A stretch of 64,000 nt of DNA from Solibacteraceae bacterium. GTDB lineage: Bacteria; Acidobacteriota; Terriglobia; Bryobacterales; Bryobacteraceae. Where the stretch lies: the NCBI GenBank assembly GCA_026984795.1, contig JALSRK010000045.1:1-64000 (forward strand). The letters are read 5' to 3'. Shown piece by piece: positions 1 through 64,000 of the stretch. Under the pieces are notes generated by a model. It worked only from the letters and a program-made list of their open reading frames with translations, was not told where the DNA came from and ran no database searches. Made by a program: the position numbers and the translations under genes. Position 1 is the stretch's first letter; every line of letters starts with the position of its first letter.

Positions 1-108
1 GAGGTGGAGCTGATCACGCCGGTGGCGATGGACAAGGGGTTGCGGTTTGCGATCCGGGAAGGCGGCCGGACGGTGGGCGCCGGCACCGTCACCGAGATCA
101 TCGAGTAG
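1..108 (+). CDS. tuf: Elongation factor Tu, C-terminal end (partial)
   Basis: The window opens inside this gene; only the last 35 codons and the TAG stop are present. The visible tail contains [20 protein letters not shown] followed by [11 protein letters not shown], the highly conserved end of EF-Tu domain 3. EF-Tu delivers aminoacyl-tRNA to the ribosome as a GTP complex. It is followed by tRNA-Trp, secE and nusG, the usual order downstream of tuf in many bacteria. An rpmG (L33) gene, often found between tuf and secE, is absent here. Confidence 0.97.
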
Positions 109-192
109 CGGTGACGGCGCCACGGAGACCGCCTGTTGCGGCAGAGCCCTGTGCTTGCAGTACACTATAGAAGAAACAGCCCGCGATTGTGC

Positions 193-267
193 AGGGGCGT
201 AGGTTTAACGGTAGACCAGCGGTCTCCAAAACCGCGAGTGGGGGTTCGAATCCCTCCGCCCCTGCCA
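193..267 (+). tRNA. tRNA-Trp (CCA anticodon)
   Basis: Acceptor arms AGGGGCG (193-199) and CGCCCCT (257-263) pair over seven bases and are followed by G and an encoded CCA (265-267). The anticodon arm is GCGGT / CUCCAAA / ACCGC, giving anticodon CCA for tryptophan. The T arm contains GGTTCGAATCC. A tRNA-Trp between tuf and secE is a common arrangement. AT-rich sequence at about 158-175 just upstream may contain its promoter, but no clear -35/-10 pair is visible. Confidence 0.97.
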
Positions 268-325
268 GCGCCTCCTGTAGCCGATCGGTTTCTCCGGCGG
301 ATCAAGCAGAGCGACAGAGGGTTTC

Positions 326-559
326 ATGGGATCTGAGAGTGTTGCCCGGCAGATCACGCAGTGGCCTGCCCGGCTGAAGGCGTACATTGAGGAGTTGCGC
401 ACCGAAATGCGCCGCGTGACGTGGCCGACCTGGCCCCAGGTCCGGGCGACGACGCTGGTGGTGATCGCCACCGTTTTCGCGTTCGCCGCTTATTTCGCGC
501 TGGTGGATTTCGTCCTCGGCCGGGCGATCGGAAAAGTATTCGACACGTTCACCCGCTAG
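326..559 (+). CDS. secE: Preprotein translocase subunit SecE
   Basis: A 77-residue protein of the single-spanning bacterial SecE type. SecE clamps the two halves of the SecY channel in the inner membrane. The conserved amphipathic helix is visible as [18 protein letters not shown] (residues about 22-39), followed by one hydrophobic segment (about 41-68). It lies between tRNA-Trp and nusG, the standard position. The ATG follows 58 nt after the tRNA; no strong Shine-Dalgarno sequence is visible. Confidence 0.95.
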
Positions 560-612
560 TCGGGGGAGGGGATGGCGCACCGGGCGGCGCGCGATCCGGG
601 AGCCAGAGAGTC

Positions 613-1575
613 ATGGAAGATCAGGAAAAGCTGAATCCGGGCACCGCTTCGGAACGCGAGGGCGAGGCTGCCGAGCAGCCCGGCGCCGAAACGGAAGCGG
701 CGTCCCAATCACCGGAGGCGCCTGTCTCTGGGGAGGGGAGCCCCGGGGAGAGCCGCGCTCCGGAAGCCGGGGCTGAGGCGGGAACCCCGGCCGGTGAAGG
801 GGCCGAGGTAGCCGGCGAGGAAGCCGTCGCTCCGGAAGCGATGCCGGAGGGGCCAAGGGCCGATTCCGCCGAGGAAGCGGCCGTTCCAGTCGAGCCTGAC
901 GCCGAACATCCCGCCGGGACCGGTGAGGAGGCGGCGGCGCCGGAAGAAGGTGCGGAGGCTGCGCCGGAGGCCGCCGGAAAAAGCGAGGAGCCCACAGGGG
1001 AAGAGGCGGAGGAAGCGCCCGCCCCGGAGGTGGACGAGAATCCCAACATGAAGTGGTACATCGTCCACACCTACTCGGGCTTCGAGCAGAAGGTGGCCGA
1101 CTCACTGCGCAGCCGCGCCGAAGCCTTCGGGTTCGCTGACAAGATCGGGAAGATCCTGATACCGACCGAGGAAGTCGTCGAGATGCGGGGCGGCAAGAAA
1201 GTGACCAGCAAGCGGCTTTTGTACCCCGGCTACGTGCTGGTTCAGATGGAGATGAACGACGACCTCTGGCACCAGGTGAAGGCGACGCCGCGGGTGACCG
1301 GGTTCGTGGGTGGCGGCACGCGGCCGGTGCCGTTGAGCGCCGAGGAAGTCAATCAGATCCTTTACCGCCAGGCATCGTCCGCCGAGCGGCCGCGGCCGAA
1401 GCTGACCTACGAGAAGGGCGAAATGGTCCGCATCATCGACGGGCCGTTCACGAACTTCCAGGGCAAGGTGGAGGAGGTCAATAGCGAGCGGGACACCCTG
1501 CGGGTGCTGGTGACGATCTTCGGGCGCGCCACCCCGGTAGAGCTCGAGTTCCTCCAGGTGGAAAAGATTACGTAG
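613..1575 (+). CDS. nusG: Transcription elongation/termination factor NusG with long acidic N-terminal extension
   Basis: Starting at ATG 613 the protein has 320 residues. The canonical NusG core begins only at residue 146 ([23 protein letters not shown] 1048): an NGN domain (about 146-255), then a KOW domain with [19 protein letters not shown] near the end. The core is about 175 residues, the usual full length. The first 145 residues are almost entirely Glu, Ala, Pro and Gly with no predicted fold. The reading frame is open and codon use matches the neighbours. A start at 1048 cannot be excluded, but no good ribosome-binding site sits at the right distance there. NusG binds the RNA polymerase clamp and couples it to Rho or the ribosome. 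Confidence 0.93.
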
Positions 1576-1652
1576 CGGCGGCAGGGATTCCCGGGCCGGC
1601 CGTTGCCGGAATGGCCGGGTGGATCGCGCGCTGCTCTCAGTTCGAGGTTGAG

Positions 1653-2084
1653 ATGGCAAAGAAGGTTATCGGACAGGTGAAGCTTCAGATTCCCGCCGGC
1701 AAGGCGACGCCGGCTCCTCCGGTGGGGACGGCTCTCGGTCCGCAAGGCGTCAACATCATGGAGTTCTGCAAGGCGTTCAATGCCAAGACGTCGGGCAAGG
1801 ACCAGGAAGGGCTGATCATCCCGGTGGTGATCACCATCTATCAGGACCGCTCCTTCACCTTCATCACCAAGACGCCGCCGGTGCCGGTGCTGATCAAGCG
1901 GGCGTGCAATCTCGCCAAAGGGTCGCCTGAGCCGAACAAGAACAAGGTCGGCAAGATCACCCTGAAGCAGATCGAGGAGATCGCCAAGATCAAGATGCCG
2001 GACCTGAACTGCTTCACCGTGGAGGCGGCGGTGAAATGCGTGAAGGGCACTGCCGCGAGCATGGGCGTGGAGATCGAGGAGTGA
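1653..2084 (+). CDS. rplK: 50S ribosomal protein L11
   Basis: A 143-residue protein beginning [18 protein letters not shown], with the conserved [20 protein letters not shown] motif of L11. L11 forms the GTPase-associated centre of the large subunit together with L10 and L7/L12. An in-frame start exists 14 codons upstream (1611), but the MAKK start at 1653 matches the family and is preferred. It sits between nusG and rplA as in most bacteria. Confidence 0.97.
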
Positions 2085-2098
2085 CCGCGGCTCCGGGG

Positions 2099-2116
2099 TT
2101 GGCACGGAATTTGCTA
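2099..2116 (+). promoter_or_regulatory. Perfect sigma-54-type -24/-12 element
   Basis: TTGGCACG followed by GAAT and TTGCTA. This matches the sigma-54 consensus TGGCACG-N4-TTGC(A/T), with the diagnostic GG and GC dinucleotides separated by exactly 10 nt (GG 2101-2102, GC 2113-2114). It lies between rplK and rplA, about 95 nt before the rplA ATG. Whether it is used is unknown; ribosomal protein genes are not normally sigma-54 dependent. Confidence 0.45.
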
Positions 2117-2211
2117 GGATAGGAAAGATTCCACTTCGCGGGGACGACCCGCTGGGAGGCCGAAGCCGGCGCTAGAGGCGCCGGCGGAAGCCGTTCGCAC
2201 CAGGAACAGTC

Positions 2212-2919
2212 ATGGCTCACAAGACGGGGAAGAAATACAGGGCTGCTGCGGCCCAGGTTGAGAAACGGCCTTATAGCCTGGAGGAGGCGGTCGCCCTGGT
2301 TCAGAAAATCAAGTTCGCCAATTTCGACGAGACGGTTGAGGTCCACATGCGCCTGGGGGTGAACCCGAAGCACGCAGACCAGATGGTCCGGGGCACGGTG
2401 GTGCTGCCCCACGGCCTGGGCAAGACCAAGCGGGTTCTGGTGATCACCTCCGGCGAGAAACTCCGGGAAGCGGAAGAAGCCGGGGCGGACTTCGTCGGCG
2501 GCGAGGACATGGTGACCAAGATCCAGAAAGAAGGCTGGCTCGACTTCGACGCCGTAGTCGCTTCGCCGGACATGATGCGTCTGGTAGGCCGCCTGGGCAG
2601 GATCCTCGGCCCCCGGGGCCTGATGCCGAATCCAAAGACGGGAACGGTGACCATGGAGGTGGCCCAGGCGGTGAAAGAGGTGAAAGCGGGCAAGGTGGAA
2701 TTCCGCGTGGACCGAACGGGCGCGATTCACGCCCCGGTGGGGAAGGTCAGCTTCCCGGCGGAGAAGCTGGTGGAGAACGCCAGCACGCTGATCCAGGCGA
2801 TCGTCCGCGCGAAACCGGCGGCGGCGAAGGGCCGGTATGTCCGGAGCGCCACGATCTGCTCCAGCATGGGGCCGGGCGTGCCCCTGGACACGGCTCCGAT
2901 GAACGTCCGGATGGCCTAG
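2212..2919 (+). CDS. rplA: 50S ribosomal protein L1
   Basis: A 235-residue protein (family about 230). Conserved stretches include [35 protein letters not shown] and the C-terminal GPGVPLDT. L1 forms the stalk at the E site that handles deacylated tRNA and often represses the L11-L1 mRNA. The 127-nt gap from rplK is longer than usual for this pair and contains the sigma-54-like element at 2099-2116. Confidence 0.97.
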
Positions 2920-2971
2920 CAGGGGGCTGAGAGGTCCCCCTACCTCACCGGAGAGCAAGGGAAGATTTGCC

Positions 2972-3499
2972 ATGAAGACGAGAGAAGAAAAGAAGCGGGA
3001 GGTCGAGGCGCTCCACAAAGTCCTCGAGACGATGCCGAACGTCTTCGTGACCGGTTTCGAGAAGATCGCGGTCGAGGAGGATTTCCAGCTTCGCAAGGCC
3101 GTTCGCGAGGCGGGCGGAACCTATCGCGTGATCAAGAACCGTCTGGCGGCGAACGCGGCCAAGGGGACGCCGGTGGAGCAGGTGCTCACGGGCCTGGTGG
3201 GCATGACTTCGCTCGCCTACACCGACAAAGACCCGGTCGCCTTGGCCAAGGCGCTCAAGAACTACGCCAGAGAGCATCCCACGTTCACCTTCAAAGCCGG
3301 TGTGGTGGAAGGCCGGGTGGTGGAGGCGTCCGAGATCGACCAGTTGGCTGAGATGCCGTCACGGGACGAGATGTTCGCGCGGCTGCTGTTCCTGATCCAG
3401 GCTCCGGCGACGCATCTGGCCCGGGCGATCAGCGGCGTGGGACGGAACCTGGCCGTGGTCCTCGACCAGGCCTCGAAGGAAGGCAAGTTCGCTTCCTGA
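2972..3499 (+). CDS. rplJ: 50S ribosomal protein L10
   Basis: A 175-residue protein. It begins MKTREEKKREVEALHKVLE and contains GTYRVIKNRLAANAA, characteristic of L10. L10 anchors the L7/L12 dimers through its C-terminal helix and binds 23S rRNA with L11. The gap from rplA is only 52 nt, so there is no room for the long L10 autoregulatory leader seen in Escherichia coli; a small hairpin (GGGG/CCCC around 2924-2940) is all that is visible. It is followed by rplL. Confidence 0.95.
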   Translation: MKTREEKKREVEALHKVLETMPNVFVTGFEKIAVEEDFQLRKAVREAGGTYRVIKNRLAANAAKGTPVEQVLTGLVGMTSLAYTDKDPVALAKALKNYAREHPTFTFKAGVVEGRVVEASEIDQLAEMPSRDEMFARLLFLIQAPATHLARAISGVGRNLAVVLDQASKEGKFAS

Positions 3500-3558
3500 G
3501 GCTGGCCGGAGCCGGGCGAACACAAAGATTCTAAAGGGACTTAGGAGTACAGAGAAAG

Positions 3559-3939
3559 ATGGCGGACATCAACGCAATTGCTGAACAAATTCAGGGTTTG
3601 ACGCTGCTCGAAGCCAGCGAGCTGGTCAAGATTCTCGAGGAGAAGCTTGGCGTGTCGGCGGCCGCCGCGGCGGTGGCGGTCGCGGCGCCGGCGGCGGCCG
3701 GGGCGGCGGCGGAAGCGGCGGAAGAGAAGACGGAATTCGACGTCATCCTGTCGGCCGTCGGCCCGAAGAAGATCAACGTGATCAAGGCGGTCCGCGAGGT
3801 GACCAGCCTCGGGTTGAAAGAGGCCAAGGATCTGGTGGACAGCGCTCCGAAGGCGATCAAGGAAGGCGTCAGCAAGGAAGAGGCCGAAGAGATCAAGAAG
3901 AAGTTCGAGGAAGCAGGCGCAACGATCGAGATCAATTAG
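3559..3939 (+). CDS. rplL: 50S ribosomal protein L7/L12
   Basis: A 126-residue protein. The N-terminal dimerisation helix pair contains [19 protein letters not shown], followed by an Ala-rich hinge (about residues 34-55) and the C-terminal domain with [20 protein letters not shown]. This is the standard three-part layout of L7/L12, which recruits translational GTPases to the ribosome stalk. A run of 5-GGAG-type bases precedes the ATG at 3559. It is the last ribosomal gene before the rpoB leader. Confidence 0.97.
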
Positions 3940-4004
3940 GAGGCGTCGGCGGCGATTGGCGGTACGGCGTCCGGATAGTTGCCGGCGGAGGCGGGGATCG
4001 TCGT

Positions 4005-4033
4005 TTGACGCTGGGAACGGCGTTTGCTACACT
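4005..4033 (+). promoter_or_regulatory. Housekeeping promoter upstream of rpoB
   Basis: TTGACG (4005-4010), a 17-nt spacer and TACACT (4028-4033) form a near-consensus sigma-70-type promoter. It lies 66 nt after the rplL stop, so rpoBC can be transcribed independently of the ribosomal genes upstream. Predicted transcription start is near 4040, giving a 5' leader of about 400 nt. Confidence 0.7.
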
Positions 4034-4448
4034 GAAGCTGGAGCCGACTAGTGTCGGAACCGAGATTCGCGCTTGTGAACCTCTCTTCCTGCGTACTTTT
4101 TTGTGACCTGCTGGACTTTGCAGCCGGGGGAGAACTGCGCGCCCACATCCCACCTGATATCGGTCCCCCTTGCCGGTCCGTGCGTCCCCGTTCCGGGTTC
4201 CTCGTCGCCGGCCCGGAAGAGGGCGTTCCGGCCGGCGGCTCCGGCGCCGATTCTCTGCCGCTGCCGGCGGGAGCCTCACGGCGTTCCCCGGCGTGGCCGG
4301 AATGGAGTGAACCGGCTGGCGTGGCCGGATGCGGTACCGGCATGAGGAGGCTGCCGGGACCGCGTTCTCTCGAGGGCATCCACTATCGTGAGTTCCTTTC
4401 CGGGAGCAGGAACTAGGCCCGAGCCTCATTTGGTTCTAGGAGTGCATC
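4034..4448 (+). other. Long untranslated leader of rpoB
   Basis: About 415 nt between the rpoB promoter and the rpoB ATG. Two overlapping short open frames exist (4051-4416 and 4103-4345) but neither looks like a protein: both are rich in Pro, Ser, Arg and Gly, without a domain or a convincing ribosome-binding site. GC-rich inverted segments suggest RNA structure, such as an attenuator or processing site, but I recognise no known element. Confidence 0.45.
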
Positions 4449-8792
<4,344 letters not shown>

Positions 8793-8813
8793 GGAACCGG
8801 GAAGGAGGTCACC

Positions 8814-13058
<4,245 letters not shown>

Positions 13059-13065
13059 CGACCGA

Positions 13066-13107
13066 AAGGGCCCCCGGGGCGCACACCGCGTCCGGGGGCC
13101 TTCTTGT
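13066..13107 (+). terminator. Rho-independent terminator after rpoC
   Basis: A nine-base-pair GC stem, GGCCCCCGG (13069-13077) with CCGGGGGCC (13092-13100), is followed directly by TTCTTGT. It lies 10 nt after the rpoC stop and closes the superoperon. The next gene is on the opposite strand. Confidence 0.85.
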
Positions 13108-13152
13108 CTCGTGAACCCTGCCGGGAACGGTGTGGGCTTGTCTCTCTTGCGT

Positions 13153-13875
13153 TCAGGCGGCTTGGGCCACCGGCAGCGGCATCGTCACTTCAGCCAGCCG
13201 AAATACCACCAGCAGCCTGATGACCGGCCACGCCGGATCGAACTCGTGGCGCTTCACCGAGAGTTTCGGCGCCGCTGGAAACTGGTGGTGGTTGTTGTGC
13301 AGCCCTTCACCCGCCGTCAACAGGGCGATCGACTGGAGATTCGTGGCCTTGTTGTCGAAGTTCCGGTAGCCGACCATGTGGCAGATGCTGTTGATCGACG
13401 CGTTGAGCAACACGTACAGCAAGGCCTGTCCGACGAACAGCGCCGGTCCCCAGGCCCATCCGAAAAGTCCCAGGAATATCGCCAGGCCGCCCAGGATGCC
13501 CCAGCCCCCGATCCGCAACTTGTCGATCATGTCTTCCTCGTAGTCCCGCGTGAACCTGCGGATCGTAGCCGGGTTGTTCGCCTCCCGCCGGTAGTAGAAC
13601 GCGTTTCCGAACAAGACCTTCCACAACCCGTAAAGGTAAGGGCTGTGTGGGTCTCCGGGTTTGTCGGAATACGCATGGTGCTTGCGGTGAACCGCGATCC
13701 ACTCGCGGGGGATGATGCCCGTGAACAGCATCAGATGCAGGTGCATCAGATTCCCGATGACGGGGTGCAAGCGTAATCCTTTGTGGGTCAAGGAACGGTG
13801 CAAATAAATCGTCGTGAACAGGACCGACGCCTGAAGCACCAGGATCGTGATCAACAACATCCAACCGATACTCAT
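13153..13875 (-). CDS. Acyl-lipid/acyl-CoA delta-9-type fatty acid desaturase
   Basis: A 240-residue membrane protein with the three histidine boxes of the membrane desaturase family: HRSLTH near residue 26, HRKHH near residue 63 and HNNHH near residue 203. These bind the di-iron centre that introduces a cis double bond into a saturated acyl chain. Hydrophobic stretches near 4-22, 40-55 and 125-160 fit a four-helix membrane protein. Substrate (lipid-linked, CoA or ACP) cannot be decided from sequence. It stands alone, convergent with rpoC. Desaturation would adjust membrane fluidity. Confidence 0.88.
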   Translation of the reverse strand: MSIGWMLLITILVLQASVLFTTIYLHRSLTHKGLRLHPVIGNLMHLHLMLFTGIIPREWIAVHRKHHAYSDKPGDPHSPYLYGLWKVLFGNAFYYRREANNPATIRRFTRDYEEDMIDKLRIGGWGILGGLAIFLGLFGWAWGPALFVGQALLYVLLNASINSICHMVGYRNFDNKATNLQSIALLTAGEGLHNNHHQFPAAPKLSVKRHEFDPAWPVIRLLVVFRLAEVTMPLPVAQAA

Positions 13876-14120
13876 CTATACTCCAAGATTTCTTTCTGCG
13901 CGGCGCGCGCTCGGGATGCAAGCCATGCGCGAGGGATCAATGACAGCGTCCCTCTGAGTGTTCCGCTATTCTATCAGATTCACTCGCCGGCCCAGGCGAT
14001 GCACGCGATCGGCCGCTCAAGCGCGCTTGCCGGACCCCGGCGGACGGACTGCGATCCACGCCCCACGCTTTCCTGCGGCCGCGGGCGCCGTCCGGGTGTG
14101 GAGCGACTCTTTGGTCCGGG

Positions 14121-15716
14121 TCACTTCTTCATCGTCTTTCGGCGCGGTGCCCGCCGCCGGCGCTTGCCTGGAACGATCGGCTCATCGGCTGCCGCCCAGC
14201 GGCCCAGCCGATAGGAGCGCCGGTAACCGGCGGTGCGGTTCTCGATGGTCACCGTCACCGCCCCGGCGGCGTCGCAGGCGTAGCTCTCTTCGATTTCTTG
14301 TTGGGGGGCGCAGGCGCAGCGGCCGACCGGCACGCTGGTCAGATCGGGACGCGATTGGAGGGCCGGATCGAACGGGAAAAGAATGTCGTCCCACACCGTG
14401 ATATCGCCCCCGGGCTCTCCGTCCGGGTTCCGGTGGCTGCATTCCAGGTAGCGGAAATGACCGATGTTGTGGACGGGACGGTAGCGCCGGACCACACGCA
14501 AAGGAGGTTCTCCGGGACTCGGCAACCGGGCTCCCTTTTCGAACAACGGGTCGAATACGACTCGGCGGCCGGCCTCCGCCTCTCGCCAAACGCCGAAATA
14601 GCGGGTGAAGGCGTCTTCCAGCCGGTGCGCCGCCTCCTCGTCGGCCTGAATGGCCAGGCCGATGGCCGTCGAGGAGCGCGTATAACCGGAACGCTTCACC
14701 CGGCGTGCGTAGATCTCGCGGAGGGCCCGCGGCACGAGGGGCAGCTCGCTGCCGCCGCCGGTGACGTAGAGCAGGTCCGGCTGGCCCCCGTGGGCCGCTA
14801 CCAGATCCTTGACCGCATGGATTGTCTCTTCGACCAGCGGGCGACAGCGTTCATAGAACTCGGTCACCGGCACCGTGACCGGCTCCCAACCTTGCCGGAC
14901 GGACTCAAGATCGACGGTGATGCGCCGTGTGTTGGGATGGAGCGCCTCCTTGCGCTGGCGGCACTCCTCGTGGAGCCGGAACCACTCGGCCTGGGAAAGC
15001 GAATCGCGTTCCTCGGCTCCAACTCCCGCCGCCTCCAGGGCCAGTTCGGCCAGGATCTCGTCGAAGTCGTCGCCGCCGAGTGTCGGAATCCCTTCCGAAG
15101 CTACCACCGCCTGCCGTCTCTCTTCGGTCGAGACAAGGGAAGCGTCGAAGGTGCCGCCGCCGAGGTCGTACACCAGCAGGGTCGTGGAGCCGCGGGAAGG
15201 GAGCTTGCCGCGGCGGGCGTGGGTGAACTCTACCGCGGCCGCCGAGGGCTCGTTGAGGAGGCCCAGCACTTGGAAGCCGGCCCTCCGGACTGCTTCCACG
15301 GTGAGGAAGCGCTGGTTCGTATTGGCGTTGGCGGGCACCCCCAGCATCACCTCGAGGGGCTCGTTCGGCGGCACGGACAATGTCGAAGCTCCGATCAGAG
15401 CTTCCCGCAGCGATTCCATCAGGCCAGCCAGCAGGTCCAGCATCAGGAACCGGCGCAGACCCACTTCCACCTCGGTGAGCGGGCCGGCGTCTTGGAGGAA
15501 TCGTTTCAAGGAACGGATCACTGTCCAGCCCGGTTCCGCCTGGGCCTGCCACGCTTGCCAACCGTAGCGGATCCGGTCGCCGGAGACGGCCACCAGTGGC
15601 GGATACCAGTCCCACCAGGCCCCGTCCGGACGCTCGAAGCTGACCACGGGATAATTGCCCCGGTCGGCCGCCGCGGCGACGATGCGCGTCGTCCCGAAAT
15701 CGATTCCCAGTTTCAT
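14121..15716 (-). CDS. Hsp70/DnaK-like ATPase with atypical short C-terminus
   Basis: A 531-residue protein with the actin/Hsp70 nucleotide-binding fold: phosphate-1 GIDFGTTRIVAAA, phosphate-2 LVYDLGGGTFDASL, and the adenosine motif YVTGGGSELPLV. DnaK is about 640 residues; here the canonical substrate-binding domain and lid are missing. They are replaced after about residue 385 by roughly 145 residues with several Cys (CSH, CACAP, YACDA) and a very basic Arg/Lys tail. It is therefore a divergent Hsp70 family member, not DnaK. It lies upstream of the desaturase and downstream of an FKBP isomerase on the same strand. Role unknown; client remodelling is inference. Confidence 0.8.
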   Translation of the reverse strand: MKLGIDFGTTRIVAAAADRGNYPVVSFERPDGAWWDWYPPLVAVSGDRIRYGWQAWQAQAEPGWTVIRSLKRFLQDAGPLTEVEVGLRRFLMLDLLAGLMESLREALIGASTLSVPPNEPLEVMLGVPANANTNQRFLTVEAVRRAGFQVLGLLNEPSAAAVEFTHARRGKLPSRGSTTLLVYDLGGGTFDASLVSTEERRQAVVASEGIPTLGGDDFDEILAELALEAAGVGAEERDSLSQAEWFRLHEECRQRKEALHPNTRRITVDLESVRQGWEPVTVPVTEFYERCRPLVEETIHAVKDLVAAHGGQPDLLYVTGGGSELPLVPRALREIYARRVKRSGYTRSSTAIGLAIQADEEAAHRLEDAFTRYFGVWREAEAGRRVVFDPLFEKGARLPSPGEPPLRVVRRYRPVHNIGHFRYLECSHRNPDGEPGGDITVWDDILFPFDPALQSRPDLTSVPVGRCACAPQQEIEESYACDAAGAVTVTIENRTAGYRRSYRLGRWAAADEPIVPGKRRRRAPRRKTMKK

Positions 15717-15763
15717 GACATTCGGCTGATGCGGCTTCTCGGTAGGAGTTCGGTTCCGGCCTC

Positions 15764-16222
15764 TCAGGCCGGGATCAACTCCACGAGCTCCAATTCCATG
15801 ATGAGCCGCTTGCCGGCCAGCGGATGGTTGCCGTCCACGCGGATGCGGTCGCCCTCCACGGCCGTGACGAAGACGTCGGATTCGTGCCCGTCGGCGTGTT
15901 TCACCCGCAGCGAGACGCCGACTTGGACCTCCACGCCCTCCGGGATCAGCTCCCGGTCGATGGTCGCCGTCATCTCTTCGTGGTAGGGTCCGTACGCCTT
16001 TTCAGGCGGGATTTCCACGATCTTCTTTTCGCCGGGAGCCATGCCGATCACCGCCTCCTGCAATCCCGGAATGATCGACGTGGTTCCAATGACGAACTGT
16101 TTCGGTTGCTTGTTGCGCGTCGTGGCGAAGACTGATCCGTCGGCAAGGCGGCAGATGTAATGGACGCGGACGGTGTCGCCGGCTTTCGCCCTTCTTGCTC
16201 CGCCTGGGGATTCAGGCTTCAT
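15764..16222 (-). CDS. FKBP-type peptidyl-prolyl isomerase (SlyD-like)
   Basis: A 152-residue protein containing an FKBP domain of the SlyD type: GDTVRVHYICRLADGSVF at the start, then GTTSIIPGLQEAVIGM and GNHPLAGKRLIMELELVEL at the end, with an IF (insert-in-flap) chaperone domain between. SlyD proteins catalyse cis/trans prolyl isomerisation and act as folding helpers. The His-rich metal-binding tail of Escherichia coli SlyD is absent. No signal peptide, so probably cytoplasmic. It sits 47 nt upstream of the Hsp70-like gene on the same strand, suggesting a small chaperone operon. Confidence 0.88.
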   Translation of the reverse strand: MKPESPGGARRAKAGDTVRVHYICRLADGSVFATTRNKQPKQFVIGTTSIIPGLQEAVIGMAPGEKKIVEIPPEKAYGPYHEEMTATIDRELIPEGVEVQVGVSLRVKHADGHESDVFVTAVEGDRIRVDGNHPLAGKRLIMELELVELIPA

Positions 16223-16323
16223 GGAACTCCATCATGCCACGAGGTGGATCGGATATGCTAGGAGCTTGCCGAAAAACATCTCCGGCCCCCCTTTCCGGGG
16301 CCGGCTGCATCAGGGAGGTGTGC

Positions 16324-17229
16324 ATGAAGTCGAGACTGATGCTGCTCGTGATCACCGTGGCGACAGCGGCGCCGGCCGCGGCGCAGCTCGGGATGTGGTC
16401 GAAGCCGCAGCGGATCGAGTTCACCCGGGCCTGGAAGGGCGACCGCTTCCCTGACGGGCGTCCGAAGGTCCCCGACGAGATCATCGAGCGGCTGCGGAAT
16501 GTCACCGCCGAACAAGCCTGGGGCGTGCTCCGGCGCCACGGCTACGACTACCAGTTCGAAGGCGGCTGGCAGGTGATCAACCCGGGGCCGAAACGGCTGG
16601 TGGGCCGCGTCGTCACCGCCGTCTTCATGCCGAAGCGGCCCGACGTCCATAGCGTGATCGAGGAATACGGCAAGAAGGAAGGACGCGTGGGCCGGGGACA
16701 GAACTCCTGGGTGATCGACACCCTGGTGCAGGGCGACGTCCTGGTGGTCGACCTGTTCGGCAAGATCAAAGAGGGTACCTTCGCCGGCGACAACCTGGCC
16801 ACGTCGATCTTCACCAAGACCCACACCGGCTTGATCGTGGACGGCGCGGTGCGCGACGTCTCCGGCATCCGGGAGATCGAGGGGTTCCGCGCCTACGTCC
16901 GCGGCGTCCACCCCACGGCGTGGAAGGACGTCACGCTCATGGGCATCAACGTGCCCATCCGGATCGGCGAGGTGACCGTCATGCCCGGGGATATCGTCGT
17001 CAGCGACCCCGAGGGTCTCACCTTCATTCCTCCGCAGCTGGCCGAGGCGGTGGCCGACGCTGCCGAGCTGACCCGGGCCCGGGACGAATGGGGGCACCAG
17101 ATGCTCCGCGAAGGCCGGTACACGCCCGGGCAGGTGGACGGGCAGTGGAGCGACAAGATGATCGAGGAGTTCAACCGCTGGGCCGAGAAGAAGGGCTACA
17201 AGGTGCGGATGAAGAAACGGGGCCGGTGA
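16324..17229 (+). CDS. Secreted RraA/HMG-aldolase-family protein
   Basis: A 301-residue protein. ATG 16324 is chosen because GGGAGGTG lies just upstream and the start gives a clean signal peptide (MKSRLMLLVITVATAAPAAA, cleavage about residue 20). The C-terminal half matches the RraA / 4-hydroxy-4-methyl-2-oxoglutarate aldolase fold: FAGDNLATSIFTKTHTGLIV, DGAVRDVSGIREIEG with the Arg-Asp pair, and MPGDIVVSDPEGLTFIPP. Most family members are cytoplasmic, so an exported form is unusual. Substrate unknown. It is followed 43 nt later by a DUF1684 gene on the same strand. Confidence 0.8.
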   Translation: MKSRLMLLVITVATAAPAAAQLGMWSKPQRIEFTRAWKGDRFPDGRPKVPDEIIERLRNVTAEQAWGVLRRHGYDYQFEGGWQVINPGPKRLVGRVVTAVFMPKRPDVHSVIEEYGKKEGRVGRGQNSWVIDTLVQGDVLVVDLFGKIKEGTFAGDNLATSIFTKTHTGLIVDGAVRDVSGIREIEGFRAYVRGVHPTAWKDVTLMGINVPIRIGEVTVMPGDIVVSDPEGLTFIPPQLAEAVADAAELTRARDEWGHQMLREGRYTPGQVDGQWSDKMIEEFNRWAEKKGYKVRMKKRGR

Positions 17230-17257
17230 CGCGGTCCGTCCGGCTTCCACGGAAGCG

Positions 17258-17263
17258 TACGAT
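17258..17263 (+). promoter_or_regulatory. -10 hexamer (TACGAT) 9 nt before a start codon
   Basis: TACGAT ends exactly 9 nt before ATG 17273. A transcript from it would begin within about 3 nt of the start codon (leaderless). No clear -35 is visible. The same spacing recurs at four other genes in this window. Confidence 0.45.
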
Positions 17264-17272
17264 GAAGCAGAG

Positions 17273-18130
17273 ATGAGATGGGTCGCGATTCTGATTCTGA
17301 CGGGGGCGGCGGTGGGTTCGATGGCGGCGGAGCGCTCCTACGTGGAGTCGATTCTCGAGTGGCGGCGTGAGCGCGAGGAGCGCCTGAAGGCCGACGACGG
17401 CTGGCTGACCATCACCGGGTTGTTCTGGCTGAAGGAGGGCGAGCAGACCGCCGGATCGGCGCCAGACAACGACATTGTGCTGCCGGCCCACTCGGCCCCG
17501 AGCCGCCTGGGAACGATCGAGCATCGGAAAGGGCGCACCGTCCTGCATTGGGCGGACCCGTCAAAAGGCCGTCTCGTGCTGAAACCTGACTCCACCGGCG
17601 ACCCGACAATGGTGACGATCGGTGATCTCACCTTCTGGATCATCCAGCGCGGCAAACGTTACGCTTTACGATTGCGTGACCGGCAAAGCCGCTTGCGGCG
17701 GGAGTTCACCGGCTGCCGCTGGTTCCCGGTGAAGCCCGAGTACCGCATCGAGGCGCGCTTCCTTCCTTTTTCGAAGCCTCGGAAGATTCGCGTTCCTTCG
17801 GTCGTCGGAATCCCTGAAGAGATGGAAAGTCCGGGCGAGGTCGAGTTTGCATTGCACGGCCGCACCATCCGGCTCCTCGCCATCTCGGCTGCGGAGTCGC
17901 TGTGGTTCATTTTTCGCGACGCCACCAGCGGGAAGTCCACGTACGGCGCCGCCCGGTTCCTCTATGCGGAGCGGCCGCGGGACGGGAAAGTGATCCTCGA
18001 TTTCAACAAAGCCTACAATCCGCCTTGCGCCTTCACCCCGTATGCGACCTGTCCGCTTCCCCCAAGGGAAAACCGCCTGAATGTGCCGATCGAAGCCGGC
18101 GAGTTGGCCCCAGCATCCGAAGCGCACTGA
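17273..18130 (+). CDS. DUF1684 family secreted protein
   Basis: A 285-residue protein with a signal peptide (MRWVAILILTGAAVGSMAA). The C-terminal DFNKAYNPPCAFTPYATCPL, followed by PPRENRLNVPIEAGE, is the signature of DUF1684, as are GLFWLKEGEQTAGS and the YVESILEWRREREERLK opening. The biochemical function of the family is not established. An alternative is that it is a membrane-anchored lipid- or redox-related protein, but nothing here decides. A -10-like hexamer 9 nt before the ATG suggests its own promoter, despite the short gap from the RraA-like gene. Confidence 0.85.
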   Translation: MRWVAILILTGAAVGSMAAERSYVESILEWRREREERLKADDGWLTITGLFWLKEGEQTAGSAPDNDIVLPAHSAPSRLGTIEHRKGRTVLHWADPSKGRLVLKPDSTGDPTMVTIGDLTFWIIQRGKRYALRLRDRQSRLRREFTGCRWFPVKPEYRIEARFLPFSKPRKIRVPSVVGIPEEMESPGEVEFALHGRTIRLLAISAAESLWFIFRDATSGKSTYGAARFLYAERPRDGKVILDFNKAYNPPCAFTPYATCPLPPRENRLNVPIEAGELAPASEAH

Positions 18131-18276
18131 GCCTTCCCCAGCCGCAGCACGGCGCGGCCCCGGCGGCCCGTCTGTTTCCGGCGCAGCCCTGGGGCGTGAA
18201 GGCCAGCGGCGGCCGGGGAAAGCCCGGTTTGGAGAAAGGGAACGACGACTCGGTCACCCGGAGGCCGGCGCGGCCG

Positions 18277-18621
18277 TCATTTCACATGGCATTTCTTGCA
18301 GTTGCCTTTGGTCGTGAACGAAGGACCGCCGGCGTGGTGGCATGCCCCGCAGGATGTCTTTTTGGCTTCCGCCGGTTTGTGCATGCCGGCCTTGAAGCCC
18401 AGGGGCGCCTTGGCGTCCTGCTGGAACAGTTTGTCGTGGCAAGTCTTGCAGTCGTTGTTGGCGCGCTTGATGTGGGCCGCATGGTTGAAGGTTACGTTGC
18501 CCATCTTGGTCTTGAAGACCAGCTTGTCGGGAGGCTGCTTTTGGGCTCCGGCCAATGACGCTGCGATGGCCAGGGCGATGACGATGCCGAACGTCAGGGG
18601 AACGGTAAGGTATTTCTTCAT
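18277..18621 (-). CDS. Triheme cytochrome c7-type protein
   Basis: A 114-residue periplasmic protein with a signal peptide (hydrophobic residues about 7-25, cleavage near LAGA/Q) and three CXXCH motifs: CKTCH, CGACH and CKKCH. Extra histidines in FNHAAH, GMH and CHH can act as sixth ligands, as in class III/c7 cytochromes. Such proteins carry electrons across the periplasm, as the PpcA group does in Geobacter. It lies directly downstream of the regulator at 18692-19297 on the same strand and next to the octaheme/Fe-S/NrfD operon, which could be its electron donor. AGAGGAG precedes the ATG. Confidence 0.9.
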   Translation of the reverse strand: MKKYLTVPLTFGIVIALAIAASLAGAQKQPPDKLVFKTKMGNVTFNHAAHIKRANNDCKTCHDKLFQQDAKAPLGFKAGMHKPAEAKKTSCGACHHAGGPSFTTKGNCKKCHVK

Positions 18622-18691
18622 AGGAATCTCCTCTTCGCAATCTGTCGAGTGTGCCTGTGTAGCTCCTTTGTTTTCTGTATGATAGACTGCG

Positions 18692-19297
18692 TCAGCGCAA
18701 GCCGTACTGCTTGAGCTTGAGATACAGGCTGGAGCGGTGGATCCCCAGAATGCGAGCTGCCTGGGACACGTTCCAACCTGCCTCTTTGAGCACGTGTTCG
18801 ATGTACAGTTTCTGGACTTCTTTCAACGACGGGAGGCGGCTCCGGTTCCGAAGGGCGGCCAGTAGCGGGCTGTCGTCCGATTCCTCCCGGGAGGGGTGGA
18901 AGGAGCGGCCGTTGGGCCTGGGTTCACGCGGCTCCGCCAGCGCCTTTTCCAGCCGCTCGACGACGTGTTCGGGCGCCACGGGTGACAAGACGAAGTCACG
19001 GACGCCTTGGCTGAGAGCGCGCTGGAGCGTTTTCTGAGAATCGCCGTTGCCGATGGCGATCACCGTGGTCTCGCGGTCCAACTGGCTCAGCCAGTTGCTC
19101 AGCCCCATGCCGTCCAGCCGCGGCATCCGAACGTCGATGACGACAGCGTCGGTGGGTTGGGAGCGAAGCTGCTCCAGGGCTTCCCGGGCGCTTCGGGAAA
19201 TCAGGACCGGCCGGCCTTGCCGCTCACCCCAGCTCTTGATTCCTTTCATGAGTTCCGGCTGTCGGCTGATCACCATGATCGGCGCCTGTGTGGCCAT
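18692..19297 (-). CDS. Fis-type regulator with degenerate receiver domain
   Basis: A 201-residue protein. ATG 19297 is preferred because AAGGAGG lies upstream; the open frame extends further but its N-terminus is not protein-like. Residues about 6-120 are a CheY-like receiver keeping the phospho-acceptor Asp (VVIDVRMPRLDG, D55). The acidic pair after the first strand is replaced by Ser-Arg (MVISRQPE) and the conserved Lys by Ser (VLSPVAP). Residues about 160-201 are a Fis-type HTH (GWNVSQAARILGIHRSSLYL). The sigma-54 AAA+ domain of NtrC is absent. It faces away from the octaheme operon across a 450-nt shared intergenic region and probably controls that operon and the triheme cytochrome. Confidence 0.85.
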   Translation of the reverse strand: MATQAPIMVISRQPELMKGIKSWGERQGRPVLISRSAREALEQLRSQPTDAVVIDVRMPRLDGMGLSNWLSQLDRETTVIAIGNGDSQKTLQRALSQGVRDFVLSPVAPEHVVERLEKALAEPREPRPNGRSFHPSREESDDSPLLAALRNRSRLPSLKEVQKLYIEHVLKEAGWNVSQAARILGIHRSSLYLKLKQYGLR

Positions 19298-19747
19298 TGG
19301 TCCGAGCCTCCTTCGCTGATCGATTCCGTGGGTTCCGGGGCAGTGGACACAAGAGGACCACCATCCCTTCAGACCTTTTGGTCCGCACTTGTCTTGCCAT
19401 TGTGCCCGCCAGGCGATTTGGTGCATAAGTAGTTTCTTTTCAATGCACTGTGACCCTCACAGCCGGCAGCGCCTCCGGCTGCGGATCCTCCGCCCGCGAA
19501 ATGTCGCTGCCGGGCCGCGAGAATCCGCGTTTCGAGTCTGAATATCAGCCTTATCCGGCCTCCCCCGGCCGCTCTCGCGCGGCGTGGCGCAGTACGGCCG
19601 AAGAAGCCGCCAGCCTTGACCTTTCCGTGACTTGCGGGGCCACAGGCGTCTGGCGGTACCGGCGATCCCGGAGAGTGGCCGGCAAATTGCCACCAACGCC
19701 GCGAATCCCGGACCGCGCCGTGCGGTGTGCGCCGGGACGAGGCGAAC
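19298..19747. other. Divergent regulatory region between regulator and octaheme operon
   Basis: A 450-nt gene-free stretch. Visible elements are an inverted repeat CTGTGA-CCC-TCACAG (19448-19462) and AGACC-TTTT-GGTCC (19371-19384), either of which could be an operator or small hairpin. AT-rich sequence at 19420-19445 (CATAAGTAGTTTCTTTTC) could hold a promoter. No open frame inside looks coding. Confidence 0.4.
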
Positions 19748-20488
19748 ATGCGACAGCAGGTAAGCCGGCTGACAGTTCTTTTCGTGATCCTGATCGGCGC
19801 TTTGGTTGCGGCGCGCATCTTCCTGGTGCCGGAAACCTTCGGGGAACTCGGCCATTTCCGCGCCGCCGCCATCGGTGACATTGCGGATCTGCAGGTGAAA
19901 TACGCGGGCCGGGCGGCGTGTGCGGAATGCCACACCGACGTGGAAGAGACCCGGCTTGCCGGCCGCCACGCGTCGGTCTCTTGCGAGGCTTGCCACGGCC
20001 CTGCCGCAGACCATGCCGAGGATCCGATGGCCCGCCAGCCGGAGAAACCGGTGGGCCGGGCGCTGTGTACTCTGTGTCACGGTTATGACCCATCGCGCCC
20101 GACGGGTTTCCCGCAGATCGACCCGGCGATTCACAACCCCTTGCAGCCTTGCACCGCCTGCCACCAGCCGCACGCGCCGGAACCCCCGGTCACCCCCGAG
20201 GGCTGCAGCGGCTGCCACGGACAGATCGCGCGCACCAAGGCGGTGTCGCACCATGCCTTACTGCCTTGCACGACGTGCCACACCGTGGAGGAAGAGCACA
20301 AGCTCAACCCCAGCGCCAGCCGGCCCACGAAACCCGCCGCGCGGAGCTTCTGTGGGAGGTGCCACGCGCCGGACGCCACCCCTCCGCCGGACATCATCCA
20401 ACAGGTTCCGCGCGTGGATCTCGCCACCCACGGCGGACACTACGTCTGCTGGCAATGCCATTACCCGCACTTTCCGGAGTTGCGATGA
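19748..20488 (+). CDS. Membrane-anchored octaheme cytochrome c (CbcS-like)
   Basis: A 246-residue protein with an uncleaved N-terminal membrane anchor (about residues 8-27) and eight CXXCH motifs: CAECH, CEACH, CTLCH, CTACH, CSGCH, CTTCH, CGRCH and CWQCH. ATG 19748 is preferred over GTG 19727 because GACGAGG precedes it. Its stop overlaps the next ATG (ATGA), so translation is coupled to the Fe-S protein and then NrfD. The order cytochrome / Fe-S / NrfD is that of the Geobacter Cbc4 (CbcSTU) quinol-cytochrome complexes. The likely role is to accept electrons from menaquinol via the Fe-S subunit and pass them to periplasmic cytochromes. Confidence 0.9.
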   Translation: MRQQVSRLTVLFVILIGALVAARIFLVPETFGELGHFRAAAIGDIADLQVKYAGRAACAECHTDVEETRLAGRHASVSCEACHGPAADHAEDPMARQPEKPVGRALCTLCHGYDPSRPTGFPQIDPAIHNPLQPCTACHQPHAPEPPVTPEGCSGCHGQIARTKAVSHHALLPCTTCHTVEEEHKLNPSASRPTKPAARSFCGRCHAPDATPPPDIIQQVPRVDLATHGGHYVCWQCHYPHFPELR

Positions 20489-21393
20489 AAGGACCAGAAT
20501 CCGAGACGATGCCAGACTCTCGGGCCACCGGCGGCGGCGCGAACCAGCCTGTTGACCGGCGGGAGTTCTTGTCCCGTTCGTTACCCGCCGGCTGGGTTCT
20601 GCTTGCCGCCTTCACCGGCTGCGGCGGCGAGCCGTCGGCCCCCGCCGGCGGCAGTGAAGCGTCAGCCCGCGAGGCCGGCTCCGCGCCGGACAGTGGCTCG
20701 CAAGCGCCTGCCTCCGAAGTGGAGACGTCGGCGGCCCGGGATCCCCTCGCCGGCTACGACCCCTCCCAGCACAAGTACGCGATGGCCATCGACGTGGATC
20801 GCTGCATCGGTTGCGGGCGCTGCGTGGAAGCGTGCAAGACCGAGAATGACGTGCCGCGAGAACCTTTCTATTTCCGCACGTGGATCGAGCGCTACGTCAT
20901 CCAGCGTAACGGCAACACCGTGGTGACGAGTCCGAACGGCGGCATCAGCGGGTTCCCGCCCGTCGAGGAGGCCGAGATCCTGCGCACGTTCTTCGTGCCC
21001 AAGCTCTGCAACCACTGCGATCATCCGCCCTGCGTCCAGGTCTGCCCCGTCGGGGCCACCTTCAAGACCGAGGACGGTGTGGTGCTGGTCGACCACGACT
21101 ATTGCATCGGATGCCGCTACTGCATCCAGGCCTGCCCTTACGGGGCCCGCTTCTTGCATCCGGTGACCCGCACGGCCGAGAAGTGCACCTTCTGTTATCA
21201 CCGCCTGGTGAAAGGGCTGGTACCCGCGTGCGTCGAGATGTGCCCCACACAGGCTCGCATCTTCGGGGAACTCAACGCCCGCAGCAGCCCGTTGGCGCGG
21301 TTCCAGCGGATGCACAAGATCCAGACGCTCAAGTCGCATCTCAATACCGAGCCGAAAGTCCTGTACGCGAACCTGGACGGGGAGGTCAGCTAG
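20485..21393 (+). CDS. Tat-exported four-cluster [4Fe-4S] ferredoxin subunit (CbcT/NrfC-like)
   Basis: A 302-residue protein. A twin-arginine motif (DRREFLSRSL) is followed by a hydrophobic stretch and Cys (LLAAFTGCGG), so it is probably a Tat-exported lipoprotein. After an Ala/Ser/Gly linker come four ferredoxin Cys groups: CIGCGRCVEAC, CNHCDHPPCVQVC, CIGCRYCIQAC and CTFC...CVEMC, as in NrfC/PhsB/DmsB. ATG 20485 overlaps the preceding stop. It would wire the NrfD quinol site to the octaheme cytochrome. No molybdopterin catalytic subunit is present, which argues for an electron-transfer complex, not a terminal reductase. Confidence 0.92.
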   Translation: MKGPESETMPDSRATGGGANQPVDRREFLSRSLPAGWVLLAAFTGCGGEPSAPAGGSEASAREAGSAPDSGSQAPASEVETSAARDPLAGYDPSQHKYAMAIDVDRCIGCGRCVEACKTENDVPREPFYFRTWIERYVIQRNGNTVVTSPNGGISGFPPVEEAEILRTFFVPKLCNHCDHPPCVQVCPVGATFKTEDGVVLVDHDYCIGCRYCIQACPYGARFLHPVTRTAEKCTFCYHRLVKGLVPACVEMCPTQARIFGELNARSSPLARFQRMHKIQTLKSHLNTEPKVLYANLDGEVS

Positions 21394-21395
21394 CC

Positions 21396-22631
21396 GTGGA
21401 ATCCCACATCCAAACCTTGATGGAAGTCCTGCAGCAGACCAAAGGCTACATCTACCCGAACGAGGTCGAGCTTCATTGGGGGTTGCTGGTCGTCGTCTAT
21501 CCCTACGTCACCGGCCTCGTGGCCGGAGCTTTCATACTGGCTTCGCTGGAGCGGGTTTTCAACGTGCGCGAAGTGCAGCCGACCTACCGCCTGTCGCTGC
21601 TCACGGCGCTCGCATTTCTCCTGGTCGCCCCACTGCCCCTGTTGGCCCACCTCGGGCACCCGGAACGATCCTTCGAGATCTTCCTCACGCCCAACTTGAA
21701 TTCGGCTATGGCCATGTTCGGTTTCGTCTATGCCTGGTATCTCGCCGTGGTCCTGCTGTTGGAGATCTGGTTCGACTATCGCAAGGACGCGGTCATCTGG
21801 TCGCGGCATGAAACCGGGTTCCGGCGACTGGTGCACCGTGTGTTCACTCTCGGCGCCAATGACCTCTCGGAGCATGCAGTGCGCTTCGACCGCAGCGCCG
21901 GCAAGTTCATCACCGTCATCGGCATTCCTTCGGCCTTCCTGCTGCACGGCTACGTCGGATTCATCTTCGGGTCCGTAAAGGCCAACCCGTGGTGGAGCAG
22001 CGTGCTCATCCCGGTGGTTTTCCTGTTCTCGGCGATGGTCTCGGGCATCGCTCTGATTCTGATCCTCTACATGCTGACGTCGTTGTTCCGGCGGATGGAG
22101 ATCGACATGCGATGTGCAGACAAGCTGGGGTCTTTCCTGTTCTACGCGTTGATCATCGACTTCTCGCTCGAAATGCTGGACTTCATCCACCGCCTTTACG
22201 AAGCCGAGGAGTCGATCGGGATTCTCTCCCAGATGATCTCCAGCCGCCTGTTCATCAGCCTCGTTGTGCTGCAGATCTTGCTCGGCACCGTCGTCCCATT
22301 GGTGTTGCTGGGCATCTTCAGCCCGGCGTTCCACACCCGCGCCTTCGTCCACGCCCCGGCCGAGCTCCGGCGCCTGATCTACTTCTGCGCCGCGATCTTG
22401 ATCGAGGTGGGCATCTTCAGCACCCGCTGGAACGTGGTCATCGGTGGTCAGATCTTTTCGAAGAGTCTGCGCGGCCTGACCGTCTACAAGGTGGAGCTGC
22501 TCGGTCTGGAAGGGTTGTTGACCTCGGTGTTCCTGCTGATTCTCCCCTTCGTCATTCTTTACGTCCTCGTGAAGTTCCTGCCCCCGTGGCCTGAGGCGGA
22601 AGCGGCGGCGCCCTCGGAACCGAACTCCTGA
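21396..22631 (+). CDS. NrfD/PsrC-family quinol-interacting membrane subunit (CbcU-like)
   Basis: A 411-residue polytopic protein with about nine or ten hydrophobic segments. Recognisable NrfD features are LHWGLLVVVYPYVTGLVAGA near the start and LLAHLGHPERSFEIFLTPNL. GTG 21396 is taken as the start, 2 nt after the preceding stop and about 11 nt after GGGGAGG; ATG 21420 is an alternative. NrfD proteins oxidise or reduce (mena)quinol at the periplasmic side. It completes the three-gene complex with the octaheme cytochrome and Fe-S protein. Confidence 0.92.
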   Translation: MESHIQTLMEVLQQTKGYIYPNEVELHWGLLVVVYPYVTGLVAGAFILASLERVFNVREVQPTYRLSLLTALAFLLVAPLPLLAHLGHPERSFEIFLTPNLNSAMAMFGFVYAWYLAVVLLLEIWFDYRKDAVIWSRHETGFRRLVHRVFTLGANDLSEHAVRFDRSAGKFITVIGIPSAFLLHGYVGFIFGSVKANPWWSSVLIPVVFLFSAMVSGIALILILYMLTSLFRRMEIDMRCADKLGSFLFYALIIDFSLEMLDFIHRLYEAEESIGILSQMISSRLFISLVVLQILLGTVVPLVLLGIFSPAFHTRAFVHAPAELRRLIYFCAAILIEVGIFSTRWNVVIGGQIFSKSLRGLTVYKVELLGLEGLLTSVFLLILPFVILYVLVKFLPPWPEAEAAAPSEPNS

Positions 22632-22649
22632 TCGCCGGAACCGGCGATC
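22630..22649 (+). terminator. Hairpin at the end of the NrfD gene
   Basis: GATCGCCGG (22630-22638) and CCGGCGATC (22641-22649) form a perfect nine-pair stem that overlaps the stop codon. There is no T-run after it, so it is a weak or Rho-assisted terminator, or an mRNA-stabilising hairpin. Confidence 0.4.
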
Positions 22650-23080
22650 GGCCCTCCAGGAAAACCTGCCTCCGGCAGTATGCACGGGGAAGGTGGGGCG
22701 ACCGTCTACGGCAGAAAGGGGAGCCGATGGCCGCGGGCCCCTCTCTTCAACCACCGGTGACGTTTCCGCTCCGGCGGGATCCAGTCGTCTGCTGAACCCG
22801 CGTTGCCCCCTTTCAGCCGGTTTCCGGGTGCGAATGGCGCATTTCGGGCGGTCACCGGCCGCTACAAGGCCGCCTCAGCGGGCGATTTTACCGCGCTCTT
22901 GGGAACATCGCCCGGCGCAGGCGCGTCGAAATGTTTTTGCTCTAATCTCTTGCACGGTGGTTGTCGATATGGTAAAAGCCCTGTTGTCCTTGCAGGACAG
23001 CGGGCGGCGGTCAAGGGGCGGCGCCAGCCGCGCGAAAAAGGTGAAACGTGTGGAATGGAAATTGCATCTCAATTGTGCTA
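22650..23080. other. Gene-free stretch between NrfD gene and dksA leader
   Basis: About 430 nt. An open frame (22693-23166) exists but has no domain, no ribosome-binding site and biased low-complexity content, so I do not call it. A small hairpin TGTCCT-TGC-AGGACA lies at 22984-22999. A weak promoter pair TGGAAA-N17-TAAGAT ends near 23083 and could start the dksA leader. Confidence 0.4.
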
Positions 23081-23086
23081 AGATCT

Positions 23087-23313
23087 TTGCACTTGGCGCC
23101 CAACTCAGGGGTGCGGCAGAGGGGCTGCCACCTGCTCACGCAGGAAACCTTAGCGACTGCGGCTAATGGAGCTGAAACCTTTTGCCTCTGGCGCCGTCTA
23201 TACTAAGGCGTACGGAATACGGACGCCACCGCCCGGCAGGCCACCGGCGGATTCAGAGAGACCGGCGGGCCCCGAGCGGCACTACTAGGAATAGCTGACC
23301 AGCTAGTCCTACT
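23087..23313 (+). ncRNA. Structured leader RNA upstream of dksA (unassigned)
   Basis: This stretch contains closely packed complementary segments: GGCGCC twice (23095-23100 and 23190-23195) that could close a multibranch loop; GGCAG/CTGCC (23115-23129); CCTGC-TCAC-GCAGG (23131-23144); GGCGT/ACGCC near 23207-23227; and a 13-base-pair hairpin with two mismatches (23284-23313), loop GACC, directly in front of the ribosome-binding site. It matches no riboswitch or small RNA I can recognise. It may be a cis-acting leader or an independent RNA. Confidence 0.4.
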
Positions 23314-23328
23314 GAAGGAGAAGTTGCC

Positions 23329-23706
23329 ATGACGAAAACGGAGCTGAAGAGATTCAGAAAGATACTAGAGGAAAAACAAGCTGAACTGGCACGAGTGCTC
23401 CGCAACCGCGAGGCCATCGCCATCGAGAAGAGTGCGGATGCGCTCGACGAGGTGCAGAACGCCGCCGAGCGCGAACTGGCGATCCGCAACCTGGACCGCG
23501 AGTCGAACCTGCTACGCCTTGTAAAACTGGCGTTGCGCCGGATGGACGAGGGCACCTATGGGACGTGTCTGCACTGTGAGGAAGAGATTAACCCTAAGCG
23601 GCTCAAGGCGGTACCGTGGACGCCTTACTGCATCACGTGTCAGGAACTGGCCGACCGCAGCGACAACGCCGAGTTCCTCGACGAGCTGATGATGAACGCC
23701 GCTTGA
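23329..23706 (+). CDS. dksA: DksA/TraR-family C4 zinc-finger transcription factor
   Basis: A 125-residue protein. An N-terminal coiled coil carries the tip motif ADALDEV (family DxxDxA; the final Ala is Val here). It is followed by a four-Cys zinc finger, CLHC...CITC with 17 intervening residues, as in DksA. DksA enters the RNA polymerase secondary channel and, with ppGpp, adjusts rRNA and biosynthetic promoters. AAGGAGAAG precedes the ATG. The upstream 240 nt are strongly structured, and a clear terminator follows. Confidence 0.9.
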   Translation: MTKTELKRFRKILEEKQAELARVLRNREAIAIEKSADALDEVQNAAERELAIRNLDRESNLLRLVKLALRRMDEGTYGTCLHCEEEINPKRLKAVPWTPYCITCQELADRSDNAEFLDELMMNAA

Positions 23707-23730
23707 GGCAGCTTCTCGGTAGGACTGTGC

Positions 23731-23767
23731 GGGCGCGGACTCAGCGGTCCGCGCCCTTCGTGTCTCC
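23731..23767 (+). terminator. Rho-independent terminator after dksA
   Basis: A perfect ten-base-pair stem GGGCGCGGAC (23731-23740) / GTCCGCGCCC (23747-23756), six-base loop, followed by TTCGTGTCT. It lies 25 nt after the dksA stop. Confidence 0.85.
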
Positions 23768-23786
23768 GGGCCCCACCTTCCCCCGT

Positions 23787-24488
23787 TTACAGGTCCGTTT
23801 CCATGGGTGGCAGGCGCTGCCGCTGTACCCGGATGCCGATGACGTTCCGCATTCGCCCCTTTTCACCACGGCATCCCCGGTAGGAAAAGAATTCCACCTG
23901 GCGGCACCGCGTGCAAAGGTTCGCCACATCGATCCTGTCCGGCGGCACCCCGGCTTCGAGGAGTTGTAACCGATTGGCTTCGATCAGGTCGAGGAGCACC
24001 TTGCCGGAGGGCGCCGGCCGCCGGAGCGATTCCCCAAAACAGCCTGCTACCTCCGGCCCCACTTCGTAACAGCACGGACCAATGCCCGGTCCGATGGCCG
24101 CCATCAGTTTCAAGGGGTCCGCTCTCCAGCTCCGGGCCAGACGCTCGATGGTTCTGCTTAGGATCCCGGCGGCCGTTCCCCGCCAGCCGGCGTGCACCGC
24201 GGCCACCGCCTTTACGTCGGGTGCCGCCAGCAGCACCGGGAAGCAGTCGGCGGTCCGGACGCCCAGGTACTGGCCTGGCTTTCGGGTGATCAGCGCGTCA
24301 GCTTCCCCCACGCACCCGTCGGCTTCTTCGACCGTCAGTACCCGCGCCGAGTGGACCTGGCGGAGGGTGGCCACCGGCCGGGTCTCCAGCCCTTGGGGAA
24401 AGCGCCGCGTGCCGAAGCCGTGCCGTACCCAGCCCAGCCCTTCGAGAAGGCTGCTGGCGTAAGAGCCGTCGCGGCGTTGGTAAAACAC
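23787..24488 (-). CDS. pgeF: Multicopper-type laccase-domain protein YfiH/PgeF (purine nucleoside phosphorylase)
   Basis: A 233-residue protein of the DUF152/YfiH family. Zinc-binding residues are visible in LRQVHSARVL, VRTADCFPVLL and AAVHAGWRGTAAGIL. Members cleave purine nucleosides, and PgeF edits peptidoglycan synthesis in Escherichia coli by removing mis-incorporated residues. The start lies 2 nt after the nuoB stop, so it is translated with nuoB. The pairing with an orphan nuoB is odd and probably not functional in itself. Confidence 0.9.
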   Translation of the reverse strand: MFYQRRDGSYASSLLEGLGWVRHGFGTRRFPQGLETRPVATLRQVHSARVLTVEEADGCVGEADALITRKPGQYLGVRTADCFPVLLAAPDVKAVAAVHAGWRGTAAGILSRTIERLARSWRADPLKLMAAIGPGIGPCCYEVGPEVAGCFGESLRRPAPSGKVLLDLIEANRLQLLEAGVPPDRIDVANLCTRCRQVEFFSYRGCRGEKGRMRNVIGIRVQRQRLPPMETDL

Positions 24489-24490
24489 GC

Positions 24491-25054
24491 TCAGGCAGGA
24501 TGGGGCACCTGGGCCACCATCACCCGCTTCTTGAAGTCCTCAAGCATGCTTTCATCCAGCCGGACCTCGGTCGGGCGGCGCACGAAGGTGGCCATGGCGT
24601 CGATCTTCTCCTGAAGCTTCAGGAGCCCGTAGAAGAGGTTCTCGGGCCGGGGCGGGCACCCGGCCACGTAGACGTCCACCGGAACGATCTTGTCCACTCC
24701 CTGCAGCACGCTGTAAGTGTTGAACGGCCCGCCGACGCTCGAGCAGGCGCCCATCGACATCACCCACTTCGGATCAGGCATCTGGTCGTAGATCCGCTTC
24801 AGCACCGGGGCCATCTTGAGCGTCACCGTCCCGGAGACGATCATCAGATCCGACTGCCGCGGGCTGGGACGGAACACTTCGGCGCCGAACCGCGCGATGT
24901 CGAAGCGCGCCGTCGAGGCGGTGATCATCTCGATGGCGCAGCATGCCAGGCCGAAGGTCAGCGGCCAGATCGATCCTTCCCGGGCCCAGTTGAAGACGTA
25001 GTCGACCGAGGTGGTCAGGACGTTCTCCTCGAACCGGTTGTACAGGATCGACAT
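24491..25054 (-). CDS. nuoB: NADH-quinone oxidoreductase subunit B (orphan)
   Basis: A 187-residue protein with the N2-cluster cysteines of NuoB: the CC pair in GLACCAIEM, one Cys in [10 protein letters not shown] and one in VAGCPPRPE. NuoB carries the last Fe-S centre before the quinone site in complex I. ATG 25054 gives the family start ([12 protein letters not shown]); the open frame continues upstream without homology. None of the other nuo genes is adjacent: neighbours are pgeF downstream and a divergent secreted protein upstream. Either the nuo genes are dispersed, or this is an extra copy. AGGAG lies 7 nt before the ATG. Confidence 0.93.
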
Positions 25055-25121
25055 GACAGGCTCCTGATACGACGATTCTAGCATTCCGCCGGCTGGTTCC
25101 GCCGGGCTCGTCAGCCGGATG

Positions 25122-25127
25122 TACAAT
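25122..25127 (+). promoter_or_regulatory. -10 hexamer (TACAAT) 9 nt before a start codon
   Basis: TACAAT ends exactly 9 nt before ATG 25137, placing the transcript start 2-3 nt from the codon. No convincing -35 is seen. Confidence 0.45.
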
Positions 25128-25136
25128 CGGGGAGTG

Positions 25137-25757
25137 ATGCGTTCCACCCTGCTCGTTCTCTCCCTGTTCGCAGCCGTCGCCTGGGCGCAGGACCGCCCGG
25201 GACTCTTCTTCCGCGAGGACTGGAAAGAGATCCCCCCGGAGACTCCCATCAGCCAGAAGCACGTGGCCAACCCGGACCTGATCCTCACGCTCCACGGCCC
25301 GGGCGCCTCCGGTCTCAAAAAGAGCCATCACGACAAGCCGGCCGACGATCCCTATTACCTCTGGTCCGGCCAGGCCGAAGGCAACTGGGCTATGAGCCTG
25401 CGGCACCGGACGATGGACGCCGACCTCACCGGGCTGGCCAAGATCCGCTGGCGGACCAAGCAGGCCGGCTTCCGCGAGCTGCGCATCATCCTGAAACTGG
25501 CCGACGGGACCTGGCTGGTGAGCGACCAGTCGGATCCGCCTTCGACGGATTGGCGCATCCGCGAGTTCAACATCGGTGACATCCGCTGGCGGGAGCTGGA
25601 TATCGAGAAGGTCGTCGAAGGCCGCTGGGTCGAGAACCCGGATCTCAGCCGGGTGCGGGAGATCGGCGTAACGGACCTGATGCGCGGCGGCGGTAGCTTC
25701 GCCTGCTCGCGCCTGGACTGGATCGAAGTCTACGCCCGGGGGGTCAAACGCCGGTGA
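25137..25757 (+). CDS. Secreted protein of unknown function, beta-sandwich-like
   Basis: A 206-residue protein with a clear signal peptide ([17 protein letters not shown], cleavage before Q). The mature part alternates short hydrophobic and charged stretches with many Trp and Tyr ([34 protein letters not shown]), typical of a jelly-roll or carbohydrate-binding fold. I recognise no named family. ATG 25137 is taken over ATG 25119 because it starts the signal peptide and follows the TACAAT hexamer. It is convergent with a sugar-nucleotide epimerase. A role in glycan binding is speculation. Confidence 0.65.
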
Positions 25758-25769
25758 GCCGCCGCAGCG

Positions 25770-26713
<944 letters not shown>

Positions 26714-26717
<4 letters not shown>

Positions 26718-27565
26718 AGGCCGAGTTTCGCAATCTCCCGGTTCAGGTGCGCGATCGCCTCGCGGGCGATCGTCTCAGGCTCTGGCGAGAAGTCGAAGAC
26801 CTCGGTCGAGACCCAGCCGGGGAAGTTCCGCCGGGCCAGCACCTCGAGGACCGGCTTGAAGTCGTAGTCGCCGGCGCCCGGATAGCGGCCGTCCATCTCG
26901 TTGACATGGACGTGGCGGATGTAGTCGAAGTAGCGGTCCACCAGGACGGCGTGGGGCTCGGTTTCTTCCACCGCGTTGTGGGTGTCGAACATGGTCTGGA
27001 TGGCCGGATGGTTGATCTGCCTGACGATCTCGACCGCCTCTTCCAGGCTCAGCAGAACGTCGCACTGGTCGGAAGGCAGAGCCTCGGGGAGCACCGTTAC
27101 ACGGCGCTCGGCGGCGTGCGGCGCTACAGACGCCAGCCCGTCGATGAAACGTTTCGTCGCTTCTGCCCGGCTGGAGCCGCCGGTGGCGCAGCGCTGTTGG
27201 GGCGAGCCGAAGACCATGACGCCGCAGTCTTCGCGGTCGCCGGCCAGGTCGGCGCAGAGGTCGATCAGGGCGTGAACGTGGTCCCAGCTCCGCTTCCGCA
27301 ACTCCTCGTCCGGGGTCGTCACGTGCAGGCCTTTGGGAGCGGCCATCAGCCAGTGCAGCCCGACGAAGTAGAGGCCTTCACCAGCCATGATCTCGCGGTA
27401 CTCTCGCCTTTGGGCGGCCGGAATCCGGGGCGGATCTTCGGCCAGGGTGAAGGGTGCGATCTCGATGCCCTGATAGCCGAAACCCCGCATGGACCGGCAC
27501 ATGTCGGCGAGCTTCCAGCCCTGATAGACCTCGTTGCACAGCGAGAGCTTGAACTGGTAGCCCAT
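26714..27565 (-). CDS. Sugar phosphate isomerase/epimerase (xylose isomerase-like TIM barrel)
   Basis: A 283-residue TIM-barrel protein of the AP endonuclease 2 / xylose isomerase-like family. Metal-ligand and active-site candidates are visible in GYQGIEIAPF, LPEALPSDQCD, MFDTHNAV, HVHVNEMDGR and WVSTEVFDF. Such proteins epimerise or isomerise sugars or inosose, using a divalent metal. Exact substrate unknown. It is the first gene of a two-gene unit with the epimerase. TACACT ends 9 nt before its ATG. Confidence 0.82.
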
Positions 27566-27880
27566 GAGTTCTCCAGTGTATCAAGCCTCTTCCCGGTACT
27601 GCCCCGGGGACGCGTCGAGGTTCGGAGGGGCCCGCGCGGCGCGCTGCCCGGAGGCGGGAGTCACACGCGATCGGAGAAATCTTTCCCGTTGCGTTTCAGT
27701 CGATTGCGCGCGACGCCAGCGGTAGCCGTTGCCGCGGCTCCTCTATCCTGGTGGCCGGGAAGGGAATTCGATCCTGCCTTGCGCGAATGCGCGACTCTTC
27801 TGAATCCTCTGGACCCTTCTCTGTCGTCCTGCCCGCTCCATTCCAGAGAGCGATCCTGTCCCAGCCGGTCGAATTCCCTC
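27566..27880. other. Gene-free stretch, nothing recognised
   Basis: About 315 nt between the isomerase start and the dehydratase stop. Apart from the -10 hexamer at 27575-27580 I see no gene. A segment near 27740-27775 resembles a tRNA T-arm and acceptor end but does not fold into a tRNA. Confidence 0.5.
27575..27580 (-). promoter_or_regulatory. -10 hexamer (TACACT) 9 nt before a start codon
   Basis: On the minus strand TACACT is followed by GGAGAACTC and then ATG (27565): the same 9-nt spacing as at 17273, 25137, 28807 and 46038. The spacer also contains GGAG, so a very short leader with a ribosome-binding site is possible. Confidence 0.45.
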
Positions 27881-28807
27881 TCAACTTCTCCCCGCCGGCG
27901 CATCCAAGAAGTCTTGCCAGCTCTGAATGATCCGCCCGAGCTCCGCCAGGTCCGCCGGATCGAACTCCGGCAGCGGCGGCCGGGGTGGCCCCGCCGGGCG
28001 TCCAATGAGTTCCCGCGCCTTCTTCATCACCGCGACTTCGTAGCCGGTGCGCCGCGTCCGCAATTCGAAGAGCGGGTGTACGTACCGCTCGAGAATCCGG
28101 CCGAGGCGGTCCAATTCACCCCGCACGGCCGCCTCGCCCCAGTGGAGCGCCAGTCTGGGGGCGACCGCGGAAATGCTCGAAGTGAACGCGCGGATGCCAA
28201 TAGCGCGGTAGGCGGCGGCGCAGTCGTCACCCGCCCCGCCGATCCATACCAGCCGGTCTCCCAGCTTTCCCATGATTCGCTGCAGCCGCCGTGCGTCGGC
28301 CTGGCCGTCCTTCCAAAGCTGGAGCGTGGGAACCGCCTCGGCCAGGCGGGCGGCCTGCGCCGGGGTGAATGAGGCCCATCCCCGGCTGTAGAGGCACAGC
28401 GGCAGTCCCGTGGCCGCTCCAATGTTGCGGTAGTACCCAAGCAGGCCCTCGAACGGGGCGTTCGGGTAATAAGGGGGCAGAACCAGCAGCGCTGCGGCGC
28501 CGGCGGCTTCCATTCTCCGGGCCGTCTCGGCGGCGACGGCGGCGTTGCATCCGACGCAGCCGATCACCGGTTTCCTTCCGGCGGCGGCCTTCACCGCGAT
28601 GCGCGCCATCTCCACCGCCTCGCCGGGCGACAGCGAATAGGCCTCGGAGATTCCCGCCGGCACGTTGATGGCGCAGAACCCGTAGCTCGACAGCCAGTCC
28701 ACGTCCCGCTCGAGGGCAGCGAGATCGAGGGAGAAATCCGCCCGGAACGGCGCCAGCGGAAAGCCGATGATACCTTGGAGGGATTCGGCATCCGGTTGCC
28801 CGCTCAT
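27881..28807 (-). CDS. DapA-family lyase, 5-dehydro-4-deoxyglucarate dehydratase-like
   Basis: A 308-residue DHDPS-family TIM barrel. The Schiff-base Lys is in LQLWKDGQADARR and the Tyr in CLYSRGWASF (KdgD-type YNR-like). The opening GIIGFPLAPFRADFSLDL and the C-terminal LRTRRTGYEVAVMKKARELI resemble 5-dehydro-4-deoxyglucarate dehydratases more than dihydrodipicolinate synthase. It would dehydrate and decarboxylate a sugar acid to alpha-ketoglutarate semialdehyde. ATG 28807 is chosen because TATAGA ends 9 nt upstream and it starts the conserved region. Substrate assignment is moderate. Confidence 0.75.
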   Translation of the reverse strand: MSGQPDAESLQGIIGFPLAPFRADFSLDLAALERDVDWLSSYGFCAINVPAGISEAYSLSPGEAVEMARIAVKAAAGRKPVIGCVGCNAAVAAETARRMEAAGAAALLVLPPYYPNAPFEGLLGYYRNIGAATGLPLCLYSRGWASFTPAQAARLAEAVPTLQLWKDGQADARRLQRIMGKLGDRLVWIGGAGDDCAAAYRAIGIRAFTSSISAVAPRLALHWGEAAVRGELDRLGRILERYVHPLFELRTRRTGYEVAVMKKARELIGRPAGPPRPPLPEFDPADLAELGRIIQSWQDFLDAPAGRS

Positions 28808-28816
28808 GAGGAGTAG

Positions 28817-28822
28817 TCTATA
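28817..28822 (-). promoter_or_regulatory. -10 hexamer (TATAGA) 9 nt before a start codon
   Basis: TATAGA on the minus strand is followed by CTACTCCTC and ATG 28807. No Shine-Dalgarno sequence is present in the 9-nt interval, which supports a leaderless transcript. Confidence 0.45.
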
Positions 28823-28966
28823 TCGCCCGGGGCGCCGCTGAGCCTCCGGCATCGCGCGGCGCCGGTATTGCAGGGCCTTGAAGCGCATCGCTCATTTCGC
28901 CGTTTACGCTGGACGTGACATGCGTCATAATGGGTCTACTTGAAATTCTCCAGGAGGAGGGATATT

Positions 28967-29608
28967 GTGTCCGTTATGCTCACCGCGCCTGTTCTGAGGC
29001 GCCTGCTCGTCGTGGTGCTCAGCATCGCGGTCGCGTCGCCGCCGTTGTGGGCCCGCGCCCAGCAGCAGGCGGCGCCGAAGAAGCTCAAGATCGTCATCCT
29101 CGAAGGCGAAGGCGCTATCAACAACATCCGCCAGCGCACCGCCCGGGAGCCGATCGTCCAGGTGGTGGACGAGAACAATCGCCCGGTGGCCGGCGCCACC
29201 GTCATGTTCCTGCTTCCGGAAAGCGGTCCTGGCGGGACGTTCCCCAACGGCGCCAGAAGCCTGGTAGTGACCACTGACAGCCAGGGGAAGGCGGTAGCCA
29301 AGGGTTTCCGGGCCAATGCTGAGACAGGAAAGTTCCAGATCCAAGTCGAGGCGACCTACCGCGACCTCGTGGCGCAGACCACCATCAATCAGGCCAACGC
29401 CGTGCTCACCGCCGGCGCCGCGGCCGGCGCCGCCGGGGGGATTTCCGGCAAGGTGATCGCGATCCTGGCCATCGCCGGCGCCGCCGTGGCCGGCGGCGTG
29501 ATCGCCGCGACTTCCGGCGGCAACGGGGGTGGCGGTACGACGCCGCCCGTGCAACGCACCATCATCACCCCAGGAACGCCTTCAGTGCAGCCGCCGGGCA
29601 ACCCGTAA
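28967..29608 (+). CDS. Secreted Ig-like protein with C-terminal membrane segment
   Basis: A 213-residue protein. GTG 28967 is chosen because AGGAGGAGG (28952-28960) lies 6 nt upstream; ATG 28976 is an alternative. A signal peptide (about residues 12-32) precedes a Big/invasin-like beta domain: EPIVQVVDENNRPVAGATV, then VVTTDSQGKAVAKGF. After an Ala/Gly linker comes a hydrophobic segment (GKVIAILAIAGAAVAGGVIA, about 158-178) and a Gly/Pro-rich tail. It is the first of three consecutive secreted proteins. Function unknown; surface or envelope exposure is inferred. Confidence 0.7.
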   Translation: MSVMLTAPVLRRLLVVVLSIAVASPPLWARAQQQAAPKKLKIVILEGEGAINNIRQRTAREPIVQVVDENNRPVAGATVMFLLPESGPGGTFPNGARSLVVTTDSQGKAVAKGFRANAETGKFQIQVEATYRDLVAQTTINQANAVLTAGAAAGAAGGISGKVIAILAIAGAAVAGGVIAATSGGNGGGGTTPPVQRTIITPGTPSVQPPGNP

Positions 29609-29647
29609 GGCCGCCGCCCCCGTACTGGCTTGGTCGAGGAGGTCCTC

Positions 29648-30730
29648 ATGAGAACGCCAATTGTTGCTGCCCTGCCGTTCGTTCTGTGCGCCACGGTTAC
29701 GGTTCTCTCCGGACCGGCGTTCAGCCAGCAACCGGTCACTCCCGGCGGCGCCGGTCGTGCGCTCCGCCAGGATGTTTTCCCGGACAGCCGCCGGGACGTT
29801 CCGAGCGCTCGGAGCGTCCGCGGGCCGATTCTCGGTTTCGCTGTCGATGATGCCGATGGGGTGCGGCTGATCCGCGGCATGCCGGGCGCTGCGTCGTTCA
29901 GCGCCCCGGTCGCCTCCGTCCGCGGCCTCGCCGCCTGGGCCGTTTCTTCTGAGCGAGGTTACATCCTGGGGGTCCCCGACCGCGCCGGGCGACTCGTGCT
30001 CTTGCGCAATCTGGACGCCCTGCCCGAGAGGGTGGAGCTCCCGGCCGATGCAGGCCCGGGGACGCTCATTGCCTTGAGCCCACTGGGTTCGGCCGCGGCG
30101 GTCTTCGACGCCGCTGGCAACCGCCTCATCGTTTTCGGCGGCCTGCCCGATCATCCATTTCCGCGCTGGCGCCTGGCCACGGACGCGCTGCCCGGCCCGA
30201 TTCAAGCTTTGGCGGTCGCCGATGAAGGCGGCGCCGTTCTGGCCGCCGCCGGAAAGGCCCTCGTCCGCCTTCGGCCCGCGGCGGCTTGGGAGTTCGTAGC
30301 GCCGCTGGCCGGTTCTGCGCGATTGGCGTTCGTCCCAGGCCGGGACGAGGCCGTCTATCTCGACGGAGTCGCCCTGGAGGCTGCTTTAGTTCGTTTCACC
30401 GCTTCGGGAGTTTCATTGGAGCCTCTGTTCGGCGGCAGGGATGGGTTGCGGGAGCCGGTGGCGGTCGCTGTCGGCTCTGATGCGCGCATCGTCTACGTTG
30501 CGGACGCCGCCTTGCCGGGGGTCTATGCCTTCGACCTCCGCTCACACATTCTCTCTACTGTCCGGAGCCCCCACGAACCGGTAACGCTGGCCCGTTTGCG
30601 CGGCGCCCGGCTGTTTCGATTGACAACCGGCGCTTCGGGGCCGGTCTATCTCTACGACGGGAGCCGAGGGGCGCCCCACGTGGCCTTCATTCCGGCGGCC
30701 GTCGACGCCATTGGCGGGGGTGAGAAATGA
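29648..30730 (+). CDS. Secreted propeller-like protein of unknown function
   Basis: A 360-residue protein with a signal peptide (MRTPIVAALPFVLCATVTVL...FSQ). GAGGAGG lies just before ATG 29648. Repeated segments such as GPILGFAVDDADGVRLIRG, GTLIALSPLGSAAAVFDAA and RIVYVADAALPGVYAFDL suggest beta-propeller blades, but no named family is evident. Its stop overlaps the next ATG (30727), so it is translationally coupled to the He_PIG protein. It probably acts with the proteins on either side. Confidence 0.65.
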   Translation: MRTPIVAALPFVLCATVTVLSGPAFSQQPVTPGGAGRALRQDVFPDSRRDVPSARSVRGPILGFAVDDADGVRLIRGMPGAASFSAPVASVRGLAAWAVSSERGYILGVPDRAGRLVLLRNLDALPERVELPADAGPGTLIALSPLGSAAAVFDAAGNRLIVFGGLPDHPFPRWRLATDALPGPIQALAVADEGGAVLAAAGKALVRLRPAAAWEFVAPLAGSARLAFVPGRDEAVYLDGVALEAALVRFTASGVSLEPLFGGRDGLREPVAVAVGSDARIVYVADAALPGVYAFDLRSHILSTVRSPHEPVTLARLRGARLFRLTTGASGPVYLYDGSRGAPHVAFIPAAVDAIGGGEK

Positions 30731-33111
30731 GACGGCTCACCGCAGTTGTTTCTCTGGCGTGCCTTTTTCTGCTGCTGCCGGCGGCGGGACTGGCCCAGAC
30801 GCCGGTGATCAGGCAAATTATCCCGGACCACGGGATCGCCGGCTGGCCGGACACGGAGCTGCGGATCATCGGCACCGGATTCATCCCGACATCTGGGGGG
30901 ACTCCACCCAAGACGGTGGTCTACTGGTGGGTTGGACCCAGCCTAGACCAAATCAGCCCGTCCTCCGTCACCGAGACAGAGATCCGGGTGATCGTTCCTG
31001 CCTTTCACTTTTCAGAAGTGGACACGGTACAGATCTCCGTGTTCAACAACCCGGTCGAACAGGAATCCAATCGGGTCCCCTTCGAGATCCGTCCGCCGGA
31101 CCTGAAGATCATCACCGATTCGCCGCTGCCCACCGGCGTGGTCAACGATCCGTACCTGGTTACGCTGGAGGCCGCTGACGGGATTCCCCCTTACGAGTTC
31201 CAGCCCATGTCGGCGCCGCCGCCGGGCCTGACGCTCTTCCAGGACGGCCTGCTTACCGGGAGCCCTACTCAGGCGGGCTCGTACCAGTTCGGCGTCCGGG
31301 TGATCGACGCCCAGCAGAATGAGGCGACGAAGACGTTCGACATCCTCATCAACCCGCCGTTGGACATCACCACCCCGTCCACCCTCCCGGCGGGTACCGT
31401 AGGCCAGCCATATTCCATACAATTACAGGCCATTGGCGGCGTGCCCCCCTATACCTGGGGCCGGGTTGCCGGCGTCTTCCCGCCCGGACTGTTCATTACC
31501 GGCGGCGGGGAGATCCGCGGAACCCCATCGGAACCCGGCGCCTACCGGGTGACGGTCCGCGTCACCGACAGTGAAAACCGCACCGATTCCCAGGAATTCG
31601 AGATCACCATCAACGCGCCGGGCTCGGCGTTGCAGATCACAACGGCCTCCCCGTTGCCGGATGCGAGTCTCGGCCAGCCGTACTCGCAGACGCTCGAGGC
31701 CACCGGCGGGACGCTCCCGTATCAGTGGAGTCTGGTCGAGGGCTCGCTGCCGCCCGGTCTATCCTTCGGTCCGGACGGCGTCATCGCCGGCACGCCAACG
31801 GCCACCGGGACCTTCTCGCTACTGATCGGCGTCCAGGACGCAGCCCAGGCCACGGCGACGAAGACCTTCGTCTTGTCGGTCGTCCAGGCGCCGCTGCAGA
31901 TCACTACCGGTTCGCCCCTGCCCGGCGCCATCGTAGGCGAAGCCTATTCGGTGACGATCGAGGCCACCGGCGGTACGCCGCCCTATTCCTGGAGTCAGGC
32001 GTCCGGCGCGCTGCCGCCGGGGATCACGTTCAATCAGGACGGAACTCTGAGCGGCGCCCCGACGCAGGCTGGCTCTTACAGTTTCGGGATCGTCGTGACG
32101 GACGCCGTGGGAGAGACCGACAGCCGTACGTTCGTTCTCACGGTGGCTCCGCCGCCGCTCAGCATCGTCACCGGTTCCGCTCTTCCGGACGGAACCGTGG
32201 GGATGGCCTATTCCGTGAGTCTGGAGGCCACCGGCGGCTCGCCGCCTTACACCTGGAGCATCCTCTCCGGGGCTCTGCCCGATGGGCTCTCGATGGGCGC
32301 CGCCGGCGTCATAACCGGCAATCCCCAGGCCGCCGGAACGTTCTCATTCCAGGTGCGGGTTCGGGATACCGCCGGCGGGAGCGACGAGAAAGGCTTCACC
32401 ATCGTCGTTGGGCTGCCGCCCTTACAGTCCGACATCATCGGGCTTCCCGATGAGACCGATCCCGCTCAGCCGCAGACCGCCCAGGTCACCCTGAGCCAGC
32501 CCTACCCGACGGACATCACCGGCACGCTCACCCTCACCTTCACCCCGGACGCCACCGTGCCCGCCGACGACCCGGCGGTTCAGTTCGCTACCGGCGGCCG
32601 CACCGCTCAGTTCACCATCCTCGCCGGGATGACAACGGCGCAGTTCGGCTCGGCGAACAATATCGGCGTCCAGACGGGCAGCGTGGCCGGCCGCATCGAG
32701 GTTACGGCCCGGTTCACCGCCAACGGGGAGGACATCACCCCGGACCCGGCGCCGGTGCAGGTGATGACCGTCCGGCGAGCGGCTCCGGTGATCCAGTCGG
32801 TCCGGATCGTCCGGACCACCGGCGGCTTCGAAGTCCGCGTCGTCGGGCTCTCGAGTCCGCGCGACATGAGCCAGGCCGTGTTCCAGTTCACCGCCCGCGC
32901 CGGCGCCAACCTGGAAACCACCCAGGTGACGGTGGATCTCGGCTCCGTCTTCTCGAACTGGTACCAGGGCGAACAGTCGTTCCCCTTCGGGAGCACGTTC
33001 GAGTATGTGCAGCCGTTCACCATCCAGGGAGACAGCAACGCCGTGGCCAATGTGAGCGTGACCTTGACGAACTCGTCCGGCACATCGCAGCCGGCGAGTG
33101 CGAACTTCTGA
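30727..33111 (+). CDS. Secreted IPT/TIG plus five-repeat He_PIG adhesin-like protein
   Basis: A 794-residue protein with a signal peptide (MRRLTAVVSLACLFLLLPAAGLA). An IPT/TIG-like domain (IRQIIPDHGIAGWPDTELRI, about 27-120) is followed by five tandem putative-Ig (He_PIG) repeats of about 85 residues (about 125-560). Each has the pattern I-T-x-S-x-L-P-x-x-x-x-G-x-x-Y, GG-x-P-P-Y-x-W, PPGL and GTP-x-x-x-G-x-x. The C-terminal 230 residues are beta-rich and unassigned. These repeats are common in acidobacterial surface proteins. Binding to polysaccharide or cells is inferred. ATGA overlap with the preceding gene. Confidence 0.85.
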   Translation: MRRLTAVVSLACLFLLLPAAGLAQTPVIRQIIPDHGIAGWPDTELRIIGTGFIPTSGGTPPKTVVYWWVGPSLDQISPSSVTETEIRVIVPAFHFSEVDTVQISVFNNPVEQESNRVPFEIRPPDLKIITDSPLPTGVVNDPYLVTLEAADGIPPYEFQPMSAPPPGLTLFQDGLLTGSPTQAGSYQFGVRVIDAQQNEATKTFDILINPPLDITTPSTLPAGTVGQPYSIQLQAIGGVPPYTWGRVAGVFPPGLFITGGGEIRGTPSEPGAYRVTVRVTDSENRTDSQEFEITINAPGSALQITTASPLPDASLGQPYSQTLEATGGTLPYQWSLVEGSLPPGLSFGPDGVIAGTPTATGTFSLLIGVQDAAQATATKTFVLSVVQAPLQITTGSPLPGAIVGEAYSVTIEATGGTPPYSWSQASGALPPGITFNQDGTLSGAPTQAGSYSFGIVVTDAVGETDSRTFVLTVAPPPLSIVTGSALPDGTVGMAYSVSLEATGGSPPYTWSILSGALPDGLSMGAAGVITGNPQAAGTFSFQVRVRDTAGGSDEKGFTIVVGLPPLQSDIIGLPDETDPAQPQTAQVTLSQPYPTDITGTLTLTFTPDATVPADDPAVQFATGGRTAQFTILAGMTTAQFGSANNIGVQTGSVAGRIEVTARFTANGEDITPDPAPVQVMTVRRAAPVIQSVRIVRTTGGFEVRVVGLSSPRDMSQAVFQFTARAGANLETTQVTVDLGSVFSNWYQGEQSFPFGSTFEYVQPFTIQGDSNAVANVSVTLTNSSGTSQPASANF

Positions 33112-33129
33112 TTCAACAGCAGCAGCCCG

Positions 33130-33167
33130 CTCCCTTGCCGGCCGGTCGAAACCGGCCGGCGAGGGAG
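33130..33167. terminator. Inverted repeat between convergent genes
   Basis: CTCCCTTGCCGGCCGGT, loop CGAA, ACCGGCCGGCGAGGGAG: a 17-base-pair stem with one wobble pair. It sits between the stop of the He_PIG gene and the stop of the minus-strand gene ending at 33203, so it could terminate both. There is no T-run on either side. Confidence 0.5.
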
Positions 33168-33202
33168 TACCGAGCGGGGGGCGGACGCCCGTTGCCGGGC
33201 TG

Positions 33203-33742
33203 TCACCGGCTCTCGGCCGGCCGCGGCGTGCATCGCCGGCGGCGCAGCTTCCGGGCGGTCCACTCTTTATACGTTTGGATCTGTTTCGCGAGTTGCTTCC
33301 GGATCTCGCTGAATGTCGCTCCGGTGTCCACCCAGGGAGCTTGACACATCGACCGGGCCGTCGCCAGGCGCCACCGCGTGTCGGTGTCGAAAGCAGAAAG
33401 CCAGATGGCGATCCCGTTGAGCAGGTCGGTTTCGCTGCGGGCTTCGAGCAGTGTGCGGGTGGAGATGAAAATCCTTCCGTGCGACTCGAAAAACTCGGGG
33501 TCGTCGCTGAGGACCGGTACGATGATCAACGGTCTCCGGCTGCCGGCCAGCGGCGCCAGACGCCGTCCCAGCCGGGCCAGATAGCCGACGAGGTCCGCGT
33601 CGTGGTAAATGGGCAGCTCCTGGCCCTGGGCGTTTTCCACTCGCAGAAGCTGCCCCAGCTCTCCCCCGCACTGCATCTGAGCGGATGGCGCCACCGCCAG
33701 CCGCCCCGCAAACACGAGTGTAATGATTACCGGCGGGCTCAA
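33203..33742 (-). CDS. Secreted protein resembling the M48 peptidase N-terminal region but lacking HEXXH
   Basis: A 179-residue protein. TTG 33742 is used because GAGGG lies 5 nt upstream; a hydrophobic N-terminus follows. The segment DADLVGYLARLGRRLAPLAG, RRPLIIVPVLSDDPEFFESH and GRIFISTRTLLEARSETDLL parallels the part of M48 metalloproteases just before the zinc motif (index, prediction of 'ISTGLL..EAELAGVLAHE'). Where HEXXH should be, it reads NGIAIWLSAFDTD, so a zinc peptidase activity is not expected. TATAAT lies on the minus strand at 33769-33774, so it may have its own promoter. It closes the cytochrome cluster. Confidence 0.5.
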   Translation of the reverse strand: MSPPVIITLVFAGRLAVAPSAQMQCGGELGQLLRVENAQGQELPIYHDADLVGYLARLGRRLAPLAGSRRPLIIVPVLSDDPEFFESHGRIFISTRTLLEARSETDLLNGIAIWLSAFDTDTRWRLATARSMCQAPWVDTGATFSEIRKQLAKQIQTYKEWTARKLRRRRCTPRPAESR

Positions 33743-33768
33743 TTTTTCCCTCGTTTTCCCAATTAGGG

Positions 33769-33774
33769 ATTATA
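33769..33774 (-). promoter_or_regulatory. Consensus -10 hexamer upstream of the M48-like gene
   Basis: A perfect TATAAT on the minus strand, 26 nt before TTG 33742. No convincing -35 is seen at 16-18 nt. It suggests the last gene of the cluster can be transcribed on its own. Confidence 0.4.
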
Positions 33775-33886
33775 GGGTCTTGTGTCTTTTATCGGCCCCC
33801 GAAGATCTTTCTTGAGAGCTTGCTTGGAGGGTAGGGTCACTTACCGCACGATGTTAAGATCGATTTCCCGCCGGGGACGGTATCCG

Positions 33887-34945
33887 TCACCGGTCGCGGG
33901 CCGCCGCCTTTTCCGCCTCGAGGACGGCCGACTCGGGGAAGGTCGGGCGGAAGACCACCACCTTTCGGCTCAGCGAATCGACTACGTAGACCCGGCGATG
34001 GTGATCTACATATATGTCGTACGGCTTGTGGAACTGATCGATGCCCTCTCCGGACTGTCCGATGAGCGAGATCCTCCGGCCGTTGGAGGCGTAGACGAGC
34101 ACCGTCTCGTAATCCGGATCCCCTACGTACATCAGGCCGGTGCTACGCTCGATGCCGAACGCCGACGGCCGCCTTACCGGGCCCCAACGAAGGGCCCTCT
34201 TGCGCTTGCCCCTCGAATCGAATACTTCCACCTGCCGCGTGCCTGTATCCAACACGTAGACGTCCTTCAACCGCACGGCCAGCCGTACCGGATTTCGGAG
34301 TCCGCCCGCCTCGGACGAAGCCCCCAGCCGGCTCACCGTCTCACCCTCCTGATTGAAGACGAGGACATCGTGCCTCCCCGGGTCGGTCACGTAGACCCGG
34401 CGCAGATCGACTGAGACGGCGATATCGGACGGCGCCACCAGCTCGTGACGGTTCCGTTTCCCCAGCAGCCGGCGCAGGTACTCGCCCGTCCGGTCAAATA
34501 CGAAGATCTCTCTCAGACAAGCGTCCACGACGTAGACGCGGCCGTGCATATCCACGTCTACGCCCACTGGGCAGCGTAGCTCCACTTTGCCAGCTTTGCG
34601 AATTACCCTGTATTCGTTCGCCAGAACATGGAACATGTGCACCGCGCGGGCTCCCTCGTCGGCGATCCAGATCCGGCCCGTGTCATCGACGGCCACCGAC
34701 CGGGGGATGCGCACCGGCGAGAGATGTTCCGGGCCCCCAAACAGGAGGCGGCCGAGCCCCTTGGCGAACCGGCTCCGGGGGTTCACCCCGGCGTCGGTGC
34801 CGATCGTGAACAGGTGCTCGTAGGTGAGTTCTTGTCCGGCCGCGCCCAACGCCGAGACAAGCAAGCACGCCACTATGGCGCCGATCCGCCGCCGGCCGCC
34901 GCTTCGAGGAGAGGCCGACCGCACGATCGTTGTTGCCGTCCCCAT
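33887..34945 (-). CDS. Secreted six-bladed beta-propeller (NHL-repeat) protein C
   Basis: A 352-residue protein. A basic N-terminus and hydrophobic stretch (IGAIVACLLVSALGAAG) form the export signal. NHL-type blades are visible as repeated P-x-x-V-A-V-D-x-x-G-R-I/V-x-V-x-D: PRSVAVDDTGRIWIADEG, PVGVDVDMHGRVYVVDAC, YVDHHRRVYVVDSLSRKV. It is paralogous to the proteins at 36788-37831 and 40464-41585. It starts 10 nt after the stop of the 12-heme cytochrome. In Geobacter, propellers of this type are encoded next to filament-forming cytochromes; their role is not settled. Confidence 0.85.
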   Translation of the reverse strand: MGTATTIVRSASPRSGGRRRIGAIVACLLVSALGAAGQELTYEHLFTIGTDAGVNPRSRFAKGLGRLLFGGPEHLSPVRIPRSVAVDDTGRIWIADEGARAVHMFHVLANEYRVIRKAGKVELRCPVGVDVDMHGRVYVVDACLREIFVFDRTGEYLRRLLGKRNRHELVAPSDIAVSVDLRRVYVTDPGRHDVLVFNQEGETVSRLGASSEAGGLRNPVRLAVRLKDVYVLDTGTRQVEVFDSRGKRKRALRWGPVRRPSAFGIERSTGLMYVGDPDYETVLVYASNGRRISLIGQSGEGIDQFHKPYDIYVDHHRRVYVVDSLSRKVVVFRPTFPESAVLEAEKAAARDR

Positions 34946-34955
34946 TGCGTGCCCG

Positions 34956-36791
34956 CTAATGGTACATCTTCGGATCGTGGTTCTCTCCGTGACAGGTCAG
35001 GTAGCAGCGCCCTCGGAAGGTTCCAGTCCTCTCGTAGCGGAGACGTCCGGATTTCGACGGTCCGACGATCGCCAAATCGAAATTGATCAAGGCGTGGTTG
35101 TTCGTCACGCTCCCGCCGTTGATGCCGTGCGGATCGTGGCAGGTACTGCAGGAGGTGTCTTCGCCCTGGATGTGCTTTTTGTGCAGCTTGAAGCTCCTGT
35201 TCATCAGGATGCTATTGGCGATGTCGTGACACTTGTCACACAGTGCGTAGGTGCCGTTCAGGCCCGGCTGGTACTGCACGCCCGGGCTGTCGTCGCCCGG
35301 CTGGGCCGGCGGCACCTCCGCTTCGTACCGGCGCTCGAGGATGTGCGGCCAGTTCGAACCATGGACGCCCGAGGGCTGCGAGCCGCCGTCGTTCCGCGCC
35401 TGGCTGTTGTTGTGGCAGTCGCCGCAGTAGATGTATGTGCCCGCCGCCAGACTCCTGCCCGGAGCGCCTGTCAGCGTCAGCATGTTGGACCTCAGGCTCG
35501 GCACTTCGCTGTTGGATCGCTGCCGCGGCATGGTGACGTTGTGCCGCGCGACGGAGGAGTTGAACTCGGCGACCGTGTTGAATGGATCTCCCACCGTATC
35601 GTCAGTCACCCGCCATGGGGTTCGTCCGTAGACGGCATAGCCCGGCGTCGCCTGGGGCTTGCCGGCGCCGGCCCCGTGGCACTTGAAACAGACTTCGTGT
35701 TCCTTCGTCGCCGGCTTTTGAGCGGTGAGCCCCGAAAGGGAATCCACCCCGGTGGCCTCCGCCATCGCCGGCGGCAGCGACGGCGGAGTCGGCGAGAACC
35801 CAGGCGTAAGGGCCGCGTGAGGATTGTGGCAATCGGCGCACTCAGCGTGCCGGTTTCCGTTCAGCGGGTAGGCGTTCTCGCCCGGCTGATGCAGACCCGA
35901 CTTCGTCGTCGTGGGATGGGCGTACGGCAAAGTGAATGCGTTCATCACCGGCGGCAAGGCCGGCGACGTGCCCGTGCCGGCGTGGCATTCCGCACAGGTG
36001 TTTTCCTCGACGGCGCGCAGCAGAACCTGGTCCGTGGCCCCGTGGGGAGCATGGCAGGACAGGCAGGCGTTCGAGCCTACGTTGCCGTAATACTCGTTCC
36101 GCGTGTGCGTGGCCGCTTGATGGGCCGAACCCATCCACCCGGCGAGGGAGTTCGGCGCCGGTCGCGTAACGTCGTGGCAGGCCAGGCAGAGAGCGCCGCC
36201 CTCGTTGGACCGTACCAGGAACTTGCCCCGGGCCGGGTCCTTGTTCTGAATGTGCGGGTCGTGGCAGCTCAGGCATTCCACCCGGTCTTCGGGCAATGTC
36301 ACGTCTGGATCCGAGGAAACCGCCGGCGTCTGCGAGAGCCCCGGGTAAAGCTGGCCGTCGTCCACCGGCCGCAAGGCGATCGGGTGGTCGCCGCCGAGGT
36401 TCTGGCCCAGGACCGTTTCCGGCGACATGGAGCCCGACACCGGGATCGTTCCGCTGCCCACCGTGGTTCCCAGCGCCACGGTCCCGTCGTGGCAGCTCAG
36501 GCACAGCCGTGAAGACGTACCCGCCGGGTTGCCGGGAACGGCATCCAGCGTGGGGCTTTGATACGGCGTGTAGGGCCCCTCCGAGGACTGTTGATTCCAA
36601 AGGTAGGGGAAGCGCGTATCGGCGTTGTGGGGGATGTGGCAGAAGATGCAGGCGCGGGTGTCCCCTGAGGTCACTGGTCCTGGACCCCCCGCCGAAAGGT
36701 TATGGGGCGTGTTCAGTACCTCCGTGACGCGGTTCTGCCCCGGCGCCGCTGAGACAGCCAGGGCGGCGAGGGTCCACAGCGCCTTCCTCAT
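34956..36791 (-). CDS. Twelve-heme doubled-CXXCH cytochrome with N-terminal tetraheme (OmcE-like) module
   Basis: A 611-residue protein. ATG 36791 overlaps the upstream propeller stop (ATGA) and follows GAGGAG; the signal peptide is MRKALWTLAALAVSAAPGQ. Eleven CXXCH motifs (CIFCH, CLSCH, CLSCH, CLACH, CLSCH, CAECH, CADCH, CFKCH, CGDCH, CDKCH, CSTCH) and one CX3CH at the end (C596, C600, H601) are present. Residues about 48-206 (hemes at 48-52, 97-101, 173-177, 202-206) repeat the layout of the small tetraheme protein encoded at 39745, including YQSPTLDA, CLSCHDGTVA and GGDHPI. The remainder (about 210-611) is a separate octaheme region. Likely exported; no lipobox. Confidence 0.9.
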   Translation of the reverse strand: MRKALWTLAALAVSAAPGQNRVTEVLNTPHNLSAGGPGPVTSGDTRACIFCHIPHNADTRFPYLWNQQSSEGPYTPYQSPTLDAVPGNPAGTSSRLCLSCHDGTVALGTTVGSGTIPVSGSMSPETVLGQNLGGDHPIALRPVDDGQLYPGLSQTPAVSSDPDVTLPEDRVECLSCHDPHIQNKDPARGKFLVRSNEGGALCLACHDVTRPAPNSLAGWMGSAHQAATHTRNEYYGNVGSNACLSCHAPHGATDQVLLRAVEENTCAECHAGTGTSPALPPVMNAFTLPYAHPTTTKSGLHQPGENAYPLNGNRHAECADCHNPHAALTPGFSPTPPSLPPAMAEATGVDSLSGLTAQKPATKEHEVCFKCHGAGAGKPQATPGYAVYGRTPWRVTDDTVGDPFNTVAEFNSSVARHNVTMPRQRSNSEVPSLRSNMLTLTGAPGRSLAAGTYIYCGDCHNNSQARNDGGSQPSGVHGSNWPHILERRYEAEVPPAQPGDDSPGVQYQPGLNGTYALCDKCHDIANSILMNRSFKLHKKHIQGEDTSCSTCHDPHGINGGSVTNNHALINFDLAIVGPSKSGRLRYERTGTFRGRCYLTCHGENHDPKMYH

Positions 36792-37831
36792 CGTCTCCTC
36801 ACGAGCCGCGCCTGGCGCGCCGGGCGGGGACGGAAGACCTGCACTCTGGAATTGTAGGAGTCCGCGACCAGCAGCCGGCCCTCGGCATCGACGCAGATTC
36901 CCGCCGGCAGGAAGAACTCGCCCGGTTTCGCTCCCCCATGGCCGAAGGCCCAAACGAGCTCGCCAGCATAGGTGAACGCCTGGACGAGCTCGAACATGGC
37001 GTCCACCACGTAGACTAGTTTTCGCCCCTCGTCCACGGCGATTCCCTTGGGCCGGAACAGGCCGCCGGGCTCGTTCACCGGCTTGCCGAAGCTGGCAAGG
37101 AACGTGCCCTTCCGGTCGAAGACCTGAACCCGGAAGTTCATCGAATCCAGCACGAACACGCGGTCCGGCGCCAGGGCAATGTCGGTGGGGAAATTGAACT
37201 CGCCGGGGCCCTCGCCGCGCTTACCCCAGCGCTCCAGCGGACGTCCTTGGGCGTCCAGCACCTCCACGGCGTGGCGCAGCGTGTCGGTCAAATAGATCCG
37301 TCCGGACTCCCGGTCGATCGCGATGCCCGTGGGCCGCTTGTAGAGCCCCTCGCCGCCGGCGTCGCCGATGAAGCGGTCGAACTTCCCGTTGCGCCGGAAC
37401 ACGAAGATCTTACCCAGGTCCGAGTCGGTGACATAAATGTTCCCCCGGGTGTCCGTGTCGACGTCGATGGGCGAGCGGAAGCGCTGTTTCCGTGCGCCGT
37501 CCAAGCGTTTGTATTTCTTCCTGCGGGGGTCCAGGATGTGCACGGCCGGCCCGGCCCGGTCGGTGATCAGGATCCGTCCCTCCCGGTCCACCGCCACGGA
37601 GAACGGCCGCAGCAGCCCGCGGGACCTCTTTGACGGGCCGGCTACGATCCTCGCCAGTTTGGAGAAGAAGCCCCGCCGGATCTTCAGGTCACGGGGCGTC
37701 GAAATGCTCCGCAGGAAGGTGACGCTGTAGCCGGCGTCCGACTGCGGCCAGGCCAGCCGGACCGGCGCCTCGTCAGCCGCCCGGCCGGCGCCCGCAGCTA
37801 ACAGGATCGCGATCATTACCGGCCCGAACAT
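36788..37831 (-). CDS. Secreted six-bladed beta-propeller (NHL-repeat) protein B
   Basis: A 347-residue protein with a signal peptide (MIAILLAAGAGRA). After the shared N-terminal segment (YSVTFLRSISTPRDLKIRR) come six NHL-like blades: PFSVAVDREGRILITDRAG, PIDVDTDTRGNIYVTDSD, PTGIAIDRESGRIYLTDTL and so on to PAGICVDAEGRLLVADSYNSR, with the QVF ending typical of the last blade. ATG 37831 lies 6 nt after the barrel stop. It is translationally coupled to the 12-heme cytochrome. Paralogue of the propellers at 33887 and 40464. Confidence 0.87.
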   Translation of the reverse strand: MFGPVMIAILLAAGAGRAADEAPVRLAWPQSDAGYSVTFLRSISTPRDLKIRRGFFSKLARIVAGPSKRSRGLLRPFSVAVDREGRILITDRAGPAVHILDPRRKKYKRLDGARKQRFRSPIDVDTDTRGNIYVTDSDLGKIFVFRRNGKFDRFIGDAGGEGLYKRPTGIAIDRESGRIYLTDTLRHAVEVLDAQGRPLERWGKRGEGPGEFNFPTDIALAPDRVFVLDSMNFRVQVFDRKGTFLASFGKPVNEPGGLFRPKGIAVDEGRKLVYVVDAMFELVQAFTYAGELVWAFGHGGAKPGEFFLPAGICVDAEGRLLVADSYNSRVQVFRPRPARQARLVRRR

Positions 37832-37837
37832 ACAGTT

Positions 37838-39682
37838 TCAGAATACCCGGAAGTCACGCACCCACCGGAAGATGATCGCCTTGCGGAAGCTGCCCCCGCT
37901 GAACTGGTACTTGTACAGGATGTAGCCGGCCTCGAAGCGCAACTTCCGGAACCGCCACTCGAGCCACGCCTCCTGCTGCTCGAACCAGGAAGCCAGTTGC
38001 GGGCCCAACGTCTGCCGCCGGGCGCGGTACACCCCCCTGATGGTCAATTGCCGCGCCGGGTGTAGCGAAGCGGTGGCGGTCGTGTTGTCGGTCGAGGAGC
38101 TGTTGAGCAGCGCTCCTGAATCGAGGAAGCCGCTTTCCGACGTATCCGTGACGCCCGGGATCAGCAGAAAGAACGACTCACCCGCCAGGATCGTCCGGTT
38201 GTAATAGGCCGACATCCGGCGGCCGTCGAGGCGGCCCCCGTATTCGCGGCCGTCGAGGTTGGTATTGGTTTCGGCCCGGTTGAAGCGCGACCGGTAGAGC
38301 CCGGCGAAGACCTCCCCCGTCCACCGGCCGACGATCCGGCGGCTCACCGCCAGGCGGATCCGTTCGGAGTTGTCTTCGTAAGGCAGGGGCGTGTCGAACC
38401 GCTGCCGCGAGCGGATCAGGGTAAATGAACCCGTGGTGCGGACCGTCGAAGCCGTCCCCACCGACGCGCTGGTGTCCAATGCATGGCCGCGAGAATCGCC
38501 GGGACTCCCCCCGACGAGCCTCGTGGCGTTCACGAAGATCGAGTAAGTGGTCGCCAATGAGAGCCAGCGGTTCGACCACGAGTGGTTCACGCCCCCACCG
38601 GCCGTCTTTACGCTGCCGGTCAAGTTCAGATTCTGCCCTGGGGGCGCCGTGATCGAGGTGTATTCTCCCCGGCCGAACAGCCGGAGTGTGGGATGCAGGA
38701 GGTATTCGGCGGTCGCTTCGATCCGCCCGTTGGACTGTTCCGTCGGGGGCAGCAGCGCCGGAGTGAGTCCGTTTTCCGGATTGGCCGCATACTGCGAGAA
38801 GTTCCCCGTATATTGTCCCCGGATGGAAGCGCGGAGGCGAGCGCCGGGGGCGTACTGAAGCCCCGCGCTCACATTGCTGTAATCGAACTGATAGTCCCCG
38901 GTAGTGAAGACGCCCTGATTGGCCGTGCGGACCGCCGAGGCGCTGAAGAGCAAGCTCTCCCGGATCGGGCGCTGGGCGTAGACGCCGGCGGTGTCCAGCG
39001 TGTAATCGGAGCCGAACAACACGTCCGTACCCTCTTTTTGCGAACCGAGAATGGCCAGGCGCCGCTGGTCCTGCCGGTTGTAATAGCCGTTGAACAACCA
39101 CCGCTTCCACTTGTCGCGCCCGCTCAGCGAGAAGTTCTTTGAACCCACGTCCGAGCCGCGGGCGGCGATCGCCTCGGGCGTCGTGATGTTCGAGGTCAGG
39201 CTGTAGCTCACCTCGTATACGGCCCGGTTCGGCACGATGTGGCGCCAGTCGAGCTCGAGTAGCGAGTCCGAGTTGTTACTGAGAAACCGCGTGAAAGCGT
39301 TGTCGGCGGCCATCAGCAGCGGCCTCTCAATCCGCGAGTATCGGAAGCGGAACGGCCACCGCGACATGGGCAGGAACGACGTTTCGAAAGCCAGCCCGGA
39401 GCCCTCTGAGACTCCGGAAACGCCGCCCTGGAATCCACTGCTGAGCTGGGGCTGGACTCGATAAGTGATGAAGTACGGACTAAGGATGTAGCTGCGGTAG
39501 TCCAGCTTCAGGGTGGTGAACGGGTTCTGGATATGCTCGTCGAACCGGCCGCGGGCCTTGCTGTCCATCCAGCCGACGGCGAGAGAGCCGCTCAGGTGCT
39601 TCGCGCCTTCCCAGGGCGCCGGCTGTCCCACCAGCGGCCCCGCCAGAAAAACTATTGCCAGGCTGGACTCAAGAACCCGCAC
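37838..39682 (-). CDS. Outer-membrane beta-barrel protein of the cytochrome cluster
   Basis: A 614-residue protein. GTG 39682 is the best start: it precedes a hydrophobic signal peptide (VLESSLAIVFLAGPLVGQ), but no strong ribosome-binding site is present. The mature part alternates short polar/aromatic strands throughout (LDYRSYILSPYFITYRVQ, FRFRYSRIERPLLM, ASIRGQYTGNFSQYA) and ends in aromatic RWVRDFRVF, the usual outer-membrane insertion signal. Length and strand count fit a large barrel of more than 20 strands, comparable to the porins of porin-cytochrome conduits (MtrB/OmbB class); sequence identity to those cannot be judged here. It sits between the tetraheme gene and a propeller. Confidence 0.75.
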   Translation of the reverse strand: MRVLESSLAIVFLAGPLVGQPAPWEGAKHLSGSLAVGWMDSKARGRFDEHIQNPFTTLKLDYRSYILSPYFITYRVQPQLSSGFQGGVSGVSEGSGLAFETSFLPMSRWPFRFRYSRIERPLLMAADNAFTRFLSNNSDSLLELDWRHIVPNRAVYEVSYSLTSNITTPEAIAARGSDVGSKNFSLSGRDKWKRWLFNGYYNRQDQRRLAILGSQKEGTDVLFGSDYTLDTAGVYAQRPIRESLLFSASAVRTANQGVFTTGDYQFDYSNVSAGLQYAPGARLRASIRGQYTGNFSQYAANPENGLTPALLPPTEQSNGRIEATAEYLLHPTLRLFGRGEYTSITAPPGQNLNLTGSVKTAGGGVNHSWSNRWLSLATTYSIFVNATRLVGGSPGDSRGHALDTSASVGTASTVRTTGSFTLIRSRQRFDTPLPYEDNSERIRLAVSRRIVGRWTGEVFAGLYRSRFNRAETNTNLDGREYGGRLDGRRMSAYYNRTILAGESFFLLIPGVTDTSESGFLDSGALLNSSSTDNTTATASLHPARQLTIRGVYRARRQTLGPQLASWFEQQEAWLEWRFRKLRFEAGYILYKYQFSGGSFRKAIIFRWVRDFRVF

Positions 39683-39695
39683 GATCGACCGATAA

Positions 39696-39727
39696 GGCAG
39701 AAAGGAGGGGGGCGCGAAGCCCCCCGG
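39696..39727 (-). terminator. Terminator-like hairpin directly after the tetraheme gene
   Basis: On the minus strand GGGGGGC (39725-39719), loop TTCGC, GCCCCCC (39713-39707), followed by the T-rich TCCTTTCTG. It lies in the 62-nt gap between the tetraheme stop and the barrel start. It could stop most transcripts after the tetraheme gene, while some read through into the barrel and downstream genes. Confidence 0.6.
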
Positions 39728-39744
39728 AATTGCGTACAGCCCAG

Positions 39745-40377
39745 TTACAGGTGGCAGGCGCCACAAAGGCCCTGCTTGGAGTTGGAATTGGCCACGCGTA
39801 GAAACGGGCTGATCGAGTTGTCATGCACGTTGTGGCACGAAGCGCACTGCACGGTGTTGTTGCCGCCGTCGTCATACAGCACGACGCCGTTGGTGACGGC
39901 CGTCGTCGGCGATTCCAGACCGGCGTCCGCCGTGCTGTAGATCATGTTCACCGGATGGTCGTCGGTCAGCCCGGCGGAGTTCGTCGGGTTGCCGACGGCG
40001 GCGTCTTCCGTCGGTCCGATCACGGTCGGGGCCGTGACGCCGTCATGGCAGCTCATGCACAGCACTGAGTACAGCTTGGCCCCCGAAGGAGGATTGGTGT
40101 CGCTGTAGGTGGCGTCGCCAATCTCTTGCGGGGTCTCATCCATCGTCGGGCTGTCATAAGTGCCGAAGATTTGGGTGCTGAACTGCCGCGCCCACAGCAG
40201 GGTCTGTCCCCGGCCGGCATTGGCCTGCGCCGTGTGCGGCACATGGCATGAGGCGCATCCGTTGTGGCCGACATCATGGTCGGTGCCGAACACGGTCGTC
40301 TTGCTTTGTGCCAGCAAGCCCGTCGGAAAGACGACGGCGAGTGCGATCGCCACAAGGAACACGAGCGCGAATTTCAT
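39745..40377 (-). CDS. Tetraheme cytochrome, OmcE-like (candidate filament subunit)
   Basis: A 210-residue protein. The signal peptide is residues 1-23 (MKFALVFLVAIALAVVFPTG...LLA). Four CXXCH motifs lie at 41-45, 107-111, 178-182 and 205-209. Five further His (34, 38, 48, 141, 185) could give bis-His ligation of all four hemes. Family hallmarks are CASCHVPHTA, TYDSPTMDET, LCMSCHDGV, DDHPVN, CASCHNVHD and FLRVANSNS before the last heme. This matches the size and heme spacing of OmcE, which forms tetraheme extracellular filaments in Geobacter. AAAGGAGTG sits 9 nt before the ATG and a terminator-like hairpin follows, consistent with high expression. Assignment to filament formation is inference. 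Confidence 0.85.
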   Translation of the reverse strand: MKFALVFLVAIALAVVFPTGLLAQSKTTVFGTDHDVGHNGCASCHVPHTAQANAGRGQTLLWARQFSTQIFGTYDSPTMDETPQEIGDATYSDTNPPSGAKLYSVLCMSCHDGVTAPTVIGPTEDAAVGNPTNSAGLTDDHPVNMIYSTADAGLESPTTAVTNGVVLYDDGGNNTVQCASCHNVHDNSISPFLRVANSNSKQGLCGACHL

Positions 40378-40463
40378 GGTTTGTCACTCCTTTCTCTCGA
40401 ATCTTGTTGTAGCCTCAAAGGCTTGAACCTCGGCTGCATCTCAAACTCTCTCCGTCCGACGCA

Positions 40464-41585
40464 TCACCTCCTTCCGGGTGGCCGCAGGGTCGCCGCAGCG
40501 ACGTCGGGCTGCGAAATGTACTGGAAAACTTGGAGGCGGCCCGGGTGCTCCTCGAAGCCCTGCTCGACGACGTAGATCCGATCCTCTTCGTCGATCGTGA
40601 TCCCCGTCGGCAGCAGAAACTGCCCTGGCCGCACGCCGAAGCTCCCGACGAACAGTAACGGCTGCCCGTCGGGATCGAAAATCTGGAAGTTGTTGAACTC
40701 GGCGTCCAGCACATAGATGTGGCCTTCGCTGTCCACCGCAATGCCTTTGGGCCGCACGAAGTTGCCCGGCTGCACGCCCACTGTTCCGAAGGTCCGACGA
40801 AACTTGCCGTCCGGGCCGAAAACCTGGATCCGCCGGTTCCATGTGTCGGAAACGTAGAGATTCCCTTCTCGGTCCACCGCGACATTAGTGGGGCCGGCGA
40901 ACTCGCCGGGCTCGGCGCCGCCGGCTTCGCTTCTCCGGCCGATCTCCTGGACGAGTTGAAAGCTTTGCGTGTCGAAGACCAGGACCTGGTTCCGTTTCAC
41001 GTCGGCCACGTACAACCGGTTCCTGGCCCGGTCGATGGCCACGCCTCCCGGCCGCTCGAAGATCCCCGTCCCGAAGCCCGCCGCGGGACGCCCGTCGGGG
41101 GTGAAGACGACGATCCGGGCCGCGAAAGCGTCGGTCACGAACAGCCGTCCGAACTGGTCGAAGGCCAGGCTGGCCGGCAGAAACAGGGGGAACTGCGAAT
41201 TGCCGGTCCAGCGCCTGACTGTTTCGTTCGGCAGATCGAAGATCAGGATCGCCCGCTGGGCCATGTCGGCGACGAAGACGCGGCCGGCCCGGTCCACCGC
41301 TACCCCATAAGGTTTCACCAGGCGCAACAGCCGCCGCCGCGCGGACTTGCCCGTAATCCTCTCGACGAAGGTCGGCTTGTACTGCCCGGTGACGTCTTCC
41401 GAGGATCGGATCACCCGGATGAAGCGGATCCGCGGCTTCTCCGGCGGCCCCGGCCACACGAGGTCGAACTGCGGCGCGTAGGGAGCCCGCTTCTGTTTCT
41501 TCTTCTTCGCCGGCGCCGGCGCCACGAGCAGCAGCGCACAAACGATCCCGGCGATCCATTTGGTGCTTGCTGTCGCCTTCCTCAT
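40464..41585 (-). CDS. Secreted six-bladed beta-propeller (NHL-repeat) protein A
   Basis: A 373-residue protein. ATG 41585 is preferred to ATG 41591 because GAGGG then lies at a normal distance. A signal peptide (WIAGIVCALLLVAPAPA) precedes a basic stretch and the segment PEKPRIRFIRVIRSSEDVTG, typical of propellers found with cytochrome filaments. Six NHL blades follow: PYGVAVDRAGRVFVADMA, GGVAIDRARNRLYVADV, PTNVAVDREGNLYVSDTWN, PKGIAVDSEGHIYVLDAE and others. It lies just upstream of the tetraheme gene and 13-19 nt after the 12-heme cytochrome stop. Of the three propellers this one matches the NHL consensus best. Confidence 0.88.
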   Translation of the reverse strand: MRKATASTKWIAGIVCALLLVAPAPAKKKKQKRAPYAPQFDLVWPGPPEKPRIRFIRVIRSSEDVTGQYKPTFVERITGKSARRRLLRLVKPYGVAVDRAGRVFVADMAQRAILIFDLPNETVRRWTGNSQFPLFLPASLAFDQFGRLFVTDAFAARIVVFTPDGRPAAGFGTGIFERPGGVAIDRARNRLYVADVKRNQVLVFDTQSFQLVQEIGRRSEAGGAEPGEFAGPTNVAVDREGNLYVSDTWNRRIQVFGPDGKFRRTFGTVGVQPGNFVRPKGIAVDSEGHIYVLDAEFNNFQIFDPDGQPLLFVGSFGVRPGQFLLPTGITIDEEDRIYVVEQGFEEHPGRLQVFQYISQPDVAAATLRPPGRR

Positions 41586-41604
41586 CGCCATCCCTCTTTC
41601 CGCC

Positions 41605-42654
41605 TCAGTGGCACTTCAGACATAGGTCGCTCGTCTTCGGCGTGTCGGTGACCAGGAGATCGCGGCTTGCCTTCGTCGCGTGCGGCAAGTGGCACGTCAA
41701 ACAATCGATTTCCGGCTTGTTTCCTTCAGCCGGTTTCTTCACCGGGTGCATCGCCAAGGGGTGCCCTAGCGTGCCGTTCTCCCTGAGCAGCAGCATGCTC
41801 AGGTTCTCGAAGGCGCCCGGCCCCAGCGTGGCGCGGCCTCCGAAGAGCGGGAAAGGCTTGCTGGTATGGACGATCTTGGCGGCGTTGTCGCCGTGACACC
41901 CGAGGCACAGATCATTGCCGGCGGCGTAGAGCTGTTTGTCGTTGGCCTCCGCGTGGGGGTCGTGGCACAAGACGCAGGACTGCCGGACCGGCTCGTGCAC
42001 GTACTTCTTGCCGGCGACCACCTCGCCGTGGCAATCCAGGCAAAGCTCCCGGCCGTCCTTCACCAGGTAATAGGGTTGGTTGCTTCCGTGAGGATCGTGG
42101 CAGTCGGCGCACGCGTTGGCGTCGGCCGCCAGCAGGCTGTGCCGGTGGGCGGCGCTTTCAAAACGCTTCTTGAGTTCCTGGTGGCAGCCGAAACAGAGGG
42201 CCGCGGTCGTCTCGGCGGTGAGCTTGATCGCTCCGTCGCTCGGCGGCCGATGGCAGGCTTCGCACTGCCGGGCCCCGTACGGGCCGTGCTGCTCTTCGGG
42301 GATCAGTTTCGGCAGCGGCGCCGCGTGAGGATCATGGCAACTCGTGCACCGCGCCGTCTGAAACGGTTGGCCGTGGTGCGCCGTTACGATGGCCGAATCC
42401 TCGGCGTCGTGGCAGCCAAGGCACAAATCCGGCTCTTTGTCGTTCAAGTACGGTTTGGAGGCGGCCGTGCCTGGTTCGCGGTGATTCAGGTGGCAGGTGT
42501 CGCAGCCCAGTTCCACTGCCGGGTGGACCACCGGCTCTTCGAGCTTCTGTTTGATGCCGCTATGGCAGGTCACACACGCCGGCTCCCCCGCTTGCTGAGC
42601 ATAGGCCGCCGTCCAAAGCGCCACCGTGAGCCCACTAACCCCGATTCGCCACAT
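41605..42654 (-). CDS. Twelve-heme doubled-CXXCH cytochrome
   Basis: A 349-residue protein with a signal peptide (MWRIGVSGLTVALWTAAYAQ). Twelve CXXCH motifs are present: CVTCH, CDTCH, CLGCH, CTSCH, CEACH, CFGCH, CADCH, CLDCH, CVLCH, CLGCH, CLTCH and CLKCH, arranged as pairs with C-x-x-C-H-x-P-H segments (doubled CXXCH family). One heme per 29 residues is a dense heme wire. No lipobox, so probably periplasmic or secreted. It lies 19 nt after the regulator gene and 13 nt before propeller A. It would relay electrons to or through the barrel. Confidence 0.92.
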   Translation of the reverse strand: MWRIGVSGLTVALWTAAYAQQAGEPACVTCHSGIKQKLEEPVVHPAVELGCDTCHLNHREPGTAASKPYLNDKEPDLCLGCHDAEDSAIVTAHHGQPFQTARCTSCHDPHAAPLPKLIPEEQHGPYGARQCEACHRPPSDGAIKLTAETTAALCFGCHQELKKRFESAAHRHSLLAADANACADCHDPHGSNQPYYLVKDGRELCLDCHGEVVAGKKYVHEPVRQSCVLCHDPHAEANDKQLYAAGNDLCLGCHGDNAAKIVHTSKPFPLFGGRATLGPGAFENLSMLLLRENGTLGHPLAMHPVKKPAEGNKPEIDCLTCHLPHATKASRDLLVTDTPKTSDLCLKCH

Positions 42655-42673
42655 TGATCCCTACGGCCTCTCT

Positions 42674-43501
42674 TCATCCGAATCTCGGCTGGACGATCTG
42701 GAGCCGCCCCCTCTCCGTCTCCGCCTCAACCGGAACCCGGGCCACTATTTCGCGGATGTCCTCCGCGTCGAACTCTTCCCGCAGGATGCCCGAGAGGATG
42801 CGCGGGCGGTATTCCTCAGCGGTCTCGCGCCGTCCCGCCGCCAGGATCACTCTCATGCCGGGCGACCTCGTATCCCCCGCCAGGCAGTGAACCAGTTCGC
42901 GTGCCTCAGCCTCGTTCCCGGTTACCTGGACCACGACGAAAGCCGGGTGAAACTCGCCAACTTGCCGCGCCGCCTCGTAGCCATTCCTGGCGAAACGGAA
43001 CTCGAGATCGTCCGCATCCGCCCGCCACAGCCTTCGCATCTGCGATTCCTTCCGGGTCACCACCAACACCCGCGTCGGCAGCTTCATGATTCGCCGATAA
43101 TACGTACAGTCCTCACAGGAACCTTGGCAGAAAAGCCGCCGGTGGCCGAGCTCGCAGCCCAGCCGGAGGAGTTCGAAGCACCGGGTCGCTTGGACCCGGT
43201 AAACGGCGCAGCGCTTGCACTCATCGCGGGTCCGTCCGGCTTCCGCCAGGTACTCCCAGCAGCGCAACGGTCCACCGGCCGACGCTTCTTGCGCTTTGTG
43301 CCTGCCAGCGGCCACCGCAGCCCGCCCGCGCTCGTCCAGGAACCGGTCCAGCTCCGGCCGGGCGATGCGGTAGTGCCCGCCAGCCGTGCGTTCCGCCGGC
43401 AGCTTGCCACACTTGATCCACTTGAGCACCGTGTCGCGCTCCACATGGCAAATGCCCGCGGCCTGCCCCGTTGTCAACCAAGCTTTTGCCTTGGCGGCCA
43501 T
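42674..43501 (-). CDS. Cluster regulator: HTH + eight-cysteine module + degenerate receiver
   Basis: A 275-residue cytoplasmic protein. Residues about 7-58 are a MerR/excisionase-type HTH (LTTGQAAGICHVERDTVLKW, GGHYRIARPELDRFL). Residues 81-132 hold eight Cys (81, 95, 98, 108, 116, 125, 129, 132), including CKRC and CQGSCEDC, suited to an Fe-S cluster or zinc. Residues about 143-260 resemble a CheY receiver (PTRVLVVTRKESQMRRLW, FHPAFVVVQVTG), but neither the acidic pair nor the phospho-Asp is present. A redox- or metal-sensing regulator of the cytochrome cluster is the natural reading. It lies within the cluster on the same strand, with a 139-nt gap upstream that can hold a promoter. Confidence 0.78.
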   Translation of the reverse strand: MAAKAKAWLTTGQAAGICHVERDTVLKWIKCGKLPAERTAGGHYRIARPELDRFLDERGRAAVAAGRHKAQEASAGGPLRCWEYLAEAGRTRDECKRCAVYRVQATRCFELLRLGCELGHRRLFCQGSCEDCTYYRRIMKLPTRVLVVTRKESQMRRLWRADADDLEFRFARNGYEAARQVGEFHPAFVVVQVTGNEAEARELVHCLAGDTRSPGMRVILAAGRRETAEEYRPRILSGILREEFDAEDIREIVARVPVEAETERGRLQIVQPRFG

Positions 43502-43519
43502 CTCCAGGTTCCAGGGTTC

Positions 43520-43549
43520 ATGGTATCAAACTCTTAAAAGCAAGATCAA
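43520..43549 (-). promoter_or_regulatory. Possible internal promoter upstream of the cluster regulator
   Basis: On the minus strand TTGATC (43549-43544), an 18-nt spacer and TACCAT (43525-43520) lie in the 139-nt gap before ATG 43501. Match is moderate. The gap suggests the regulator, the 12-heme cytochrome, propeller A and the tetraheme gene can be transcribed separately from the first two cluster genes. Confidence 0.3.
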
Positions 43550-43640
43550 GGTTTGTGTAGTGGCTTAGTAGTTGTTCGTCTTCTCTGCGGTACTGGCCAG
43601 AAGGTACGCTCCGAACGCCGCATTTCCGCCACAGCTTTTG

Positions 43641-44534
43641 CTAATGCGCGCGCCTCTTCTGGGATTGCGGCTTTAGGAGTGGCTGGTGAGGGTCGTCGGG
43701 GGGTACCTTCCCGGCCCACTCTTCCGCCCGGCGGTTGTCCCCCTTCCGGCGCCATAACCAGCTCATTCCAGCGGCGATGTCGGCGGCTTTGGGATCCAAC
43801 TCGGCGGCCCGTTCGAAACACCGCTCAGCAGCCTCGACCTTTCCCCGTCTGGCTTCGAGATAGCCCAGCTCTACCCACGCCGGCCGGAAGTCCGGGGCTT
43901 CGCTGGTCAGGGACTCGAGGATCTCCTCGGCCTGGTCTGCCAGACCGAGGCGCAGGAGCTGCCGGGCCATCGCGAGGCGGCGTCGATATCTTCCCCCGCC
44001 GGCTGGTGCGCCCTTGACGGGCTGGGCTTGGCCGAAGATCTCGTCCAAATACCGCTGAACGCTTCCCAGCCCTTCCCGTCCGAACCCGGCGGTCCGGTTG
44101 AGCAGCTTTCCGTCCGCCGAGATGATCAGCAGGCTCGGGGTAGCGACGATTTGATAGCGCCCGAAATTGGTGCGGTCCGGATCCAGCAAGACGGGGATCG
44201 GCGATCCGCACGAGCTGGCGGCTTTGCGAAGTTGGTCTCGGTCGCTCGGGCCGGAGACCACCGTGAGCAGGGCGGCGCCCTTGTATCGGCGAACCAGTTC
44301 CGCGGCGCCGCACAAAGCTTCTTTCGACCGGCGGTACCTGGGGTGCCAGAACAGCACCAGCCGCACCTTCCCGGGAAAGTCCGCCAACGATTTCCTGGCC
44401 CCGCTCAGGTCGACCGCTTCGAGCGGCGGCGCCGGCCGCCCGATCGCGAGGCCCCGGGGATGCGGTGAAGCCGCCATTGCGCCGATCCCGGCTCCCATCA
44501 GCATCCCAGCCACGCAGCGACTAGTGACTCGCAT
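43641..44534 (-). CDS. Secreted thioredoxin-fold protein without CXXC, with TPR region
   Basis: A 297-residue protein. After a signal peptide (about residues 8-22) comes a TlpA/AhpC-like domain: IGRPAPPLEAVDLSGARKSL, then LVLFWHPRYRRSKEAL, then VATPSLLIISADGKLLNR with the cis-Pro. The redox CXXC expected after FW is absent (HPRYRRSK); single Cys lie elsewhere. Residues about 185-285 form two or three TPR-like helix pairs (RPAWVELGYLEARRGKVEAA). It overlaps the 13-heme gene by 14 nt, so it is coupled to it. A scaffold or heme/cytochrome assembly role is inferred. Confidence 0.75.
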   Translation of the reverse strand: MRVTSRCVAGMLMGAGIGAMAASPHPRGLAIGRPAPPLEAVDLSGARKSLADFPGKVRLVLFWHPRYRRSKEALCGAAELVRRYKGAALLTVVSGPSDRDQLRKAASSCGSPIPVLLDPDRTNFGRYQIVATPSLLIISADGKLLNRTAGFGREGLGSVQRYLDEIFGQAQPVKGAPAGGGRYRRRLAMARQLLRLGLADQAEEILESLTSEAPDFRPAWVELGYLEARRGKVEAAERCFERAAELDPKAADIAAGMSWLWRRKGDNRRAEEWAGKVPPDDPHQPLLKPQSQKRRAH

Positions 44535-45675
44535 CCGCTTCCGCCCGCGTATAGGATTCCGGCCGATGGCAGCCGGGCGCGCAAGAACCGCCGTTGCTGG
44601 TCTCTTTGTAATTGATCGGCAATTGCCAGTTGCCGAACGGCACCGAATCGCGGATGTGGTTTGGATGCCGGCTGGCGTGGGTTTCGTGGCAAGCCCGGCA
44701 TGTCCGGCCCTTCCGCGCTTTGTGGACGTGAACGTAGTGCAGGTTTCGGGCGCCGTTGCGGAAGTCGGTCACCGTCGTGGTCTCGGCCTCCGTTGCCAGC
44801 GCCGAGTCGTGACAAGAGAAACACAATGCGAAGTTCTCTTCCCGGTAGGGGGCATAGAAGGTTGCCGGGTACTCGGCGAACAGCAGCCGGAAGAAATTCG
44901 AACCGTGCGGCTGATGGCAGCCCGAGCAATCTCTTTCCCGGATCGGCCCATGGTGGTCCGGGTTGTCGGCCAGGAGCTTCTTCATGTTCGTCAGCCCCTT
45001 GACCCGCGAGCCGTCGTGGCAGGACAGGCACACTGCCAGTCCATCGGCTTTGAGCAGCGGGCGGTGCTCGGCCGCGTGCGGCCGGTGGCAGTTCAGGCAA
45101 GCCGGCGGTTCGGTGACCGGGGGATGCTTCACTTTGGCCGACCGCGCGGTCTCGAGAATGTCGCCGTGGCACTGGCCGCAGAGCTCCGCGACCGGCGATT
45201 TCAGTTGTGCGGTCTGCTCCGACGCATGCGGATCGTGGCAGGTTGTGCATCCACTCTCCAGCGCCTGGTGCCGGAATGGCTCGGCCTCCAGCCGCTCTTG
45301 CATCTCCTGGTGGCAGATGAAACAGAGTTGATTCCCCTCGATGCGGACCAGATGATCGTGGTCCGAAGAGTGGGGATCGTGGCAAGCCACGCAAGCGCCC
45401 ACGGCCACCGGTCCATGCATGTGTTTGCCCTCGAAGGTCTCGTGGCACATGCCGCAGAGTTCGGCCGGCGGGGCTGTCAGGGTTGCCTCGCCCCCCTTTT
45501 CCGGGACATCGTGGCAACTCGTGCAGTCGGCGGCAGCCGCGGCGTGCTCCACGCGGGAGCCCATCAGGTCGGAGTGGCAGGAAGTGCAGGCGGCGCCGCC
45601 GGTCTCCGGATGCCGAGCCCACAGGCCGGCGGCGGCCAGAGTCCACATGGCAGCGAGCTTGGTGATCCGGGTCAC
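44521..45675 (-). CDS. Thirteen-heme doubled-CXXCH cytochrome with terminal CX3CH
   Basis: A 384-residue protein. GTG 45675 is the start, with GAGG 6 nt upstream; signal peptide MTRITKLAAMWTLAAAGLWA. Twelve CXXCH motifs (CTSCH, CTSCH, CGMCH, CVACH, CFICH, CTTCH, CGQCH, CLNCH, CLSCH, CSGCH, CFSCH, CRACH) are followed by a last heme site of the form CX3CH (C365, C369, H370: CAPGCH). Pairs with the C-x-x-C-H-x-P-H form mark the doubled-CXXCH family. It is the first gene of the cluster, behind a palindromic promoter region. Likely periplasmic or cell-surface electron carrier. Confidence 0.9.
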   Translation of the reverse strand: MTRITKLAAMWTLAAAGLWARHPETGGAACTSCHSDLMGSRVEHAAAAADCTSCHDVPEKGGEATLTAPPAELCGMCHETFEGKHMHGPVAVGACVACHDPHSSDHDHLVRIEGNQLCFICHQEMQERLEAEPFRHQALESGCTTCHDPHASEQTAQLKSPVAELCGQCHGDILETARSAKVKHPPVTEPPACLNCHRPHAAEHRPLLKADGLAVCLSCHDGSRVKGLTNMKKLLADNPDHHGPIRERDCSGCHQPHGSNFFRLLFAEYPATFYAPYREENFALCFSCHDSALATEAETTTVTDFRNGARNLHYVHVHKARKGRTCRACHETHASRHPNHIRDSVPFGNWQLPINYKETSNGGSCAPGCHRPESYTRAEADASH

Positions 45676-45726
45676 GAGAAACCTCGGTGCGGCTCGAGGT
45701 GAGTTCGACGCTCAACCAAGACCGAG

Positions 45727-45761
45727 ACTATAAGTTAACTACTTGCGGACCTTAAGGTCAA
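45727..45761 (-). promoter_or_regulatory. Palindromic promoter region of the cytochrome cluster
   Basis: On the minus strand TTGACC (45761-45756), a 17-nt spacer and TTAACT (45738-45733), with TATAGT just after (45732-45727). A perfect 12-bp palindrome GACCTTAAGGTC (45748-45759) overlaps the -35, and AGTTAACT (45733-45740), an 8-bp palindrome, overlaps the -10. This is a typical place for a repressor or activator. The leader to GTG 45675 would be about 45 nt. Confidence 0.5.
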
Positions 45762-46022
45762 CAAACCAACCCCTCAGCGGCACGGCGGCCCCTGCAGCGC
45801 CGGCCCGGAAGAAACCCGGCGCCCCGTGTCAACTCCATGAGCCGCCGGAACATTCAGGACACGCGCCAGCCCGCCTGCAAACCCGTTTTCGGAGGCCCTC
45901 CCACGGAGGATCGCCACCGGCGCCGCGCCGGCGAACGTCCCACGGCGCCATCGGGCAACCCCCGGCCGCAGAGCTGCCTTCCATTCCACCTCATTCGTTG
46001 CCTGCGGATGGCGTCGCCCGGA

Positions 46023-46028
46023 TAGAAT
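46023..46028 (+). promoter_or_regulatory. -10 hexamer (TAGAAT) 9 nt before a start codon
   Basis: TAGAAT is followed by AGTCCTGGC and ATG 46038; no Shine-Dalgarno sequence is present. TTGCCT lies 19 nt upstream as a possible -35. The rest of the 362-nt divergent region (45676-46037) holds the cluster promoter at 45727-45761 and otherwise nothing recognised. Confidence 0.5.
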
Positions 46029-46037
46029 AGTCCTGGC

Positions 46038-48017
46038 ATGAGAACGGCAGGAATGGCATCGTTGGTTGCCGGCATCGTGGTGTTGTGGGGTTGCGCGCGC
46101 AGCGCTCCGCCCCGCCCCGGAGAGGCCGACTACCCGTACCGCCCCGTTCCGTTCACCAGCGTCCGCCTCACGGATATGTTCTGGGCGCCGCGCATCGAGA
46201 CCAACCGTACGGTCACGGTACCGTATTGTTTCCGCAAATGCGAGGAGACCGGCCGCATCGACAACTTCGCCAAGGCCGGCGGGTTGATGGAGGGGGACTT
46301 CGTCGGTCTTCGATATAACGACTCTGACGTCTTCAAAGTGATCCAGGGGGCCGCGTACTCCTTGGCCATCCACCCAGACCCGGAGCTCGACGCCTATCTC
46401 GACGGTCTGATCGCCAAGATCGCCGCCGCTCAGGAGCCGGACGGCTACCTTTACACCGCCCGTACCATCAGCCGCGGCGACGACATGAAGCGGCTCGGCC
46501 CGGAACGCTGGTCGAACCTGATCACCAGCCATGAACTTTACAATGTGGGCCACCTCTACGAGGCCGCTGTGGCCCACTACCGGGCCACGGGCAAGCGCAC
46601 CCTGCTCGACGTGGCTGTGAAGAACGCCGACCTCATCGCCCGGACGTTCGGTCCCCACGGCATCCGCGACGTGCCCGGCCACGAGGAGATCGAGATCGGC
46701 CTGGTGAAGCTCTACCGGGTCACTGGCAACCCAGCCTATCTGCAGACCGCTAAGTTCTTCATCGACGAGCGCGGCAATCCGGACCGCCACACCATGGAGC
46801 ACCCCAAGCGCGGCCGGTGGTACATGCAAGACCACTTGCCCGTGAAGCAGCAGACCGAGGCGGTGGGCCACGCCGTCCGGGCGGGTTACCTCTATGCCGG
46901 CGTGGCCGACGTGGCTGCCCTCACCGGCGAGCCGGGCTACCTCGAGGCCCTGGAGCGGATCTGGGAGAGCGTCGTGGGGCGCCGCATGTACCTCACTGGA
47001 GGCGTGGGCGCTCATCGCTCGGGCGAGCGGTTCGGCAAGGACTACGAGCTGCCGAACGAAACCGCCTACGCCGAGACCTGCGCCGCCATCGCGAACGCGC
47101 TCTGGCAGCACCGGATGTTCCTGCTCACCGGCGAGGCGAAGTACATCGACGTGCTCGAGCGCATCCTCTACAACGGCTTCCTCTCGGGCGTCTCGCTCTC
47201 CGGCGACCGCTTCTTCTACCCGAACCCCCTCGCCGCCGACGGCAAGACGAAGTTCAACCAGGGGCACGCCACCCGGGCCCCTTGGTTCCGCACCTCCTGC
47301 TGCCCGGTGAACGTCGTCCGCACCATGCCCTCCATTCCCGGCTACGTCTATGCGGTCCGCGACGGGGAGCTGTACGTCAACTTGTTCGTGCAGGGCGAGG
47401 CCCGCGTCGAGCTCTCCGGCGCGCCCCTGGTGGTTCGCCAGCGGACGCGGTATCCCTGGGACGGAGACGTCGAGATCGAGGTGGACCCCGGGGCCCGGCG
47501 GGAGCTCACGGTGCTGGTTCGCATCCCCGGCTGGGCCCGCAACCGGCCCGTGCCGACGAACCTTTACCGGTACGTGGGAGAGGCGCCCGGCGAGCCCGAA
47601 GTCCGGGTCAACGGGTCGCCGCTAGATCTCGATCTCGACCGGGGCTATGTTCGGATCCGGCGTGAGTGGGCGCCCGGCGACCGGATCGGTCTCCGGCTAC
47701 CCATGCCCGTGCGCCTCGTAGCGGCCCATGAGGCCGTCGAAGCCGACCGCGGCCGCCTGGCGATCGAGCGCGGTCCGCTGGTCTACTGCGTGGAAGGCAT
47801 CGACAACGGCGGCCGAGTGGATCACATCCGCGTGAGCCGGGCGGCGCGTTTCTCCACCGAGCACCGGCCGGAGCTGCTGGGCGGCGTCACGGTGATCCGG
47901 TGGGACGGGCACACGGCCGTGCCCTACTACGCCTGGTCGAACCGCGGCGAAGGCCCGATGGCGGTCTGGCTGCCTGAGGAACGCCCGCGGCGGCGGCCCG
48001 CGAGCGCCGCACCCTAG
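46038..48017 (+). CDS. GH127 beta-L-arabinofuranosidase-like lipoprotein
   Basis: A 659-residue protein. A lipoprotein signal (LVAGIVVLWGC, lipid-modified Cys 19) is followed by an (alpha/alpha)6 barrel. Residues matching the HypBA1 zinc/catalytic set are E346 and C348 (YAETCAAI) and C421/C422 (RTSCCPVNV); the reference enzyme has Glu, Cys and Cys-Cys at nearly the same positions. C-terminal beta domains (about 440-650) complete the family. It would release arabinofuranose, or a related sugar, from plant or microbial glycans at the cell surface. Its stop overlaps the kinase stop on the other strand by 3-4 nt. Confidence 0.9.
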   Translation: MRTAGMASLVAGIVVLWGCARSAPPRPGEADYPYRPVPFTSVRLTDMFWAPRIETNRTVTVPYCFRKCEETGRIDNFAKAGGLMEGDFVGLRYNDSDVFKVIQGAAYSLAIHPDPELDAYLDGLIAKIAAAQEPDGYLYTARTISRGDDMKRLGPERWSNLITSHELYNVGHLYEAAVAHYRATGKRTLLDVAVKNADLIARTFGPHGIRDVPGHEEIEIGLVKLYRVTGNPAYLQTAKFFIDERGNPDRHTMEHPKRGRWYMQDHLPVKQQTEAVGHAVRAGYLYAGVADVAALTGEPGYLEALERIWESVVGRRMYLTGGVGAHRSGERFGKDYELPNETAYAETCAAIANALWQHRMFLLTGEAKYIDVLERILYNGFLSGVSLSGDRFFYPNPLAADGKTKFNQGHATRAPWFRTSCCPVNVVRTMPSIPGYVYAVRDGELYVNLFVQGEARVELSGAPLVVRQRTRYPWDGDVEIEVDPGARRELTVLVRIPGWARNRPVPTNLYRYVGEAPGEPEVRVNGSPLDLDLDRGYVRIRREWAPGDRIGLRLPMPVRLVAAHEAVEADRGRLAIERGPLVYCVEGIDNGGRVDHIRVSRAARFSTEHRPELLGGVTVIRWDGHTAVPYYAWSNRGEGPMAVWLPEERPRRRPASAAP

Positions 48018-49723
48018 CGGCCCAGGAAGCGCTCGAGCTTGCCCAGTTCCTTCTCCGCCAACCCGAGGTACTTCTTCCCGCCCGCAGCGTCGCCGGCGTT
48101 GATGGCGTTCTCTGCTTCGTCCAGATAGTAAACGAGGCGCTGCTCGGCGGCGGCGATATCGGTGCGGAGGCTGAGACCGGAGGCTTCTTGCGACCGCCGC
48201 AAGGTATCGATCGAGCGCCGCACCGGCCCGACGCGCGTGGCCATCAGCATGAGCTGCTCCCGGAGATCGCGGAGGGCGGCGTCGTTGCGGGCGGGCGCCG
48301 GCTGGGCCGGCGGGTGTTCTGCCAGACGGCGCGACGGCGTTTCACCTTGGACCGGGCGGGGCGGCGCCGCCTGAGTGGGCGCCCTCGCCGGCCTGGGGGA
48401 CGGCGGGCTTTCGGAGGTCTTCACTGGAGCCGGACGCGCGCCGCCGCTCCCTGTCGATTGCGCAGGACGGGAAGGTGTTTGCGCCACCGGTGGCGCGCTG
48501 GCGGCCGGCCTGGGCGCCGGACGGGCCGGTGGAGCGGCCGCTTCGGGTGTTTGCGGCTCCTGTTGCCCGACCGGCGGTCCCGGCGGAGCTTCCGGCACGG
48601 CTTCTCCGGCAGGGATGGTTCCGGACGGCGCTGCCGGGATCGCTTCCTCTGCCGCCGGCTCTACAACGCTTCCAGCCCGCGTAGCGAACCACCTCGGCGC
48701 CTGAATGGCGGCGAAGACGAGCAGCGCCACTGCGGCGGCGGCTCCGGCGAACATGTAGAGCAGCCGGTTGCTCCGCGGTTTGGACGCCGGCGCGGCCTGC
48801 GGCGGCCGCGCGGACGCAGTGGGCCGGACCTGCGCTGCGCCGCCCTGCTCCGGGCCGGTGGCAGCCGCCGTTTGCTGCCGCTCTCCAGCCGGTCCGGCCG
48901 CCGGAACCGCCGCTTCGAGCGCCCGCTGGAACGCCACTGCCGTCTGGAACCTCTTCTCCCGGTCCTTGGAGATCGCCATCAGGATAATGTCGTTCAGCGC
49001 TTCGGGCAGGGAGGGATCCAGCTCTAGCGGCGGCCGCGGCGACTCCTTGAGGTGCGCCTGCATCAACGAGTACTGGCTGTCGGCCTGGAACGGCTTCACT
49101 CCGGTGACAATCTCGTAGAGCGAGATGCCCAGCGAGTACAGGTCGCTCCGGGCATCGACGTCGCGGTCTCCCCGCACCTGCTCCGGCGACATGTAATAGA
49201 GCGAGCCGAGGGTGAAGCCGGTCTGCGTCAGCCGCTCGTCGGTGACCGCTTTGGCGATGCCGAAGTCCATCAGCTTGACGGTCCCGTCCGGCGTCACCAT
49301 CATATTCGCCGGTTTGATGTCCCGGTGCACCACACCATGCTCATGGGCGTAGGCGAGGGCCGAAAGCACCTGCCGCACGTAACCCACGCCTTCGGCCAAC
49401 GGAATCGGCTGGTCCTGCTGAAGCCGCTCTTCGATGGTGACTCCCTCGACGTACTCCATCACCATTAGGAGTTGGTTCTCCACCCGCTGGGCGGTGTAGA
49501 GTTTGGCGATGTTGGGGTGGTCCAGGTTCGCCAGCACCCGGATCTCGCGCACGAAGCGATCCGCCAGCGCGGCGTTGCCCGCCAGGTCCGGCAGCAGGAT
49601 CTTGATCGCCTCGATGCGGTTGGAAATAATGTTGCGGACTTTGTATACGCGGCCCATGCCGCCGGCGCCCAGCACGGCCAGGACTTCGTAGTCGCCGAAG
49701 CGGTCGCCCGGCTGGAAACTCAT
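48014..49723 (-). CDS. Transmembrane Ser/Thr protein kinase (PknB type)
   Basis: A 569-residue protein. The N-terminal kinase domain (about 11-270) has the Gly loop GAGGMGRVYKV, the catalytic HRDIKPANMM and LMDFGIAKA, and the APE-like SPEQVRGD. A Pro/Ala-rich linker, one membrane helix (MFAGAAAAVALLVFAAIQ, about 325-345), a second low-complexity Pro/Ala stretch and a C-terminal coiled-coil (about 485-569) follow. Extracellular PASTA or ligand domains are absent. Eukaryote-like kinases are numerous in Acidobacteriota. It is followed downstream by nothing on its strand and lies 49 nt after the CsgG-like gene, with GGAGG upstream of the ATG. Confidence 0.92.
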   Translation of the reverse strand: MSFQPGDRFGDYEVLAVLGAGGMGRVYKVRNIISNRIEAIKILLPDLAGNAALADRFVREIRVLANLDHPNIAKLYTAQRVENQLLMVMEYVEGVTIEERLQQDQPIPLAEGVGYVRQVLSALAYAHEHGVVHRDIKPANMMVTPDGTVKLMDFGIAKAVTDERLTQTGFTLGSLYYMSPEQVRGDRDVDARSDLYSLGISLYEIVTGVKPFQADSQYSLMQAHLKESPRPPLELDPSLPEALNDIILMAISKDREKRFQTAVAFQRALEAAVPAAGPAGERQQTAAATGPEQGGAAQVRPTASARPPQAAPASKPRSNRLLYMFAGAAAAVALLVFAAIQAPRWFATRAGSVVEPAAEEAIPAAPSGTIPAGEAVPEAPPGPPVGQQEPQTPEAAAPPARPAPRPAASAPPVAQTPSRPAQSTGSGGARPAPVKTSESPPSPRPARAPTQAAPPRPVQGETPSRRLAEHPPAQPAPARNDAALRDLREQLMLMATRVGPVRRSIDTLRRSQEASGLSLRTDIAAAEQRLVYYLDEAENAINAGDAAGGKKYLGLAEKELGKLERFLGR

Positions 49724-49772
49724 GGCCCCCTCCTGCTTTTCTCTGTTTCTGGGACGGTGGTCCCAGCTTCCA

Positions 49773-50747
49773 CTATGGGCTGTTCCTCACCATGTCGCCC
49801 ACCTTGGGTGTGGCGGCCCCGGAGAAGGTGCCCACCGAGGAAATCTCGTCGGCCTCGGTGATCGTCACCTCGCCGACCTTCTGAGTGATCCTCCGGATCA
49901 CGCGCCCCGTGGCCGGATCCTTCACCTCGCGGGCCAGCCGCCGGATCTCCAGCGTATCTCCGACCTTGACCCCTGCCCGCGTGCCTACGTTCAAGATCAG
50001 CGTGTTGCCCGAAACGTCGGCCACCAGCCCCTCGATCTTCACCTTGCGCGTCGGCAACTTGTCGGCCTGGGCGTCGAGCTGGGCGGCGATCTCATCCACC
50101 GCCTTGTTCACCGCCTCGCCGATCAAAGTGGCGGCGAAGTTCGTGCTGGACATGTCCACGTTCCCCGAGCCATAGCCTCCAGATCCGCCCCCGGAACCGA
50201 GCAACGTGGTTCCGGAACGCTTGGATTCCCCTTTTCCGCTGGCTACGGCCAGAATTTCCGCCGTCGTCGTGTCGATGACCCGGGCCGAGAGCTGCACGAC
50301 AGCCTTCGCTTTCCGTTTGCCGAAGCCGCCGAGCCCCCAGCGGCCGGTCACCGCTCCCAGGCCGCCGAAGCTCTTCACCTGATCGTCCCGGCCGAACTGG
50401 GTGATCGAGCCGAGGATGATCGCATCCACGCCCAGGATGCGCCCGATCTTGGCCGCCGTGGTCGAGTCGGCGCGGTCACTGTTCGAAAAGTTCTGCTCTG
50501 CCAATACCTTGTCGAGAGCCTTCCGCTCGATCACCGAGTACCTGCCCGACTTCACCAGCCGGTCCACCAGCATGTCCGCTACTCCCCGGCCCACGTCGTA
50601 ATCGGTGCCGAAGATCGCCGAGATGTAACCGTGCACCGTGCTGTAATCGAAATCCAGCACCGCCACCCGTTTCTTCGCTTGGTTCTGGGCGGCGGCGGGC
50701 AGGCAAGCAAGAATGGCGGCGAGTGTAACGATGAGACGTCCACGCAC
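49773..50747 (-). CDS. CsgG-family lipoprotein-like secretion/assembly protein
   Basis: A 324-residue protein. GTG 50747 is chosen because AAAGGAGGAG lies upstream; the preceding in-frame TTG (50780) lacks a site. A signal peptide (MRGRLIVTLAAILACLPAAA) precedes a CsgG domain: RVAVLDFDYSTV, DMLVDRLVKSGRYSVIERK and GRILGVDAIILGSITQFG. A FlgT-like C-terminal domain (about 250-320, VSGNTLILNVGTRAGVKVGD) follows. CsgG forms the curli secretion pore; proteins with this layout also occur without curli. No curli subunit genes are adjacent. It probably pairs with the kinase. Confidence 0.88.
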   Translation of the reverse strand: MRGRLIVTLAAILACLPAAAQNQAKKRVAVLDFDYSTVHGYISAIFGTDYDVGRGVADMLVDRLVKSGRYSVIERKALDKVLAEQNFSNSDRADSTTAAKIGRILGVDAIILGSITQFGRDDQVKSFGGLGAVTGRWGLGGFGKRKAKAVVQLSARVIDTTTAEILAVASGKGESKRSGTTLLGSGGGSGGYGSGNVDMSSTNFAATLIGEAVNKAVDEIAAQLDAQADKLPTRKVKIEGLVADVSGNTLILNVGTRAGVKVGDTLEIRRLAREVKDPATGRVIRRITQKVGEVTITEADEISSVGTFSGAATPKVGDMVRNSP

Positions 50748-50868
50748 TCTCTGATCTCCTCCTTTCCGAGAAAAAATCAACAGCAGAATATCATATCGAA
50801 GTACCGTCTTTCCCTTCTCGCCGCGCCGTGCGCGGCTCCAATCAAAGTGTTGGCAACGGCTCTTCGGT

Positions 50869-51513
50869 CTACTCGGCGCCGACTTCGAACCGGCCGAAGT
50901 AGCCGGTGATCGCCGGATCGGTGATCCGCCAGCGGCGGTTCAGGCCGTCCCGCCAGAACTCGTTCCGCTCGGCGACGCCGAGGGTCCACTCCGTCGTCGG
51001 CACGAACGGATCGTACCAGCGGTAGGAGCCGTCGTGGGCATCGTCCGGCAGGACCGCGCGCCGGAGCGAGACCTCGACGCCGTCCAGACGCACCAGCGCC
51101 CGGTCGCTGTCCATCCGGAACTCGATCGGGGCCTGCCGCACGGCCATGATCTCGCCCACCACGTCGCCGAAGTAGCGGCTCACCAGGTCCACCAGCGGCT
51201 GGGTCTCGGCGGCATCGATGAACAGAATGCTCCGCCGCGGCGCCTGCCGCCGCTCCAGATTGTCGTTGCCCGCCACCACGGCCACTACCTTGCTGCCCGC
51301 CAGCGGCGCTCCCTCGAACTCTCCGCTGGCGATCTTCCAGGCCAGGATCGCCTCGGTGGCCGCCAGGTCGCTCTGGCCGGAGAACCGGCAACCGCACGTG
51401 TACACCTCATTCGAGCGGACTTCGGCGTAATCGCCGCTGATCGCCGGCGCGCCGCCGGCGTAGACGCTCGTTGTTGTCAACAGGATGAGGGCAACCCAAA
51501 CTGCTGCTCTCAT
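50869..51513 (-). CDS. Secreted DUF1326 family protein
   Basis: A 214-residue protein with a signal peptide (MRAAVWVALILLTTTSVYA). After ISGDYAEVRSNEVYTCGCRF the pattern of DUF1326 is clear, including a CxC pair, EAILAWKIASGEFEGAPLAG and YRWYDPFVPTTEWTLGVAE. ATG 51513 starts the signal peptide. The biochemical role of the family is unknown; metal or redox binding by the CGC motif is possible. It lies 121 nt upstream of the CsgG-like gene on the same strand. Confidence 0.82.
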   Translation of the reverse strand: MRAAVWVALILLTTTSVYAGGAPAISGDYAEVRSNEVYTCGCRFSGQSDLAATEAILAWKIASGEFEGAPLAGSKVVAVVAGNDNLERRQAPRRSILFIDAAETQPLVDLVSRYFGDVVGEIMAVRQAPIEFRMDSDRALVRLDGVEVSLRRAVLPDDAHDGSYRWYDPFVPTTEWTLGVAERNEFWRDGLNRRWRITDPAITGYFGRFEVGAE

Positions 51514-51767
51514 GTGCCACCCCCTCGTTCGGATCGATGGTACTCGGCTCGAGAGTTCCAGGATCGCTTTCCAGGGTCGGCCCGCACAGCCCGGCCTGGG
51601 GCCGGGCGGGCGGTTCCGGCGTTCCCATCCCAAGTTTGTGCCCGCCGGCCGCGGGTGTCAAGGGGTGTGCCCACGGTCAGCGGATATCCTACCGGCCCCG
51701 CAGCCCCGGTTCGCGTCGCCGGAAAGCCGCTGGGAAAAGCGACCGTAAATGTGGGAGAATAATAACC

Positions 51768-52016
51768 GTGAAGACCACGGTCGAGATACCGGATGCCTTG
51801 CTCCGCAGGGCGAAATCTGCTGCAGCGGCACGCGGCATCTCTTTGAAGGCTTTCATCAGTGAGGCCCTCGATGAGAAGCTGAGGACTCACGGGACGCAGC
51901 CGAAGCCCTGGATGAAACACTTCGGGAAGCTCCGTCACCTTCGTTCGGAAACCGCCAGGATCAACCGGATCATCGAAGAGGAGTTCGAGCGGCTCGAACC
52001 GGAGGACTGGGAGTGA
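51768..52016 (+). CDS. vapB: VapB-type antitoxin
   Basis: An 82-residue protein. GTG 51768 gives KTTVEIPDALLRRAKSAAAA, a ribbon-helix-helix-like N-terminus, followed by an acidic C-terminus (IIEEEFERLEPEDWE) that would bind and block the toxin. GGGAG lies about 11 nt upstream. Its stop overlaps the toxin's GTG (GTGA), the standard type II toxin-antitoxin arrangement. The complex would bind its own promoter. It begins a small, less G+C-rich block. Confidence 0.88.
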   Translation: MKTTVEIPDALLRRAKSAAAARGISLKAFISEALDEKLRTHGTQPKPWMKHFGKLRHLRSETARINRIIEEEFERLEPEDWE

Positions 52017-52390
52017 TCGTGGACACGAACGTTCTTTCGGCTTTCGCTGACGGGGATCCGATTGTTGAGAACCTCCTCCTTGAGACTGCGGAAATCGCTG
52101 TTCCCGTAATCGTTCTCGGAGAGTTCCAGTACGGAATCCGCGGCTCACGCCACCGTGCCGAATACGAGAACTGGTTGGCCGAGTCCCTGTCGGCTTTCCG
52201 AGTCCTGGCCATCGATGAGGATACCGCCCGCTGGTATGCTGAGCTTCGATTCCTGCTGAAGCGTCGCGGCCGTCCGATTCCGGCCAACGACCTCTGGATC
52301 GCCTCTCTGGCCAGACAACACTGCCTGCCGGTCCTGAGTCGTGACCGTCACTTCGACGTGGTTCCCCGCTTGAAACGCATCGGCTGGTAG
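52013..52390 (+). CDS. vapC: VapC-type PIN-domain ribonuclease toxin
   Basis: A 125-residue PIN-domain protein starting with GTG in overlap with the antitoxin stop. Conserved acidic residues are D4 (VDTNVLS), E37 (LGEFQYG), D93 (ANDLWIASLA) and D111/D115 (SRDRHFD), the Mg-binding set of VapC. VapC toxins cut tRNA or rRNA when the antitoxin is degraded. Sequence gives no clue to the target. No other mobile-element genes are next to it. Confidence 0.92.
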   Translation: MIVDTNVLSAFADGDPIVENLLLETAEIAVPVIVLGEFQYGIRGSRHRAEYENWLAESLSAFRVLAIDEDTARWYAELRFLLKRRGRPIPANDLWIASLARQHCLPVLSRDRHFDVVPRLKRIGW

Positions 52391-52589
52391 CCGGCTCCGC
52401 AGGAGGGGCGTGCGGCGTTTCCGGCTCGGGCTCCCCGTACCGCCGGCGTCCGCCTTGGTTCGGATTGAAACCCGGGATTTGGGCGGCTATACTGGACACA
52501 TTCGGATGTAACCGGGAAGCTGGGCGGAGGTGAACATCTCCCGGGTATTCAATTTGCCAACCAGACAGAACAGAAAGGAGGGGCTTGCT

Positions 52590-53300
52590 GTGAGAGCGAG
52601 CATGACGATTCTCAGAGTTGAAATCCCCAGTGCCAAGATCGTACCCATTGGCGGGGTGAATGTCTCTGGGTATGCGGGCCACGAATTCCATCTTTTCGTC
52701 CAAATGAAGGTCACGCCTCGGACGAGGGGCCCTTTCTCGGGGGAGGGGATCGACTGCCCGGAACTGGAGTGGAACGAACGCATCGAATGGTTTGCTTACG
52801 ATCAGGCGACCGATTCCTGGCACTTTGCAGGGGCGGACGAAGGGAACATGTACCAGCGCAAGCCGACGTCCAACACGTACGCCTCGTGGCACACTATGAG
52901 GTACTCGATTGCCAAGGACGTCAAGAATAATCCTCCGCCTGGTTTGCAAGCGTTGAAGACTGAGACCGAGGCCAAGCATTGGATTGCCCGTCATGGCCAC
53001 AGCTGGAAGATCAACATCCGAGATACCCCTGCAATGGGACCGGCAGGCGGCAGTGGAGGAGGAGCCGGAGCAAGCCTGGTCATCGGCAATACCCGGCGCA
53101 GGGTCGTCTACTTCGATTTGGGTTTCACGGGCTGTCCGCTCCGCGCCAAGGCCGTCCAGATCCTCGAGACTATGGACGGCGTCCTCACCATCCACAAGTT
53201 CATCAACACCAGCGTACCGAAAACGCTGGTGGACGATCCGGCCCATCTCAAGCGGTGGCGCTCCCAGGTGGACAACCCGGGGTACTACAAGTTTTGGTGA
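52590..53300 (+). CDS. Protein of unknown function (orphan)
   Basis: A 236-residue protein. GTG 52590 is chosen because AAAGGAGGGG ends 6 nt upstream; the earlier GTG (52530) lacks a good site. It has no signal peptide or membrane segment. The N-terminal half is rich in Trp, Tyr and His (YASWHTMRYSI, WNERIEWFAYD, HGHSWKINIRDT), followed by a Gly-rich loop (PAGGSGGGAGASL) and an ordinary mixed C-terminus (GCPLRAKAVQILETMDG). I recognise no family. It looks less G+C-rich than its neighbours by eye, which together with the adjacent VapBC genes hints at transfer. Confidence 0.6.
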   Translation: MRASMTILRVEIPSAKIVPIGGVNVSGYAGHEFHLFVQMKVTPRTRGPFSGEGIDCPELEWNERIEWFAYDQATDSWHFAGADEGNMYQRKPTSNTYASWHTMRYSIAKDVKNNPPPGLQALKTETEAKHWIARHGHSWKINIRDTPAMGPAGGSGGGAGASLVIGNTRRRVVYFDLGFTGCPLRAKAVQILETMDGVLTIHKFINTSVPKTLVDDPAHLKRWRSQVDNPGYYKFW

Positions 53301-53577
53301 GCCTTTTGCGTCCCGGTGCGGCGGCGGCCTGCACGGCGGAGACGACGCCACCTGCGCTGCGCGAGCCGCCCGGTGGCCGCCCTGAACGCCGCGGGTCTCA
53401 GTTGATGGGTGGGGCGGGGGGGGTAGAGCGCGGGGTCCGGCGTCGTGGCCGGGACCTGCTGCACCGCTTGTGGAGTTCGCACGGGCCGTGGGTGGCGCGG
53501 CCGGCACAACGCTGAGAGAGCACCATCGCGTTGCTCAGAACGCCTCCCCGCAGTATCATCCTGAAGGCAGGCGCACC

Positions 53578-54953
53578 ATGACCCGTCGAGATCTGCTCCG
53601 GCTCTCCGGCGTTGCCGCGCTCGCCTCGCGCCCCGCTCCGGGTGCCGGCGTGCGTGAGGAGGCCCTCCGGCGGTGGATGGACGCCAAGTTCGGGATGTTC
53701 ATCCACTGGGGACCCTATTCGCTCGCCGGCGTCGAGGCCTCCTGGCCCATCATGAGACCCAACCCGAAGCGTTGGGGGCCGATCACCGAGAAGGAGTACC
53801 GCCGGTTGCCGGAGCGCTTCAATCCGGTGAAGTTCGACCCCGCCGCCTGGGTCCGGTTGGCCCGGGAGGCCGGCCAGCGCTACATGGTCTTCACCACCAA
53901 GCACCACGACGGCTTCTGCATGTTCGACTCGTCTTACACGAGCTACAAGATCACCAACACGCCGTACGGAAAGGACATCGTCGCCCAGCTTGCCGAGGCT
54001 TGCCGGGGGGCCCGGATGCCCCTGGGCTTCTACTACTCGCCGCCGGACATGAACCACCCCGGTTTCCGCGACACCAGCCTGCCGGCGGCCGTCAACTGGC
54101 AGGGCGAACCGGAACGGCCCGAGTGGTTCCTCTACCTCGACTATATGGAGGCCCAGTTGCGCGAGCTGCTCACCCGGTACGGTCCTGTCTTCGTCGTCTG
54201 GTTCGACGGGCTCGGCGACCAGGAGAAATACGACGGGCTGCGCTTCATCGGCCTGATCCGCGACCTCTCGCCCGCCACCCTGGTCAACAACCGGATCGGC
54301 CTGCCCGGCGACTTCGAGACGCCCGAGCAGTTCCTGCCCCGCCGCATCCCCACGCGCGGCGTCCGGCTGGTGGGCGTGAACCCGGACCAGCCCGGCAATC
54401 AACCCTCGGACGAAGTCCCCCGCTCGATCGATTCCGCCCCTGGGAGACCTGCATGACGATCGACCGCACCTGGGCTTACAACCCGCGCGACCGGGAATTC
54501 AAGTCCACGCGGAAGCTGATCCGCACCCTGATCGAGGTCGCCAGCCGCGGCGGCAACTTCCTGTTGAACGTCGGCCCCACGCCCGAGGGCACGATCCAGC
54601 CGGAGTTCGAGGAGCGGCTGCGGGGCCTCGGCCGCTGGCTCCGGGCGAACGGGGCGGCGATCTACGGGACCACCTACGGCCCGGTGCAGGGCCTCGATCA
54701 GGTGCGCACCACCGCGAAGCCGCCGTTCCTCTACGTGCACCTTTTCGATCCGCCGCCGGGACCGGTCGAGTTGCCGTGGAAGCCGGAGAACCTGGCCGCC
54801 GTCGGCCTCGGCCGAAACGTCGCCGGCGCCCGCCTGCTGGCCACCGGAGCCGAAGTCCCGTTCCGTCTCTCCGGCGGCCGCCTCCGCGTGGAACCGCCCC
54901 GCCCGCTGCCCGACCGGGACGCTACGGTGATCGAAGTGCGGACGGCTGCTTGA
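53578..54953 (+). pseudogene. GH29 alpha-L-fucosidase interrupted by a frameshift
   Basis: Two adjacent reading frames together make one fucosidase of about 458 residues. Frame 1 (from ATG 53578, Tat-like MTRRDLLRLSG) runs through KFGMFIHWGPYSLAG, the KHHDGFCMFDS motif and VWFDGLGDQ, whose Asp is the nucleophile, and then hits a stop at 54454-54456. The continuation WETCMTIDRTWAYNPRDREF and GGNFLLNVGPTPEGTI is in the other frame. The switch falls at C5 (54417-54421); one more C would restore EVPPLDRFRPWETC. It could be a sequencing error, a real mutation or a programmed shift. Confidence 0.85.
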
Positions 54954-54992
54954 GGGTTTCTTCCCGAAGCGGATTTCAGATGCGCCGCTGCT

Positions 54993-55925
54993 TCACCGGT
55001 CGCTCCCCACCGGCGCCTGCCTGACGTGAACTGCGGCGACGGGTCGGGGCCGGGTCTTCAGGTGCTTTCGCAGGAACGCGTCGGCCTCCCGGTGGGCCTT
55101 CAAAGCCACGGCCGGCTCGGTGTTGCGTCCCCAGTAGAAGCCGTGCCTGGCTCCCGGGAAGGTGCGCACCTCCACCTGCTTGCCCAGCGCTTTCATCTCC
55201 GGCACGAGAATCTCGAGGTTGAACCGTTTCAGCCAGTGCTGGTCGCCATGCAGGATCAGCACCGGACACTGGATCTTCGCGAGCTTGCGCCGGGTGCGCC
55301 CGCGAAGCGCGGGCGTGTAGAGTTGCTCGAGGGGAGCGTTGGCGAAGCGTCTCCTTCGCTGCTCGGCTACCGGCTGGGTCTCGTCGCCCCGGAGCACGTC
55401 GTCTTTCGTGAACATGCCCATGAAGATGATGCTGGCGGGTTCCCCGGCCACGACAGCGGCCACGTCCGTCTCCGCGGCTACTTCGAGCGCCAGCGTTCCG
55501 CCGCCGCTGCCGCCGTACAGCGCGACGCTTTCGGGATCCACCTCAGGCAGCTTCTTCACTGCTTCGACGATCGCCACGGTGTCCTTTACCACGCCGCGAT
55601 CCTGGGGGTCGTGGTGGATGTCCCGCCGGGTGGCGTTCACCGTCACGTAGCCCCAGGCGAGGAAGCGCGCCTGGGCCTGCCCCGTCAGCGACTGGCGGCG
55701 GAGGTTCTCCATCTTCGCGTGCCCGAGCCCGCCGTGCAGGAAGACGACGGCGGGAAAGGGACCTTCGCCGGGCGGGATGCGGACGGCGGCGTAGGCGTTC
55801 TCGCTGATCCGCAATTCCCGGACCGGGCTCGCATCCTCCGGGATCAGCGGAACGGTCGCCCGGTCCGCCGCCGCGGGGAAACAGGCGCCCCAGACTACCG
55901 CCACTAGATAGATTGCCTTGCGCAT
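54993..55925 (-). CDS. Secreted alpha/beta hydrolase (dienelactone hydrolase/acyl-aminoacyl peptidase type)
   Basis: A 310-residue protein with a signal peptide (MRKAIYLVAVVWGACFPAAA). The catalytic triad is visible: Ser in LYGGSGGGTLAL, Asp in LILHGDQHWL and His in GARHGFYWG, with the oxyanion region PAVVFLHGGLGH. Such enzymes cleave esters or peptides; no substrate can be assigned. AAAGGAGG lies 9 nt before ATG 55925. It is directly downstream of the sulfatase on the same strand, so the two may act on the same glycan (deacetylation and desulfation). Confidence 0.88.
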   Translation of the reverse strand: MRKAIYLVAVVWGACFPAAADRATVPLIPEDASPVRELRISENAYAAVRIPPGEGPFPAVVFLHGGLGHAKMENLRRQSLTGQAQARFLAWGYVTVNATRRDIHHDPQDRGVVKDTVAIVEAVKKLPEVDPESVALYGGSGGGTLALEVAAETDVAAVVAGEPASIIFMGMFTKDDVLRGDETQPVAEQRRRRFANAPLEQLYTPALRGRTRRKLAKIQCPVLILHGDQHWLKRFNLEILVPEMKALGKQVEVRTFPGARHGFYWGRNTEPAVALKAHREADAFLRKHLKTRPRPVAAVHVRQAPVGSDR

Positions 55926-55978
55926 AGCCCTGGCCTCCTTTCCTTTCCGACTGCGCCAGGCTTGCTCTGCCGGCTTTC

Positions 55979-57637
55979 TCACCCGCTGGGAACCGCCTGC
56001 CCGGCGGCTTCCTTGCGACCCAGCATCGCGAGCAGCTTCTGTTTCAACTCGGCTTTCACCGCTGCGTACTTTTCGACCCCGGCCAGGTTGGTCCATTCGT
56101 TCGGGTCGTTTTGGTGGTCGTAGAGCTCCTCGGCCCCGTTCTCGTAGAGCGTATAGCGCCACCGGCGGCTCCGGACCGAGAAGTTGTGGTACTGGCCGCC
56201 TTCGGGCTTGCGCTCGCCGTAGACCGCGATCAGGGCTACGTCCGGGCCGTCCCATTGGCCCGCCTCCGGGTTCTCGACGAGCGGGCGCAGGCTGTGGCCG
56301 TCGAGCGGCACGCCGCTGCGGCCGGCGTTGGGGTTCTCGGGCAAGCCGCAGTAGTCGATCAGCGTCGGGTAGATATCGACGTGAGAGACGGGCACGTCGC
56401 AGGCCGCGCCCGCCCGGCATCCCGGGGCCTTCACGATGAGCGGTACCCGGGTGGCCTCCTCCCAGTTGGTGAGCTTGAAGTTGTAGTGCTTCTCGCCCAT
56501 GTGGAAGCCGTGGTCGCCGGTGAGGATGACCACGGTGTTGTCCGCGTAGGGACTCCGCTCCAGGGCGTCGAGCACGACGCCGATCTGGGCGTCCACGAAA
56601 GCCGTGCAAGCCAGGTAGGCCTGGAGGAAGCGCTTCCACAGGCCGTGGTTCTTGTAGAGTTCGTGCCGCTCGAAGCCGTACTGCAGGATCAGCTTCAGGA
56701 ACCCCTGGCAGTCGTCGAGGTCGTCCTCTTTGTAGGGCGGCAACTGGAGCTCTTCCGGCGGGAACATGTCGAAGTACTTCTTCGGCGCGTAGAGCGGCGT
56801 GTGCGGCCGGATGAAGCCCAGGCCCAGCAGGAAGGGCTTGTCGTGGGGGCGGGAAAGCACCTCGGCGCCGTAGGCTGCGGTCATCTCATCGGGCATTGGG
56901 TCGCGGTCGGTTTCGCTCACGTACCGCATGGGCTTGCGGCCGCGCCCGTAGGCCCAGCCGTGCCAGCCCGGATACTTCGGCGGAGCGGGCACGTCGGAGA
57001 GCGGCGCGAAGCTGTGCTCGCCGCGCGCCTTCCAGAGCTTCTTGTCGTGGTCGGTGATGTACTGCTCCAGCCACTTGAGGGACGGGTGCAGCACCTCCAT
57101 GTTGGCCTTCTCGCCGTTGTTCGGGAACGGGCCGTAGTCGGTCCGCGGGCCGTAGTTCGTCGAGCCGTCGGGGTTTTCGAACAGCTTCAGAATCTCCCGC
57201 TCATAGTGGTGCAGCTTGCCGGCTCCGAAGATCTCGTAGCCGTTGTTCTTGAAGTGCTCGAAGAGCCAGACTGAGTTGCGCAGCAGCTCGCTCGAGTCCA
57301 TCGGCTTGAAATCGATGATCCCGGAGTGGTGCGGGTAGATGCCGCTGAAGAGGCACGCCCGCGCCGGGGCGCAGATGGGCGCGTTCGAGTGCGCATTGCT
57401 GAACTGAACCGCCTGCTTCATCAAACGGGCGATGTTCGGCGTCTTGGCTTGCGGATGGCCGCCCATGCCCTGGACCGAGTCATTCAGATCGTCGCAGACG
57501 ATGAGCAGAGCGTTCAGCGGTTCGGCCTCCGCCCGGGAGCACGACAGCAGCCCGGAGGCGAGGACGGCCAGGGCGGAGCCGCCGGACGCAGACAGGAAGG
57601 ATCGGCGGCTGAGAGCTTCACGGGATCGCGGTTCCAT
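55979..57637 (-). CDS. Type I sulfatase (iduronate-2-sulfatase-like), Tat-exported
   Basis: A 552-residue protein. A twin-arginine signal (ALSRRSFLSASGG) with a Cys (LLSCSRAE) suggests a Tat lipoprotein. The sulfatase signature NAPICAPARACLFSG contains the CXPXR core whose Cys becomes formylglycine; DDLND near the start and DHGFHMGEKHYNF later are the metal ligands. Overall layout is that of iduronate-2-sulfatase-type enzymes acting on sulfated polysaccharides. No maturation (anaerobic sulfatase-maturating) gene is adjacent. TATAAT on the minus strand at 57672-57677 is a likely -10. It is followed by the hydrolase. Confidence 0.9.
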   Translation of the reverse strand: MEPRSREALSRRSFLSASGGSALAVLASGLLSCSRAEAEPLNALLIVCDDLNDSVQGMGGHPQAKTPNIARLMKQAVQFSNAHSNAPICAPARACLFSGIYPHHSGIIDFKPMDSSELLRNSVWLFEHFKNNGYEIFGAGKLHHYEREILKLFENPDGSTNYGPRTDYGPFPNNGEKANMEVLHPSLKWLEQYITDHDKKLWKARGEHSFAPLSDVPAPPKYPGWHGWAYGRGRKPMRYVSETDRDPMPDEMTAAYGAEVLSRPHDKPFLLGLGFIRPHTPLYAPKKYFDMFPPEELQLPPYKEDDLDDCQGFLKLILQYGFERHELYKNHGLWKRFLQAYLACTAFVDAQIGVVLDALERSPYADNTVVILTGDHGFHMGEKHYNFKLTNWEEATRVPLIVKAPGCRAGAACDVPVSHVDIYPTLIDYCGLPENPNAGRSGVPLDGHSLRPLVENPEAGQWDGPDVALIAVYGERKPEGGQYHNFSVRSRRWRYTLYENGAEELYDHQNDPNEWTNLAGVEKYAAVKAELKQKLLAMLGRKEAAGQAVPSG

Positions 57638-57671
57638 GGGATTCTCTCCCTGTGCCAGGACGGCGTTGGGG

Positions 57672-57677
57672 ATTATA
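57672..57677 (-). promoter_or_regulatory. Consensus -10 hexamer of the sulfatase gene
   Basis: A perfect TATAAT on the minus strand, 34 nt before ATG 57637, with GGGAGAG as ribosome-binding site in between. No clear -35 is visible. Confidence 0.45.
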
Positions 57678-58132
57678 CACCCGCGACAGGGGAGTATAGG
57701 GCGCGGGGGCTCGCCCGGCGCGTCTCCCGGATCCCGCTGCTCGCGCACCCGCCCCGCTCCGCGGAATTCCTGTCCACCTGCCGGTTCCACGGGAGGGGCC
57801 GACTCCGGAGCATGATTCTGGTCTCACCGCACCGCTGCCGGCGGGCTGCAGCCGGTTCGCCCCAGGCCCCCCGGGGGCGCACATCTTCCCGTGCGAAACG
57901 AAGCCAATTCCCGCCGGCTCCGCCCTTGTTCTCAATGAGGCGAGCGGCTGATGTTCGCTTTGTCTTCGCCTGATGCAGAGGCTGCCGCCTTTCCCGTCTC
58001 AAACCCAGTCCGTTGCCCACTCGGGACCCCGCGGTAGCGGCCTTCCGCAGCGATGGAGGCCTCCCGGGGACGATGCCACCGGGGAAATCATGGCGAAGAA
58101 TAGGCGAAAATCGCTTCGTGACTCACTTTATA
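57678..58132. other. Gene-free stretch upstream of the dcw cluster
   Basis: About 455 nt between the sulfatase promoter and the mraZ promoter. I see no coding frame with a domain, no RNA gene and no repeat. The short open frames here are low-complexity. Confidence 0.5.
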
Positions 58133-58161
58133 TTGCATTTCGCCGGGGCATCTCGTAAACT
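58133..58161 (+). promoter_or_regulatory. Promoter of the dcw cluster
   Basis: TTGCAT (58133-58138), a 17-nt spacer and TAAACT (58156-58161). It lies immediately upstream of the MraZ-type repeats, so repressor binding would cover the transcript start. TATATT (58129-58134) is a weaker alternative -10. Confidence 0.5.
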
Positions 58162-58165
58162 GGTG

Positions 58166-58210
58166 TGGTCAGAATTGGCTGAAAGTGGTAAAGAGTGGCC
58201 GAACTCGGCC
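58166..58210 (+). promoter_or_regulatory. MraZ operator: five TGG repeats at 10-bp period
   Basis: TGGTC, TGGCT, TGGTA, TGGCC and CGGCC start at 58166, 58176, 58186, 58196 and 58206, each separated by a 5-nt spacer. The known MraZ operator is three or more TGGGN boxes with the same 5-nt spacing. Here the third G is T or C. Position just after the -10 and upstream of mraZ supports autoregulation. Confidence 0.75.
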
Positions 58211-58229
58211 GATAGTCTAGAGTGACACC

Positions 58230-58718
58230 GTGGCCCCCGACGGTACCCAGAGCGGCGAACTCGACGAGCTGCTGGAGCTCGAGGGGCTGCTGCAGGGCAG
58301 CGCCGACGACAAGGGCCGCATCAAGCTGCCGAAGAAGGTCTGGACGTACCTCGAGCAGACCGGCGAGACCGTGTTCGTGGTCACTACGCTGGATCTGGAA
58401 ACGATCCGGATCTATACCCGGAAGGCGTGGCTCCGGAACGCGGCCATCCTGGACAATGCGACGTCGGAGGCCGCCCGGTCGGTCTACTACATCGCCAAGG
58501 TCTATGCCAGCGCCGGGCCGATCGACGGGCAAGGACGGCTCCGCATGTCGCAAAAGCTGAGGAAGGACTTGGGCTTCGGCCGGGAGCCGGTCTACTTCGA
58601 GAAGTCCAGGGACCACATTGAAGTGTACAGCGAATCGGTCTATCAGACCAGATTGGCGGTGGCCAGACAGAATCTGCCGTCGAAGGTCCGCGAGGTGGAG
58701 GCGCTGGGGGTCCGGTGA
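58230..58718 (+). CDS. mraZ: Transcriptional regulator MraZ
   Basis: A 162-residue protein starting with GTG 58230. It carries the two AbrB/MraZ-type swapped-hairpin repeats: GSADDKGRIKLPKKVWTYLE (about 24-43) and GPIDGQGRLRMSQKLRKDLG (about 96-115). MraZ binds upstream repeats and represses the dcw cluster. The N- and C-terminal ends are longer than in Escherichia coli (152 residues). Five TGG boxes lie upstream and rsmH begins 9 nt after its stop. Confidence 0.93.
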   Translation: MAPDGTQSGELDELLELEGLLQGSADDKGRIKLPKKVWTYLEQTGETVFVVTTLDLETIRIYTRKAWLRNAAILDNATSEAARSVYYIAKVYASAGPIDGQGRLRMSQKLRKDLGFGREPVYFEKSRDHIEVYSESVYQTRLAVARQNLPSKVREVEALGVR

Positions 58719-58727
58719 TGAGGCGGT

Positions 58728-59594
58728 ATGCAGCACTATCCGGTGATGCTCGACGAGGTGCTCAGCTACCTCGACGTGCGGCCGGAGGGCGTCTACATCG
58801 ACGCCACCGCCGGGCTCGGCGGCCACACCGGGGCGATCGCCCGGCGGCTGACGGCGGGCAGGGTGATCGCCAACGACCAGGACGCCGACAGCCTGGCCGA
58901 GGCCCGGCGCCGGCTGGAGCCGTATGCCGATCGAATCACTTTTCGCCATGGCCGTTTCTCGGAGCTCCCGCAGGCGCTGGAGGAGTTGGGTGTCGGCCCG
59001 GCGGACGGTCTCGTGGCCGATCTGGGCGTCAGTTATTACCAACTGACGGATCCGGAGCGAGGGTTTTCTTTCTCCGCGGAAGAGTCCCTGGACATGCGGA
59101 TGGACCGCAGCCGGGGCGTGACTGCCGCGGAGTTGATCAATCGCATCGCCGAAAGAGAACTGGCGGACATCCTGTTTTCTTACGGCGAAGAAAGGAGGGC
59201 AAGGAAGCTAGCCAGAGCAGTCGTGAAGGCGCGGCCGATTCGCTCGGCCGCCCATCTGGCGCGGGTCATCGAGTCGGCCGTGCCTTCATCACGAAGCCGG
59301 CTGCATCCGGCGACGCGCACCTTTATGGCCCTTCGGATCTATGTGAACCGGGAACTCGAAGAGCTCGATGCTCTGCTGGACGTCCTGCCGGCCCTGGTCC
59401 GGAAAGGCGGCAGGGCGGTGTTTCTCACCTTCCACTCACTCGAAGACCGGAAGGTGAAGCGGAAGTTTCAGTCGCTGGCCCGCGGCGGCCGCGCCCGGAT
59501 CCTCACCAAACACGTGGTCCGGCCGTCCGAGGAGGAGATACGCGAGAACCCGCCTTCGCGCAGTGCGAAGCTGCGGGCATTGGAGATGTTGTAG
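58728..59594 (+). CDS. rsmH: 16S rRNA (cytosine1402-N4)-methyltransferase
   Basis: A 288-residue protein (family about 300). It has the SAM-binding YIDATAGLGGHTGAIA, LVADLGVSYYQLTDPERGFSF and LRIYVNRELEELDALL, with FLTFHSLEDRKVKRKF near the C-terminus. RsmH methylates C1402 of 16S rRNA in the ribosomal P site. ATG 58728 lies 9 nt after mraZ. Standard second gene of the dcw cluster. Confidence 0.95.
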   Translation: MQHYPVMLDEVLSYLDVRPEGVYIDATAGLGGHTGAIARRLTAGRVIANDQDADSLAEARRRLEPYADRITFRHGRFSELPQALEELGVGPADGLVADLGVSYYQLTDPERGFSFSAEESLDMRMDRSRGVTAAELINRIAERELADILFSYGEERRARKLARAVVKARPIRSAAHLARVIESAVPSSRSRLHPATRTFMALRIYVNRELEELDALLDVLPALVRKGGRAVFLTFHSLEDRKVKRKFQSLARGGRARILTKHVVRPSEEEIRENPPSRSAKLRALEML

Positions 59595-59606
59595 TCGGGA
59601 GAACCC

Positions 59607-60098
59607 ATGGCGACCTTTGCAACTCTTGTCAACTGGATCACTTCGACTGGTGCTCGTGCTGAGGTCAGTGTGGCCGCCAGCCGCGAGGCCGGAGGGGAAT
59701 TCCGCCTCCGCGCGCTGCCGAACGAGGAGATCTATTTCTGGGTGCGGGAAGTGGACAACTCCCGCGTGATGCCGCAATCAGACCCCGCCGCGACGAAGAC
59801 CGCCGTTAAGTTCATTGGTAGCGCCTGCCTGGCCGTGATCCTGGTCGTCGGGATTCTGGTGCCTATGGCCGGCAACATCCTCGCCGGTTACCGGATTCAT
59901 GCCCTCGAGAACCAACGCAAGGAGCTGTTGGCGGAACGGGCCGAACTCGAGCTGGCCGAAGCGCAGCTCTTGAGCCCCGCGCGCCTGGCCGAACTGGCGG
60001 CCATGCAGGAGCTGGTAGATCCGGCCCCGGAGACGACCGTGCCTCTCGGGCCGGCGCCGGAAGGGGAACTGGCGTGGAAGATCGATTCAAGCCGATGA
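59607..60098 (+). CDS. ftsL: Cell division protein FtsL (inferred)
   Basis: A 163-residue protein with one membrane helix (about residues 67-90, IGSACLAVILVVGILVPMAG) followed by a heptad-like coiled-coil (about 95-130, ALENQRKELLAERAELELAE). That is the bitopic FtsL/FtsB layout. It lies between rsmH and ftsI, the usual place of ftsL. Sequence similarity to characterised FtsL is always low, so the call rests on topology and position. It is longer than Escherichia coli FtsL (121), with a 65-residue cytoplasmic head. Confidence 0.8.
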   Translation: MATFATLVNWITSTGARAEVSVAASREAGGEFRLRALPNEEIYFWVREVDNSRVMPQSDPAATKTAVKFIGSACLAVILVVGILVPMAGNILAGYRIHALENQRKELLAERAELELAEAQLLSPARLAELAAMQELVDPAPETTVPLGPAPEGELAWKIDSSR

Positions 60099-60117
60099 GA
60101 TGTGAGCTTCCAGGGGG

Positions 60118-62139
60118 GTGGAGTTGGAGCCGGTTCCCGAATCCCAAGGAACGCGAAGGCTACGGTGGCTGATTCGCGGCGCCCTGGTCTGGGCGCTGGT
60201 GATCTTCGCCCGTCTGATTGACCTGCAAGTCATTCACCACGAACAGTACCGCCGCCAGGCAATCCGACAGAGTTGGGACGAACTGGAGGTGCCGGCGCCG
60301 CGGGGGCGCATCACAGACCGTTCCGGCGAAACTCTGGCGATCAGCATCCCCGCCGAAACGATCGTCTTGAACCCAAAGCGCATTCCCGATCTCTCGGTCG
60401 CCGTTGACATCTTCACCGAGGTGCTCGGCCTGGACCGCGAGCGGCTCCAGGAGCGCCTCGAGTGGGCCGTGGCCCATCGCCGCGGCTACCTGCCCATCAA
60501 GCGGCGCATCAGCCGCGAGGAGGCGAAGAAGGTCCGCGGCATGAACCTCGATTGGGTGGAGATCCATCCCGACAGCCTGCGCCGGTACCCGAAAGGAACG
60601 CTCGCGGCAAACGTCATCGGCAGTGTCGATTGGTGGGGGGAAGGCAACGCCGGCCTGGAGCTGAGCTGGAACGAGCGGCTCCGGGGGCGTCCCGGCACGT
60701 TGCGGATCATGCGGGACGCCCGCGGCAAAGCGATCGAGACCGAGGTTCTGAGTCCGCCGGAACCGGGGGCTGATGTGGGACTCTCGATCGACGAGCGAAT
60801 CCAGTATTTCGCCGACCGGGCCTTGCACCGTGCGGCCAGGCAGTGGCGCGCGGCCAGCGGGAGCCTCGTGGCGATGAACCCGAAAACGGGCGAGATCCTG
60901 GCCATGTCCAGCTACCCGAGTTTCGATCCGAACCGCCGGGTGCGGTCCCCGGGGGAGCTGCGCCGGCGCGTGAACCAGGCCATCACTACTCCCTTCGAAC
61001 CGGGTTCGGTCTTCAAGATCGTGACGCTGTCCGCCGGGCTGGAGGCGGCCGGGCTGCAGCCGTCCACATTGATCGATTGCGGCAACGGGGTGATCCGCCT
61101 GTTCCGCCGCCGCATCCATGACATTCACTCTTACGGCACGATGCCGCTCGAGAAAGTGCTCTGGAAGTCGTCGAACATCGGCGCCATCCAGGTAGCGTTG
61201 CGTGTCGGCGAGCGGCCGCTGCTCGAGTACGTGCGGCGCTTCGGTTTCGGCCGCCGGACCGGGATCGAACTACCCGCCGAGTCGGCCGGCCTGGTGCGGG
61301 ATCTGAGCCAGTGGCGCCGGACGTCGATCGCTTCGGTGGCGATGGGGCACGAGATCAGCGTGACGACGTTGCAATTGGCGCTGGCGACCTCGGTCATCGC
61401 GAATGGGGGGCTCCTGCCGAGGCCGCGGCTCGTGCTGTGGACGCAGCGGCCGGGCGGCGGGAAAGAAACCATCGAAGGGCCTCCGCCCCAGCGCGTGCTG
61501 AAGCCGGAAACGGCCATTGCGATGCGCCGCATGATGGAGGGCGTGGTTCTGCATGGGACAGGGACGCGGGCGCGCCTGGCGGGCTACAGCGCCGGCGGCA
61601 AGACGGGATCGGCGCAGATCTTCGATTTCGAGACGGGCCGCTATTCCCACCGCTACAACGCCTCGTTCGTAGGCTTCGCCCCGGTACAGGATCCGGCGGT
61701 GGTCATCGTGGTCACGCTGAACGGCGTCGATCGATACGGCGGCATAGTGGCGGCGCCGGTGTTCCGCGAGGTGGCGCAGGCGGCGCTCCGCATCCTCGGC
61801 GTGGTGCCGGACGTGGTGAAGCCTGCCCCCGAGCCGGTGGAAGCAGAGGAAGCTTACGACGACCTGGCTCTCGCCGGCCTGGGAGACGCTCCGGCCCGGC
61901 CGCCACGTCCCGCGCCGGAGCCAGCGGTCGAAGAGGCCTCTGTGACGCCCTCCCCGTATGTCTTCGGGCCGCGGGCGCCGAACCTTTACGGCAAGACTTT
62001 GCGGCGGGTGCTGGAAGAGACTTCGCGGGCGGGGCTCAGGGTGGAATACTCGGGCGCGGGCCTTGTGCGGGCGCAGTATCCACCGCCCGGGGCGGTGCTG
62101 CCGGCGGGAGAGCCGTTGGTGGTGGAGCTGGCGCGGTAG
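60118..62139 (+). CDS. ftsI: Peptidoglycan transpeptidase FtsI (PBP3) with C-terminal PASTA domain
   Basis: A 673-residue class B penicillin-binding protein. A membrane helix (WLIRGALVWALVIFARLIDL) and the dimerisation/pedestal domain (APRGRITDRSGETLA) precede the transpeptidase domain, with SXXK (PGSVFKI), SXN (WKSSNIG) and KTG (GGKTGSAQ). A single PASTA domain (about 615-673, YGKTLRRVLEETSRAGLRVEY) follows a Pro-rich linker. PASTA is more usual in Gram-positive PBPs and spore SpoVD. GTG 60118 is the start; ftsL ends 19 nt earlier. FtsI makes septal cross-links. Confidence 0.93.
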   Translation: MELEPVPESQGTRRLRWLIRGALVWALVIFARLIDLQVIHHEQYRRQAIRQSWDELEVPAPRGRITDRSGETLAISIPAETIVLNPKRIPDLSVAVDIFTEVLGLDRERLQERLEWAVAHRRGYLPIKRRISREEAKKVRGMNLDWVEIHPDSLRRYPKGTLAANVIGSVDWWGEGNAGLELSWNERLRGRPGTLRIMRDARGKAIETEVLSPPEPGADVGLSIDERIQYFADRALHRAARQWRAASGSLVAMNPKTGEILAMSSYPSFDPNRRVRSPGELRRRVNQAITTPFEPGSVFKIVTLSAGLEAAGLQPSTLIDCGNGVIRLFRRRIHDIHSYGTMPLEKVLWKSSNIGAIQVALRVGERPLLEYVRRFGFGRRTGIELPAESAGLVRDLSQWRRTSIASVAMGHEISVTTLQLALATSVIANGGLLPRPRLVLWTQRPGGGKETIEGPPPQRVLKPETAIAMRRMMEGVVLHGTGTRARLAGYSAGGKTGSAQIFDFETGRYSHRYNASFVGFAPVQDPAVVIVVTLNGVDRYGGIVAAPVFREVAQAALRILGVVPDVVKPAPEPVEAEEAYDDLALAGLGDAPARPPRPAPEPAVEEASVTPSPYVFGPRAPNLYGKTLRRVLEETSRAGLRVEYSGAGLVRAQYPPPGAVLPAGEPLVVELAR

Positions 62140-63636
62140 GTGGCGATGATGACGGTGGCCGACGTTCTCGAAAGGGTGGAGGTTCAGGCTGGACTGGAGC
62201 CGGAGGTCGCCGGCCGGCCCGTCACCGGGCTCGAATACGACTCGCGCCGCGTCGAGCCGGGCCATCTCTTCTTCGCCTTCCTGGGCCAGCGCTTCGACGG
62301 CCGCCGGTTCGCCCCGGAGGCGCGGAAACGGGGCGCGGTGGCGGTCGTCTGCGAGACGCCGCAGCCGGACTACGACCGAGGTCCGTGGATCCAGGTTCGC
62401 CACGGGCGCAAGGCGCTGGCGCTGGCTTCGCGGAACTTCTACCAGCAGGCGGCCGGAGCGGTCGCCGTCACCGGCATCACCGGAACGAACGGCAAGACGA
62501 CGACCGCCTATCTGCTCGACTCGGTGCTGCGCGCCGCCGGCTACACCACGGCGATGATCGGCACCATCGAATACGTGCTGGCGGGCCAGCCGCGGCCGGC
62601 CGACAACACGACGCCGGAGTCGCTGGACGTCTACCGGATCCTCGACGAACTACAGCGGGCGGGCGGCACCCACGCCGTCATGGAGGTCTCTTCGCACGCG
62701 CTGGATCAGGGCCGGGTCTACGGGCTTCCGTTCCATACCGCGGTTTTTACGAATCTGAGCCGGGATCACCTCGACTATCACGGCACGATGGAGGACTACT
62801 TCCGGGCCAAATGCCTCCTGTTTCAGCCCGACGGCCGGCCGGCGCCGGCCCACGCCGCTATCAACGCCGACGATGCCTGGGGCGCCAAGATCCCGCTGGC
62901 CGAGAGTACGAAGGCGCTGCGGTACGGCTTCAGCGCCGAAGCGGACGTCCGAGCCGCCGGGATCTCGGCCGGATTCGAAGGCGTTCGGTTCCAGCTCGAG
63001 TGCCCCGGCGGAACGTACCGGGTGGAGTCGCCGCTGCTCGGCCGGGTAAACGCTTACAACATCCTGGCCGCGTTCACCGCCGGCCTGACCTACTCCCTGG
63101 AGCCGGAGGCGATCCTCGAGGGCATTCGCACCTGCCGCCGCGTGCCGGGCCGCTTCGAGCGCATCGACGAGGGCCAGCCGTTCCTGGTGATCGTCGATTA
63201 CGCGCACACCGACGACGCCCTCCGCAACGTGCTGGCGGCGGCGCGGGATCTGAATCCGAAGCGCATCCTCACCGTCTTCGGTTGCGGCGGCGACCGCGAC
63301 CGCGCCAAGCGCCCGCTGATGGGCGAGGCGGCGGCGCAAGGTTCGGACTTCGTCGTCGTCACCTCGGACAATCCCCGGTCGGAGGACCCGCTGGCGATCA
63401 TCAACGACGCGCTGGTAGGGCTGCGCCGCTACGACGTGCCGCACCGGACCGAGCCGGACCGGGAAGCGGCCATCCGGCTGGCGCTCGGGGAAGCCCGCGC
63501 CGGGGACCTCGTGTTGATCGCCGGCAAGGGCCACGAGACGTACCAGGTGGTCAAAGACCGGAAGATTCCCTTCGACGACCGCGAAGCCGCCCGCCGCATC
63601 CTGGGCGAATTCGGCTACCGCAAGGAGGCCTCATGA
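62140..63636 (+). CDS. murE: UDP-MurNAc-tripeptide synthetase MurE (meso-DAP type)
   Basis: A 498-residue Mur ligase. It has the ATP-binding GITGTNGKTTTAYLLD, the central VMEVSSHALDQGR and the DNPR motif in VTSDNPRSEDPLAI, which selects meso-diaminopimelate rather than lysine. It adds the third amino acid of the peptidoglycan stem in the cytoplasm. GTG 62140 immediately follows the ftsI stop; ATG 62146 or 62149 are alternatives. Its stop overlaps the murF ATG. A meso-DAP MurE fits a Gram-negative wall. Confidence 0.95.
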   Translation: MAMMTVADVLERVEVQAGLEPEVAGRPVTGLEYDSRRVEPGHLFFAFLGQRFDGRRFAPEARKRGAVAVVCETPQPDYDRGPWIQVRHGRKALALASRNFYQQAAGAVAVTGITGTNGKTTTAYLLDSVLRAAGYTTAMIGTIEYVLAGQPRPADNTTPESLDVYRILDELQRAGGTHAVMEVSSHALDQGRVYGLPFHTAVFTNLSRDHLDYHGTMEDYFRAKCLLFQPDGRPAPAHAAINADDAWGAKIPLAESTKALRYGFSAEADVRAAGISAGFEGVRFQLECPGGTYRVESPLLGRVNAYNILAAFTAGLTYSLEPEAILEGIRTCRRVPGRFERIDEGQPFLVIVDYAHTDDALRNVLAAARDLNPKRILTVFGCGGDRDRAKRPLMGEAAAQGSDFVVVTSDNPRSEDPLAIINDALVGLRRYDVPHRTEPDREAAIRLALGEARAGDLVLIAGKGHETYQVVKDRKIPFDDREAARRILGEFGYRKEAS

Positions 63637-64000
63637 AGCTCTCCCTGCGGGAAGCGGCGGCGGCCATGCAAGCGCGGGGCGAGGTTCGCGACCGGCGCGT
63701 CTCCGGCTGGAGCGTGGACACGCGCACGCTCACCGAGGGCGACGTCTTCTTCGCCTTGCGGGGCCCGAACCACGACGGGCACGACTTTGTCGCCGAGGCA
63801 TTCGAGAAAGGGGCGGCGGCGGCGGTTGTCGAGCGCGAGGTAGCCGCGGCCGGGCCGCTGCTGATGGTTTCCGACACGTTGCATTCTCTCCAATCCCTTG
63901 CAGCCTGGGTCCGCCGGCGCTGGCCGGGTACGGTAGTCGCCGTCACGGGCAGCGCCGGCAAGACCACCACCAAGGATGTGATCGCCGCCCTGCTGGCCGC
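63633..64000 (+). CDS. murF: UDP-MurNAc-tripeptide D-alanyl-D-alanine ligase MurF (partial)
   Basis: The first 122 codons are visible before the window ends. ATG 63633 overlaps the murE stop (ATGA), with AAGGAGG upstream. The N-terminal domain (LREAAAAMQARGEVRDRRVS, DTRTLTEGDVFFALRGPNHD) and the start of the ATP-binding motif (VTGSAGKTTTKDV) identify MurF, which adds D-Ala-D-Ala to the stem peptide. It continues beyond 64000. Confidence 0.93.
   Translation, partial: MKLSLREAAAAMQARGEVRDRRVSGWSVDTRTLTEGDVFFALRGPNHDGHDFVAEAFEKGAAAAVVEREVAAAGPLLMVSDTLHSLQSLAAWVRRRWPGTVVAVTGSAGKTTTKDVIAALLA

What the first reader, a model, noticed from the sequence alone, without database searches (positions are those of the whole stretch)
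33203..45761. Candidate extracellular electron conduit: cytochromes, propellers, barrel and regulator in one 12-kb cluster
Seen: eleven same-strand genes with short gaps or overlaps encode four exported multiheme cytochromes (13, 12, 4 and 12 heme motifs, 41 in total), three paralogous NHL propellers, one outer-membrane barrel, a thioredoxin-fold/TPR protein, a Cys-rich regulator and a small secreted protein. Known: porin-cytochrome conduits and filament cytochromes move electrons out of Geobacter and Shewanella. Inferred: this is a distinct acidobacterial version. The combination with three propellers, a filament-like tetraheme and an embedded Cys-sensor regulator is, to my knowledge, not a described system.
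Basis: partly seen in the sequence, partly recalled or inferred. Interest (0 to 1): 0.9.

Follow-up and report, generated by a model that had tools for sequence, protein, structure and literature searches.

The report
Acidobacterial Uet-type cytochrome nanowire cluster
This stretch of an acidobacterium's genome encodes a kit for wiring electrons out of (or into) the cell through a large predicted outer-membrane pore and heme proteins closely related to a known microbial nanowire; the core kit is already known from other bacteria and turns up in many phyla, but this version is differently equipped.

Summary
In detail: eleven minus-strand genes encode four multiheme cytochromes with 13+12+4+12 = 41 heme motifs (39 CXXCH, 2 CX3CH), three NHL propellers, a predicted 28-strand barrel, a thioredoxin-fold/TPR protein, an HTH/8-Cys regulator and a small protein. 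"Not a described system" fails: NHL / tetraheme / barrel / NHL / 11-heme is the composition published as Uet (undecaheme electron transfer). The 11-heme gene occurs near a tetraheme gene in 14 phyla, and acidobacterial 11-heme proteins are not one clade. The tetraheme is an OmcE-type nanowire subunit (family profile vs structure 7TFS E=1.4e-53, all eight His aligned). The 11(+1)-heme protein begins with an OmcE-like domain (7.8e-51) fused to a 7(+1)-heme domain that is a separate gene in 12 other loci. I propose that it caps or anchors the filament; papers I could read do not say this. Local additions: two MtrA-like 12/13-heme cytochromes, a third NHL, the Trx-TPR protein, the regulator; Uet's isomerase and trihemes are missing from the cluster. 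Filament formation, export and electron direction are inferred. Verdict: new variant of a known kind.

The parts
44521..45675 (-). MHC1: 13-heme cytochrome (12 CXXCH + 1 CX3CH), paired-CXXCH / MtrA-like, signal-like N-terminus
   Evidence: PF09699 4.2e-60; chain A of Mtr complex 6R2Q, 2e-12
43641..44534 (-). AhpC/TSA (thioredoxin-fold) + TPR protein, no CXXC motif; homolog in the relative locus G476
   Evidence: (L180)
42674..43501 (-). Regulator: MerR/excisionase-type HTH, eight-Cys segment (81-132), C-terminal receiver-like region (by eye)
41605..42654 (-). MHC2: 12-heme cytochrome, MtrA/DmsE-like (below the DmsE cut-off)
   Evidence: TIGR03508 134.5 bits, cut-off 192.2; 6R2Q chain A 7.6e-19
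40464..41591 (-). NHL1 beta-propeller
39745..40377 (-). Tetraheme cytochrome, OmcE-type nanowire subunit (UetA-like); 4 CXXCH + 4 further conserved His
37838..39682 (-). Outer-membrane beta-barrel (UetC-like), 28 predicted strands; start 39682 (GTG) is inferred, ORF open to 39766
36788..37831 (-). NHL2 beta-propeller
34956..36791 (-). MHC3: UetJ-like 11 CXXCH + 1 CX3CH cytochrome; residues 1-207 OmcE-like domain, the rest a 7(+1)-heme domain
33887..34945 (-). NHL3 beta-propeller (extra; same-type gene in four same-family loci)
33203..33742 (-). Small, probably secreted protein, no family match; weak homolog (5e-5) upstream of the relative locus L066
18277..22631 (.). Possibly related front end: c7 triheme cytochrome (-), response regulator (-), octaheme + 4Fe-4S + NrfD quinol module (+); linkage to the cluster is inference only

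Best explanation
A Uet-type extracellular electron conduit with an OmcE-family cytochrome filament, in an acidobacterial (Terriglobia-type, inferred) variant. Most likely working: periplasmic cytochromes (perhaps the c7 triheme encoded about 15 kb beyond the end of the cluster) pass electrons to the MtrA-like MHC1/MHC2; these reach into the 28-strand barrel; outside, the tetraheme polymerises into a heme chain in which a His of one subunit ligates a heme of the next, as in OmcE; MHC3, whose first 207 residues are an OmcE-like unit fused to a 7(+1)-heme domain, sits at one end of the filament as its base adaptor or its mineral-touching cap. The propellers and the Trx-TPR protein assist assembly or surface arrangement; the HTH/8-Cys regulator tunes expression to redox state. 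Shown by computation: gene content, homology to OmcE, domain fusion/fission, conserved neighbourhood, barrel prediction. Inferred: polymerisation, export route, electron direction, end-capping role, roles of propellers and regulator.
For: Tetraheme profile vs PDB: OmcE 7TFS 1.4e-53, 9YUQ (16 chains) 2.5e-44, next OmcS 9e-7; all eight heme-ligand-type His align with OmcE, including the one before heme 1. MHC3 profile vs 7TFS 7.8e-51 over positions 8-210; final CX3CH in 67 of 69 MHC3 homologs and in 13 of 13 7-heme relatives, one of them (L065_5) doubtful. Among the 120 loci, fused MHC3 in 68, unfused 7-heme near a tetraheme in 12, never both; 65 of the 68 also hold a separate tetraheme. Neighbourhood: of the 33 named loci of 18 kb or more found through a stand-alone tetraheme, 24 have an NHL, 25 the 11-heme gene, 14 the barrel family, 10 all three, 2 none. 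Barrel family, recruited by sequence within the fetched loci: 50 of 50 members within two genes of an NHL or multiheme gene (other genes of that size 153 of 216). In nine of nine loci tested, the 335-393-aa gene beside the barrel is a SurA/PpiC isomerase, as in Uet. MHC2/MHC1 match chain A of the Mtr complex; the barrel model aligns over 483 residues with chain B of that complex (Z 15.9, 6.8 A).
Against: No wet evidence. The window cluster lacks two published Uet parts (isomerase, trihemes). The Mtr-barrel match is tied in Z with unrelated barrels, so the fold is generic. Of the 61 named loci found through a stand-alone tetraheme, 13 show none of NHL, 11-heme or barrel family, many on short contigs. 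Deleting DFE_0448-0450, 0461-0462 or 0464-0465 of D. ferrophilus, cytochromes in NHL-bearing clusters, did not impair Fe(III) oxide reduction (PMC9769857, passage), and the physiological role of OmcS filaments is disputed (PMC11077965, abstract start in a listing). Distribution is patchy: a tetraheme-type match (stand-alone or in the 11-heme protein) in 43 of 297 phylum genomes, none in the two other same-family genomes of that sample. The AlphaFold model of MHC3 is poor in the OmcE-like half and had no fold match below E 0.001.
Confidence: 0.7

Rival explanations
1. Porin-cytochrome conduit without a filament: barrel plus MtrA-like MHC1/MHC2 with MHC3 as outside terminal reductase; the tetraheme is a monomeric surface or periplasmic shuttle.
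For: MHC1/MHC2 match Mtr-complex chain A; the second part of MHC3 gives weak matches to other multiheme cytochromes (6QVM 4e-11, 6I5B 1e-7, 5ZE8 6e-7).
Against: The tetraheme keeps the full OmcE ligand set including the N-terminal His and C-terminal CXXCH; 7TFS is the OmcE filament (PMC12954529, passages) and 9YUQ lists 16 chains.
Confidence: 0.2
2. The barrel is the secretion channel of the filament subunit (as proposed for OscEFG of the osc cluster), not a sheath around a transmembrane heme wire; electrons cross by another conduit such as the decaheme/GSU2204-like locus on contig C76.
For: osc genes are described as folding, secretion and morphology factors of OmcS nanowires (PMC13194489 passage); a second conduit-like locus exists in this genome; barrel and isomerase sit together beside the tetraheme in other loci.
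Against: All 50 barrel-family members also lie within two genes of an NHL or multiheme gene, and the window has two Mtr-chain-A-like cytochromes in the same cluster.
Confidence: 0.3
3. Electron uptake: the system oxidises extracellular donors (Fe(II), minerals) and feeds oxygen respiration, as proposed for Uet in cathode-oxidising Tenderiales and iron-oxidising Gallionella.
For: Published Uet hosts are electron-uptake organisms (PMC10734462, passages); this genome encodes a heme-copper oxidase.
Against: Relatives sit in Geothrix fermentans (L160), a metal reducer by recall. The c7/NrfD module could serve either direction; sequence does not decide.
Confidence: 0.3

Closest known systems
Uet (undecaheme electron transfer) system, Ca. 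Tenderia electrophaga / Gallionella (Eddie 2022, not held; described in PMC10734462, passages)
   Same: Undecaheme UetJ (listed there with 11 and 12 motifs), extracellular tetraheme UetA, barrel UetC, two NHL proteins UetHI
   Different: Here no isomerase (UetB) and no trihemes (UetDEG) in the cluster; extra 12- and 13-heme MtrA-like cytochromes, third NHL, Trx-TPR protein, HTH/8-Cys regulator. No Tenderia sequence could be compared.
OmcE tetraheme cytochrome filament, Geobacter sulfurreducens (PDB 7TFS)
   Same: Full-length homology, four CXXCH, four further His, C-terminal CXXCH
   Different: Distant in sequence (single-sequence E 1.8e-12); filament formation not shown
osc (omcS companion) cluster, Geobacter (Shen 2025, not held; passage in PMC13194489)
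   Same: Nanowire cytochrome with companions for folding, secretion and morphology (that OscD is propeller-like and OscH an isomerase is recalled)
   Different: OmcS-type cytochromes (hexaheme, PMC12977616 passage) and a 26-heme companion (GSU2495); neither is in the window cluster
MtrCAB / porin-cytochrome conduits
   Same: Large barrel with Mtr-chain-A-like cytochromes
   Different: MHC1/MHC2 have 12-13 hemes and fall below the DmsE family cut-off; barrel without Pfam or NCBIfam match
D. ferrophilus DFE_0448-0451 and DFE_0461-0465 clusters (PMC9769857, passages)
   Same: Multiheme cytochromes with NHL propellers
   Different: No porin-cytochrome conduit recognised there; direct sequence comparison not made

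Membership tests
OmcE-type nanowire subunit | Full-length sequence homology to OmcE | tested here: met
   family profile E=1.4e-53, single sequence 1.8e-12
OmcE-type nanowire subunit | Four CXXCH plus four distal-type His, one N-terminal to heme 1 | tested here: met
   in A1 the His at 48 is at 90% or more, the other seven invariant
OmcE-type nanowire subunit | Polymerises extracellularly with inter-subunit His ligation | not testable with these tools
   needs cryo-EM
Uet system | Undecaheme UetJ-type cytochrome | tested here: met
   MHC3 11 CXXCH + CX3CH; same family in gammaproteobacterial loci L094, L096, L101 with NHL-4h-3h-3h-~660 aa-NHL-11h order. Judged by composition; not compared with Tenderia UetJ itself
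Uet system | Extracellular tetraheme, barrel and two NHL proteins beside it | tested here: met
   (location outside the cell not tested)
Uet system | Peptidyl-prolyl isomerase UetB in the cluster | tested here: not met
   no isomerase among the eleven; an FKBP at 15764-16222; SurA-type genes elsewhere in the genome
Uet system | Triheme cytochromes UetDEG in the cluster | tested here: not met
   no triheme in 33203-45675; a c7 triheme lies at 18277-18621
MtrA/DmsE decaheme | Score over NCBIfam TIGR03508 cut-off (192.2) | tested here: not met
   MHC2 134.5, MHC1 112.5 bits
MtrB/PioB barrel | Fold match well above other barrels | tested here: inconclusive
   6R2Q_B Z 15.9 with an alignment of 483 residues, but tied with unrelated barrels
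osc cluster | OmcS-type hexaheme and 26-heme companion | tested here: not met
   no hexaheme or 26-heme gene in the cluster

The most novel reading that the evidence does not exclude
The undecaheme (UetJ-type) protein is the end-piece of an OmcE-type nanowire: an OmcE-like filament unit permanently fused to a 7(+1)-heme domain with a conserved terminal CX3CH, so that it can join the filament at only one end and wire it to the conduit or to the mineral. This would unite the 'Uet porin-cytochrome' and 'OmcE nanowire' systems as one machine, whose 11-heme and tetraheme genes I find together in 14 phyla, and give the nanowire field its missing anchor or tip protein.
Probability: 0.45. Interest if true: 0.75.

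Novelty: new variant of a known kind. Interest (0 to 1): 0.55.

Why it matters
[quoted passage not shown] A protein that carries a filament-like unit fused to another multiheme domain, conserved near the filament subunit and often near barrel and propellers across phyla, makes that question directly testable. The window also adds an acidobacterial variant with a regulator, a third propeller and two MtrA-like cytochromes that the Uet set described in PMC10734462 does not list.

Tried and rejected
Acidobacterial-only system: rejected. Barrel by single sequence: found in 2 of 297 phylum and 13 of 200 order genomes, the window's own genome included in both; only iteration over the fetched loci linked it across phyla, and that iteration was stopped, not converged. 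A first barrel set chosen by position contained three genes that I judged wrong (L066_12, L069_3, L074_7) and dropped. A first co-occurrence count over all 80 named loci (51 NHL, 48 11-heme, 26 barrel, 18 all three, 17 none) was partly circular, because in 11 loci the search had matched the OmcE-like domain of the 11-heme gene itself; the report quotes the recount on the 61 loci matched in a stand-alone tetraheme, leaving out those 11 and 8 others (7 matched in 5- or 6-heme ORFs, 1 in none). Fold search of MHC3: nothing below E 0.001; this does not test the badly modelled OmcE-like half. A second regulator copy on contig C31 with a SurA-type gene about 3 kb away looked like a remote isomerase locus, but the neighbourhood shows no multiheme gene. 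Regulator family and multiheme genes: 5 of 17 loci, counting the window's own, with about 1.5 kb flanks: suggestive only. Classical thiol-disulfide role of the Trx protein: no CXXC. Structural families not appearing in the fold lists are not excluded. The careful tree was not finished; the quick tree is quoted, without L119_7 and L124_5. A3 also left out MHC3-like proteins of 690 aa or more and those above E 1e-60. Gene calls outside the window come from my own ORF caller. At least two contigs occur twice among the loci (L049/L089, L080/L160), so counts over L048-L167 are slightly inflated.
Full report
OBSERVATION. The window lies in a 5.23-Mb, 96.8% complete genome (contig C45). Its phylum is Acidobacteriota: two genomes labelled 'same phylum' (G207, G142) hold contigs of the same lengths (55892 and 52773) as contigs named Acidobacteriota bacterium M_MaxBin.030 and Geothrix fermentans DSM 14018. 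Eleven minus-strand ORFs were confirmed. Order in transcription: MHC1 (13 hemes), Trx-TPR, regulator, MHC2 (12), NHL1, tetraheme, barrel, NHL2, MHC3 (12), NHL3, small protein. The total of 41 motifs is right if two CX3CH are counted. Upstream lies a divergent GH127 gene (46038-48017), downstream a convergent Ig-like protein gene ending at 33111.

IDENTITY OF THE TETRAHEME. A single-sequence search finds 9YUQ (4.6e-14) and OmcE (7TFS, 1.8e-12). A profile of 26 acidobacterial tetrahemes finds 7TFS at 1.4e-53 over nearly the full length, 9YUQ at 2.5e-44, then OmcS at 9e-7. The printed alignment puts all eight His, including the one before heme 1, opposite OmcE His. In OmcE and OmcS one heme is ligated by a His of the neighbouring subunit (PMC12954529, PMC9473688, passages read); which His that is in OmcE I did not establish.

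IDENTITY OF MHC3. Residues 1-207 match 9YUQ (1.4e-20) and 12-206 match OmcE (4.8e-18); a 47-row profile matches OmcE at 7.8e-51 over positions 8-210. Beyond that lies a second domain of seven CXXCH and a last CX3CH. The CX3CH is the last motif in 67 of 69 homologs; of the two exceptions one shows a longer spacing in its tail and one ORF ends before that point. In 12 loci (11 distinct contigs) no fused form is found in the stretch held, but a 7-heme protein with CX3CH lies within two genes of a tetraheme; in five of them (L054, L089, L090, L092, L153) a second tetraheme directly precedes it. In the other seven the only close tetraheme is the filament-type one. Such fusion/fission is a usual sign of physical partnership; I infer that MHC3 is an end-piece of the filament. 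Matches of its second part to 6QVM, 6I5B and 5ZE8 (4e-11, 1e-7, 6e-7) are weak, since CXXCH spacing alone can raise such scores.

NEIGHBOURHOOD. A tetraheme-type match, stand-alone or in the 11-heme protein, is in 43 of 297 sampled phylum genomes. Forty regions were fetched: 34 have an NHL, 25 at least two, 20 the 11-heme gene, 24 the barrel family, 15 all three (they were picked for tetraheme or barrel hits, so the barrel figure is partly by construction). Of 68 loci with the fused 11-heme gene 65 also hold a separate tetraheme. In the window's own genome six NHL ORFs lie outside the cluster, about 0.02 per 20 kb; NHL density in the other genomes was not measured. The order in gammaproteobacterial loci L094, L096, L101 is NHL, 4-heme, 3-heme, 3-heme, ~660 aa, NHL, 11-heme; no isomerase was looked for there. 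Nine of nine genes of 335-393 aa tested beside the barrel in other loci are SurA/PpiC isomerases; the close relatives L066 to L073 show no gene of that size between tetraheme and barrel. A histidine kinase (one confirmed) followed by a response-regulator-like ORF sits upstream of the tetraheme in several other loci, where the window has its HTH/8-Cys regulator. The relative locus G476 (L066) keeps small protein, regulator, a shortened or broken MHC1, Trx-TPR, MHC2 and the whole core, in a different order at the start.

BARREL. Iterated profiles over the fetched loci link the window barrel to barrels in loci of other phyla without using position, apart from a 400-800 aa size filter and at most one heme motif; 50 of 50 members are within two genes of an NHL or multiheme gene, against 153 of 216 other genes of that size, many of which may be unrecognised barrels. 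AlphaFold2 on 19 rows: 28 strands, mean pLDDT 76.7, pTM 0.68. Foldseek and VIA-align match large outer-membrane barrels in general; chain B of the Mtr complex (MtrB, recalled) is third by Foldseek E-value and aligns over 483 residues (6.8 A, Z 15.9) but is tied in Z with others.

MHC1 AND MHC2. Both match chain A of the Mtr complex (2e-12, 7.6e-19), whose PDB molecule name reads 'Cystathionine beta-synthase'; that chain A is MtrA is recalled. Both fall below the DmsE cut-off. In relatives the place before NHL1 holds cytochromes of 7 to 21 hemes, some similar to MHC1/MHC2, while 23-heme ones of close relatives are another, more distant type.

KNOWN SYSTEMS. PMC10734462 (passages) describes Uet: undecaheme UetJ, tetraheme UetA, trihemes UetDEG, isomerase UetB, NHL UetHI, barrel UetC, after Eddie 2022, which is not held and was not read. 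The window core fits, but lacks UetB and UetDEG in the cluster. PMC5539420 (passages) describes a propeller/16-heme/26-heme/isomerase operon, PMC13194489 (passage) the osc operon, PMC9769857 (passages) NHL-bearing cytochrome clusters, PMC12016550 (passage) an OmcE homolog with two NHL proteins, PMC13264449 (passages) porin-cytochrome loci centred on undecaheme or larger cytochromes in karst metagenomes, with Acidobacteriota among the carriers of porin-cytochrome loci. Baquero 2023 and Shen 2025 are not held and may already describe parts of this. Searches listed no paper that, in what I read, identifies an OmcE-like domain in the undecaheme protein; most listed papers were seen only in the listing, so this is not proof of absence.

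EVOLUTION. In a quick tree of 68 MHC3 proteins (14 phyla by label) the window groups with nine other acidobacterial sequences (SH-aLRT 100), nearest L066 of the same family (61% identity); the 23 acidobacterial rows need five label changes, at least four by starred branches, and no shuffle of 500 was as low. One row of that clade is named Terriglobia (L141) and the others are same family or class, hence 'Terriglobia-type'. So there is a distinct acidobacterial clade inside a widespread family.

FUNCTION. The most likely reading and its rivals are given in their sections. Direction of electron flow is undecided: the genome has a heme-copper oxidase and a c7/octaheme/Fe-S/NrfD module at 18-23 kb of the window. 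The D. ferrophilus deletions and the dispute over OmcS filaments count against a simple claim that such clusters are essential for mineral respiration.

Noticed in passing
window 18277-22631: c7-type triheme cytochrome (over the TIGR04257 cut-off), a response regulator, and an octaheme / 4Fe-4S / NrfD gene set, a likely quinol:cytochrome c module in the same window.
   Followed up: partly
L200:9197-13779 (own genome, contig C76): A second conduit-like locus: decaheme over the DmsE cut-off (TIGR03508), a 652-aa protein with a weak GSU2204-family match and a 7-heme protein.
   Followed up: partly
L202:7687-10482 (own genome, contig C52): 932-aa ORF with 19 CXXCH and a cytochrome b561 match just under the cut-off, a possible membrane-bound multiheme quinol enzyme.
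   Followed up: no
window 42674-43501; L168-L181, L193-L195: Regulator family (HTH, Cys-rich segment, receiver-like region): 17 strong places in 200 genomes of the order, window included; five lie beside multiheme genes, a second copy is in the own genome.
   Followed up: partly
L048, L067, L068, L070-L072, L086, L087: A 23-heme cytochrome, divergently transcribed from NHL1 in seven of these eight loci, stands near the core where the window has MHC1/MHC2.
   Followed up: no
L053, L060, L063, L064, L081: 42-43-heme cytochromes of about 1010-1070 aa within the same 20-kb stretch as Uet-like genes in one acidobacterial family (f23).
   Followed up: no
window 30727-33111: Large protein with repeated putative Ig (He_PIG) domains, convergent with the cluster.
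   Followed up: no
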